Below, one piece after another: positions 1 to 45,064 of a stretch of DNA of 45,064 nucleotides. Source of the stretch: Marinisporobacter sp. (GTDB taxonomy: Bacteria; Bacillota; Clostridia; Peptostreptococcales; Thermotaleaceae); assembly GCA_025210525.1 (NCBI GenBank), contig JAOARP010000056.1:1-45064 (forward strand), written 5' to 3'. A program made the translations under genes and the position numbers. The notes under the pieces are model-generated. The model ran no database searches, was not told the DNA's origin, and was given only the letters and a program-made list of their open reading frames with translations. Each line of letters begins with the position of its first letter. Positions within the stretch are counted from its first letter, which is position 1.

Positions 1-1
1 A

Positions 2-3000
2 GTAAATATTACGCAAGCTACGAGCTTACCAGGAAGTACGAGTATAGAGGTAACAGCAGAAAATGGAGAAGTAAAAAAAACATACACAATAGCATTCACA
101 GTAGCGAAAAATAATAATGCTTATTTACAAGAGCTAAAGGTAAACAATGTAGGGGTTAGTGGATTTAGTCATGACCAATATACCTACGAAAAAGAATTAC
201 CCTATGGAACGACAACAGTACCAACAGTAACAGCAACAGCCCAAGATACAAATACGGCAGTAAATATTACGCAAGCTACGAGCTTACCAGGAAGTACGAG
301 TATAGAGGTAACAGCAGAAAATGGAGAAGTAAAAAAAACATACACAATAGCATTCACAGTAGCGAAAAATAATAATGCTTATTTACAAGAGTTAAAGGTA
401 GATGGTGTAGGAGTTAGTGGATTTAGTCATAACCAATATACGTATGAAAAAGAACTACCTTATGGAACGACAACAGTACCAACAGTAACAGCAAAAGTGC
501 AAGATGCAAATGCAGTAGTGAATATTACGCAAGCAACGAGTTTAACAGGAACTACAAGCATAGAGGTAACAGCAGAAGATGGAGAAGTTACAAAAACATA
601 TACAATAGCATTTACAGTAGCAAAAAATAATAATGCTTATTTACAAGAGTTAAAAGTAGATGGTGTAGAAGTTAGTGGATTTAGTCATGATCAATATACC
701 TATGAAAAAGAACTACCGTATGGAACGACAACAGTACCAACAGTAACAGCAAAAGTGCAAGATGCAAATGCAGTAGTGAATATTACGCAAGCAACGAGTT
801 TACCAGGAACGACAACAATTAAGGTAATAGGAGAAAATGGAGAAAACACAAAAACATACACAATAGAATTTACAGTAGCGAAAAGCAATAATGCTTATTT
901 ACAAGAATTAAAGGTAGATAATATAGCAATTAACGGATTTCGTTATGATAAGTATAATTATGAAAAGATATTGCCTTATGGAAGTACAAAAGTGCCAACT
1001 ATTATAGCAACAGCACAGGATACAAATGCAACGATAAATATAACTTCAGCAACGAGTTTGCCAGGAACAACAAGAATTGAAGTAATAGCAGAAGATGGAA
1101 GTATAAAAAATATATATACGACATATTTTACAGTATTAAAAAATACAAATGCATATTTAAATAATTTAGAGGTGAATAATGAAACTGTTACGGATTTTGT
1201 TTATAATCAGTATACTTATGAAGTAAAGCTTCCTGTTGGAAGTACTAGTATACCAGAGGTAACAGCAACATCACAGGATGAAAATGCGAAGGTGAATATT
1301 ACTCAAGCAACAAGTTTACCAGGAATGGCAAGTATTAAGGTAATAGCTGAAGATGGAGAAATTTTAAATATGTATACAATTTACTTTACTTTGGAGAAAA
1401 GTAATAATGCATATTTAAATGATTTAAGAGTAGATGGAGAAACGGTAAGTGGTTTTGTCTATAATGATTATACTTATGAAGTAGAGCTTCCTTTTGGAAG
1501 TGTAAATGTACCAACGGTAACAGTAACTACACAAGATGAAAATGCAGGAGTAAATATTACGAAAGCTACGAGTTTGCCAGGGACTACAAGTGTTGAGATA
1601 ATAGCTGAAGACGGTAAAGTAGTAAAAACTTATGAAATAAAGTTTACAGCTAAAAAGAAAGAATCAGGACAAGATGATAATTCAAATAATAACAACTCCA
1701 ATAGTAATTCGAGCAGTAGCGATGGTTCCAACAATAGTCAGAGAGAAGAGGCTAAAGTTAGTCCTTTAGAAAAACCAAAAGAAACATTAAAAAAATCTAT
1801 AGAGATTTTAAAAAATACTCAAGAAAATAAAGAAGAGATTATAGAGAATTCTATAAACACACTAAATGATGTTTCTAAGATTATTCAAGAGGTGGATAAT
1901 CCTAAAGAAATTGCAGATGCTGTGACGATTATGATAGAAAATACAGAACAAATTCTTTCAGATCCAGATACAGCATTACAAAAAAGAGAAGAATTAAAAG
2001 AGGCAATAGTTCGATTAGGAGAAAAAGCCATGGAAAAGGCTGGACAAATGCAAGTACCTTCAGAGGCTGTAAAAGTAGAAGGAAATACAGCTAAAGCTAC
2101 AATTTCTTCTCAATGGCTACAAAAACAAATTCAAAACACAGAGAAAAACATCAATAGTATCAAGAATGCATTAAATAATGTAATTGGTGAAGAAGCTGGA
2201 GAAGCGAAAATATCCTTAACTGTCAATATGCCAAAAGATATGAAGAATACTAAAAAAGTAGTTGTAGATTTTCAAAGAGAGATCCTAACACAAATTCAAA
2301 ACAAGAATATAGATCGTATCATATTTAATATGAAATATGTAGGATTTACAGTAGAACCAGATCAGTTTAAAAATGTAAAAGAACAACAAAAGATTACATT
2401 AGAAGAAATGGTTGATAATCAAAATGAGGCATATTTATCAAAAAATATTGAAAAAGTTAAAGATATGCCTATATTAGAAATTAATGCAAAAATTCAAGAT
2501 GAAAAAATCAAAAGCTTTAAAAAACCGATGGAAGTATATTTTAATTTATCGCACTTAGATTTATCTAATTATTCAAAAGAAGAGTTAGAAAGCTTAACTG
2601 CCTATTTATATGATGAAGAGACAAAAGATTGGAAGGCTGTAGGAGGAAAATATGATCCTGCAACAAATCGTATCAATGTGTATCGTATTCACTTAAGTAC
2701 CTATACAGTTATGAAATCTAACAAAACCTTTAGTGATATTAAAAAACATTCCTCTGAAAAGGAAATCAACCTTCTTTTGAAAAAAGGGATATTAGAAGAT
2801 GAAAATGAATTCATGCCAAATAAAGAAGTTTCTAGAGCAGAGTTTATTGGATGGGTTTCTAAGAGTTTTGGATTAGAAGAGAAGGAAATAGATTTACCGT
2901 TTGAAGATGTAGATCCATCAAATCCTAATTATAAAGAGATTGCAGCTGCATTTGATCAAGGCTTGATTCAAGGGAAAAAGGATAATATCTTTGCTCCAAA

Positions 3001-3265
3001 AGCAAATATTACAAAACAAGAAGCTGCGGTAGCGATCACAAATGCCCTTAAGAAATATGAAAAAATCAAGACACCAAAAGATAAGAATCCATACCTTGCC
3101 CAATACAATGACCAAGAAAATATTGCTACATGGTCAAAGGATGCAGTAGCTATAGTTTCTCAGAAAAGATTATCGGACAATAGTGAAAATCAATATAATC
3201 CAAATAAACCGATGACACGTGCAGATGCAGCATTAATGGTATACAATGTAAGAGATCATTTGTAG
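2..3265 (+). CDS. S-layer-anchored protein with tandem cadherin-like beta-sandwich repeats (5' end missing)
   Basis: The frame is open from the left edge, so the gene starts outside the window; 1087 residues are visible. It begins with repeats of about 86 residues of the kind called cadherin-like beta-sandwich domains (each starts NAYLQELKV and includes YTYEKELPYGT, then NITQATSLPGT). A Ser/Asn-rich linker follows (about 1665-1740), then a region rich in helix, and finally three S-layer homology (SLH) segments at the C-terminus (TFSDI..., PFEDVDPSNPNYKEI..., ATWSKDAVAI...). SLH domains in this family bind secondary cell wall polymer, so the protein is probably displayed on the cell surface. 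The repeats may act as a stalk or adhesin; that is inference. A hairpin terminator follows the stop codon. Confidence 0.88.
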   Translation, partial: VNITQATSLPGSTSIEVTAENGEVKKTYTIAFTVAKNNNAYLQELKVNNVGVSGFSHDQYTYEKELPYGTTTVPTVTATAQDTNTAVNITQATSLPGSTSIEVTAENGEVKKTYTIAFTVAKNNNAYLQELKVDGVGVSGFSHNQYTYEKELPYGTTTVPTVTAKVQDANAVVNITQATSLTGTTSIEVTAEDGEVTKTYTIAFTVAKNNNAYLQELKVDGVEVSGFSHDQYTYEKELPYGTTTVPTVTAKVQDANAVVNITQATSLPGTTTIKVIGENGENTKTYTIEFTVAKSNNAYLQELKVDNIAINGFRYDKYNYEKILPYGSTKVPTIIATAQDTNATINITSATSLPGTTRIEVIAEDGSIKNIYTTYFTVLKNTNAYLNNLEVNNETVTDFVYNQYTYEVKLPVGSTSIPEVTATSQDENAKVNITQATSLPGMASIKVIAEDGEILNMYTIYFTLEKSNNAYLNDLRVDGETVSGFVYNDYTYEVELPFGSVNVPTVTVTTQDENAGVNITKATSLPGTTSVEIIAEDGKVVKTYEIKFTAKKKESGQDDNSNNNNSNSNSSSSDGSNNSQREEAKVSPLEKPKETLKKSIEILKNTQENKEEIIENSINTLNDVSKIIQEVDNPKEIADAVTIMIENTEQILSDPDTALQKREELKEAIVRLGEKAMEKAGQMQVPSEAVKVEGNTAKATISSQWLQKQIQNTEKNINSIKNALNNVIGEEAGEAKISLTVNMPKDMKNTKKVVVDFQREILTQIQNKNIDRIIFNMKYVGFTVEPDQFKNVKEQQKITLEEMVDNQNEAYLSKNIEKVKDMPILEINAKIQDEKIKSFKKPMEVYFNLSHLDLSNYSKEELESLTAYLYDEETKDWKAVGGKYDPATNRINVYRIHLSTYTVMKSNKTFSDIKKHSSEKEINLLLKKGILEDENEFMPNKEVSRAEFIGWVSKSFGLEEKEIDLPFEDVDPSNPNYKEIAAAFDQGLIQGKKDNIFAPKANITKQEAAVAITNALKKYEKIKTPKDKNPYLAQYNDQENIATWSKDAVAIVSQKRLSDNSENQYNPNKPMTRADAALMVYNVRDHL
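116..1663 (+). repeat. 258-bp in-frame tandem repeats, six full copies
   Basis: The codons for Asn-Ala-Tyr start at 116, 374, 632, 890, 1148 and 1406, an exact 258-bp (86-codon) period; a further partial copy runs off the left edge. The left copies are almost identical in DNA (bases 1-140 repeat at about 249-400 with hardly a change), while the copies after about 1140 have diverged, with many synonymous and amino-acid changes. This suggests recent expansion or homogenisation at the N-terminal side. Confidence 0.92.
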
Positions 3266-3275
3266 GAGAAACGAT

Positions 3276-3316
3276 AAAAACACACCTTAGGGATTAACCT
3301 AGAAAGGTGTGTTTTT
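3276..3316. terminator. Bidirectional hairpin terminator
   Basis: AAAAACACACCTT (3276-3288) pairs perfectly with AAGGTGTGTTTTT (3304-3316). With an A-run on one side and a T-run on the other it can end both the surface-protein gene and the convergent cyclase gene. Confidence 0.85.
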
Positions 3317-3324
3317 ATTTATGA

Positions 3325-5331
3325 TTAATGATCAGCAATAAAATACATATTTACCATACCTTTTCCCTTTACAGAAACAGGCTCTCTTTTGATAAATGAA
3401 AAATCGTCCTTTGTAAGGGCATAGGCTTGTTCAGAGACATTGATTTTCATAGGCTCACTATTGCTTTCCATACGGGAAGCTGTATTGATTGTATCTCCAA
3501 AAACATCATAAATATATTTTTTGATCCCTACAACACCTCCTACAATATTTCCAGAATGAATACCTATTCGGATTTGCCATTGTATTTGTGAATTTTCATT
3601 TCGTTGATGTAGATAGTTTAATATTTCTATAGAAGCTTGAATCATACTTTGTCCATGTTGCTCATTTTTCTCATGCATACCGCAAATAGCAAGATAGGCA
3701 TCTCCAATAGTTTTAATTCGTTCACAACTATGTTTTTCCATAATATTGTCAAAATGAGTAAATAGATCGTTTAATTCATCAATTAAAAATTTAGGTTCAA
3801 GGGTAGAAGATATTTTTGTAAAGCCAACAATATCAGAGAAATATACAGTGACATTTTCGAAATTTTCAGGTTCTGTTTTACCCGTTTTTTTCAAATCATT
3901 AGCTATTTTAGAAGGCAAAACGTTTAAAAGGAGCTTCTCAGATTTCTTCTTTTCTTTCCAGATGATATATCCTAGAACAGCAACGATGAGTAAAATCAAT
4001 AAAGATACAAGACTAAGTGTTAGCTGTAATCGATATTTAAAGGTATTAATTTTATTTTCTTTAGATAAGAGTTCTATTTTCATCTGTTTCTTTTCTGTTT
4101 CATATTTTGTTTCCATTTCTATGATGTTTTGACGAATATCTTCGTCTTGCAATGTGCTTTTTAAAGCTGAATGCTTTTCATAATATAAAAAAGCATTTTC
4201 ATAATCGCCTAGACTTTTATAGTCAAAAGCAACATTTTCTAATGAAGAGAGAACGCCTTCGCTGTATTGTATTTTTATAGATTTTTCGTAAGCTTTTGTA
4301 TGATAATCTAAAGCTTTTTTTAGTTCATTTAGATAATGATAGATGGTACCTATGTTGTTATAAGAGTTAATAATGCCTTTTTCATCTTCTATTTCTTCAC
4401 GAATACCTAACGATTTTTCATAAAATTGTAGTGCAAAAGGATAATTTTCTGTTAGATCATAAATATAGCCAATATTATTTAAGGTATTTGAAACTTCTTC
4501 TTTATTATCAAGAGAGGTGTATATTTCAAGGGCTTTTGAAATATACGTAAGAGCATTTTCATAATCTTCCATTAATATATATATCTGCCCAATATTATTT
4601 AAGGTAACAGCAGTACCCTTTGAATTACTAATATCTTCAAATATTTTTAATGCTTGCAAATAATAATTGAAAGATTTATTGTAGTAGCCTTGTTGTTGAT
4701 TAATGGATCCAATATTGTTAAGACATGTTGCCATTTCTTCTTTATTTTCTATTTTGGTATTGATTTCTAAAGCTTGTAGGTAATAAGTTAATGCTTCTTC
4801 ATAGGCTCCTTGGGTATCTTTTATAGCACCTATATTATTTAAAGAATGGGCGATGCCTTTTTGATCTTGCATTTTTTCATAGGTATTTAAAGCTTTGGTG
4901 AAATATTCTAATGCTTGATTAAAATCTCCTTGAGTATGATAAATTAAGCCTAAACCGTTATTATTGAGTGCGATCCCTTTTTTATATTGAAAGCTTTCAC
5001 TTAAATTTAGTCCTTGTGAAAAGAAATTAAAGGCAGTATCAAAATCAGACATGCTGTAATAAGCCATAGCTAGATTCGTCAAAGCATTTACCTTTGCATC
5101 TTTTAAATTTAGTTCATCAGCTAAGGATAATGCTCTATTACCATATTCAATAGCTTTGCTTGGAGATTCATCTAAATAAGCTTCTGCAAGTTGATTGAGT
5201 GTCTGGATTTTTTCTGTAGCAGAAGTATTGTCTAGCTTTTCTAAAAGAACATCTATATTTTCATCTGCAAAAACAATGGATGATTGTATAATGAAAATCC
5301 ATAAGAAAAATAAAATAACTTTTTTACCCAT
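3325..5331 (-). CDS. Class III adenylate/guanylate cyclase with exported TPR sensor domain
   Basis: 668 residues. Residues 1-22 look like a signal peptide. About ten tetratricopeptide repeats follow (roughly 35-400, recurring LNNIGxIY and YYxxALxI patterns), then a transmembrane helix (about 440-462) and a class III nucleotidyl cyclase domain (about 485-665). The two metal-binding aspartates are visible in FSDIVGFT and IKTIGDAYLA, and the transition-state Asn/Arg in INTASRM. Lys in KTIGD and Asp in DVFGDTIN fit ATP rather than GTP as substrate, but this is inference. The topology implies an external TPR sensor controlling an internal cyclase. AGGAGG lies 5 bases before the start. It is the last gene of a three-gene operon with an MBL hydrolase and an HD-GYP protein. 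Confidence 0.87.
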   Translation of the reverse strand: MGKKVILFFLWIFIIQSSIVFADENIDVLLEKLDNTSATEKIQTLNQLAEAYLDESPSKAIEYGNRALSLADELNLKDAKVNALTNLAMAYYSMSDFDTAFNFFSQGLNLSESFQYKKGIALNNNGLGLIYHTQGDFNQALEYFTKALNTYEKMQDQKGIAHSLNNIGAIKDTQGAYEEALTYYLQALEINTKIENKEEMATCLNNIGSINQQQGYYNKSFNYYLQALKIFEDISNSKGTAVTLNNIGQIYILMEDYENALTYISKALEIYTSLDNKEEVSNTLNNIGYIYDLTENYPFALQFYEKSLGIREEIEDEKGIINSYNNIGTIYHYLNELKKALDYHTKAYEKSIKIQYSEGVLSSLENVAFDYKSLGDYENAFLYYEKHSALKSTLQDEDIRQNIIEMETKYETEKKQMKIELLSKENKINTFKYRLQLTLSLVSLLILLIVAVLGYIIWKEKKKSEKLLLNVLPSKIANDLKKTGKTEPENFENVTVYFSDIVGFTKISSTLEPKFLIDELNDLFTHFDNIMEKHSCERIKTIGDAYLAICGMHEKNEQHGQSMIQASIEILNYLHQRNENSQIQWQIRIGIHSGNIVGGVVGIKKYIYDVFGDTINTASRMESNSEPMKINVSEQAYALTKDDFSFIKREPVSVKGKGMVNMYFIADH

Positions 5332-5340
5332 AGAAACCTC

Positions 5341-6168
5341 CTATAAATGTAGTTCCATACCCTCTTTAGCAGCAAAGGTATTAGGATATATTTTTTGTGC
5401 TTGTGTTTCAATCGATGCTAATTCTTCATCGTAGCGATAAGTGTCATGATGAAATAAAATTAATTTTTTAGCAGAGGCTTGTTGTGTTAGCTCGATTCCT
5501 TTTTCCCATGTAGAGTGTCCCCAGCCTTTTTTATGAATATATTCTTCTTCTGTAAAGCTTGCATCATAGATGAGAACATCTGTATTTTCAATAAATTGTA
5601 GTATTTGAGGATCTGCTATTTCCTTATGTTCAATGTCTGAAATATAGCAACAGCTTTTTCCTTGAAATTCTATACGAAAGCCTAAAGCATCATCAGGATG
5701 ATTTAGACGAAGGGTTTTAACCACTAAATCATTATCTAAAAAAATGACGTCACCTTGAGAAATTTCATAAAATGAGCAGTCTGCTTTTATTGTATCCCAG
5801 GTAACAGGGAAATAAGGAGGCTTCATAAGGCTTTTAATAACTTGAGAAAAAGGAATATTATTTTTTATTTCTCCATAAATCTTAAATTGGTTTTCTTTTT
5901 CATAGAAGGGTAGAAAAAAAGGAATTCCTTGAACATGATCCCAATGGGTATGAGAGATAAAAATGTGTGCTGAAATGTTCTCTTTTTGCTCCATTAATTT
6001 TTTCCCAAGCTGGCAAAGTCCTGTACCTGCATCTATTATTAGAAGATGCTTTCCAGCATTTATTTGAATACAAGGAGTATTCCCTCCGAATTCTATTGTA
6101 TCTTTACTGATGGAAGGAGTAGACCCTCGAACACCCCAAAATAAAATAGAAAATTCACTATTTACCAT
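5341..6168 (-). CDS. Metallo-beta-lactamase-fold hydrolase (possible cyclic nucleotide phosphodiesterase)
   Basis: 275 residues. Starts with the WGVRGSTP signature and FGGNTPC, followed by IIDAGTG and the metal motif SHTHWDHVQG (HxHxDH); further ligands are likely in YISDIEH, IYDASF and LFHHD. The WGVRGS family resembles class II cyclic-nucleotide phosphodiesterases and RNase Z, but its substrates are mostly unproven. Placement directly between a nucleotide cyclase gene (9-base gap) and an HD-GYP phosphodiesterase gene (14-base gap) makes a role in degrading a cyclic nucleotide plausible; that is inference. The RBS AAGGAGGG lies 7 bases upstream of the start. Confidence 0.82.
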   Translation of the reverse strand: MVNSEFSILFWGVRGSTPSISKDTIEFGGNTPCIQINAGKHLLIIDAGTGLCQLGKKLMEQKENISAHIFISHTHWDHVQGIPFFLPFYEKENQFKIYGEIKNNIPFSQVIKSLMKPPYFPVTWDTIKADCSFYEISQGDVIFLDNDLVVKTLRLNHPDDALGFRIEFQGKSCCYISDIEHKEIADPQILQFIENTDVLIYDASFTEEEYIHKKGWGHSTWEKGIELTQQASAKKLILFHHDTYRYDEELASIETQAQKIYPNTFAAKEGMELHL

Positions 6169-6182
6169 AAATATTCCCTCCT

Positions 6183-7718
6183 TTATATTTTAATTTCATG
6201 TAGTTTATGATCAACGAAAATTTCAAGAAGTTCTTTGTCGATATGATTTTTTTCGGCTTCCTCTGAAAGAATTTTTAAAGTTTTATCTATAGATAAAGCT
6301 GCCTTATAAGGGCGGTCTCTAGCCGTTAAGGCTTCAAAAATATCTACGATAGCTAAAATCTTAGATTGAATAGGGATGTTGTCTTCTGTTAAATGAAAAG
6401 GATATCCATTTCCGTTTAATTTTTCATGATGGTATGCAGCAATATATGGAATGTTCTTCAAATCTTTTCCCCAGGAAATAGATTTTAGTATTTCATAGGT
6501 ATATAAAGGGTGTTTTTCTATAAAAGACCTGTCTAGATTTGTTAGATTTCCTCTTTGAACAGAAAGGTTAATTAATTGATTTTCAGGAATAATCTTTTTC
6601 TTTTTATGATCTATATCTATAAATTCAACTTGTGCAATTTTTTCAAGGTATGCTAATTCTTCTTCTTTTACAAAGCCTTTTGAATTAATAGATGCTAGGA
6701 AATCATAATAATTGTCTATTTGATTGAATAACTCTAATTCTATTTCGGTGATTGTATTATTTATTTTTTTGATAGCTAAATCTTTTTTTAAGTAATAGAA
6801 TTTATATTTGATTATTTCTAATTCATGATCTGATAATTTTTTTGATTTTAGTAAAATAGATTCTTTTACTCCAACCTTACCGATATCGTGTAAAAGTCCA
6901 GCATAATAGATTTCATCTAGCTGTTTATCTGAAAAAGTTGCATCCTTATATTTTCCATAGGTTGTATTGTGAACGGCTTTAGCAAAGTGTAGTGCATATT
7001 TTGCTACTCGAACAGAATGACCAGCAGTAGTGGGATCTCTTTGGTCTATTGTAGTTACCATACTTTCTGTAAAGGTTTTGAATAATTCTTGGATCTCCTC
7101 ATATAATTTTCTACGTTCCAAAACAATTGCTGCGGAAGAAGCAAGGGAAGAAATAATATGAACTTCTTGATTTGAATAGGAAATAACATTTTCAAAAAAG
7201 GATTCTAAACGGGTTAGAATCATATCATAGTTTTTCTTTTTGTTGAGGAGTTGTAAGACACCGATCACTTCACCTTTAAGATTTTTCATAGGGATTACCA
7301 ACATGTTGATAGTTTTGTAATTAATTTTTTTATCAAAGGAGTCATTGTAATGGATTCCTAAAACCTTAGGGATATCATCTACGCTTGTAAAATTATAGAC
7401 TTGTCCTGTAAAAGCACAAAAACCTGCAATGCTGTTTTCGTCAATAGGAAGTAAGAATTCTTTAAAAGGAAAATTCCTTGAATGATTGCGTGCAATTTTG
7501 AATCTTAGGTAATCTTTTTCATCTTTGGTTTCTTTGATATATAAGCTTGCTCCATCGCTATCTGTAATTTTCATACTAACAGTTACAATTTCTTCAAGTA
7601 GTTTATTTGTATCTTTCTGCTTAGCTAAAAATGTTCCGATTTTTGTGAAAAAATCAATTAATTCTTCCTGTTTATGCAGTCTCGCTTCAATTTCATGAGA
7701 TAAAGAATAAGTGCTCAT
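6183..7718 (-). CDS. GAF and HD-GYP domain protein (probable cyclic dinucleotide phosphodiesterase)
   Basis: 511 residues. An N-terminal GAF sensor domain (about 20-200) is followed by an HD-GYP domain with GHSVRVAKYA, LLHDIGKVGV and HHEKLNGNGYP, the metal ligands and GYP signature of c-di-GMP phosphodiesterases. Between the HD and HHE motifs there is extra sequence of about 80 residues not found in ordinary HD-GYP domains. First gene of the minus-strand signalling operon; AAAGGAGG lies 7 bases ahead of the start. The substrate (c-di-GMP or a related dinucleotide) cannot be told from the sequence. Confidence 0.87.
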   Translation of the reverse strand: MSTYSLSHEIEARLHKQEELIDFFTKIGTFLAKQKDTNKLLEEIVTVSMKITDSDGASLYIKETKDEKDYLRFKIARNHSRNFPFKEFLLPIDENSIAGFCAFTGQVYNFTSVDDIPKVLGIHYNDSFDKKINYKTINMLVIPMKNLKGEVIGVLQLLNKKKNYDMILTRLESFFENVISYSNQEVHIISSLASSAAIVLERRKLYEEIQELFKTFTESMVTTIDQRDPTTAGHSVRVAKYALHFAKAVHNTTYGKYKDATFSDKQLDEIYYAGLLHDIGKVGVKESILLKSKKLSDHELEIIKYKFYYLKKDLAIKKINNTITEIELELFNQIDNYYDFLASINSKGFVKEEELAYLEKIAQVEFIDIDHKKKKIIPENQLINLSVQRGNLTNLDRSFIEKHPLYTYEILKSISWGKDLKNIPYIAAYHHEKLNGNGYPFHLTEDNIPIQSKILAIVDIFEALTARDRPYKAALSIDKTLKILSEEAEKNHIDKELLEIFVDHKLHEIKI

Positions 7719-7835
7719 GATAAACCTCCTTTAAAGGAATGTGTGATTGGAATAATTTATATAAATCATCATATTATAATCCTTAAAAAATGTCGAATAA
7801 ATTTATTAAATTTATTAAAAATTTTTTAAGAGTTG

Positions 7836-7850
7836 TGGTATACTTATACC
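7836..7850 (+). promoter_or_regulatory. Extended -10 promoter overlapping a palindrome, upstream of hisD
   Basis: TGGTATACT (7836-7844) fits an extended -10 element (TGn-TATACT) with only a weak -35. GGTATA-CT-TATACC (7837-7850) is a perfect inverted repeat covering it, so a repressor or activator could bind here. The assignment to hisD is inferred from position 34 bases upstream of its start. Confidence 0.45.
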
Positions 7851-7883
7851 AATACTTTATTATGATAAAGAGGTGAAGTGGAA

Positions 7884-9146
7884 ATGATTCAATTAAAGTC
7901 AGCATCTTCTAAAAAAGAGAAAGAAGAAAAAAGCGTACAAAAAAGGGTTTCCGAAATTATAGAAAAGGTCAAAAAAGAAGGAGATAAAGCTCTTAGAGAA
8001 TACAATACATTGTTTGATGGATGTTACAGAGAAAGCTATAAGATTACAGAAGAAGAAATTCAAAAGGCTTATAGAGAAGTCAAACCAAGTACCCTTGCGG
8101 ATTTAAAGTTTGCTGCAAAAAATATTGAAAAATTTGCAAAGCGACAAAAGGGAGTGTTAAGGGATTTAAAGGAAGAGGAAGTATTACCAGGTGTTTTTCT
8201 AGGACATCGAGCTATTCCTATAGAATCTTGTGCAGGATATGTACCAGGAGGGAGATATCCTCTACCTTCATCGGCGCTTATGTCTATTATTCCTGCAAAG
8301 GTAGCAGGGGTGAAAAGAATTGTTACTTGTTCTCCAGCGGTAAAAGGAACAAAAACTATTCATCCAGCAACATTAGTTGCAATGGATTTAGCAGGAGCAA
8401 ATGAAATTTATGCTATGGGAGGCTCTCAAGCTATTGCAGCTTTAGCTTATGGAACAGATCATATTAAGGCTGTAGATATGATTGTAGGACCTGGAAATCA
8501 ATATGTAACAGAAGCAAAAAGACAGGTAAGTGGAAAGGTAGGAATAGATTTTTTAGCAGGGCCTAGTGAAGTTGTAGTTATTGCAGATGAGACCGCTAAC
8601 CCTAAGATTATTGCAGCAGATATTTTAGCCCAATCTGAGCATGATCCACAGGCAAGAGGAATACTCCTTTGTACAGATGAAAAAGTAGGAAGAAAGACGA
8701 TAGAAGAGGTAGATAAATTTCTAAAAGAATTACCTACAAAGGATATTGCAAAGATAGCTTGGGAGAATAATGGAGAAATTATTTTATTGAATACCTTAGA
8801 GGAAGTAATATGTATATCTAATAAATTAGCACCAGAGCATTTAGAAATTCAAGTTAAAAGTCCTGATGATATTGTATCAAAGCTTACAAGCTATGGATCT
8901 TTATTTATTGGAGAAGGAGCAGCAGAAGTATTTGGGGATTATGTGGCAGGAACAAATCATATCTTACCTACTATGGAGGCTGCACGATATACAGGAGGTG
9001 TATGGGTAGGAAGCTTTATGAAAATTGTTACGAATCAAAGGGTAACAAAGGAAGGTTTAAAACAAATTGCTCCTATTGCATCAAGATTAGGAGAGCTAGA
9101 AGGATTGTTTGCTCATAAGCTTGCAGCAGATGTGAGATTAAAATAA
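7884..9146 (+). CDS. hisD: Histidinol dehydrogenase
   Basis: 420 residues. Catalyses the last two oxidations from L-histidinol to L-histidine with NAD and zinc. Conserved motifs: GPSEVVVIADE, AQSEHDPQAR (zinc ligands Gln and His), LAPEHLE (catalytic Glu-His), DYVAGTNHILPT and, at the C-terminus, EGLFAHK (Glu and His). All expected catalytic and zinc residues are present. The ATG at 7884 has GAGGTG 8 bases upstream, better than the GTG at 7878. No other his gene is nearby, so it is either a dispersed his gene or serves oxidation of another amino alcohol or related substrate; the intact catalytic set favours true HisD. Confidence 0.9.
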   Translation: MIQLKSASSKKEKEEKSVQKRVSEIIEKVKKEGDKALREYNTLFDGCYRESYKITEEEIQKAYREVKPSTLADLKFAAKNIEKFAKRQKGVLRDLKEEEVLPGVFLGHRAIPIESCAGYVPGGRYPLPSSALMSIIPAKVAGVKRIVTCSPAVKGTKTIHPATLVAMDLAGANEIYAMGGSQAIAALAYGTDHIKAVDMIVGPGNQYVTEAKRQVSGKVGIDFLAGPSEVVVIADETANPKIIAADILAQSEHDPQARGILLCTDEKVGRKTIEEVDKFLKELPTKDIAKIAWENNGEIILLNTLEEVICISNKLAPEHLEIQVKSPDDIVSKLTSYGSLFIGEGAAEVFGDYVAGTNHILPTMEAARYTGGVWVGSFMKIVTNQRVTKEGLKQIAPIASRLGELEGLFAHKLAADVRLK

Positions 9147-9209
9147 ATAAGAATCTCAAGAGTAGATAAAATGTTGATAAAAAATTTGTAGAAAAAGTAA
9201 AAAATAGGT

Positions 9210-9238
9210 TTGTATTCTATTATCAACAGGAGTATAAT
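9210..9238 (+). promoter_or_regulatory. Sigma-A-type promoter for the SulP gene
   Basis: TTGTAT (9210-9215), 17-base spacer, TATAAT (9233-9238), 48 bases before the SulP start codon. Confidence 0.65.
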
Positions 9239-9286
9239 GATACACGGTTTTATATGACATTTTATCTACTAAGGAGAGAAAAATAA

Positions 9287-10957
9287 ATGATACCCAAATT
9301 ATTTACATGTTTAAGGGATTATAGCAAGGAACAATTTTTAAAAGATTTTGCAGCAGGAATTATTGTAGCAATTATAGCGCTTCCTTTGTCAATTGCACTT
9401 GCCATTGCATCAGGGGTATCCCCTGAAAAGGGACTCATTACTGCTATTATTGGAGGATTCTTTGTTTCGTTATTAGGAGGGAGTAGGGTTCAAATAGGAG
9501 GACCTACAGGTGCTTTTGTAGTCATTGTTTATGGAATCATACAAAAATATGGTTTAAGCGGACTTACGATTGCAACGATTATTGCAGGTGTTTTTCTGAT
9601 TTTGATGGGAGTATTTAAGCTTGGAAGTATGATTAAATTTATTCCATATCCTATTACAACTGGATTTACAAGTGGAATTGCTGTTATTATTTTTTCATCT
9701 CAAATTAAGGACTTTTTTGGACTGAACATGAATAAGGTACCAGCAGATTTTATTCCAAAATGGACAGCATACTTTGAAAATCTTCATACAATGAATGTAG
9801 AAGCTATTATGCTGGGTGTATTATCCATATTGATTATTATTTTATGGCCAAAGGTAAATAAAAAAATTCCTTCTACATTGGTAGCGATTATCTTTGTAAC
9901 TTTTATTAGTATATTATTAAAATTAGATGTTTCAACTATTGGTAGTCAGTTTGGAGAGATTTCTTCTTCATTAGGTATGCCCAAATTTCCTCATATAGAC
10001 TTAAATATGATACAGGAATTGATTATGCCAGGAATTACAATTGCCTTACTTGGAAGTATAGAATCTTTATTATCTGCAGTAGTGGCAGATGGAATGATCG
10101 GAGGAAATCACCGCTCAAATATTGAGCTTGTGGGACAAGGTGTTGCTAATATATTTTCATCTATTTTTGGTGGAATTCCTGTAACCGGGGCAATAGCAAG
10201 AACAGCAGCGAATATTAAAAATGGTGCAAGAACACCTATATCAGGAATTGTTCATTCCATTACTTTACTATTGATGATGCTTATTTTGATGCCCTATGTG
10301 AAATTTATTCCTATGACGGCACTAGCGGCAATACTCATGATGGTAGCTTATCATATGGGAGAATGGCATGCTTTTCATGAGTTATCAAAAAGTCCTAAAA
10401 GTGATGCAGCTATTTTATTAACTACTTTCTTTTTAACAATTCTTGTAGATTTGGTGGTTGCCATTGAAGTAGGAATGGTCCTTGCAGCCTTTTTATTTAT
10501 GAAGAGAATGGCAGATGTCACAGATTTTAAATATCTATTAGAGGACGATCAAATAAAAGATGATATTCCTAGTTATGAAAATGTTTCTAAAAATATTGCA
10601 TTTTATGAAATCAATGGCCCTTTTTTCTTTGGGGCAGCAGATAAGTTTATACAGGTGATTAAAGAGGTGGAGACCTCTCCTGAAGTATTGATTCTAAAGA
10701 TGAAGAATGTTCCTGTTATAGATGCTACGGGATATGCGGCGTTAAAGCAGCTATATGATATGAATCAACAAAGCGGAACAGAATTGATTCTTATGGAAAT
10801 ACAAGAATTGCCTTTAAGGATATTAGACAATTATGGCTTTATAGAGATGATAGGAAAAGACCATGTATGTGAAAGCTTGGATGCAGCTATTGAAAGGGCT
10901 AATAAATTTGTTGCTGATGAAGCCGCAGAAATGGTAAGCCCCCTTCCTGCTATGTAG
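9287..10957 (+). CDS. SulP family anion transporter with STAS domain
   Basis: 556 residues. N-terminal half is a multi-pass membrane transporter with the SulP signature (AAGIIVAIIALPLSIALAIA and GPTGAFVVIVYGII); the C-terminal 120 residues form a STAS domain (ILKMKNVPVIDATGYAAL), typical of bacterial sulfate, bicarbonate or dicarboxylate carriers. The substrate cannot be read from the sequence. Expressed alone from its own promoter, with GGAGAG before the ATG and a terminator after it. Confidence 0.9.
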   Translation: MIPKLFTCLRDYSKEQFLKDFAAGIIVAIIALPLSIALAIASGVSPEKGLITAIIGGFFVSLLGGSRVQIGGPTGAFVVIVYGIIQKYGLSGLTIATIIAGVFLILMGVFKLGSMIKFIPYPITTGFTSGIAVIIFSSQIKDFFGLNMNKVPADFIPKWTAYFENLHTMNVEAIMLGVLSILIIILWPKVNKKIPSTLVAIIFVTFISILLKLDVSTIGSQFGEISSSLGMPKFPHIDLNMIQELIMPGITIALLGSIESLLSAVVADGMIGGNHRSNIELVGQGVANIFSSIFGGIPVTGAIARTAANIKNGARTPISGIVHSITLLLMMLILMPYVKFIPMTALAAILMMVAYHMGEWHAFHELSKSPKSDAAILLTTFFLTILVDLVVAIEVGMVLAAFLFMKRMADVTDFKYLLEDDQIKDDIPSYENVSKNIAFYEINGPFFFGAADKFIQVIKEVETSPEVLILKMKNVPVIDATGYAALKQLYDMNQQSGTELILMEIQELPLRILDNYGFIEMIGKDHVCESLDAAIERANKFVADEAAEMVSPLPAM

Positions 10958-10974
10958 TTGTTTTGTTATTCAAT

Positions 10975-11009
10975 AAAAGTTCTGTTCAATGATGGACAGA
11001 ACTTTTTAT
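10975..11009 (+). terminator. Intrinsic terminator after SulP gene
   Basis: AAAAGTTCTGTTC pairs with GGACAGAACTTTT (one G-U pair) around a 6-base loop and runs into T residues. Confidence 0.85.
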
Positions 11010-11097
11010 CTATTTTTAGTAGGAATGGTATAATAGATATAGCTAAATTCTATTAGATAGAATTATTAGACATCTATAGGATTGAGGAGGGGAATAT

Positions 11098-11997
11098 ATG
11101 GAGTTCAATAAAATAAAGGGAAATACCTATTATATAGTATCAGGCACTAATGTAGGGGTATTTTTGTTTAAGGATCGATATGCATTACTAATAGACACAG
11201 GAAACAATAATCAACAAGCAAGAAAAATAAGCGAAATATTAAAAGAAAACAATATAAATCCTAAGTATATTATAAATACCCATCATCATATAGATCATAT
11301 GGGAGGAGACTACTTTTTTAAAGAACATTTCTCAGGAAGTATTATTTATACTACACAAAAGGAAAAAATCTATATGGAGAATGATGAATTGTTTTGCATG
11401 CAGCTATATGGAGCAAGTCCTATAAAGGAATTACGAAAAAATTTTATGAATGGAAAGAAATTATCTGTAGATCATGTATTGAATGAAGGAATAGAAAAGA
11501 TCAATAATGAAAAATTTGAAGTACTTTCTCTTCATGGACATACAGATGGACAATTAGGGTTAGCTACAAGAGATGGAGTATGCTTTTTAGCAGATGCATT
11601 AATGGGAGAAGAAACATTAAGAAAGTATAAAATACCATTTTTAACAGATATACAAAAGCAATTAGAAACTTATGAAAAAATTGAAAGCTTAGATTATGAT
11701 ATTTATATTCTCAGTCATTGTCAAAAGACTTATGACAAAGGAGCTATTGAAAATCTTGTAAGAGTAAATAAAGAGAATTTACAAAAATACATAGATTTAT
11801 CAAAAGAATTACTTCAGCAACCTAAGACGAGGGAAGAATTATTAGAAGAGATTATCATTTTAGAAGAATTGAAGGTAGATTTTGAAGAATATCATTTTTT
11901 ATACACAACAATAGGAGCAATCCTTTCGTATTTATATGAAAAACAGGGATTGAAATTTCAAACAGAAAATGGAAAGTTGTATTATTATCAAGAATAG
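11098..11997 (+). CDS. MBL-fold metallo-hydrolase
   Basis: 299 residues. Metal motif NTHHHIDHMGGDYFF (HxHxDH), LHGHTDGQLGL (third metal-binding His), FLADALMG (bridging Asp) and ILSHCQ (last His) give a complete dinuclear site. The fold and motifs match the glyoxalase II/beta-lactamase superfamily. A helical C-terminal section follows. Substrate unknown. Strong GAGGAGG RBS; single gene. A weak hairpin without T-run (11996-12023) lies just after the stop. Confidence 0.8.
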   Translation: MEFNKIKGNTYYIVSGTNVGVFLFKDRYALLIDTGNNNQQARKISEILKENNINPKYIINTHHHIDHMGGDYFFKEHFSGSIIYTTQKEKIYMENDELFCMQLYGASPIKELRKNFMNGKKLSVDHVLNEGIEKINNEKFEVLSLHGHTDGQLGLATRDGVCFLADALMGEETLRKYKIPFLTDIQKQLETYEKIESLDYDIYILSHCQKTYDKGAIENLVRVNKENLQKYIDLSKELLQQPKTREELLEEIIILEELKVDFEEYHFLYTTIGAILSYLYEKQGLKFQTENGKLYYYQE

Positions 11998-12157
11998 GAA
12001 AAGTTTGAAATCTTGCTTTTCCTAAGAAATACAACTATACTAATATAAGGTTAATATAAAAGTAGATGTTTAAAGAAATTGGTTTAATGAAGATCTCTTA
12101 GATATTAATCTAAAGGGAGTAATCACTAGTTTTTATAATTTAGAGGAGGTTATGTTT

Positions 12158-12961
12158 GTGAGTGATATGATAAAAGTAATCATACTTTCTATTGTAGAAG
12201 GGATTACAGAATTTTTACCTATTAGTAGTACAGGACATCTTATTTTAGTAAATCATTGGATTGAATTTAAAGGCGAATTTGCCAATGCCTTTGATGTAAT
12301 CATACAGTTTGGAGCTATTTTATCTGTTATTTGTTTATACTTTAATAAATTAAATCCTTTTTCAAGAAGAAAGAGTATGAGACAGAAAAGAGATACGGTG
12401 AATCTTTGGATGAAAGTGGTGGCAGCCTTAATTCCTACAGCTATTATAGGGGTTTTAATAGGGGATTATTTGGATCAGTTGTTTAACCCTACTGTAGTGG
12501 CAACGACTCTTTTTATAGGAGGGATTGCTATTATATTGTTAGAAAAAAGGAGAAAATATCCTAGTATTCATTCTATTCAGGAAATGAGTTTTACAACAGC
12601 TTTTATTATAGGAACGATTCAATGCCTTGCTATGGTTCCTGGGACTTCTCGATCAGCTGCAACGATTATTGGTGCAATGCTTTTAGGAGCCAATAGACAA
12701 GTAGCTGCAGAATTTTCATTTTTCTTAGCGATTCCAACGATGGCAGGAGCTACTGTTTATTCTTTGATGAAAACAGGACTTGATATTACGTCAAGCCAGT
12801 GGGTATTTTTACTTGTTGGAGTGATTGTTTCTTTTATTGTAGCATTAGCGGTAATTGCATTTTTTATGAGATACATAAAGAAAAAAGATTTCAAAGTATT
12901 TGGATACTATAGAATTATCTTAGGTGCTTTGATATTAGCGTATTTTAATTTTATGAGTTAA
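12158..12961 (+). CDS. uppP: Undecaprenyl-diphosphatase
   Basis: 267 residues, integral membrane. Dephosphorylates undecaprenyl pyrophosphate to recycle the carrier lipid of cell wall synthesis; family members give bacitracin resistance. Signature motifs EGITEFLPISSTGHLIL and VPGTSRSAATI are intact. The GTG at 12158 sits 8 bases after AGGAGG (12144-12149); the upstream ATG at 12152 is only 2 bases from it and so is less likely. Confidence 0.92.
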   Translation: MSDMIKVIILSIVEGITEFLPISSTGHLILVNHWIEFKGEFANAFDVIIQFGAILSVICLYFNKLNPFSRRKSMRQKRDTVNLWMKVVAALIPTAIIGVLIGDYLDQLFNPTVVATTLFIGGIAIILLEKRRKYPSIHSIQEMSFTTAFIIGTIQCLAMVPGTSRSAATIIGAMLLGANRQVAAEFSFFLAIPTMAGATVYSLMKTGLDITSSQWVFLLVGVIVSFIVALAVIAFFMRYIKKKDFKVFGYYRIILGALILAYFNFMS

Positions 12962-12965
12962 TCAC

Positions 12966-12999
12966 AAAAAACCTGTCGTTTGAAAACGGCAGGTTTTTT
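12966..12999. terminator. Bidirectional terminator between uppP and HD-GYP gene
   Basis: An AAAAAACCTGTCGTTT arm pairs with AAACGGCAGGTTTTTT (one G-U pair), giving a hairpin with A-run and T-run on either side between convergent genes. Confidence 0.85.
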
Positions 13000-13020
13000 G
13001 TTAAATGAAAAGGAGGATTT

Positions 13021-14136
13021 TTACAAAACAAGTCCTGTGATTTTTAAACCAGATTGGTAAGTACTTAAATCAATAACTTTATTATTAGAAAATAGTTTGA
13101 CAAGGGGCTTGTTAAATTGTTTATTATAAATAAAAACGATCTCTCCGGTTTCTTTATTGTTTAATCTGATTTTTTGACCTATAAAGCAATGCCCTATATA
13201 TTTTAAGAAAGTATATAATATGTTTAGATCTAATAAACTTTTGTATTCTGTTTCCATTTTCTTTAACACATCAAATACGGTAAAGGTTTCGTATTTTTCT
13301 GTTATTAACGTATTATATACATCTGCTACAGCAATAATTCTACTATATAAAGGAATGTCTGATGCTTTTAATCTTAAAGGATAGCCTTTACCATTTATTT
13401 GTTCATGGTGAGTAAGTACAGCTTGTTTTATTTTATGACTAATATTCATATAAGGATTTATAAGATGATAACTATAAATGGCATGCTTTTGAACTTCTAT
13501 TTTTTCTTCATAAGATAAAGGACCTTCTTTAGATAATAATCCCTTAGGTAATTGAAGCTTTCCTATATCTGTTAACAATGCTGCTAAAAATAATTCCTCT
13601 AAGTCATTTTTAGAAAGACCCATCCATTTTCCTATGGTGTAGCTTGTTAAAGCAACTTGATAACAATGGGTATAAAGGGTTTTATCCATCTTTCTCATGA
13701 ATTCAATTAATTGGAATACATTTGTTCTTAAATCAAAAATTTTAAGATGATGATTTACATGCTCTTTAAGTGTATTTATATGAAAATCTTTGCCTTCTAA
13801 TATATGTTGAAAATCAGTAGAGATTCTTTCTTTAATAGAAGAGAAACTTTCTTTGAAAGTAATGATTTCTTCATCTAATGCATTGATTAAAGACATATCC
13901 TTAGCATCAGGAATAGGAAATACTTCTTTGGCTGAGGACTTATCTTGATGCACATAGATATGAATGCTTTTAATGGTATACTTATCTAATAAATCTTTGA
14001 TTCGTTTAGGTGATTTTACTTCATATCCTTTTCCTACGAGCATTCTTCCGTGAGGGTCTATGATATCTACTGCAATAACCATATTTTCTTTTAACTGATT
14101 GATGGGTATTTGAATTATTTTTAATTCAGTAGTCAT
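13021..14136 (-). CDS. HD-GYP-type protein with altered HD motif
   Basis: 371 residues. N-terminal region (about 1-140) contains the IDPHGRMLVGKGYEV segment common before HD-GYP domains. The HD-GYP core is recognisable: THCYQVA, LLTDIGKLQLP, VLTHHEQINGKGYP and SRIIAVADVYNTL. In the HD motif, normally LLHDIGK, the histidine is replaced by threonine, removing a metal ligand; GYP and HH are kept. It may be a weak enzyme or a c-di-GMP-binding receptor; this is inference. A C-terminal segment of about 90 residues resembles a small beta domain seen after such HD domains. Confidence 0.8.
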   Translation of the reverse strand: MTTELKIIQIPINQLKENMVIAVDIIDPHGRMLVGKGYEVKSPKRIKDLLDKYTIKSIHIYVHQDKSSAKEVFPIPDAKDMSLINALDEEIITFKESFSSIKERISTDFQHILEGKDFHINTLKEHVNHHLKIFDLRTNVFQLIEFMRKMDKTLYTHCYQVALTSYTIGKWMGLSKNDLEELFLAALLTDIGKLQLPKGLLSKEGPLSYEEKIEVQKHAIYSYHLINPYMNISHKIKQAVLTHHEQINGKGYPLRLKASDIPLYSRIIAVADVYNTLITEKYETFTVFDVLKKMETEYKSLLDLNILYTFLKYIGHCFIGQKIRLNNKETGEIVFIYNKQFNKPLVKLFSNNKVIDLSTYQSGLKITGLVL

Positions 14137-14343
14137 GTGAATCCCCCATTTCTAAACTTCTTAGATATTTTGATTCCTTATTATAATTTTATCCTAAAAA
14201 CTATAAAAATGTTTGGGAATAGAGAATGATTTATATATAGGTCTTTTTTCCTGAAAAAACAAAAAAATTCTTATGGGAGGGAGTTATGGGTCTATAGGAA
14301 TGATATAATAAATAAAAAATACTGAATATAGGAGGAATTTATT

Positions 14344-16344
14344 TTGCTTGGAAAAAAATTACTAAGCAAAAACGAAGAGGTTATGAAAGCGTGGAAATCA
14401 TTTATCACCAAGGGGACAATACAAAAAGATCTAATAAGAGATATGATTGCTTATTCGTGGATGCGTAGCAAACTACATGGTGTAGATCCAATGGATGAAG
14501 GTGTTCGAAGTGAATTGTCAGAAAAAGATTTTGAAGAAAGATATGGAAAAAGTATTGCGTTAATTAAAACAGCTATGCCTTTTATGCATAGTCTTCGTCA
14601 AATTGTTGAAAATACAGGTTTTCTTGTAAGACTTACAGATAAGGATGGATATGTGATAGAGTGTATTGGAGATAGGGATCTTTTAGAGAAATACGGGAGA
14701 CTTAATATTTACAAAGGCTGTAATGTGAAGGAATCTATCATTGGAACAAATGCTATAGGAACAGCCCTAGAGATTGGACATCCTATTCAAGTTATGGGTG
14801 CAGAGCATTATTGTAAGCAATATCACAATTGGGCATCTTCGGCTTGCCCCATAAGGGATGAAAGAGAGGAAATCATTGGAGTTTTGAGTGCTACAGGACC
14901 TAATGAAAGTGTGCATCCTCATACATTAGGGATGGTTGTTGCAGCAGCTCAAGCCATAGGAAAAAAAATGAAGCTAGAAAAGACTAATAAAAAGCTAGAT
15001 CGAGCAAATAAGCATTTTTATGCTATTATGGAATCCATTTCTGAAGGGTTAATTTGTACGGATAATAAAGGCATGATTATGGATATTAATTTATTTGCAC
15101 GAAGGTTTTTAGGTCTTAAAGAAGAGGATATATTAGGGAAAAATATTCATGCCATATTAGATCAAAAAAATTACGATAGAATTATGAGAAGAATTAAAAA
15201 TGGGAAAAAATATGAAGAAGAAGAAATTTATTTCAAGAGCAAAAAAGGAAAAGATATTTCTTGCATTGTGACTGTAACCCCCATATTAGACAGAGGAACG
15301 AATGAATTAGAAGGAGTTGTATTTACGTTTAAGGAATCAAAAATGATCCACAGCTTGGTTAATAAAATCGTTGGTGCAGAGGCAAGATTTAGATTCGAAG
15401 ATATATTAGGAAATAGTAAGCAAATAAAAGAGGCTATAAGATTAGCTACTTTAGCTGCCAATACTAATGCAACCATATTATTATTAGGAGAAAGTGGAAC
15501 TGGAAAAGAACTCTTTGCCCAAGCTATTCATAATGAAAGTCCTAGAAGAAAAAATCCCTTTGTATTTTTAAATTGTGGAGCTATTCCTAGAGAACTTGTT
15601 GGAAGTGAGCTTTTTGGATATGTAGAAGGAGCTTTTACAGGAGCTAAAAGAGGAGGGCATCCAGGCAAATTTGAACTCGCTGATGGAGGAACCATCTTTT
15701 TAGATGAAATAGGGGATATGCCTTTAGATACCCAAGCAAATCTACTTCGTGTATTAGAAACAAGGCAAATTGTAAGGATTGGTGGCCATAATGTAATTCC
15801 TATTGATGTAAGGGTTATTGCGGCTACCCATAAAGATTTAAAAAAGGAAGTAGATCTTGGAAACTTTAGAGAAGATCTTTTTTATCGATTAAATGTAATG
15901 CCTATCAAAACCCCTTCCCTAAGAGAAAGAAAGGAAGATATAAAAGTATTTATCGACTATTTTGTAGAAAAATTTAATCGTCGTATGGAAAAAAATATAA
16001 AAGGTGTCCATGAAAGCTTTTATAGAGGACTCATGAATTATCAATGGCCAGGAAATGTACGGGAACTACAAAATGTTATTCAGCTAGTGGTGAATATAGT
16101 GGATGATGGAGAAATCCTTATGTATAAGCATTTGCCGAACACCATGAAATCTAGTAATATTCCAAAAAAAATTGGAATTACAGAACAGCTTATGTCCTTA
16201 GAAGAAATTGAAAAGATGGCTATTGTAAAAACCATACAGGAAGTGGATGGGAATTTAGCATTGGCTTCTAAAATTTTAGGGATTGGAAGAAGTACTTTAT
16301 ATAGGAAAATAGAGAAATATGATTTGAAATATGTATTAAAATGA
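14344..16344 (+). CDS. Sigma-54-dependent activator (AcoR-like: GAF, PAS, AAA+, Fis-type HTH)
   Basis: 666 residues. N-terminal AcoR/DhaR-type GAF region (about 60-210), a PAS domain (about 225-330, IMESISEGLICTDNKGMI), a sigma-54-interacting AAA+ domain with GESGTGKE (Walker A), GAFTGA (sigma-54 contact loop), FLDEIGDMP (Walker B) and FREDLFYRLNV, then a Fis-type helix-turn-helix at the C-terminus (LALASKILGIGRSTLYRKI). Start is TTG, 8 bases after GGAGG (14331-14335). It directly precedes an operon with a sigma-54 promoter, so that operon is its probable target. The signal is unknown; the GAF and PAS domains suggest a small-molecule or redox cue. Confidence 0.92.
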   Translation: MLGKKLLSKNEEVMKAWKSFITKGTIQKDLIRDMIAYSWMRSKLHGVDPMDEGVRSELSEKDFEERYGKSIALIKTAMPFMHSLRQIVENTGFLVRLTDKDGYVIECIGDRDLLEKYGRLNIYKGCNVKESIIGTNAIGTALEIGHPIQVMGAEHYCKQYHNWASSACPIRDEREEIIGVLSATGPNESVHPHTLGMVVAAAQAIGKKMKLEKTNKKLDRANKHFYAIMESISEGLICTDNKGMIMDINLFARRFLGLKEEDILGKNIHAILDQKNYDRIMRRIKNGKKYEEEEIYFKSKKGKDISCIVTVTPILDRGTNELEGVVFTFKESKMIHSLVNKIVGAEARFRFEDILGNSKQIKEAIRLATLAANTNATILLLGESGTGKELFAQAIHNESPRRKNPFVFLNCGAIPRELVGSELFGYVEGAFTGAKRGGHPGKFELADGGTIFLDEIGDMPLDTQANLLRVLETRQIVRIGGHNVIPIDVRVIAATHKDLKKEVDLGNFREDLFYRLNVMPIKTPSLRERKEDIKVFIDYFVEKFNRRMEKNIKGVHESFYRGLMNYQWPGNVRELQNVIQLVVNIVDDGEILMYKHLPNTMKSSNIPKKIGITEQLMSLEEIEKMAIVKTIQEVDGNLALASKILGIGRSTLYRKIEKYDLKYVLK

Positions 16345-16358
16345 TACAAATGTATCAT
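16341..16358 (+). promoter_or_regulatory. Probable enhancer (activator-binding) palindrome
   Basis: ATGATACA-AA-TGTATCAT is an 8+8 perfect inverted repeat overlapping the regulator's stop codon, about 210 bases before the predicted start point of the sigma-54 promoter. A second half-site, TGTATCA, is at 16394-16400. Spacing fits an upstream activator site for the protein encoded just before it. Confidence 0.6.
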
Positions 16359-16417
16359 AATGAAACTGTTGTGAAAAAGATAACAAAGAAAGATGTATCA
16401 AAATAGAACATATATTG

Positions 16418-16454
16418 ATAGAATTGAATGACTTTTTTCAATTCTATTTTTTTA
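16418..16454 (+). terminator. Terminator of the sigma-54 activator gene
   Basis: ATAGAATTGA pairs with TCAATTCTAT (16438-16447), followed by TTTTTTTATTTTT. Confidence 0.8.
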
Positions 16455-16530
16455 TTTTTGAAAAAAATAATAGGTGGGTATAGGTAAAATGAAGGGGTAT
16501 AGAAAATTCAAATATTTATATGATAAGTAT

Positions 16531-16546
16531 TGGCATAAATATTGCG
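16531..16546 (+). promoter_or_regulatory. Sigma-54 (-24/-12) promoter of the Mrp operon
   Basis: TGGCATAAATATTGCG holds the invariant GG and GC of sigma-54 promoters exactly 10 bases apart, with TTGGCA and TTGC blocks matching the consensus. It lies 44 bases before the mrpE start codon and after the regulator's terminator. Confidence 0.82.
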
Positions 16547-16589
16547 TATACTAAATACCAATAAATAAACTATAAATACGGAGGATGTT

Positions 16590-17063
16590 ATGAATAGAAT
16601 GATACGATTATTATTTTTTATAGGTTTTTGGCTCATATTAGCAGAAACCATCAATGTGGAAAGGGTATGGATAGGAATCATAATTTGTTTAGGGGTATAT
16701 GCTTTTAACAAAGAATTAGAGATTTATGATGCGGGAAAATGTTTCCAAAGCTTTAAAAAAATATCCTGCTGCATAACTTATCTATTCATATTGATCAAGG
16801 AAATTGTCGTAGCAAATTTCCAAGTAGCAAAAATTGTACTCAGTCCCAAAATGGATATATCCCCAGAAACTGTGAAATTCCATTCAAAGTTAAAAAGTGA
16901 TTTTTATAGAACAATACTTGCCAATTCTATTACCCTTACACCTGGAACCCTTACGGTTTTTATGGAAGGAGATGAGCTGATTGTTCATTGTTTAAAGAAG
17001 GAGTATATAGAGGACGTTTTAAATTCAAAATTTGAAAAAATACTTTTAAAAATAGAGGAGTAG
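16590..17063 (+). CDS. mrpE: Mrp antiporter subunit E
   Basis: 157 residues with two to three N-terminal membrane helices and a cytoplasmic C-terminal part containing the MrpE signature (ILANSITLTPGTLTV, equal to MbhA of archaeal membrane-bound hydrogenases). A subunit of the multi-subunit sodium/proton antiporter. First gene of the operon; GGAGG lies 7 bases before the ATG, and the sigma-54 promoter is just upstream. Confidence 0.88.
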   Translation: MNRMIRLLFFIGFWLILAETINVERVWIGIIICLGVYAFNKELEIYDAGKCFQSFKKISCCITYLFILIKEIVVANFQVAKIVLSPKMDISPETVKFHSKLKSDFYRTILANSITLTPGTLTVFMEGDELIVHCLKKEYIEDVLNSKFEKILLKIEE

Positions 17064-17067
17064 AAAG

Positions 17068-17337
17068 ATGATACAAAAATTATTGATATTTTCATGTCTT
17101 TTCTTATCTTTTACCATTATATTGTGTATGATTCGAGCTTTAAAAGGGCCAAGTGGAGCAGACCGCTTAGTGGCCATTAATGTAATCGGTACTAAGACTA
17201 TTATATTGATTTCAATTGTTTCGTTTATTTTAAAGGAAAGTTATTTTATTGATGTGGTGCTAGTGTATGCACTGATTAGTTTTATAGCATCTATTGTGAT
17301 CGCTAATTTTATAGAAAAGGAGGGGGAGAAGGAGTGA
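17068..17337 (+). CDS. mrpF: Mrp antiporter subunit F
   Basis: 89 residues, three membrane helices, with the MrpF motif IRALKGPSGADRLVAIN. Starts 4 bases after the mrpE stop codon behind an AGGAG ribosome site. Confidence 0.9.
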   Translation: MIQKLLIFSCLFLSFTIILCMIRALKGPSGADRLVAINVIGTKTIILISIVSFILKESYFIDVVLVYALISFIASIVIANFIEKEGEKE

Positions 17338-17339
17338 AA

Positions 17340-17630
17340 ATGATTCTAATGACTATTTTTATGTTAGGAGGACTATTCTTCTTCGTTGTGGGCACCGTAG
17401 GGATTCTGAGATTTCCAGATCTTTTTACAAGAGCTCATAGTGCAGCAAAATGCGATACATTGGGAGCGGTGTTATGCTTAATTGGATTAATGATTTATAG
17501 CGGATTGAACTTTACAAGTTTAAAGTTATTATTAGTTATTGCTTTTCTTTGGATTACAAATCCAACGGCTACCCATTTAATATCTAAGGCAGCTTTTATG
17601 AAAGAAAAGAATAAAAAGATGATGGAGTGA
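17340..17630 (+). CDS. mrpG: Mrp antiporter subunit G
   Basis: 96 residues, three membrane helices, with the MrpG signature GTVGILRFPDLFTRAHSAAK. The ATG at 17340 has AAGGAG 5 bases upstream; an alternative GTG at 17334 would overlap mrpF. Translationally coupled to its neighbours. Confidence 0.9.
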   Translation: MILMTIFMLGGLFFFVVGTVGILRFPDLFTRAHSAAKCDTLGAVLCLIGLMIYSGLNFTSLKLLLVIAFLWITNPTATHLISKAAFMKEKNKKMME

Positions 17631-17635
17631 GAAAA

Positions 17636-17875
17636 ATGGAAAGTTTTAGTGTTATTATGCTTTTGTTTTTAATATGTGCGGCCATTTCTGTATCTATTAT
17701 TAAAGATTTATTGGGAACGATTATTGTTTTTACAGTTTATAGCCTTATTATGGCTATTCTTTGGCAACAATTGAATGCACCAGATTTAGCCATAACGGAA
17801 GCAGCTGTTGGTGCAGGGATTACTACTTTATTATTTGTTCTTACATTGAAGAAAATAAGAGGTGCGGGTAAATGA
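17636..17875 (+). CDS. MrpA C-terminal fragment subunit, DUF4040 (MbhD-like)
   Basis: 79 residues, two to three membrane helices, with the conserved block LNAPDLAITEAAVGAGITTLLF. In canonical Mrp complexes this segment is part of the large MrpA protein; in archaeal Mbh/Mbx clusters it is the separate gene mbhD. Here too it is separate. ATG at 17636 with GGAG 8 bases upstream. Confidence 0.85.
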   Translation: MESFSVIMLLFLICAAISVSIIKDLLGTIIVFTVYSLIMAILWQQLNAPDLAITEAAVGAGITTLLFVLTLKKIRGAGK

Positions 17876-18144
17876 AAAAAATAACGGCAATACTTTTGAC
17901 CATGATTATTATAGGGATTCTCCTCATAGGGGTTCAGGAACTTCCTAAGTTTGGGAAAGCTAATAATCCAGCGAATAATTATGTGATGGAAAAATATATA
18001 GAAGATGGTGTAAAGGATACAGGGGCATTAAATATTGTAACGGGAATTATACTAGATTATAGAGCCTTTGATACTTTTGCAGAAGCCACTGTATTGTTTA
18101 CAGGAGCTATTGCGGTTTTGATGGTTTTAAAAAAAGAAGAGTAA
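17872..18144 (+). CDS. MrpA C-terminal fragment subunit (MbhE-like)
   Basis: 90 residues with an N-terminal and a C-terminal helix and the block ILDYRAFDTFAEATVLF, typical of the last part of MrpA/MbhE. Overlaps the preceding gene by the ATGA type of junction. Confidence 0.82.
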   Translation: MKKITAILLTMIIIGILLIGVQELPKFGKANNPANNYVMEKYIEDGVKDTGALNIVTGIILDYRAFDTFAEATVLFTGAIAVLMVLKKEE

Positions 18145-18166
18145 ATATAGAAAGTGAGTGCTTTAT

Positions 18167-18586
18167 ATGCATAATACTATATTAAAAGAAATTAGCAAAA
18201 TAATTATTCCTTTTATTCAGATATTTGGATTATATGTGATCTTTCATGGACATCTTTCTCCAGGAGGAGGCTTTGCTGGAGGGACTGTTATAGGCACAAG
18301 TTTTATTTTATATAGAATTGTATTTGGAAAAGAAGCAGCGAAATGTAAATTTAGCTATGAAAGACTGATAAAGCTTATCTGTAGTGCGTTGATTCTTTAT
18401 GGTATTTTGAAGGGATATAGCTTTATTACAGGAGGAAGTAATTTACATGTACCACAATTTCCTCTTGGAAAACCTGGAAATATTCTAAGTGGCAGATATT
18501 TATTACCATTAAATATAGCAGTAGGGATGATTGTGTCTGTAACTGTATACTTTTTTTTCAGTTTGTTTTATGAAGGAGAAATATAA
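18167..18586 (+). CDS. mrpB: Mrp antiporter subunit B
   Basis: 139 residues, four membrane helices, MnhB domain with FHGHLSPGGGFAGGTVIG, the hallmark of MrpB/MbhF. ATG at 18167 preferred because GTGAG lies 8 bases upstream; a GTG at 18158 in the same frame is possible. Confidence 0.88.
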   Translation: MHNTILKEISKIIIPFIQIFGLYVIFHGHLSPGGGFAGGTVIGTSFILYRIVFGKEAAKCKFSYERLIKLICSALILYGILKGYSFITGGSNLHVPQFPLGKPGNILSGRYLLPLNIAVGMIVSVTVYFFFSLFYEGEI

Positions 18587-18587
18587 T

Positions 18588-18950
18588 ATGGAAAAATTAT
18601 TAACAAATTATTTTGAAACAGGATCAATGGTTTTATTTGGAGTAGGTTTTGTAACGCTATTGCTCCATAATAACTTAATTAAAAAAATTATTGGAATGAA
18701 TATTATGGATACAGCTGTGTTTTTATTTTTTATTGCAAAGGGAAGTATAAAAGGGAAAGAAGCACCTATTGTCACAGGTGTTCATAAAGGAATAGAAGGA
18801 TATATCAATCCCATTCCTACAGCACTCATGCTTACAGGAATTGTTGTGGCAGTGAGTGTTACTGCTTTTGCCCTTGCCCTTACGGTAAAGCTTTATGAAA
18901 AATATGGAACTGTTGAATTAGATGAAATTATGAAAATGAGGGGGGATTAG
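18588..18950 (+). CDS. mrpC: Mrp antiporter subunit C (NuoK-like)
   Basis: 120 residues, three membrane helices; related to NuoK of complex I. Motifs: NLIKKIIGMNIMDTAVFLF and NPIPTALMLTGIVVAVSVTA. AAGGAG lies 9 bases before the ATG, inside the end of mrpB. Confidence 0.88.
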   Translation: MEKLLTNYFETGSMVLFGVGFVTLLLHNNLIKKIIGMNIMDTAVFLFFIAKGSIKGKEAPIVTGVHKGIEGYINPIPTALMLTGIVVAVSVTAFALALTVKLYEKYGTVELDEIMKMRGD

Positions 18951-18951
18951 A

Positions 18952-20424
18952 ATGGCTTATGCAAATAATTTTCCATTACTGGTGATCTTGATCCTTTTTA
19001 TTAGTGCATTTACTATGCCACTGATCAAGAAAAATAAATTTGTAAAGATCTTAAGCTTATCAACTATGAGTAGTTCTTTTCTTTTAGGGATTTTCACATT
19101 ACAAAGGGTATTAGAAAAGGGAAGTTTTTCTTATAAGGTAGGACACTTTGAATCACCTTGGGGAATAGAATTTCAAATCGGAACGGTAGAAAGTATGATG
19201 ATTATTTTATTTACAGGTGTTGCAACACTTGTCCTGTGGTATTCTGTTTATACCATTGAAAATGAAATAAAAGAAAACAAAATAGGTTTTTATTATTTAC
19301 TCATTAATATTTTAGTAGGCTCTTTATTAGGAATGGTATTTACAAATGATTTATTCAATGCTTTTGTATTCATTGAAGTAACAACCCTTGCTTCTTGTGG
19401 AATTATCGTTGTAAAGGATAAAAAAGAAAATATCGCTGCTACTTTAAAATATTTGATCTTAAGTAGTTTAGGTTCGGGCCTTGTTTTGATGGGAATTGCA
19501 TTTTTATATGACATTACAGGAAATTTGAATATGACTTATATACACAAGGAATTGATGAGGACTTATGGAGAATACCAAAATACACTTCATATTGCAGCAG
19601 GGCTTTTTACAGTAGGAATCGGAATAAAAAGTGCCATGTTCCCTATGCATATATGGCTTCCAGATGCTCATTCTAGTGCGCCATCTTCTTCAAGTGCTAT
19701 TCTTTCAGCACTCGTACTAAAATCACCTATTTTACTCCTTATAAAAATACTATATAGAATATTTGGTGAACAGATGATTAGCGAATTTTCCATACTCAAC
19801 TTGATTTTGATATTAGGGACCGTTGGAATGATCATGGGTTCAGTTTTCGCCATCAAGCAAAAGGAGATCAAAAGAGTCATTGCTTATTCAAGTGTTGCTC
19901 AGATGGGGTATATATTCTTTGGAATAGGTCTTGGAAATAAGCTAGGGCTTACCATGGCAGTCTTTCATATTATAGGGCATGCAGTAACGAAATCTGCATT
20001 GTTTTTAACAGCAGGTAGAATGATTGAAAAGACAGGAAAGAAAAAATTGAATGATCTAAGGGGCATTGGAAAGGAAATGCCTTATACCTTGGGCTTGTTT
20101 ACAATGGGAGCCTTGTCTATGGTAGGAATTCCAATACTTCCTGGATTTATCAGTAAGTGGTATTTATCCCTTGCTAGTATTGATTCAGGGAAAATGATCT
20201 ATGTGGCAGCAATACTTCTTAGTAGTTTATTAAATGCAGCTTACTATTTCCCTATTGTTGTAAATGGATATTTCGGAGAAGAAAATCTAAAGGATAAAAT
20301 TTATAAATCTAAAGAAAATACTATGGAAGCATTGATTCCTTTAGGGTTTTTGATTGTAGGAATGATTGTTGTGGGAGCAATTTCCCATAAAATCATGGAT
20401 ATCATTGCTTTAGGAATTGTATAG
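18952..20424 (+). CDS. mrpD: Mrp antiporter subunit D (proton/cation-translocating)
   Basis: 490 residues, about 14 membrane helices, NuoM/NuoN-like. The conserved glutamate is in NAFVFIEVTTLAS and the conserved lysine in GIGIKSAMFPMHIWLPDAH; a second lysine is in LSALVLKSPILL. The histidine in PDAH, conserved in proton-pumping relatives, is present. Begins 1 base after mrpC. Confidence 0.88.
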   Translation: MAYANNFPLLVILILFISAFTMPLIKKNKFVKILSLSTMSSSFLLGIFTLQRVLEKGSFSYKVGHFESPWGIEFQIGTVESMMIILFTGVATLVLWYSVYTIENEIKENKIGFYYLLINILVGSLLGMVFTNDLFNAFVFIEVTTLASCGIIVVKDKKENIAATLKYLILSSLGSGLVLMGIAFLYDITGNLNMTYIHKELMRTYGEYQNTLHIAAGLFTVGIGIKSAMFPMHIWLPDAHSSAPSSSSAILSALVLKSPILLLIKILYRIFGEQMISEFSILNLILILGTVGMIMGSVFAIKQKEIKRVIAYSSVAQMGYIFFGIGLGNKLGLTMAVFHIIGHAVTKSALFLTAGRMIEKTGKKKLNDLRGIGKEMPYTLGLFTMGALSMVGIPILPGFISKWYLSLASIDSGKMIYVAAILLSSLLNAAYYFPIVVNGYFGEENLKDKIYKSKENTMEALIPLGFLIVGMIVVGAISHKIMDIIALGIV

Positions 20425-20435
20425 GGAGGTAGACT

Positions 20436-21884
20436 ATGAATGCATTTATACTCGTTCCCATTCTTATGCCATTTTTATTGGCTATATTAGGAACAAAGGT
20501 TTTGTATAAAGGAAAAAATATTAGAAATAGATATGCCATTATAGGCGTAAGTTTAAATTTATTAGCATTAATAGGTGTTCTTTACATGGGTGGAGGAGAG
20601 ATTCATATATTAAAGATTAATCCATTCATAGATGTTTATTTCAAAATAGATAAGCTAGGGATATTATTTTCCTTACTGGCATCTATTTTATGGATCTTTA
20701 CAACTTTTTATTCTTCTGTATATATGGATCATGAAAAAAAACAAGAAAGATTCTTTATCTTCTTCATTTTAACATTGGGAATTACCTTAGGGATTGCTTT
20801 TTCAGGAAATTTATTTACCCTTTATATATTCTATGAATTATTAACATTAGCTACATTCCCATTAGTGATTCATGCAGGAAGTAAAGAAGCTTTATATAGT
20901 GGAAGAAAATATTTGATTTATTCCTTTGGAGGAGCAACACTAGCTCTTTTAGGCATGATTTTACTATTTAGCATTAGTAATACCCTTAACTTTGTTGAGG
21001 GAGGGGTATTAGGAAATATTATGATAGAAAATCCTAAACTATTACTGACTATCTTTTTAGTTATGTTTATTGGATTTGGGGTAAAAGCTGCTATTGTACC
21101 TTTTCATTCTTGGCTTCCAGCTGCAATGGTTGCCCCTACTCCTGTAAGTTCACTGCTACATGCTGTGGCAGTTGTGAAGTCTGGAATATTTGTATTGGTT
21201 CGTGTTTGTTATTTTATCTTTGGTGCAGATGTTATAAGAACAATTCATGGAAATACTTATATAGGAATATTGGTTTTTTTGACGATTCTTTTAGGTTCTT
21301 TATTAGCATTGCATCAGGAAAATCTAAAAAAGAGGCTTGCTTATTCTACTGTAAGTCAACTAGGGTATATTGTACTGGGGATTATTCTTTTAAATGAAGA
21401 TGCTTTGATTGGAGGACTTCTTCATCTTGTGAATCATGCAGTGATAAAAATCACTTTGTTTTTCTGTGTAGGAGCCATTTATTTCATGACTCATAAGAAA
21501 AACATAGGGGAGATTAGGGGAATTGGAAAACAAATGCCTGTGACTATGTGGTGCTTTGGGATTGCATCTATTTCTCTTATAGGAATTCCTCCCACAAATG
21601 CTTTTGTAAGTAAGTGGTTTCTAGCCCTTGGAGGATTATCTGAAAATAAGGTTATTTTCCCAATTATTTTATTAGTGAGTGCTTTTCTTACAGCTGCATA
21701 TTTATTGCCTATTGTAGTGACAGCCTTTTTCCATGGAGAAGAAAACAAAGATGTAGAAAAATTAGATCCTCCTCCTGGGATGATGGTACCTATTGTTTTA
21801 TTAACAGGAGTGACTATTTTCTTAGGATTATTTCCAAATGTGATTCTTCATTATATACAAAAAATTGTTGAGAATATCGTATAA
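20436..21884 (+). CDS. Second antiporter-like subunit (MrpD/NuoM family)
   Basis: 482 residues, about 14 helices. Glu in LFTLYIFYELLTLATFP, Lys in GFGVKAAIVPFHSWLPAAM and Lys in HAVAVVKSGIF are conserved. The PAAMVAPTPVSSLLHA form resembles MrpA N-terminal/NuoL proteins more than MrpD. RBS GGGAGG precedes the ATG. Confidence 0.85.
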   Translation: MNAFILVPILMPFLLAILGTKVLYKGKNIRNRYAIIGVSLNLLALIGVLYMGGGEIHILKINPFIDVYFKIDKLGILFSLLASILWIFTTFYSSVYMDHEKKQERFFIFFILTLGITLGIAFSGNLFTLYIFYELLTLATFPLVIHAGSKEALYSGRKYLIYSFGGATLALLGMILLFSISNTLNFVEGGVLGNIMIENPKLLLTIFLVMFIGFGVKAAIVPFHSWLPAAMVAPTPVSSLLHAVAVVKSGIFVLVRVCYFIFGADVIRTIHGNTYIGILVFLTILLGSLLALHQENLKKRLAYSTVSQLGYIVLGIILLNEDALIGGLLHLVNHAVIKITLFFCVGAIYFMTHKKNIGEIRGIGKQMPVTMWCFGIASISLIGIPPTNAFVSKWFLALGGLSENKVIFPIILLVSAFLTAAYLLPIVVTAFFHGEENKDVEKLDPPPGMMVPIVLLTGVTIFLGLFPNVILHYIQKIVENIV

Positions 21885-21911
21885 AAGATGTTTTACCAAA
21901 GAGGGGGAAGT

Positions 21912-23885
21912 GTGGTGCTTTATAAAATAGCTTTAATGACCATCTTATTATTACCAAGCTTTGCGGCAGTAATGGGATATATGTTAGGAAAGAAAAGCGA
22001 AAAAAATAGAGATTTATTGAATATGCTTATAACAGGAATAGAATTACTCATAGTAGTGATGCTTTACAAAGAGGTTATGAGGGGACCTATTGAACTTTTT
22101 ATACCCGATATTATGGGTACAGGGTTATATCTAAAACTAGATGTTTTCCGATATATATTTGTATTAATTAGTGCTTTTATATGGTTTTTAACGACCATAT
22201 ATTCTACCCAATATTTAATAAGATATAAAAACAGAAACAGATATTATGCATTTTTCATGCTTACTCTAGGAAGTACGGTAGGAATATTTTTATCTGAAAA
22301 TATATTAAATCTATTTACCTTCTTTGAAATTATGTCTTTTACTTCTTATGCTCTTATTATCCATGATCAGGATGAATATGCATTAGATGCAGGAAAGATC
22401 TATATTGGTATGGCTATAGCTGGTGGAATGGTACTTTTAATGGGGTTATTCCTATTATATGAGTACACAGGGATATTAAATATTAGTCAATTAGGAGAAG
22501 CGGTAGACGTTTTAGGTAATATGAAATACCTTATAAGCTTTTTGATTATTGTAGGATTTGGAGTAAAGGCGAGCATTGTACCTCTTCATGTATGGGTACC
22601 AAAGGTTTATCCAGCTGCCCCTACTCCTGCTAGTGCAATTCTTTCTGGAGTGCTTTTAAAGACAGGTTTATTTGGGATTATGATTACAACAGAAAACCTA
22701 ATGGGGGGAGATTTTGTAGTTTCAAGTGTTGTATTTGGATTAGGTCTTGCCAATATGTTTTTAGGAGGAATGCTTGCATTATTACAAAGAAATATCAAGA
22801 GGATATTGGCATACAGCGGAATGAGTCAGGCGGGATATATCTTAGTGGGGATAGGTCTTTGTGGCATATTAAAAGAACATAAGGGGGTTGCTCTTTACGG
22901 AACTCTTTATCATATTATCAATCATGCTGTGTTTAAAGTATTACTTTTTATGGGAACAGGAATCATTTACATGGTTTTAAGAGATGTAAGTATTAATGCT
23001 ATTAAAGGCTTTGGAAAGCATAAAAAAATACTCAAAGGTGTATTTTTTATAGGACTTTGTGCCATTATGGGCATGCCTGGATTTAATGGATTTATTAGCA
23101 AAACTCTTTTACACGAAGCTTTATATGAAGCTCATCATATGTATCCTAATACGTGGATGACTTTAGCAGAAATTATTTTTACCATTAGTAGTAGCTTTAC
23201 AGTAGCTTATATGCTGAAAATTTTTGTGACTGTATTTATGGAGAAGGATGAAAAATATAGAGGGCAATTTAAAGAGCATATCAAAAAAAGAGCATTACTA
23301 CCTATGATCATTCTAAGTGTAGCCGTTTTGTATATAGGAATCAATCCAGGAAAGATTCTTGTGATACTCAATAAGGCTGTAGAAAATTTTGGGGTAACTA
23401 AAGCTTTAGAAGTGCATTTTTATACCTTTAGCAATATAAAAAGCTCTTTCATGACTATTTTTATAGGTATAGGAATTTATATAGGTTTTGTTAGAGGATA
23501 TCTAAGAAAGAAGGACGGAGAAGAAAGCTTCTATGTGAATCCATCCCTTAGTTGGTTTAGTCTTGAAAGAAATATATATGCACCAATTCTTCAGGGTACT
23601 TTCTCATCTACATCAGCAGTTTTTCATGTTCTTGATCGGGGAGTAGTGAATTTTGTTCATTATCTAGGAGACCGTGTAAAAGCTTTTAGTGGAATGAAGA
23701 TCAAAAGAAACTATGGAAATTATAGTATGGAAAATGGAGATAATTTTGTAATAGAAAATAATGATGATTTTCATAGTTTAAAAGAGATTATGGCGAAATT
23801 ATCTAAGAATATGAATAGCTTAATGTATTCCGTATTTATTGTTGCTGCAATTCTTGCAGTGATGCTAACTATATTAGTTTTTTAA
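21912..23885 (+). CDS. Third antiporter-like subunit with C-terminal extension (copy 1 of duplicate)
   Basis: 657 residues from GTG at 21912 (GTG at 21915 is equally possible; GAGGGGG is at 21901-21907). About 14 helices of the NuoL/MrpA type, then a C-terminal extension of about 150 residues with two more predicted helices. Conserved Glu in LNLFTFFEIMSFTSYA and Lys in GFGVKASIVPLHVWVPKVYP and GVLLKTGLFG. The histidine that usually follows the WLPxA motif is replaced: VPKVYPAAP rather than LPKAHPAAP. Highly similar along its whole length to the next gene, so the pair arose by tandem duplication. Confidence 0.85.
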   Translation: MVLYKIALMTILLLPSFAAVMGYMLGKKSEKNRDLLNMLITGIELLIVVMLYKEVMRGPIELFIPDIMGTGLYLKLDVFRYIFVLISAFIWFLTTIYSTQYLIRYKNRNRYYAFFMLTLGSTVGIFLSENILNLFTFFEIMSFTSYALIIHDQDEYALDAGKIYIGMAIAGGMVLLMGLFLLYEYTGILNISQLGEAVDVLGNMKYLISFLIIVGFGVKASIVPLHVWVPKVYPAAPTPASAILSGVLLKTGLFGIMITTENLMGGDFVVSSVVFGLGLANMFLGGMLALLQRNIKRILAYSGMSQAGYILVGIGLCGILKEHKGVALYGTLYHIINHAVFKVLLFMGTGIIYMVLRDVSINAIKGFGKHKKILKGVFFIGLCAIMGMPGFNGFISKTLLHEALYEAHHMYPNTWMTLAEIIFTISSSFTVAYMLKIFVTVFMEKDEKYRGQFKEHIKKRALLPMIILSVAVLYIGINPGKILVILNKAVENFGVTKALEVHFYTFSNIKSSFMTIFIGIGIYIGFVRGYLRKKDGEESFYVNPSLSWFSLERNIYAPILQGTFSSTSAVFHVLDRGVVNFVHYLGDRVKAFSGMKIKRNYGNYSMENGDNFVIENNDDFHSLKEIMAKLSKNMNSLMYSVFIVAAILAVMLTILVF

Positions 23886-23908
23886 AAAATTGATGAAGAG
23901 GGTGGTTT

Positions 23909-25894
23909 TTGTTGATTCATAAAATCATATTGTTGATGATCTTACTTCTTCCTGGAATAAGCGCAATGGTTGGATGGATTTTAGGGAGAAAAAATGAAAG
24001 GTATCGAGATATTTTAAATGTCTTAATGACAGGGATAGAACTTCTTTTGGTGATCCTTCTTTACAATCGGGTACTCAAGGAGCCTATTACCCTTTTCATA
24101 CCGGATATTATGGGGATAGGTCTCTATCTAAAGTTAGATGCTTTTAGATATATTTTTGTTTTTATTACTACTTTTGTATGGTTTTTAGCAACTATGTATT
24201 CTACTCAGTATCTTATAAGGTATAAGAACAGAAATAGGTATTATGCTTTCTTTATGCTTACCTTAGCTAGTACCGTTGGAATATTTTTATCTGAAAATAT
24301 ATTAAATCTATTTACCTTTTTCGAAATCATGTCTTTTACCTCCTATGCCCTCATTATTCATGATGAGGATGAATATGCCCATGATGCAGGAAAATCATAT
24401 TTAGGAATGGCGATTGCTGCCGGAATGATCTTACTTATGGGATTATTTTTACTATATGATTATACAGCTACTCTAAATATAAGTGAATTAGCAGAAAAAG
24501 TAGGAGAGATGGGAAACATCAAATATTTAATTAGTATATTGATTATTATAGGGTTTGGGACAAAGGCAAGTATGTTTCCTCTTCATGTGTGGTTACCAAA
24601 AGCTCATCCAGCAGCTCCTACTCCTGCTAGTGCTGTACTTTCTGGAATACTTATAAAGACAGGTATTTTTGGTATCATTATAACAGTAGGAATTATGATG
24701 GAGGGGGATGTATTCCTTTCTACAGCTATATTAATTCTTGGCTTTACAAACATGTTTGTAGGCGGATTCTTCGCATTGTTCCAAAGAAATATCAAAAGAA
24801 TTCTTGCATATAGTAGCATGAGTCAGGCAGGATATATACTCGTTGGGATAGGGCTTATAGGATTATTAAAAGATCATAAGCCAATTGCCATATATGGAAC
24901 TCTTTATCATATATTCAATCATGCTATATTTAAGGTACTTTTATTTATGGGTGCAGGAATTATTTACATGATCTTGCATGAATTGAGTATTAATGAAATC
25001 AGAGGCTTTGGAAAACACAAGATTTTATTAAAAGGTGTATTTTTCACAGGATTATTAGCTATTATTGGGATGCCTGGATTTAATGGTTTTATTAGTAAAA
25101 CACTACTACATCATGCTTTAGCAGAGGCTCATGAGATGTATCATAGTATATGGTGGTCCTTAGGGGAGGCTGTATTTACTGTAAGTAGTGCATTTACAGT
25201 AGCCTATCTTCTTAAAATATTTATTGCTGTATTTATGGAGAAAAACGAAAAGTATAAAGGTCAATATAAAGATCATGTTCGAAAAAGAGCACTATTCCCT
25301 ATGGCTATTTTAGGAATAGTTGTGATCCTTATAGGATTTAAGCCAAAATTGTTATTTCCATTAATAGAAAGTGCTATGAAGACTTTTGATGTAAATGGAG
25401 CTATAGAATCTCATTTTTATACCTATGGTAATATACAATCTTCAATTATTACTATTCTAATAGGTGTATTCATTTATCTAGGTTTTGTTCAAATGTATCT
25501 TAGAAAGCATGAGGAAGGGAAGTATTTTTATATTAATCCTTCCTTGAGTTGGTTTGATCTTGAAAGAGATTTTTATCATCCAATACTTCGGATGCTTTTC
25601 ACATCTACCTCTGCTGTTTTTCATTTTCTAGATAGAATCGTAGTGGATATGGTGTATTTAGGAAGAGCTTTAGTAAAAGCTTTGAGTGGTATTCAGATTA
25701 GGAGAGAAAAATATAAAAAACCTGGAACAAAAAATGCGGTGGATGTAAAGCATTTTATAGAGGATATTCATTTTGAATTCAATAGTTTATCAGATGTAAT
25801 GGGGAGAATATATAGTCGTGCAAATAGCTTAATGTATAGTCTATTTATGGTAGCTCTTATTCTAGCAATGGTTTTAGTGATTCTTGTTTTCTAG
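23909..25894 (+). CDS. Fourth antiporter-like subunit with C-terminal extension (copy 2 of duplicate)
   Basis: 661 residues from TTG at 23909 (TTG at 23912 also possible; AGGGTGG is just upstream). Same architecture as the previous gene, with FFEIMSFTSYALIIHDEDEYA, GFGTKASMFPLHVWLPKAHPAAP and GILIKTGIFG; this copy keeps the histidine. The C-terminal part (INPSLSWFDLERDFYHP...STSAVFHFLDR) is shared with its duplicate. Last gene of the operon, ended by a long palindromic terminator. No hydrogenase, formate dehydrogenase or other redox subunit is present in the operon. Confidence 0.85.
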   Translation: MLIHKIILLMILLLPGISAMVGWILGRKNERYRDILNVLMTGIELLLVILLYNRVLKEPITLFIPDIMGIGLYLKLDAFRYIFVFITTFVWFLATMYSTQYLIRYKNRNRYYAFFMLTLASTVGIFLSENILNLFTFFEIMSFTSYALIIHDEDEYAHDAGKSYLGMAIAAGMILLMGLFLLYDYTATLNISELAEKVGEMGNIKYLISILIIIGFGTKASMFPLHVWLPKAHPAAPTPASAVLSGILIKTGIFGIIITVGIMMEGDVFLSTAILILGFTNMFVGGFFALFQRNIKRILAYSSMSQAGYILVGIGLIGLLKDHKPIAIYGTLYHIFNHAIFKVLLFMGAGIIYMILHELSINEIRGFGKHKILLKGVFFTGLLAIIGMPGFNGFISKTLLHHALAEAHEMYHSIWWSLGEAVFTVSSAFTVAYLLKIFIAVFMEKNEKYKGQYKDHVRKRALFPMAILGIVVILIGFKPKLLFPLIESAMKTFDVNGAIESHFYTYGNIQSSIITILIGVFIYLGFVQMYLRKHEEGKYFYINPSLSWFDLERDFYHPILRMLFTSTSAVFHFLDRIVVDMVYLGRALVKALSGIQIRREKYKKPGTKNAVDVKHFIEDIHFEFNSLSDVMGRIYSRANSLMYSLFMVALILAMVLVILVF

Positions 25895-25899
25895 CATAA

Positions 25900-25938
25900 A
25901 AAAGTCCAATAAGGGTTAACCCTTATTGGACTTCTTTT
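25900..25938. terminator. Bidirectional terminator, perfect 32-bp palindrome
   Basis: AAGTCCAATAAGGGTT (25902-25917) is followed at once by its exact reverse complement (25918-25933), with A-run and T-run on the outer sides. It separates the Mrp operon from the convergent hpd cluster. Confidence 0.9.
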
Positions 25939-25944
25939 AATGGC

Positions 25945-26883
25945 TTAGAAGCTCGTATCAGAGCCGATATAACAGGCAATATCATTATTTAAGAAAATAT
26001 CCTGAATAGCATTTAATTTTTTGAGTGGGGTAGCTTCTTCATTTCTATAAGGATATAGCTTTCCTAGCTGACTCCATTTAGAGTCTCCTAATCTATGGAA
26101 GGGAAGAATATTGATTTCAAACAATCCTAATCTTTTCATAAACTGAACTGTTGCATGAATATTTTCATCTGTATCATTAAAGGAACGGATAACAGGCATT
26201 CTTAAAACTAATCGACCTTTCCAAGAGGAAGAACTCAAGTTTTCGATATTTTTTAAAATCAAATCATTATAAACCCCTGTTTTTTCTTTATGTTTTTCTC
26301 GATCCATATGTTTCACATCAATAAAGGCAAAGTCAATTAGATCCATCAGCTGAAGAAAAGTATTAGGGTCTGTATAAGCAGTCGTTTCTATAGCTGTATG
26401 AATATATTTTTCTTTACAAAGCTTAAGCATTTCTAGTAAAAACTCTTTTTGTAAAAATGCTTCTCCACCACTGAAGGTAACCCCTCCTCTTTCTCCCCAA
26501 TATTGACGATCACGAGAAAGAATCTTTATTAAATCTGTTGAAGTATACCATTTACCGCAAACCTTTAAGGCTTCATGGTAACAAGCCTTTGTACAATCAA
26601 AGGTTTTACAACTATTGCAAAGATTCCAGTCAATAGAGACTTTTTCGTGATCTATGTGAATGGCATTATAAGAACAAGCATTGACGCATCGAGTACACCC
26701 TTTAGCAGCTTTACATTTATTTTGTGCAAACATAAGCTTTTGTCTATAAGTCCAACCTTCAGGGTTTGCACACCAATCGCACTGAAGAGGGCATCCAGAG
26801 AAAAAGCATATAGTTCTACAACCAGGACCATCATGAACGGAATAACTTTGGATATCAAAGAGTAATCCTTTTTTTTCTTTCAT
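25945..26883 (-). CDS. hpdA: 4-hydroxyphenylacetate decarboxylase activating enzyme (radical SAM)
   Basis: 312 residues. Glycyl-radical-enzyme activase: uses S-adenosylmethionine and a [4Fe-4S] cluster to put the glycyl radical on HpdB. Visible: SVHDGPGCRT, radical SAM cysteines in CPLQCDWC (CX3CX2C), an insert with two ferredoxin-like cysteine groups (CTRCVNAC, CNSCKTFDCTKAC), GGVTFSGGE, and DVKHMDREKHKEKTGVYNDL, which closely resembles known HpdA sequences. ATG at 26883 is chosen because AAAAGGAG precedes it by about 8-9 bases; a longer start at 26907 has no RBS but overlaps the MFS stop. Last gene of the cluster. Confidence 0.9.
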   Translation of the reverse strand: MKEKKGLLFDIQSYSVHDGPGCRTICFFSGCPLQCDWCANPEGWTYRQKLMFAQNKCKAAKGCTRCVNACSYNAIHIDHEKVSIDWNLCNSCKTFDCTKACYHEALKVCGKWYTSTDLIKILSRDRQYWGERGGVTFSGGEAFLQKEFLLEMLKLCKEKYIHTAIETTAYTDPNTFLQLMDLIDFAFIDVKHMDREKHKEKTGVYNDLILKNIENLSSSSWKGRLVLRMPVIRSFNDTDENIHATVQFMKRLGLFEINILPFHRLGDSKWSQLGKLYPYRNEEATPLKKLNAIQDIFLNNDIACYIGSDTSF

Positions 26884-26903
26884 TTGTCCAAACTCCTTTT
26901 TTA

Positions 26904-28163
26904 TCATTTATGTTCTGCAGATAATGGCAAGAAGAAGGCTACAACGGCAGAAACAGCAAAGGAACAGGTTGCGAAAATGATAGAGTTTTGATAATTTCCT
27001 GATAGATCAAATAAATATCCGCCCATGAAGCTTCCTACAGCAGGGCCGATTCCCATAACGATTAAGGTGGCAGCCCCCCAAATCTTTCCTAAAGTCTTTC
27101 CACCATAAATAGAACCTGCATAGCCAGCAACACCACCAGGCTCGATAGCCCAATAAATAGCAAATAGAAGACAAGCTATACCACTAAAAGCCATAGAAGA
27201 TTTTGTACTTAGTAAAAGAATACAGGCAATAACTCCTGTGATTGGAGCAAAAATTAGTACAGTTTTTCTTCCCTTTGCTTCTGATATGGACTTTGTTACA
27301 ATATGGTCTGCGATTTTTCCCATAAGAGGCATGGTGAAAATTCCAGCAACACCAATAATAACGTATAAATTTGTAGCTGCATCTAGTGATAATTTAATAT
27401 CACGAGTCCAATACATAACTACTTGTGTCCAGATTAAGAATTCAGCTACCATACTCGTTAAGAAAGCAATGATAGCTCCCCAGATAGCAGATTTGCTAAA
27501 GGCTTCTCTAAGGCTCCAAACATAATCATCCTTTTTAGAAGAATCTCCTGTTTTTACAAGTCCAAAGGGTTCAAGACCATAATCCTGTGGATTTTTCTTT
27601 GCGACTTTGGCTGCAATTACAAGAGCAATAAAAACAACAATAGCTAAGCCTTTCATAGCTAAGCGCCAATCCATAGTTAAAAGAATTTTTTTTACACCTA
27701 AGCTTAAAACTACTTGTGCTACAGGAGCACCCATGAAAGCGAAGCCCCACATAGTAGCATAAGATTTTCCTACATACCATTTGCGAACAGAAACGGTTGA
27801 GGAAACCCAAAGCATACCTGTTCCAATTCCAGCGAAAATTACGTATGGAATCAAATAAGATAGATAAGTTTGTGCATTACTAGTGATATAAAAACCAAGG
27901 GCTGCACAAACAGAACCGATGGCGTAAGCTGGCTTTGTTCCCCATTTATCAATGATCATACCACTAAAAAAAGCAGTGATAGCATAAACAGTCATCATTA
28001 AGGAATATCCTAATGATAATTGGGAAACACTCCATCCTAAACCCTTTGACATAGGACCTAATAAAACAGAGAAGGTGGATCTATAACCAAAAAGACAAAA
28101 AACAGCAAGCCATGAAGCGAGAACAACCATATGACCCAAATGTTTTGCTTTTTTTTCATCCAT
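26904..28163 (-). CDS. MFS transporter (oxalate/formate antiporter-like) of the hpd cluster
   Basis: 419 residues, 12 predicted membrane helices, major facilitator of the OFA/monocarboxylate type (GMIIDKWGTKPAYAIG between helices 2 and 3). AAGGAGG lies 7 bases before the ATG at 28163. Placed between hpdC and hpdA, so it probably moves 4-hydroxyphenylacetate or another aryl acid in, or product out; the direction and substrate are inference. Confidence 0.85.
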   Translation of the reverse strand: MDEKKAKHLGHMVVLASWLAVFCLFGYRSTFSVLLGPMSKGLGWSVSQLSLGYSLMMTVYAITAFFSGMIIDKWGTKPAYAIGSVCAALGFYITSNAQTYLSYLIPYVIFAGIGTGMLWVSSTVSVRKWYVGKSYATMWGFAFMGAPVAQVVLSLGVKKILLTMDWRLAMKGLAIVVFIALVIAAKVAKKNPQDYGLEPFGLVKTGDSSKKDDYVWSLREAFSKSAIWGAIIAFLTSMVAEFLIWTQVVMYWTRDIKLSLDAATNLYVIIGVAGIFTMPLMGKIADHIVTKSISEAKGRKTVLIFAPITGVIACILLLSTKSSMAFSGIACLLFAIYWAIEPGGVAGYAGSIYGGKTLGKIWGAATLIVMGIGPAVGSFMGGYLFDLSGNYQNSIIFATCSFAVSAVVAFFLPLSAEHK

Positions 28164-28186
28164 TTTCAAACCTCCTTTTTATAAAT

Positions 28187-28220
28187 AAGAAGAGCGCAAA
28201 AATTTATGAGCGCTCTTCTT
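28187..28220. promoter_or_regulatory. Intercistronic hairpin between hpdC and MFS gene
   Basis: AAGAAGAGCGC and GCGCTCTTCTT form a perfect 11-bp stem around a 12-base loop. On the coding (minus) strand no T-run follows, so it may be a weak terminator or an mRNA-processing/stability element lowering expression of the transporter and activase relative to hpdBC. Confidence 0.65.
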
Positions 28221-28229
28221 TTGCATAAA

Positions 28230-28496
28230 TTATTTTTCTTGATAACCTTCACAAGTTACAGCGCAAAGTTCGCCATATGTCCATGATTCTTTTTCAAGGC
28301 CTAAGCAGGTACCTACATTGTTCTCATTGGGATTTATGAAGTGAGCACAATTTTTACACTTTTTTAGTGCAGTAAATTTTGGACAGGTATCTGTATCTGT
28401 AAAAATAATATTATTTGTTAATCTACAAATGCCCTTTGCCACATCAATAGATGCGAAATTTGAGCAATCATTATGTTTTTGATTTGTTTTATCCAT
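28230..28496 (-). CDS. hpdC: 4-hydroxyphenylacetate decarboxylase small subunit (iron-sulfur)
   Basis: 88 residues. Small subunit needed for activity and stability of HpdB, binding two [4Fe-4S] clusters. The ligand pattern fits: His8, Cys11, Cys24, Cys38 for one cluster; Cys47, Cys50, Cys64, Cys82 for the other (family knowledge aligned by eye); Cys78 is extra. The segments GICRL, KCKNCAHF and GLEKESW resemble known HpdC. ATG at 28496 is chosen: GGGGTG lies about 7 bases upstream, overlapping the end of hpdB. Confidence 0.9.
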   Translation of the reverse strand: MDKTNQKHNDCSNFASIDVAKGICRLTNNIIFTDTDTCPKFTALKKCKNCAHFINPNENNVGTCLGLEKESWTYGELCAVTCEGYQEK

Positions 28497-28500
28497 TATT

Positions 28501-31218
28501 TTACACCCCTTCGTATTCAGTTCTTGCAACTACTTCATCTTGGATAGGTTTGCCGATTTCACACCAGTATTGTGTAAAGCCTGCAACCCGAACCATTAGA
28601 TCTCTATAATTATCAGGTTTTTCTTGAGCAGCTTTAAGTACTTTGGAGTCCACAATATTGTATTGGATATGGAAGCCTCCTTTTCTCATATAAGCTCTTG
28701 TTAAATCTAATAGCTTTTTAGATCCTTCTATGCCTTTAATAGCACTTGGATGGATTTTTAAGTTCATTTGAGAGTTTTGAGACTGAGTATGATCCCAAAC
28801 AGTAGCTGAATTAAACAATGCATAAGGTCCATTCTTATCTGTTCCTGGATAAGCCGACATAGAACCATCTGCATAAGTAGTACCAGCTAAACGTCCATCA
28901 GCAGAAGCAAGAGTTGCACGACCTTGTGCTCCATGGGTTGATACAGAAATTTGACAAGCATATAAAGGCTTTGCATAAAGAGATTCATGGTTTTTACACA
29001 TACTACAGAACCAATCTTCGTATTCTTTTAAGATATTGTCTGCATAGGAGTTGTCATTACCATATTTTGGAGCTGTTAAGCAATCTCCATAAAGATCATC
29101 ATAAGGATCATTCATTTCTGCTTTTTCTTGATCTGCTAAAGAATAGCTTCCTATTTCATCAGCAGCCTTAAAACCAAAGTTATGAAGAATAGCTTCTCTC
29201 ATGGTATCAATTGTATATTTTTTATCATCATAAACTAATCTTTTGATAGCCGCTAAAGAATTGACCATATTTGCAGTACCACAACTTTCTACATTAAAGG
29301 TTCCATTGTAGCGATATCCTAAATGACCGATATGTTGACCTTTGTCTAAACAATCTGGTTTTAGCATAGAGCTAAATATGGACATATTATGTTTTCTCCA
29401 GATATCATGTTGAATATTATTTGTTGTAGTTAAGCAATCAACAGTTATATCATAATAATCCTTGAAAGTATCCCATAATTCTTCATAAGTTTCAAGTTTT
29501 TTATTGTGAGGTGGATATACTTGAATACCTGTTCTATAATCTTTACCGTTTGTAAGAACTAATTCAAGGACCTTTGGATTTGCGATAAAGTGTACACCTA
29601 CACTAGTTGGTTGACCAGCACCCCCTGGGATTTCATAAGTCTTTCCATTAAGAGTCAAAGTTTTCCAACAGGCAGGAGAAGTTTCAAGACATCCTCCAAT
29701 AGCAAAGGAGCGAGCTTCTTCTACTGTCATTCCCTCAGGACCATATTGCTGCAATAAGAATTCAATACCGCCTCGGTTGTTCATCCAAGCTGGATATCCT
29801 GTACCTGTTTTATCACATTCAATACATTTTAATAGGAATTCTTCTGGTAATTTCTCATCATAAAGAACAGATAGTGTTGGTTGTGGAGATGAACAAGTAA
29901 TACCTGCTTCTACAATAAGCATTTCCAAAGGATTTGTAGCCGATTGATTATCACTTGTTAAACCACCAATGCTTAAGTTATTAAAGGTATTTCCAGAAAG
30001 AACACCCCCCACTACTCCAGTAGATGCAAAACAGTCAATACAGGTCATTTTGATTCTATGAAGTTCTAAAAGCTCAAGAACTTCTTTTTCTGTAATACGG
30101 TTATTTTCCATATCTTGCTCAAACCATGGATAAAGAACTTGACCAAGTCTTCCAGGAGATAATCCTGAAATAGCATCTTCGTTTAAGCAAGTAATATGTA
30201 CAATATAAGAAAGCTGGAGGGCTTCTCTAAAGGTACGAGGCTGTTTATGAGCAATCCACTCTAAACAAGATGTAATTTCCTCATATTCTTGTTTTTGAAT
30301 AGGGTCTATTGTTATAGAAGAAAGCCTTTCTGCTTCCTTTGCATAATTTAGGATCCAAGTTTGTACCCCTTCTAACACAATTCTTACGGCTTCATAGAAA
30401 TACAAACGATCCATACCATTGAGTCCATCACCATCTGCTCTTCCAGCAACCTTGTTTTTACAATCTTTAGCCATCTTTATAAGGGTATCAAAGCCATATT
30501 GTAGAGGATAATAATAGTTAATAATTTCCCTTCCTTGTGGTAAGGTGAATCCAGAGTCAAACATACAAATGAGAGTTCTCATAATATTTTCTTTCATTTC
30601 GTATTCTGGAATCATTTGTTCATATTTATGTCCTAAGTCATCTACACTTTTTCCAACCCATTCTTTTGCCAACTTTACGAGAACAGGGATTTCTTCTTTA
30701 CGCATTCCAAATTTACCAGCAATAGAAACTACATTACCAAAGCTTTCAGTAACATTCCCACCGCCTGTACCAAATTTGCTCAACTCTCCTGAACTAGCAC
30801 TTCCTCGATCAAGAGCTTCTTTATAAAGTTCGTCCTCTTTTGCTACGAAAAATCCTTCAGATAACCAGGGCATAGGGAAGGACCCTCTATAATAGCTTGC
30901 TTTTTGCATAACGAGCTTTTCACTAGGGAAGATTACAGGAGTTAGATGAGAAAAAGCATACTTTAAGGCTTCTGCACGTCTTACAACTGTAACTTCACCC
31001 TCTAATTCATTCCATTTACGGGTATACCAATAAGGAAATTCTGTATTGGCAGAAGATAATGTGTCATAATAAATATCTCTTAATTTTTTTGCTCTTTCTG
31101 TAGGTTCTTTTTGAACTTCTCGATCAATCATTTTTTCTGGTGCATTTCCACCAGCTTGGAAATTGATGGGTAATCCTTTTGCAGCTAAGATATCTGCTAA
31201 TCTTTTTTTAGATTCCAT
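28501..31218 (-). CDS. hpdB: 4-hydroxyphenylacetate decarboxylase large subunit (glycyl radical enzyme)
   Basis: 905 residues. Decarboxylates 4-hydroxyphenylacetate to p-cresol during tyrosine fermentation. Counting from the ATG at 31218: thiyl Cys510 and Glu512 ([11 protein letters not shown]), His543, Glu644 ([10 protein letters not shown]) and radical Gly880 ([10 protein letters not shown]). These match in order and spacing the Cys503/Glu505/His536/Glu637/Gly873 set I recall for the Clostridium scatologenes enzyme. The adjacent hpdC favours this assignment over indoleacetate or phenylacetate decarboxylases, which I recall as lacking the small subunit. AAGGGGGGG lies 5 bases before the ATG. 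Confidence 0.92.
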
Positions 31219-31289
31219 CAAAACCCCCCCTTTTTTTTATTTGAATTCTTAAGATGAAACCTATGGCTGTAACGAACTAAAATTTACAC

Positions 31290-31468
31290 ACAATAATGTT
31301 TATTGTATTTACAAAGAAAATATGACAAACTCATATAAAAATAATTTTCTAAGATTTATCGTAAATTAAAAGAAACATGTAAACTTAGTTTACGCAATGC
31401 TAAGGTGCTGTAAGATGCTATAAGGCTATAGGATAGTGTTTACTTCGTTTACAAAACATCTGTTTTGT
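31290..31468. promoter_or_regulatory. Palindrome cluster between divergent hpdB and hbd
   Basis: Three inverted repeats lie in the 434-base spacer (31219-31652): ACAATAA-TGT-TTATTGT (31290-31306), GTAAAC-TTA-GTTTAC (31379-31393) and ACAAAACA-TC-TGTTTTGT (31451-31468). Two further direct GTTTAC copies are at 31438-31443 and 31447-31452. They may be operators for hpdB (minus) and enhancer sites for the sigma-54 promoter of hbd (plus). No clear -24/-12 element was found on the hpdB side. Confidence 0.5.
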
Positions 31469-31567
31469 AGATAAAAATGTAAAAGAAGGATTTAATAAAT
31501 AAATACATGAAAGTAGCTAATTTAAATGGAAAGAGAGAATGAAACGTTTTTTTTATAAGATGAAAAA

Positions 31568-31584
31568 TTGGTATAGGACTTGCG
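31568..31584 (+). promoter_or_regulatory. Sigma-54 (-24/-12) promoter of hbd
   Basis: TTGGTATAGGACTTGCG has GG and GC exactly 10 bases apart with TTGG and TTGC blocks. It lies 69 bases before the hbd start codon. Confidence 0.75.
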
Positions 31585-31652
31585 TAATAGGTTTTATGAT
31601 ACTCAAAAATGATCAAAAAATAATTCATAAAATAAAACTTAGGAGGTCCTTT

Positions 31653-32492
31653 ATGGAAAAGATTTGTGTAATAGGTGCTGGAACAATGGGGTCAGGAATC
31701 GTACAAGCTTTCGCAACGTCAGGATACCAAGTAATCATGAAAGATATTCAAGAAAGTTCTTTAGAAAGAGGACTTGAAATGATTACAATAAATCTAGAAA
31801 GATGTATAAAGAATGGAAAAACCACAAGAGAAGAGAAGGATAAAATATTAGGAAGAATCACCACCACTACAGGGATGGATATAGAAGATGTAGATCTAGT
31901 AGTAGAAGCAGCAGTAGAATGTATTGAAAAAAAGAAGGAAATATTTAAACAGCTAGATCAAGTCTGTAAAAAAGAAACGATTCTAGCTACGAATACATCC
32001 TCTCTTTCTATAACAGAAATAGCAGCTGCAACCAATAGACCTGAGAAGGTGATAGGAATGCATTTTTTTAATCCTGTTCCAGTGATGAAGCTTGTAGAAG
32101 TAATAAAAGGAATCGTTACATCTGAAGAAACAAAAAATAGTGTTTTAGAAATGAGTAAAAAGATGGAAAAAACTCCTGTAGAAGTAGAAGAGGCTCCGGG
32201 CTTTGTAGTCAATAGAATTTTAATTCCTATGATTAATGAAGCCATTGGTATCTTAGCAGAAGGTATTGCAACTGCTGAGGATATAGATCAAGCTATGAAA
32301 TTAGGTGCAAATCATCCTATAGGTCCTTTAGCATTAGCTGACTTAATAGGAAATGATGTAAATTTAGCTATTATGGAAGTTCTTTATAAAGAATTTAGTG
32401 ATCCAAAATATAGACCTCATCCCTTGCTAAAAAAGATGGTAAAAGGAAATCTTTTAGGAAGAAAGACAGGGAAAGGTTTTTATACATATTAG
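31653..32492 (+). CDS. hbd: 3-hydroxybutyryl-CoA dehydrogenase
   Basis: 279 residues. Reduces acetoacetyl-CoA to 3-hydroxybutyryl-CoA in butyrate formation. Rossmann motif [14 protein letters not shown] at the N-terminus, catalytic serine in [11 protein letters not shown], catalytic His in [15 protein letters not shown], and substrate-loop [22 protein letters not shown] lies 6 bases before the ATG at 31653; an in-frame upstream extension to 31539 has no RBS and spans the sigma-54 promoter, so it is not coding. Other butyrate genes (thl, crt, bcd) are absent from the window. Confidence 0.93.
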
Positions 32493-32497
32493 AAATA

Positions 32498-32534
32498 AAA
32501 ATCTCTTGATAGGAATATCAGGGGATTTTATTTT
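32498..32534 (+). terminator. Terminator after hbd
   Basis: AAAATCTCTTGATA pairs with TATCAGGGGATTTT (two G-U pairs) over a 4-base loop, followed by ATTTTA. Confidence 0.82.
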
Positions 32535-32551
32535 ACAGACAAACAGAATTC

Positions 32552-32587
32552 CACAAGTTTTGTGAAAATAAAGACCTATGATATAAT
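32552..32587 (+). promoter_or_regulatory. Promoter of second sigma-54 activator, with inverted repeat at -35
   Basis: TTGTGA (32560-32565), 16-base spacer, TATAAT (32582-32587). The inverted repeat CACAA-GTT-TTGTG (32552-32564) covers the -35 box and might be an operator. Confidence 0.6.
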
Positions 32588-32655
32588 TTCAGTGAAATCG
32601 TATAAAACAAACTATTATCAATAGATTATCCTTACTTTGAAAAGGAGCGCTTCTT

Positions 32656-34359
32656 ATGAAAAAATATTTTAACCCTTTAATCAATAACATACTAGATGCA
32701 CTTTTAGCTATAGATAAGGATGGAGAAGTGATCCTTATGAATCAACGTGCAGAAAAATTATTGGACATAAAAAAAGAGGAGATACTAGGAAAACATATTC
32801 ATAAGATTATTCCCCATTGTAGACTTCCTATTATTGTAAAAACAGGAGAAGAGGAAAGAGATCGATATATATGTATCAATAAAAGACAATATAAAATAAG
32901 TATGATTCCTATGATGATCAATGGAAATATTGAAGGGGCTATGGCTTTATTTCGAGATATTACAAACTATAGAAAAATGAGTAAAGAGATGGATCAAGAT
33001 AAGGTCTATATAGAAATACTCAATACTATTTTAGATACAGCAAATGAGTGGGTTACAGTTGTTGATGAAGAAGGAATTATTACTATGATGAGTAAAGCAT
33101 ACAAGAAATTTTTAAATATACAAGACCCAGAAGGAAGACATGTAACGGAAGTAGTTGAAAATACAAGGCTTCATGTAGTATTAGAAACAGGAGTTATGGA
33201 AATTGGTGAAATTCAAGAAATAAAAAATAAAAGAATGATTTCTATGCGTATTCCTATCAAAAAAGATGGAGAGATTATTGGTGCAGTTGGAAAAGTAATG
33301 TTTAAGGATATAAGAGATTTTCAAATGCTTGGGAAAAAGATCTCTAAATTAGAAAAAGAGCTGGCTTACTATAAAAGTGAGTTAAATAAAGAGAGAACAG
33401 CAAAATATTCTTTTCAAGATTTAGTAGGAGAAAGCCCTAGCATGAGTGTTGTGAAGGATATGGCAATGAAGGTGGCAAAAACTAGTTCAAATGTACTTAT
33501 TACAGGAGAAAGCGGTACTGGTAAAGAGCTTTTTGCCCATTCGATTCATAATGCGAGTAATAGATATTTAGGACCCTTTGTGAAAATAAACTGTGCAGCT
33601 ATTCCAGCAGAACTATTAGAATCTGAATTGTTCGGATATGAAGATGGTGCATTTACAGGGGCTAAAAAGGGTGGGAAAGAAGGTAAGTTTGAGCTTGCAA
33701 ATGGAGGGACTATTTTATTAGATGAAATAGGGGATATGCCTATGACTATGCAGGCAAAGCTTTTAAGGGTGCTTCAGGAAAAAGAAGTAGAAAGATTAGG
33801 TGGAAATGTGATTCGAAAGATAGATGTTAGAATCATCTCATCAACGAATAAGGATTTAGAATCTCTTGTAGAAAAGGGAAAATTCCGTGAAGACCTTTTT
33901 TATAGACTCAATGTTATGGCTATTAAGATTCCTCCCCTTAGAGAAAGAAAAGAAGATATAGAAGCTCTTTCTAATGAATTGAAAATGAAGTTATCTAATC
34001 GATTAGATATTTATGTAGAAGGAATCTCACAAAAATCTATTGAAATCTTAAAAAAATATGATTGGCCTGGGAATGTAAGAGAACTTGAAAATGTTATTGA
34101 AAGGGCTATTAATCTTTTAGATTCAGATTTAATTATAAAATCAAAGCATTTACCTAAAAGACTTACTAAAAATAGTCAAAAGATCTATCCTACAGAAAAA
34201 AAATCATTAAAAGGAATAATAGAAGAAATGGAAAAAGATATGATTACAGCTAGTTTAAAAGCAAATGATGGAAATAAGTATCAAACAGCAAAGTCTCTTG
34301 GGATTAGTAGAGTGGGACTTTATAAGAAATTAAAAAGATATGGGATAGAGGATATTTAG
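32656..34359 (+). CDS. Sigma-54-dependent activator (PAS-PAS-AAA+-Fis HTH)
   Basis: 567 residues. Two PAS domains (about 8-110 and 125-225), a short coiled-coil linker, a sigma-54 AAA+ domain with GESGTGKE, GAFTGAKKGG, LLDEIGDMP and FREDLFYRLNV, and a C-terminal Fis-type helix-turn-helix (KYQTAKSLGISRVGLYKKL). Its position just after hbd, which has a -24/-12 promoter, makes hbd (and perhaps the divergent hpd genes) its likely target. The PAS signal is unknown. Confidence 0.9.
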   Translation: MKKYFNPLINNILDALLAIDKDGEVILMNQRAEKLLDIKKEEILGKHIHKIIPHCRLPIIVKTGEEERDRYICINKRQYKISMIPMMINGNIEGAMALFRDITNYRKMSKEMDQDKVYIEILNTILDTANEWVTVVDEEGIITMMSKAYKKFLNIQDPEGRHVTEVVENTRLHVVLETGVMEIGEIQEIKNKRMISMRIPIKKDGEIIGAVGKVMFKDIRDFQMLGKKISKLEKELAYYKSELNKERTAKYSFQDLVGESPSMSVVKDMAMKVAKTSSNVLITGESGTGKELFAHSIHNASNRYLGPFVKINCAAIPAELLESELFGYEDGAFTGAKKGGKEGKFELANGGTILLDEIGDMPMTMQAKLLRVLQEKEVERLGGNVIRKIDVRIISSTNKDLESLVEKGKFREDLFYRLNVMAIKIPPLRERKEDIEALSNELKMKLSNRLDIYVEGISQKSIEILKKYDWPGNVRELENVIERAINLLDSDLIIKSKHLPKRLTKNSQKIYPTEKKSLKGIIEEMEKDMITASLKANDGNKYQTAKSLGISRVGLYKKLKRYGIEDI

Positions 34360-34486
34360 ATGAAAAAGATATATGGATATTGAAATGTGTTGAAATTTAA
34401 CATTTGTCAAAATTTTCAATTTACAAATATATGCCTATATAATAAAATAAAGGTAAAATTTATAAGTAATAGAATAATGAATTTTA

Positions 34487-34532
34487 TTTTTATGAAGAGG
34501 ATAACATGGTGCATATGTTATTTTCATAAAAA
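34487..34532 (+). promoter_or_regulatory. Two-part hairpin in the leader of the secreted protein gene
   Basis: TTTTTATGAA and TTCATAAAAA form an outer 10-bp stem; ATAACAT and ATGTTAT an inner 7-bp stem, separated by a small internal loop (GAGG against T). It ends 10 bases before the GGAGAG ribosome site, so it may affect mRNA stability or translation. No T-run follows on the plus strand. Confidence 0.5.
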
Positions 34533-34552
34533 ATGAAAAAGGAGAGAAAAGG

Positions 34553-35944
34553 ATGAAAAGAATTTTGAGTGTATTACTAATAATGGGATTACTTCTATCC
34601 ATGTCAAGCATTGCTTTTGCACTTGATGTCAAGTTAATTGGAGGGTCTGCTAATAATAAAACGCATGCACAGGTCATTGGATATGAGAAATACGAGCAAA
34701 CCAATGTAAGTTCTCCAGGAGAATCTGTACAACCTACGAATTCTACACCACCTCAAAATACTACATATCAACCGAATAATAATATTAGTTATGATTTTTC
34801 TTCTTGGCCAGCAATAGATATTATGCAAGGGGAATTTAGCTTAAATCGTGCATATACTCATTCTATGTATGCTGTACCAAATGAAAAAGGGCGTACATTT
34901 GCAACTTTTAGAAATTCAACCTTTACAAATGGTGAAATTGAAACAAAGGTGACTCTTTATGATTTAAAAAGTGGTGTAACGGGTAATGCAGGAATATATT
35001 TTAGAAACACTGTCCTTGGAATAGACAAAGATAGTGGATATTATGTAGGGGTACAATATGCTGATAGTCAAAATAGACACAATGCAAAGGTTGGTTTTTG
35101 GATATGTAATAACGGAAAATGGAAATCCTTAGCGTATGCACCTATGAATATTCAAAAAAGAACAGTGTATAATCTAAAGGTAGTAGCTAATGGTAGTCAA
35201 TTTTATGTTTATTTAAATAACAAAAAAGTTATGACAGTGAAAGATGCAACATATAAAAGTGGTGAAGTTGGATTTAGAACTTTTAGAATACCTGCTATAT
35301 TTCAAAATATAGAAATTCGAAGAAATACTAATATTATACAAACACCACAGAATACACAAAAATCAAAAGTAGTAAAATATGATGCGGATAAGGGTATGTT
35401 TTCTTATTATGGATATTTTGATAAAGTTGAGAGAAAAAAATATATCAATAGTTATGTTTATCATTTAGATGGGGCAAACAGTAAAATAGGTAGAAAAGAA
35501 GGTAAGCTTGTCCTAGATTATGATATGCAAAAAAGACTAGGAACTTGGTATACAGATGTAGATATGGAAGCCAATGTATTCCTTGATAAAAAAGATTGGT
35601 ATTCAGATGTTGGAATTATATTAAGAGTTACGAATATGGGACCCCAAAACAATAGTTATAATGGGTACTATGCAGGTGTTAGAGATGATGGAGATGTTGT
35701 TTTTGGAAGACATTCTATGCAGAATGGATGGAAAGAATTAAAAAGATTTGATACCAATTTAAATGCACAGGCACCAAATAAATTAAGAGTAAAAGCAGTA
35801 GGTCCGTATTTTACTGTTTATATGAATGATAGAAAGTTAGGAACTATAACAGATTATACCTATAAAGCGGGAAAAGTTGGTCTTAGAACTTGGGACGGAT
35901 ATGTTTACTATTATGATATCGTAGTAAAAGATTTAACCAGCTAA
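34553..35944 (+). CDS. Secreted protein with two lectin-like beta-sandwich domains
   Basis: 463 residues. Signal peptide at 1-23 (MKRILSVLLIMGLLLS, cut near AFA). A Pro/Asn/Thr-rich linker is followed by two similar domains (about 85-255 and 285-462), each with a GxYFRNT or GIILRVT strand, a GYYxGV repeat, YLNNKKV or YMNDRKL, and a closing YKSGEVGFRT or YKAGKVGLRT. The pattern resembles the concanavalin-like DUF1080/3-keto-disaccharide hydrolase-like fold, suggesting glycan binding. No catalytic site was recognised. Strong AAGGAG RBS; own terminator. Confidence 0.72.
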   Translation: MKRILSVLLIMGLLLSMSSIAFALDVKLIGGSANNKTHAQVIGYEKYEQTNVSSPGESVQPTNSTPPQNTTYQPNNNISYDFSSWPAIDIMQGEFSLNRAYTHSMYAVPNEKGRTFATFRNSTFTNGEIETKVTLYDLKSGVTGNAGIYFRNTVLGIDKDSGYYVGVQYADSQNRHNAKVGFWICNNGKWKSLAYAPMNIQKRTVYNLKVVANGSQFYVYLNNKKVMTVKDATYKSGEVGFRTFRIPAIFQNIEIRRNTNIIQTPQNTQKSKVVKYDADKGMFSYYGYFDKVERKKYINSYVYHLDGANSKIGRKEGKLVLDYDMQKRLGTWYTDVDMEANVFLDKKDWYSDVGIILRVTNMGPQNNSYNGYYAGVRDDGDVVFGRHSMQNGWKELKRFDTNLNAQAPNKLRVKAVGPYFTVYMNDRKLGTITDYTYKAGKVGLRTWDGYVYYYDIVVKDLTS

Positions 35945-35945
35945 T

Positions 35946-35990
35946 AATATATAAAAAGAATCTCTTTTTTAGAGATTCTTTTTATATATT
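35946..35990. terminator. Perfect 20-bp-stem bidirectional terminator
   Basis: A 20-base arm (35946-35965) and its exact complement (35971-35990) enclose five T residues; A- and T-runs are within the stem. Ends the secreted-protein gene, and can end the decayed minus-strand gene. Confidence 0.88.
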
Positions 35991-35999
35991 GATCTAAAT

Positions 36000-36255
36000 T
36001 TATTCATCCTCTTCTATGAAATTATGACTTGTACTTCCATCATAATCCATAGAATAGACTTTTTTAAACTCTTCTATTTTTCCTAAAGTTTCATCACAAA
36101 ATGAATTTTATCCTTCAAAAGCATGTAATACAATTCCCTCAAGTAAATCTCCTAAAGATATATCAAAATACTCTGCTAAACCCTTAAGACCCTTCACTGT
36201 TTTTTTTCTCCATACGTACTCTAGTTTGGATACGTTGAACCTTAACCATATTCAT
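36000..36255 (-). pseudogene. Decayed small conserved protein gene (frameshift plus internal stop)
   Basis: On the minus strand, ATG at 36255 begins MNMVKVQRIQTRVRMEKK; after a run of eight A the frame must shift by one base to continue TVKGLKGLAEYFDISLGD and LLEGIVLHAFEG. There an in-frame TAA interrupts, then NSFCDETLGKIEEFKKVYSM runs on to a final TAA at 36000-36002. The uninterrupted version would be about 85 residues. I recall similar short proteins in Firmicutes with no assigned function, but cannot name the family. Two separate lesions point to a dead gene. Confidence 0.7.
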
Positions 36256-36551
36256 ATTTTTCCCCATTTGGTAATGATTAGAAACAAAATCGCCACCTCG
36301 GTGAAATTATGCTAAGGTAATGACGGGGCTGTAAAGAATGATTTCTTGATTTTATTATTTATTATAAAAAAATTTAAAATAAGTGTTTAGAGAAAAAATG
36401 GATGGGTAAATATAAAATATCCAAAAGAAAAGGAGATGATACAAAAAAATAGATATTTTAGATTTTTAAGAAATGGAAACATAAGAGAAATTTAAAAAAG
36501 AAGGGGTGAGTCCACCAAAGTATGAGTGATGAGCAAGTGAATATAGAATAA
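36256..36551. other. Non-coding stretch with possible gene remnant
   Basis: No intact gene is seen. One plus-strand frame (36440-36529) reads YKKIDILDF, stop, EMET, stop, EKFKKEGVSPPKYE, stop; this may be the tail of another dead gene but is short and unrecognised. Confidence 0.3.
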
Positions 36552-36591
36552 AAAAGGCAACTCTAAACGGTTAGTGAAAGAGTTGTCTTTT
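36552..36591 (-). terminator. Terminator of the SLH repeat protein gene
   Basis: AAAAGGCAACTCT (36552-36564) pairs with AGAGTTGTCTTTT (36579-36591) with one G-U pair; the minus strand ends in a T-run. Confidence 0.8.
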
Positions 36592-36618
36592 ATTTACTAT
36601 AGTATTACTAGATTTATA

Positions 36619-37749
36619 TTATTTTATTAATTCATAGATAAATACACATACTTGCCCTCTTTTGACTTTTCCTTTGTAATCTATTGGATCAAGAACCTTA
36701 TCGATTACTCCTATTTTTTTAGCTTTAGCGAATGCAGTTTTAGCCCAATCGTGGATATTCACTGTGGTAGTGGTGTCTTTTGAATCTATTTTTATTTCTC
36801 CATAATTTTTCTCGTAGGCATTAACAAATATTTGAATTAATTCTTCCCCTGAGATTTCTTTTTCAGGTTTAAATGATCCATCAAAACCATTCATTAGACC
36901 ATTCTTATAAGCTGCATAAGCAAATTTACTATACCAACTTTCAGTTGATACATCGTCAAAGATTTTATCATTTTTATAAGTGTTTATATCTATATTTAAC
37001 CCTTTTACTAAGATAGCAGCTATTTGTGCTCTTGTCATAGAATCTTCTGGATTAAATTTGTTATTATCAAAACCAGAAATGATATTTTTTGTTGCTAATT
37101 TTTCTATGTAATCCTTCGCCCAATGACTATTGATATCTGAAAAAGTGTTTTGGGATGCACCGATTTCCTTCATGAATTCAGTTTCTTCTCGTGCAGTTTG
37201 TTGTATTTCTGCTATGATTTCGGCAATGCTTTTGGAAGACTTATTATTTTTTGTGCTCTCAGAATTCTTTTTATACATTCCTATTTCTTTCATGAACTCA
37301 TCTTCTTCTCTTAAGGCCTGTTTTATTTCGGCTATAATTTCTTCGATACTTTTTTGGGATGTGGAACTCTTTTTATACATTCCAATTTCCTTCATGAATT
37401 CAGTTTCTTCTTTTGCTGCTTGTTGTATTTCAGCTATGATTTCTTCAATACTTTTTGATGACTTATCAATTTTCGTACTTTTAGAGTCTTTTTTATACAT
37501 TCCAATCTCTTTCATAAAGGATTCTTCTTCTCGTGCAGCTTGCTTGATCTCCTTTATGATTTCTTCAATACTTTTGCTCTTTGTAGTTTTACGATCTTGT
37601 CTCACGGCACAAACGGAATAATATTTTGGATTAAATGTTTTATTTTTTACGATCCTAGGGGTATTTTCATACATATGACCATAAGATGTGAAACTAGTGC
37701 TTATGAGAAAAGAAGTAAGTAATAATAATGCTTTTGATTTATTTTTCAT
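36619..37749 (-). CDS. S-layer homology protein with four amphipathic helical repeats
   Basis: 376 residues. Signal peptide at 1-25 (MKNKSKALLLLTSFLISTSF). Four repeats follow, each around SIEEIIAEIQQAAREE then TEFMKEIGMYKK, 28 residues in length, joined by Lys/Ser-rich spacers; they should form charged helices. The C-terminal 190 residues contain SLH domains (TFSDINSHWAKDYIEKLATK, KIFDDVSTESWYSKFAYAAY and a weaker third) that attach the protein to the cell wall. Start at 37749 is preferred because GGGAGGG lies about 6 bases upstream. Function unknown; a coiled-coil surface spacer or binding motif is possible. Confidence 0.85.
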   Translation of the reverse strand: MKNKSKALLLLTSFLISTSFTSYGHMYENTPRIVKNKTFNPKYYSVCAVRQDRKTTKSKSIEEIIKEIKQAAREEESFMKEIGMYKKDSKSTKIDKSSKSIEEIIAEIQQAAKEETEFMKEIGMYKKSSTSQKSIEEIIAEIKQALREEDEFMKEIGMYKKNSESTKNNKSSKSIAEIIAEIQQTAREETEFMKEIGASQNTFSDINSHWAKDYIEKLATKNIISGFDNNKFNPEDSMTRAQIAAILVKGLNIDINTYKNDKIFDDVSTESWYSKFAYAAYKNGLMNGFDGSFKPEKEISGEELIQIFVNAYEKNYGEIKIDSKDTTTTVNIHDWAKTAFAKAKKIGVIDKVLDPIDYKGKVKRGQVCVFIYELIK

Positions 37750-37925
37750 GGCTATCCCTCCCTGACAAAAATATAATAGCACAATAAGTGGGAAAAAAAT
37801 GTAAAAAAATGAAATTTATACATACAATAAAAATTTTATATTTTATGTGTAAGAATTAAACAGATTTTGTTTAAATTAAAAAGACGAGTACTTATAAAGT
37901 ACACTTAAAAAATTCCAACAAAAAC

Positions 37926-37954
37926 TTTACAAAAGGATTATTAAGGATTAAAAT
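37926..37954 (+). promoter_or_regulatory. Sigma-A-type promoter of the thiamine operon
   Basis: TTTACA (37926-37931), 17-base spacer, TAAAAT (37949-37954), just upstream of the first TPP riboswitch. A small palindrome, GTACTT-ATA-AAGTAC, is at 37888-37902. Confidence 0.7.
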
Positions 37955-37976
37955 AAAAGAGAATTGAATAGCAATG

Positions 37977-38054
37977 CTAGAGGTGCCGTTTGGCTGAGAA
38001 GGAGAAATCCTAACTCTTACAACCTGATGCAGTTCATACTGTCGTAGGGAAGCG
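37977..38054 (+). ncRNA. TPP riboswitch 1 (THI element)
   Basis: Conserved THI blocks are present: GAGGTGCC, GGCTGAGA, AACCTGATGCAGTT and GTCGTAGGGAAGC, with the P3 and P3a stems (GCC-GTTT-GGC, AGGA-GAAA-TCCT). The part before the last block reads TTCATACTGTCG, slightly off the usual TAATAC form. Senses thiamine pyrophosphate. Confidence 0.92.
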
Positions 38055-38075
38055 AAGATCAAAATGATTATTTTT

Positions 38076-38103
38076 AAAGCTTACCTGGGTGTAAGCTTTT
38101 TTT
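38076..38103 (+). terminator. Terminator of riboswitch 1
   Basis: AAAGCTTAC and GTAAGCTTT form a perfect 9-bp stem followed by TTTT. It sits between the two riboswitches, so it forms the expression platform of the first. Confidence 0.9.
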
Positions 38104-38119
38104 AGTGGAAAAGTTTATA

Positions 38120-38213
38120 AACTTTGGGGGAGCTCATGTGGATGAGCTGAGAAAGAACTGAAAGTTCTGACCCGTATAACCTGATGTGGATAATGCCAAC
38201 GTAGGGAACTTTG
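38120..38213 (+). ncRNA. TPP riboswitch 2 (THI element)
   Basis: GGGGGAGC, GAGCTGAGA, an AGAACT-GAA-AGTTCT stem, AACCTGATGTGGATAATGCC and AACGTAGGGAACTTT match the THI element closely, nearer to consensus than the first copy. Confidence 0.93.
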
Positions 38214-38226
38214 TACGATTCTTATT

Positions 38227-38261
38227 AAAGTGCGAATTCTCTATGAATTTGCACTTTTTTT
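38227..38261 (+). terminator. Terminator of riboswitch 2
   Basis: AAAGTGCGAATTC (38227-38239) pairs with GAATTTGCACTTT (38245-38257, one G-U) and is followed by TTTT; about 60 bases before thiS. Confidence 0.9.
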
Positions 38262-38321
38262 AATCGGGGTAAAAAATTATATAACATAGATAAACATTCG
38301 TAAAGGAAAGGAGGAAAAGCT

Positions 38322-38516
38322 ATGATGATCAATGGAAAAGAAAGGAATTTTGACACAGGAATGACTATCTGTGAATTATTAAAAAAGCTAGATTTAAACG
38401 AAGAAAAGGAAGTTGTGGAAGTAAATTTTACAATGATCTCAAGAGAAAAATACAAGGAACCCATATTGAACAAAGAAAACAAAGTGGAGATTGTGAGCTT
38501 TGTTGGAGGTAGTTGA
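38322..38516 (+). CDS. thiS: Sulfur carrier protein ThiS, ending Gly-Gly-Ser
   Basis: 64 residues. Ubiquitin-like carrier that delivers sulfur for the thiazole of thiamine. ThiS features: ICELLKKLDL, VEVNFTMISREKY and KVEIVSFVGGS at the end. Active ThiS ends in an exposed Gly-Gly whose carboxylate is adenylated; here the gene codes for one extra Ser after Gly-Gly, directly before TGA. The extra residue would have to be removed, or the protein may be inactive. AAAGGAGG lies 7 bases before the ATG. Confidence 0.85.
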   Translation: MMINGKERNFDTGMTICELLKKLDLNEEKEVVEVNFTMISREKYKEPILNKENKVEIVSFVGGS

Positions 38517-38517
38517 T

Positions 38518-38790
38518 GTGAAAATTTATGTAAATGAAAAGCCTATTATTGTTAATGAAAAAGCTACAGCTTTTGGAATTCGTGATTTTGTGAAAAAGGA
38601 AGCAGATATTGTAGTTCTAAATGGATTTATTTTAAGAGAAGATGCACCTTTGAAAAAGGAGGACAGGCTTACTCTTGTTATAAGGGGAGAAATTCCAAAT
38701 GAAAAAGAGATAGAAGCTATGATTATTGCAAATTACAATAAAAAGGAGAAGGATGAAAATGACATATACAACGCAAATGGATGCAGCTAG
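38518..38790 (+). CDS. ThiF stub: N-terminal ThiS-like domain without the adenylyltransferase
   Basis: 90 residues from GTG at 38518 (GGAGG 8 bases upstream). [29 protein letters not shown]-like ([15 protein letters not shown]) and [20 protein letters not shown] match the ubiquitin-like N-terminal domain found on clostridial ThiF proteins. In those proteins an adenylyltransferase (E1-like) domain of about 200 residues follows; here the frame runs for only about 20 more residues (ending GCS) and into the start of thiC. No Gly-Gly end. It looks like a deletion product; whether it is made or useful is unknown. Confidence 0.75.
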
Positions 38791-40072
38791 AAAAGGAATT
38801 ATCACAAAGGAAATGGAAATTGTATCAAAAAAAGAAAAAATGGATGTAGAAAATTTAAGAAAGTTGATAGCAGAAGGAAAGGTAATTATTCCTGCAAATA
38901 AAAATCATAAAAATATAGATCCAGAAGGGGTAGGAGAAGGATTAAGAACAAAGATTAACGTAAACTTAGGGATTTCAAAGGATTGCTGTGATATAGATAA
39001 AGAGCTTGAGAAAGTTCAAACAGCTATTGATATGAAGGCGGAAGCTATTATGGATTTGAGTTCCTTTGGAAAAACAGAAGAGTTCAGACAAAGATTAGTA
39101 GATATGTCTCCGGCTATGATTGGAACTGTTCCTGTATATGATGCAGTAGGTTTTTACGATAAGGAGTTAAAAGATATTACGGCAGAGGAATTTTTAAAGG
39201 TTGTAAGAAAGCATGCAGAGGATGGAGTAGACTTTGTTACAATCCATGCAGGAATCAATCAATATACAGCAGAAGTTTTTAAAAGAAATAAAAGACTTAC
39301 AAATATTGTTTCAAGGGGTGGGTCATTAATCTATGCTTGGATGGAGCTAAACAATAAGGAAAATCCATTCTTTGAATATTATGATGAGTTATTAGATATT
39401 TGTGAAGAATATGATATGACTTTAAGCCTTGGAGATGCATGTAGACCAGGAAGTGTTAATGATGCTACAGATCCAAGTCAAATTCAGGAATTGCTGATCT
39501 TGGGAGAGTTAACGAAAAGAGCATGGGAAAAAAATGTACAGGTAATGATCGAAGGACCTGGACATATGGCAATTAATGAAATAGCTGCAAATGTAATGAT
39601 TGAGAAAAAACTTTGTCATGGAGCACCATTCTATGTACTAGGACCTATCGTTACAGATGTGGCACCAGGATATGATCATATTACGAGTGCTATTGGTGGA
39701 GCACTTGCTGCAAGTCATGGAGTAGATTTCTTATGTTATGTTACACCAGCAGAGCATTTAAGACTTCCAAATTTAGAAGATATGAAGGAAGGAATTGTTG
39801 CAACAAGAATTGCTGCCCATGCAGGAGACTTAGGAAAAAATATTGAGGGTGCAAAAGAGTGGGATTATGAAATGAGTAAGGCAAGACAAGAACTAGATTG
39901 GGAAAAGATGTTTGAACTAGCTATGGACCCTGAAAAGGCTAGAAGATATAGAGCAGAATCGTTGCCAGCTCATGAAGATAGTTGTACTATGTGTGGAAAA
40001 ATGTGTTCTATGAGAAATATGAACAAAGTAATGGAAGGGAAAAACATCAATATCTTGAGAGAAGATGACTAA
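38759..40072 (+). CDS. thiC: Phosphomethylpyrimidine synthase (radical SAM)
   Basis: 437 residues. Converts aminoimidazole ribotide to hydroxymethylpyrimidine phosphate. Motifs: [13 protein letters not shown] at the N-terminus, [39 protein letters not shown], and the iron-sulfur motif CTMCGKMC near the C-terminus. The last motif has three residues between the second and third cysteine, one fewer than the CX2CX4C of E. coli ThiC. ATG at 38759 preferred (AAGGAG 10 bases upstream); ATG at 38753 is possible. Overlaps the ThiF stub. TPP control argues for thiC rather than the cobamide homologue bzaF. Confidence 0.9.
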
Positions 40073-40669
40073 ATGCTTTGTCTCATTACTAATAGAGAAA
40101 TCATAAAAAATGGAACATTCAAAGAAGTGATTGAAAAAGCAGTAGCAGGTGGAGTAGACCGTGTGATCTTAAGAGAAAAGGATCTAATTTATGATGAATT
40201 ATTACCCATAGCTCAAGAAACAAGAAAAATCACAAAAGAAAACAATGCTTCTTTGATAATCAATAGGAATTTAGAGGTGGCAAAAGCTGTAGATGCTGAT
40301 GGATTCCATATAGGTTTTCATGATTTGATAACAGCTAAACCTGATTGGCAAGGTCTTTTAGGCGTTTCTATACATAGCTTAGAGGAGGCTGTTTTAGCAG
40401 AAAAAAATGGAGCAGATTATCTACTCGCTAGTCATGTATATGCAACAGATTGTAAAAAAGGATTAGCACCTAGAGGAATATCTTTTATAAAAGAAATAAA
40501 AAAATATGTAAATATTCCTGTTATCGCTTTAGGAGGGATTAAACTTGAGAATGTAGGAGAAGTTCTTTCCACAGGAGTAGATGGGATTGCTGTCATGTCG
40601 GCTATTATGGCATCAGAGAGCCCTTATACAGCAGTTAAAAAGTTTAAATGTAAGATGGATACTGTCTAG
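40073..40669 (+). CDS. tenI: Thiazole tautomerase TenI (ThiE-like fold)
   Basis: 198 residues, TIM-barrel of the ThiE/TenI family. The segment SIHSLEEAVLAEKNGADYLL and SHVYATDCKKGLAPRG match Bacillus TenI, including the histidine I recall as catalytic (His122 of TenI) in SHVYATDCKKG. ThiE signatures are not kept: the Asn-Asp magnesium site reads LIINRNLEVA, with Arg for Asp. TenI acts on the product of ThiG, which is not in the window. Begins directly after the thiC stop codon, so translation is probably coupled. Confidence 0.8.
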   Translation: MLCLITNREIIKNGTFKEVIEKAVAGGVDRVILREKDLIYDELLPIAQETRKITKENNASLIINRNLEVAKAVDADGFHIGFHDLITAKPDWQGLLGVSIHSLEEAVLAEKNGADYLLASHVYATDCKKGLAPRGISFIKEIKKYVNIPVIALGGIKLENVGEVLSTGVDGIAVMSAIMASESPYTAVKKFKCKMDTV

Positions 40670-40693
40670 AAAAAAATATTTATTCAAAATAGA

Positions 40694-40722
40694 TTGACAA
40701 ATAAAGAAAAAGTTGGTAAAAT
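40694..40722 (+). promoter_or_regulatory. Strong sigma-A-type promoter of the transporter gene
   Basis: TTGACA (40694-40699), 17-base spacer, TAAAAT (40717-40722). Gives a leader of about 155 bases before the coding start. Confidence 0.8.
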
Positions 40723-40761
40723 TACCACAATATATAGACACCTTAAAACATTAAAACTTTA

Positions 40762-40852
40762 AAGCGATGAAGGAGAGAAAAGAAAATATACAATTTTGTT
40801 CTAAACTTCTTGCCCCTTTATTCTAGATGGATAGAGGGCGAGAAGTTTTTTT
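40762..40852 (+). promoter_or_regulatory. Attenuator-like leader, possibly a shortened T-box
   Basis: AGCGATGAAGGAGAG (40762-40776) resembles the start of T-box stem I. AAACTTCTTGCCC (40803-40815) pairs with GGGCGAGAAGTTT (40836-40848, one G-U) over a 20-base loop, then a T-run: a terminator inside the leader, 32 bases before the start codon. The T-box antiterminator sequence (TGGNACCGCG) is not seen, so either it is a remnant or another type of attenuator. Confidence 0.5.
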
Positions 40853-40883
40853 ATTAAAAAACATCATAAAGGAGGAGTTAAAA

Positions 40884-42065
40884 ATGACATTAAGTGTTAT
40901 TGTAGCATTTACAGCAATTCTTTTGGTACTGGCCATTGGAGAAGTTGTATCTACGAAAACAAAAGCATTTGTTCCATCAGTATTTGTTTCAGCGGTCTTA
41001 TTTTTAATTGGTTTTTGGACTATTTTCCCTAAGGATTTAATTGATCAAGGTTCTTTTGTAAAACCAGTTGTTTATGTATCCATGTATTTGTTGCTAACAC
41101 ATATGGGAACTTTGATGAGCATTAAAGAATTGTTTGCACAATGGAGAACCTTTGTAATAGCTATCGCTGGTATAGCAGGAATCTGTGCAATGACTTTAAC
41201 TATTGGAAAAGCATTTTTCGGATGGCAAACAGTAGTTGTAGCAACACCGCCTCTTACTGGAGGAGTTGTAGCATCTATTTTGATGTCTAATGCAGCAAAT
41301 GATTTAGGAATGACAAGTCTTGCAGTACTTGCAACTTGTATGTATATCATGCAGGGTTTTGCAGGATACCCTATTACAGCATTATGCTTAAAAAAGGAAG
41401 CTAATAGAGTAAAAAATGTTTATAGAACTAAGAAAGAAAGTGGAGAATTAGATGCGACAGCAGAGATGGCAGCAGGGAAGGATCAGAAAAAGCTTATTCC
41501 ACCCCTTCCTGAAAAGTATCAAACTTCTTATATGATTTTACTAAAATTAGGAATAGTTGCATGTCTTGCACACTTTGTTTCACCATATATTCACTTGAAT
41601 GAATTTGTTGTTTGTTTAATCTTTGGTGTTATTGGTTGTGAAATAGGATTCCTTGAATCTAGAGCTCTTAATAAAGCTAATGCTTTTGGATGGTTGATGA
41701 CAGTGCTTATGGCATTTATTTTTGCAAGTTTATCCAAAGCAACGCCAGCAATGCTTGCTGAAATTGTAGGACCTCTATTAGGAATTATCGTTTTAGGGGT
41801 TGCAGGAATGGCAATCGTATCTATGTTTGTTGGTAAACTTTTAGGATATACAAAAGAAATGGCATTTTCTGTAGCTTTGACAGCGCTATTTGGTTTTCCA
41901 GCAGATTATATTTTAACTATTGAAGCTGTAAAATCTGTATGTGAGACAGAAGAAGAAAAGGAATATGTATTAGACGATATGCTACCAAAGATGCTTGTAG
42001 GTGGATTTACAACTGTAACTATTGCTTCTGTTATTATTGCAGGAGTCTTTGTGAAAATGATATAA
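40884..42065 (+). CDS. Multi-pass membrane transporter-like protein
   Basis: 393 residues with about 10-11 predicted membrane helices and a charged central loop (about 180-215). The pattern (TPPLTGGVVASILMSNAANDLG in the first half, GFPADYILTIEAVK in the second) vaguely resembles sodium/glutamate symporter-type carriers, but I cannot assign a family. GGAGGAG lies 6-7 bases before the ATG at 40884; an in-frame ATG at 40827 falls inside the leader terminator. Followed by an M20 amidohydrolase gene, suggesting uptake of the hydrolase's substrate. Confidence 0.7.
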   Translation: MTLSVIVAFTAILLVLAIGEVVSTKTKAFVPSVFVSAVLFLIGFWTIFPKDLIDQGSFVKPVVYVSMYLLLTHMGTLMSIKELFAQWRTFVIAIAGIAGICAMTLTIGKAFFGWQTVVVATPPLTGGVVASILMSNAANDLGMTSLAVLATCMYIMQGFAGYPITALCLKKEANRVKNVYRTKKESGELDATAEMAAGKDQKKLIPPLPEKYQTSYMILLKLGIVACLAHFVSPYIHLNEFVVCLIFGVIGCEIGFLESRALNKANAFGWLMTVLMAFIFASLSKATPAMLAEIVGPLLGIIVLGVAGMAIVSMFVGKLLGYTKEMAFSVALTALFGFPADYILTIEAVKSVCETEEEKEYVLDDMLPKMLVGGFTTVTIASVIIAGVFVKMI

Positions 42066-42077
42066 AAATATACATAT

Positions 42078-42120
42078 AAACCTTCGTCACTGTCTTTTAG
42101 ATAGTGAGGAGGTTTTATAT
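42078..42120 (+). terminator. Imperfect hairpin after transporter gene
   Basis: AAACCTTCGTCACTGTC pairs imperfectly with GATAGTGAGGAGGTTT and runs into TTATA. Read-through into the M20 gene is possible. Confidence 0.6.
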
Positions 42121-42162
42121 ATTAACAAAATGAATTTAAATATAGATAAGGGGGGAATGATC

Positions 42163-43329
42163 ATGAACATGAAAGAATTAGCACAAAAAAACAAGCAATA
42201 TGTTATTGATCTAAGGAGGGAATTTCATCAGCATCCTGAGCCAAGCTGGAAGGAAGTTAGGACTTCAAAAAGAATCAAGGAAGAGCTTGATAAGATGGAG
42301 ATTCCATATGTATCTGTAGCAGGGACAGGGGTTGTAGCAACAATAGAAGGGAAAAACAAAGGAAAGACTGTAGCATTAAGAGCTGATATTGATGCGTTAC
42401 AGGTAAATGAAGCAAATGATGTTCCTTATAAATCTCAAAATGAAGGGATTATGCATGCGTGTGGTCATGATGGGCATGGCGCTATGCTTTTAGGAGCAGC
42501 TAAAATATTAAATGAGAGCAAAGAAAGAATCAATGGAAAAGTGAAATTATTTTTTCAGCCTGCAGAGGAATTAGCTGAAGGGGCAGAGAAAATGGTTCAA
42601 GAAGGTGTTATGGAAGGGGTAGATGGTGTATTTGGTATTCATCTATGGAGTGATTTACCTTGTGGAACTGTATCTGTAGAAGAAGGGCCCCGTATGGCAT
42701 CAGCAGATTTATTTAAAATTAAAGTAGTTGGCAAGGGGGGGCATGGGTCTTTGCCGCATCAAGGAGTAGATGCAGTAGTTGTAGCTTCTGCTATTGTAAT
42801 GGATTTACAATCTGTTGTAAGTAGAGAAATAAGTCCTTTAGAATCAGCTGTTGTAAGTGTAGGTAAATTCGTAGGAGGAACAAGATTTAATGTAATTGCT
42901 GATGAAGCCGTTCTTGAAGGAACAACAAGATGCTTTAATAATGAAATAAGAAAAGATTTTCCTAAAATGCTTGAGAGAATAGCTAAAAATACAGCAGCAA
43001 GTTATAGAGCAGAAGCAGAACTTGAGTATACACCTGGTACACCTGCTACAATCAATGAAGCAGTTTGCTCAAGAGTTGCTGAAAAATCTGTTGAAAAGCT
43101 ATTAGGTAAAGAAGGAATTATAAAAATGGAGAAAGTTACAGGTGGAGAAGATTTTGCCATGTACTTAGAGAAGGCACCAGGGACAATTGCCTTTGTTGGA
43201 GTAAGAAATAAAGAAAAGGAAGCGGATTATCCACATCACCACCCAAGATTTAACATGGATGAAGATGCATTACCAATTGGATCAGCTCTTTATGCACAGT
43301 TTGCAGTAGATTTTTTAGATGAAGAATAA
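42163..43329 (+). CDS. M20 family metal-dependent amidohydrolase
   Basis: 388 residues. M20D peptidase/amidohydrolase (IAA-amino acid hydrolase, N-acetyldiaminopimelate deacetylase and aminobenzoyl-glutamate hydrolase relatives). Metal motifs: RADIDALQV, HACGHDGHGAMLL, FFQPAEELAEGA (catalytic Glu), FGIHLW, TGGEDFA and PHHHPRF. The dimerisation domain begins near KIKVVGKGGHGSLPHQG. It hydrolyses an N-acyl amino acid or similar amide; substrate unknown. ATG at 42163 chosen (GGGGGG about 8 bases upstream); the ATG at 42130 lacks an RBS. Paired with the transporter before it. Confidence 0.9.
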   Translation: MNMKELAQKNKQYVIDLRREFHQHPEPSWKEVRTSKRIKEELDKMEIPYVSVAGTGVVATIEGKNKGKTVALRADIDALQVNEANDVPYKSQNEGIMHACGHDGHGAMLLGAAKILNESKERINGKVKLFFQPAEELAEGAEKMVQEGVMEGVDGVFGIHLWSDLPCGTVSVEEGPRMASADLFKIKVVGKGGHGSLPHQGVDAVVVASAIVMDLQSVVSREISPLESAVVSVGKFVGGTRFNVIADEAVLEGTTRCFNNEIRKDFPKMLERIAKNTAASYRAEAELEYTPGTPATINEAVCSRVAEKSVEKLLGKEGIIKMEKVTGGEDFAMYLEKAPGTIAFVGVRNKEKEADYPHHHPRFNMDEDALPIGSALYAQFAVDFLDEE

Positions 43330-43368
43330 AAATTGAGCCTAGGTTTTATGACCTAGGCTTGAATTTTA
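43330..43368. terminator. Bidirectional terminator
   Basis: AGCCTAGGT (43336-43344) and ACCTAGGCT (43351-43359) form a perfect stem, extended by AAAATT and AATTTT on the outer sides, between convergent genes. Confidence 0.87.
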
Positions 43369-43770
43369 TCATAGCATAAATTCATCTTCTAGATATTTCA
43401 TTTTTCTAACGATTTTTGTTGCAATTTCAAAATCTTTTTTATCAATTGATTCGTCTAAAAGTCTTCGAAGCTTTAAAACCTCTTCTTTTTTTTCTTTAAT
43501 TAATTCTTTGTGAGTTATAGTAGTAGAGAGTTTTGGAGATCCATGAAGTTGTTGATTTTCTTTTGACGATAAATAAACTTCTCCTTCTAAAAATTCGCCA
43601 TGACGTTTTACTGCAACATATATTTCATCTTTTAAACTTGTTAATTTACCTGTTAGAAAATAGTCTTTAAGGATTTTTTGTCTGATATCATCATATAGCT
43701 TTTGATTAGACATCTGCTCTAGTCCCTGTATAAAAGGAACACGAGATACAAACAATAACTTTTTCATCAT
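43369..43770 (-). CDS. Small protein with C-terminal UVR-like motif
   Basis: 133 residues. The last 40 residues (KLRRLLDESIDKKDFEIATK, then KMKYLEDE) resemble the UVR motif of UvrB/UvrC and of clostridial McsA-like proteins, a helical hairpin for protein contact. The first 90 residues are not recognised. No cysteine zinc motif, so it is not McsA itself. AAGGAG lies 5 bases before the start. Function unknown. Confidence 0.6.
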   Translation of the reverse strand: MMKKLLFVSRVPFIQGLEQMSNQKLYDDIRQKILKDYFLTGKLTSLKDEIYVAVKRHGEFLEGEVYLSSKENQQLHGSPKLSTTITHKELIKEKKEEVLKLRRLLDESIDKKDFEIATKIVRKMKYLEDEFML

Positions 43771-43991
43771 AAAAACTCCTTGTTCATATGATTAAAAACC
43801 ATAATGATTATAAAAGAATAGAAGCTTCTTATTATATAGTATTGTTTGAAAAGGTAGTTTTCTTTCATTAAGATAATGGAGGTGAAGATATATATTGGTT
43901 ATTCTCTCCTTTATAAATTTCATAATGTGAGTATATAAAAAGATGGATTGGAGATACTTACTACTAGGTTGAATGATTAGGAGGGAATTTT

Positions 43992-44612
43992 ATGTTGAAA
44001 TCTGTTATTCATGGGGATTTAAGAAATCAAACGGGATCAAATGTATGTTATCGTATAAGAAATGTTGGTCATGTTCCAGCAGTAGTATACGGACATAATA
44101 CAAATACAAGGGCAATAGAATTAGATAAAAGGGAAATAGATCATATTATAAGAAGCTATGGAACAAATGTACTCTTTGATTTAGAAGTAGGGATCAATCA
44201 CGAAACAGTTATGATTAAGGAGATTCAAAGAAATCCATTGACGGATGAAATAAGACATATAGATTTTCAACGAATAGCTGGGAATAAGCCAATACATACA
44301 ACGGTGCCTATTCGATTAATAGGAAAAGAAAAAGTAGAATCAAGTATTGGTGTTGTACAGCAGCAATTAAGAGAAGTACATATTGAATGCTTACCAGATC
44401 GTATTCCTGAGAGCTTAGAGGTGGATATATCATCGTTAGCACCAGGAAATCCTTTGAAGATAGCAGATGTGGAGTTTGCTGAGGAAATTAGTATATTGAA
44501 TGAACCTTATGAGGTGGTTGCTGCCCTTACAAAAGCAGAAAAAGCTATAGAAACAGTAGAAGATGAGGATTTGCTAGAGAAAGTCTTGGAAGTACCTGAA
44601 GATTTAAAGTAG
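43992..44612 (+). CDS. rplY: 50S ribosomal protein bL25 (Ctc type)
   Basis: 206 residues. N-terminal 5S rRNA-binding domain (GHVPAVVYGHN, VMIKEIQRNPLTDEIRHIDF) plus the C-terminal beta domain of the longer Ctc form (VPIRLIGKEKVESS, GNPLKIADVEF) and an acidic tail. GGAGGG precedes the ATG. Located just upstream of an rRNA operon, in the same direction, but with its own terminator. Confidence 0.93.
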   Translation: MLKSVIHGDLRNQTGSNVCYRIRNVGHVPAVVYGHNTNTRAIELDKREIDHIIRSYGTNVLFDLEVGINHETVMIKEIQRNPLTDEIRHIDFQRIAGNKPIHTTVPIRLIGKEKVESSIGVVQQQLREVHIECLPDRIPESLEVDISSLAPGNPLKIADVEFAEEISILNEPYEVVAALTKAEKAIETVEDEDLLEKVLEVPEDLK

Positions 44613-44634
44613 GTGAATGATACCTGCTTTTTTT
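44606..44634 (+). terminator. Terminator of rplY overlapping its stop codon
   Basis: AAAGTAGGT (containing the stop codon TAG) pairs with ACCTGCTTT (one G-U), then TTTT. Confidence 0.82.
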
Positions 44635-44695
44635 ATGGATATAATACTCTTTACGTGTAAGGGGGAGCTTTCTTGGTTAAGGAACAAATTTATAT

Positions 44696-44724
44696 TTGAC
44701 ACTTGATTGTAGATATGATATTAT
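44696..44724 (+). promoter_or_regulatory. rRNA promoter P1
   Basis: TTGACA, 17-base spacer, TATTAT (44719-44724). Confidence 0.85.
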
Positions 44725-44801
44725 ATATCTTGTCGCTACGGAAAGCAACCTTTTTAAAATGATATTTGATAAAAATCAAAATACTTATTTTAAAAAAGTA
44801 G

Positions 44802-44830
44802 TTGACATGAATAGGCAAAAATGATAAGAT
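44802..44830 (+). promoter_or_regulatory. rRNA promoter P2
   Basis: TTGACA (44802-44807), 17-base spacer, TAAGAT (44825-44830). A CGCC-AAAC-GGCG hairpin and an antitermination boxA-like CTTTGAAAACT (about 44873-44881) follow in the leader. Confidence 0.85.
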
Positions 44831-44944
44831 GATTAAGTCGCCAAACGGCGCTTGATTTTAAAGATGAACTTTGAAAACTATACAGTGTAAGAAATTAAGC
44901 CAGAATATGGACTATAAAGTCCAAAACGTTCAATTCAAAACTTT

Positions 44945-45064
<120 letters not shown>

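Follow-up and report, generated by a model that had tools for sequence, protein, structure and literature searches.

An Mrp-type operon in Marinisporobacter sp. is preceded by a gene for a sigma-54 activator, by putative enhancers and by a -24/-12 promoter. Because activator, promoter and enhancers are all conserved, sigma-54 control of the operon is strongly supported. A promoter of the sigma-54 type gives no transcript before a sensor protein has acted. Since distant relatives share this arrangement, the pump is probably not permanently on but induced by a cell signal. The parts, their spacing, their conservation, the clade of the activator and the association of promoter with activator are all read directly from the DNA. 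We consider it highly likely that the product of the 14344-16344 gene is a sigma-54 activator dedicated to the Mrp operon behind it, acting via three enhancers and the -24/-12 promoter.

The activator and the Mrp-type operon

The window, by which we mean the whole 45,064-nucleotide stretch of DNA that was analysed, is contig 27 of a 4.69 Mb genome in 66 contigs. On its forward strand, at 14344..16344, lies the gene for a 666-aa enhancer-binding protein (EBP), which begins with a TTG start codon and has AGGAGG ahead of it. The Pfam domains of the EBP are GAF (residues 94-206), PAS (224-330), Sigma54_activat (PF00158, 354-521, E 1.6e-69) and the C-terminal Fis-type HTH (HTH_8, PF02954, 618-659), and its translation contains the GAFTGA loop of the AAA+ domain, all of which place the protein among the sigma-54 EBPs. 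The preliminary description had put an AcoR-like activator before mrpE, and an activator gene is indeed present there. The top NCBIfam models are DhaR and PrdR, each scoring below its own cut-off (NF008485, 429.8 bits against 551 bits; NF041552, 427 bits against 795 bits), so the EBP is assigned to neither equivalog. Its closest named relative, in the MAG Marinisporobacter sp., is 95% identical across the sensor. The genome that contains the window also encodes rpoN (G000:C53:6257-6733), which a sigma-54-dependent promoter presupposes.

The operon comprises 11 genes (16590-25894), all on the forward strand. They are mrpE (16590..17063, PF01899), mrpF (17068..17337, PF04066), mrpG (17334..17630, PF03334), genes for an MbhD-type subunit (17627..17875, PF13244) and an MbhE-type subunit (17872..18144, PF20501), mrpB (MnhB; 18158..18586, PF04039), mrpC (18570..18950, PF00420), and genes for four antiporter-like subunits that all match PF00361, namely D1 (18952..20424), D2 (20436..21884), D3 (21888..23885) and D4 (23909..25894). 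The joint presence of MnhE, MrpF, MnhG, MnhB, MrpC and D-type subunits identifies the operon as Mrp-type. Mrp is defined by a single MrpA with fused C-terminal MbhD/MbhE parts. No such single fused MrpA was found in the operon, where MbhD and MbhE are separate genes. The operon shares the E, F, G, B, C and D-type subunits with Mrp (MnhABCDEFG) and the Mbh membrane module, but differs in having separate MbhD and MbhE together with three to four antiporter-like subunits and in containing no hydrogenase gene. This gene content suggests a sodium/proton pump with Na+/H+ antiporter activity.

The -24/-12 promoter and the intergenic hairpin

A -24/-12 promoter, TTGGCATAAATATTGC, lies at 16530..16545 on the forward strand and matches the GG-N10-GC consensus exactly. 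Its GC (16544-16545) is separated by 44 bases from the mrpE ATG at 16590, just as had been proposed, and every other element of the enhancer-dependent switch in that proposal was likewise located at its expected place. TTGGCA-N6-TTGC-N-T occurs 13 times without mismatch in the 4.69 Mb genome, this promoter being one of the occurrences; when one mismatch is allowed there are 106 matches, compared with 20 for the reversed control pattern. A looser pattern, TGGCAC-N5-TTGCW with three mismatches, matched 169 times in the window, where 134 matches were expected, and carries no information by itself.

Between the activator gene and the promoter lies a terminator-like hairpin (16417..16448, forward strand) with a 12-pair stem followed by a T run. 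The surrounding segment (16412-16465) folds at -13.3 kcal/mol with a z score of -4.85, and none of 200 shuffles was as stable. Loci where the EBP adjoins mrpE we call linked; among 21 of them, 15 have a stem of at least seven pairs followed by a T-rich tail (shuffle mean 1.75, maximum 5) and 13 one of at least nine pairs, against 0.21 in shuffles. The proposal that the activator has its own terminator holds as far as a stable hairpin with a T run is concerned; it is qualified by a consensus terminator scan, which did not list the hairpin at 16417-16448, and by the same hairpin in one relative (G007), where stability is at chance level (z -1.48; 16 of 200 shuffles as stable).

These results bear on a rival view, in which a housekeeping sigma-A promoter, or read-through out of the activator gene, accounts for most transcription of the operon and the sigma-54 promoter adds a conditional boost. 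Mrp is often a basal homeostasis system, which would suit such constant transcription, and a weak sigma-70-like match (9/12) is present inside the activator gene at 16296-16323. No sigma-70-like match was found in 16345-16590, however, which argues against a sigma-A promoter nearer to mrpE. Read-through is made easier to envisage by the marginal hairpin in G007 and by the 6 of 21 linked loci in which no stem with a T tail was found, and harder by the stable hairpin in the window and the excess of such stems over shuffles elsewhere. On balance we judge transcription of this kind unlikely.

Putative enhancers upstream of the promoter

Three 17-bp sites that fit the consensus TGTATC-N5-GAWACA precede the promoter on the forward strand, and all three are conserved. 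UAS1, TGTATTAAAATGATACA (16332..16348), overlaps the end of the activator gene and, with one mismatch, is the best site in the genome. UAS2, TGTATCATAATGAAACT (16351..16367), follows UAS1 by 19 bp, and UAS3, TGTATCAAAATAGAACA (16394..16410), follows UAS1 by 62 bp and stands alone. Their starts lie 198, 179 and 136 bp ahead of the -24 element. UAS1 and UAS3 have the exact form TGT-N11-ACA, and UAS2 ends in ACT. In Nie et al. (2019, PMC6615313), a UAS of the form TGT-N10-12-ACA is given for fifteen EBP groups, often in several copies and usually 100-250 bp from the promoter, a description into which the sites at 136-198 bp fall. Only 10 sites in the 4.69 Mb genome lie within two mismatches of the consensus, and three of them are at the mrp locus; the best of those outside it have two mismatches. 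At up to three mismatches the genome has 156 places for the pattern and 96 for the control; weak sites therefore carry little weight.

An 18-bp palindrome, ATGATACAAATGTATCAT, had been picked out at 16341..16358. It is present there, but its standing as a binding unit is probably wrong. It is better read as the junction of the abutting UAS1 and UAS2, and we take the 17-bp repeat as the unit mainly because the third site stands alone. Alternatively, the palindrome (arms TGATACA and TGTATCA) could itself be an operator, bound by the EBP or by a separate, dimeric regulator. In the window it forms an inverted repeat with symmetry at 8 of 9 positions, and TGATAC-N3-TGTATCA has only three exact matches in the genome, this one included. 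Two other loci (L178 and G352) reach the same 8 of 9, and the junction is symmetric in the second operon of Maledivibacter halophilus, described below, too. G352 has poor outer halves in both 17-bp sites, yet its junction lies inside a long hairpin. Across the 20 other loci symmetry ranges from 2 to 8 of 9, and in the 18 that remain after L178 and G352 it is 2-7 of 9, which counts against an operator. Furthermore, UAS3 has the TGT-N11-ACA form without any abutting partner, and that form belongs to the UAS class published in PMC6615313. We regard an operator at the palindrome as very unlikely. Among related genomes, whose comparison had been suggested, promoter, EBP and enhancers are conserved, whereas the symmetry of the palindrome varies.

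Conservation of the locus in relatives

An mrpE match is present in 12 of 16 family genomes (own genome included). In 10 of these the EBP gene stands immediately ahead of mrpE in the same orientation; the Mrp of the other two is distant, with no EBP in the stretches read. In a scan of 391 genomes of the class, a sensor match at E <= 1e-100 was found in nine (own genome included), and in all nine mrpE adjoins it; none of the weaker sensor matches listed (E from 4e-79 up) adjoins mrpE, coordinates being compared by eye. The linked EBPs and one orphan form a single clade with support of 100/100 that reaches beyond the class.

The promoter accompanies the EBP. With one mismatch allowed, a promoter lies within 400 bp of mrpE in seven of eight linked loci and in none of 21 unlinked loci (Fisher 5e-6), unlinked meaning that the class sensor scan gave no clade EBP match beside mrpE; the comparison covered 29 of the 62 mrpE matches listed, the own-genome match excluded. 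In the eighth linked locus (G037) the promoter is exact and lies 377 bp upstream of mrpE. Across 21 linked loci, a promoter with at most one mismatch was found in all 21 and an exact one in 15, against means of 0.225 and 0.01 in 200 shuffles. Four class genomes were taken to be those of the named loci L171, L175, L177 and L178 and were counted once; they were paired by equal match identities, and for L178 by equal coordinates. Outside the class, but within the same phylum, are two more linked loci (G676 and G760), each with a one-mismatch promoter, bringing the total to 23 of 23.

The enhancers are conserved as well. Sites with no more than two mismatches occur in all 10 family regions. Since family loci supplied the consensus, independence can be claimed only for the count outside the family: there, 12 such sites are found in 8 of 11 loci, and none in 200 shuffles. 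When sites were listed without constraint, the spacing between UAS1 and UAS2 was 19 bp in 14 of 21 loci, and that between UAS1 and UAS3 was exactly 62 bp in 9 of 21 and 61-64 bp in 13 of 21; in the count of symmetry and mismatches across family and outside-family regions, the 19-bp spacing was imposed. Some linked loci have weak enhancers, with one site of four mismatches in G084 and one of three in G149, and no UAS was found in G037.

In the two loci outside the class, G676 and G760, no UAS site was found within three mismatches. G676 instead carries TGTTCCGTTATGGAACA at a distance of 131 bp from its -24 element and near copies of it at 194 and 176 bp, so that a variant form, TGTTC-GAACA, stands at nearly the same places as the UAS elsewhere. 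G760 has a half-symmetric TGT-N11-ACA at 192 bp and a near copy at 135 bp. Sites with at least five symmetric positions number one in G676, against 0.008 in shuffles, and none in G760. The enhancer layout may have been kept in these two loci while the motif shifted.

Other matches to the enhancer motif

Could the EBP mainly control other genes, with its place beside mrp incidental? The genome contains 32 sigma-54 AAA+ domain matches, and an orphan member of the clade exists (L173), with no mrp, UAS or promoter after it and only a distant mrpE in its genome. Among 17 other genomes we found 25 UAS sites with at most one mismatch, compared with one for the control pattern, and six of the 25 are away from mrp; one of these (L208) has a one-mismatch promoter about 250 bp further on. 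Set against this, 17 of the 25 are at EBP-linked mrp and two at a second mrp operon, and 23 of 24 sampled clade members adjoin mrp. Control directed chiefly at other genes is accordingly a highly improbable reading, and the Mrp operon is retained as its likely main target. Four of the 17 genomes have no UAS site at this threshold.

A wider regulon was considered and rejected: matches in the own genome outside mrp have two mismatches at best, and five of the six off-mrp matches in other genomes have no promoter with one mismatch or fewer in their 3-kb loci. Co-regulation of hydrogenases was likewise unsupported. Genes for group A6 [FeFe] hydrogenases lie near mrp in three family genomes, where UAS matches with at most one mismatch are at mrp, save one at G012:C67.

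The second Mrp operon that shares the motif is in Maledivibacter halophilus. Its mrpE is distant (E 3.9e-17), no EBP adjoins it in the stretch read, and an exact promoter is followed by a small ORF and then mrpE. From the -24 element of this promoter, two UAS copies are 186 and 167 bp upstream, nearly the same distances as in the first mrp operon of this species (184 and 165 bp). The copies, in inverted orientation, directly follow a gene identified by eye as FeoB-like, whose terminator they could also form. It is the sole EBP-less mrp locus read that has both promoter and UAS. In 11 other mrp stretches, consisting of second copies and EBP-less loci, no promoter with one mismatch or fewer and no UAS with three or fewer was found within 1.5 kb; four of the 11 are loci already in the 29-locus promoter comparison.

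Relation to known systems

PMC6615313 describes 39 EBP groups in 57 Clostridiales, with a promoter consensus of TTGGCATNNNNNTTGCT. An EBP mostly adjoins its target there, 65% have one target operon, and the targets of eight groups have no known function. The mrp locus has in common with these groups the promoter consensus, the UAS form, the distance between UAS and promoter and the position of the EBP beside its target. No Mrp target appears among the 39 groups in the main table of that paper (Table 1).

Antiporter-annotated genes behind -24/-12 promoters do have precedents. OrdR operons include nhaC, treated in PMC6615313 as a gene of arginine/ornithine transport, and in PMC7438776 the C. difficile operon CD2733-CD2734.1, with a single gene annotated as a Na+/H+ antiporter, follows a -24/-12 promoter. 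Both resemble the mrp locus in this respect, but they are single genes within other operons and not a multisubunit Mrp. Mrp or antiporter terms were not found in the available text of PMC12316311 and PMC4641369, nor is sigma-54 control of Mrp described in that of PMC3543383, PMC2700814, PMC7438776, PMC4452262 and PMC12516955. No paper on such control was found in the literature searched. The earlier remark that no Mrp operon is described as controlled by sigma-54 thus agrees with that literature and with Table 1 of the EBP survey. Mrp would be a new sort of target for an EBP of a known kind.

Proposed mechanism and signal

For binding, looping, start site, signal and antiporter activity, the model draws on established EBP biology. 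Activation of the DhaR-like GAF-PAS sensor would switch the AAA+ domain (GAFTGA) to act. With its Fis-type HTH presumably bound to the three 17-bp enhancers, the EBP would loop to the sigma-54 RNA polymerase waiting at TTGGCATAAATATTGC and drive open-complex formation. The open complex would then allow transcription of mrpEFG-mbhDE-mrpBCD and three more antiporter-like subunits, from a predicted start near 16557. The hairpin would probably end the activator transcript before the mrp promoter, and the pump genes would consequently depend on the switch. A whole Mrp complex under sigma-54 would make sodium/proton exchange in these anaerobes an induced, signal-tied activity, and not constant housekeeping.

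The model implies an inducing signal, and the conserved sensor clade, enhancers and promoter make that signal testable with a reporter. A metabolic or redox signal, read by the GAF/PAS domains, had been put forward in the preliminary description as what may govern ion homeostasis here. It is conceivable, though we hold it only tentatively and think it rather doubtful, that a re-tooled GAF sensor responds directly to a redox, thiol or energy signal and, via sigma-54, ties Na+/H+ exchange to the fermentative or redox state. If true, ion energetics would come under the all-or-none regime that also governs Stickland and hydrogen metabolism. A structure search gave DhaR as the nearest fold of the sensor, which has the DhaR architecture; as a way to the signal the search was set aside, since this nearest fold names none. 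The EBP is 21-22% identical to E. coli DhaR, and differs from it in that the adjoining operon is Mrp and not dihydroxyacetone kinase. In the GAF sensor of the clade, a Cys has been relocated three residues on, from W-T-C-S-A-A-P to W-T-S-S-A-C-P, and Arg96 is invariant.

The Mrp operon (window 16590-25894, plus strand) is adjoined by a 4-hydroxyphenylacetate decarboxylase cluster (window 25945-31221, minus strand), in which the large-subunit gene is accompanied by genes for a radical SAM protein and a transporter of the MFS type. The large subunit scored 1699 bits, against a cut-off of 1150. This is likely a p-cresol-forming cluster. A candidate ORF for the putative small-subunit gene of the decarboxylase is present at window 28230-28529.

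Group A6 NADH-dependent [FeFe] hydrogenase genes lie close to the mrp operon in three genomes of the family (L093 1428-3188, L095 12617-16821 and L094 3-800).

At window 21888-25894, two large antiporter-like subunits, D3 and D4, are arranged in tandem. The same arrangement was found in the three other genomes of the genus and in the compared genomes G002 and G009, while only a single large antiporter-like subunit occurs in G001, G004, G005 and G012. In the mrp operon of G009 (L094), both the D1 match and the D4 match are broken into two pieces, perhaps by frameshifts in the genome itself or in its assembly.

A second Mrp operon of Maledivibacter halophilus carries a pair of predicted enhancer sites and an exact -24/-12 site (L215 15259-15888, minus strand), the latter preceding a 116-aa ORF for which an NCBIfam search gave no match. 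In G008 (L208 1501-1766), an enhancer-site match with one mismatch is followed about 250 bp farther along by a promoter, also with one mismatch, ahead of an ORF; the pair is possibly an extra target or a chance occurrence. An orphan protein of the activator's clade is encoded in a MAG (L173 5210-7210), and no mrp genes, enhancer site or promoter were found downstream of its gene.

A second enhancer-binding protein gene (window 32656-34359, plus strand) had PrdR as its top NCBIfam match, under the cut-off (525.5 vs 795 bits). A 3-hydroxyacyl-CoA dehydrogenase gene adjoins it. The contig begins with a 258-bp tandem repeat of 6.2 copies (window 1-1611), which overlaps an ORF of 922 aa.
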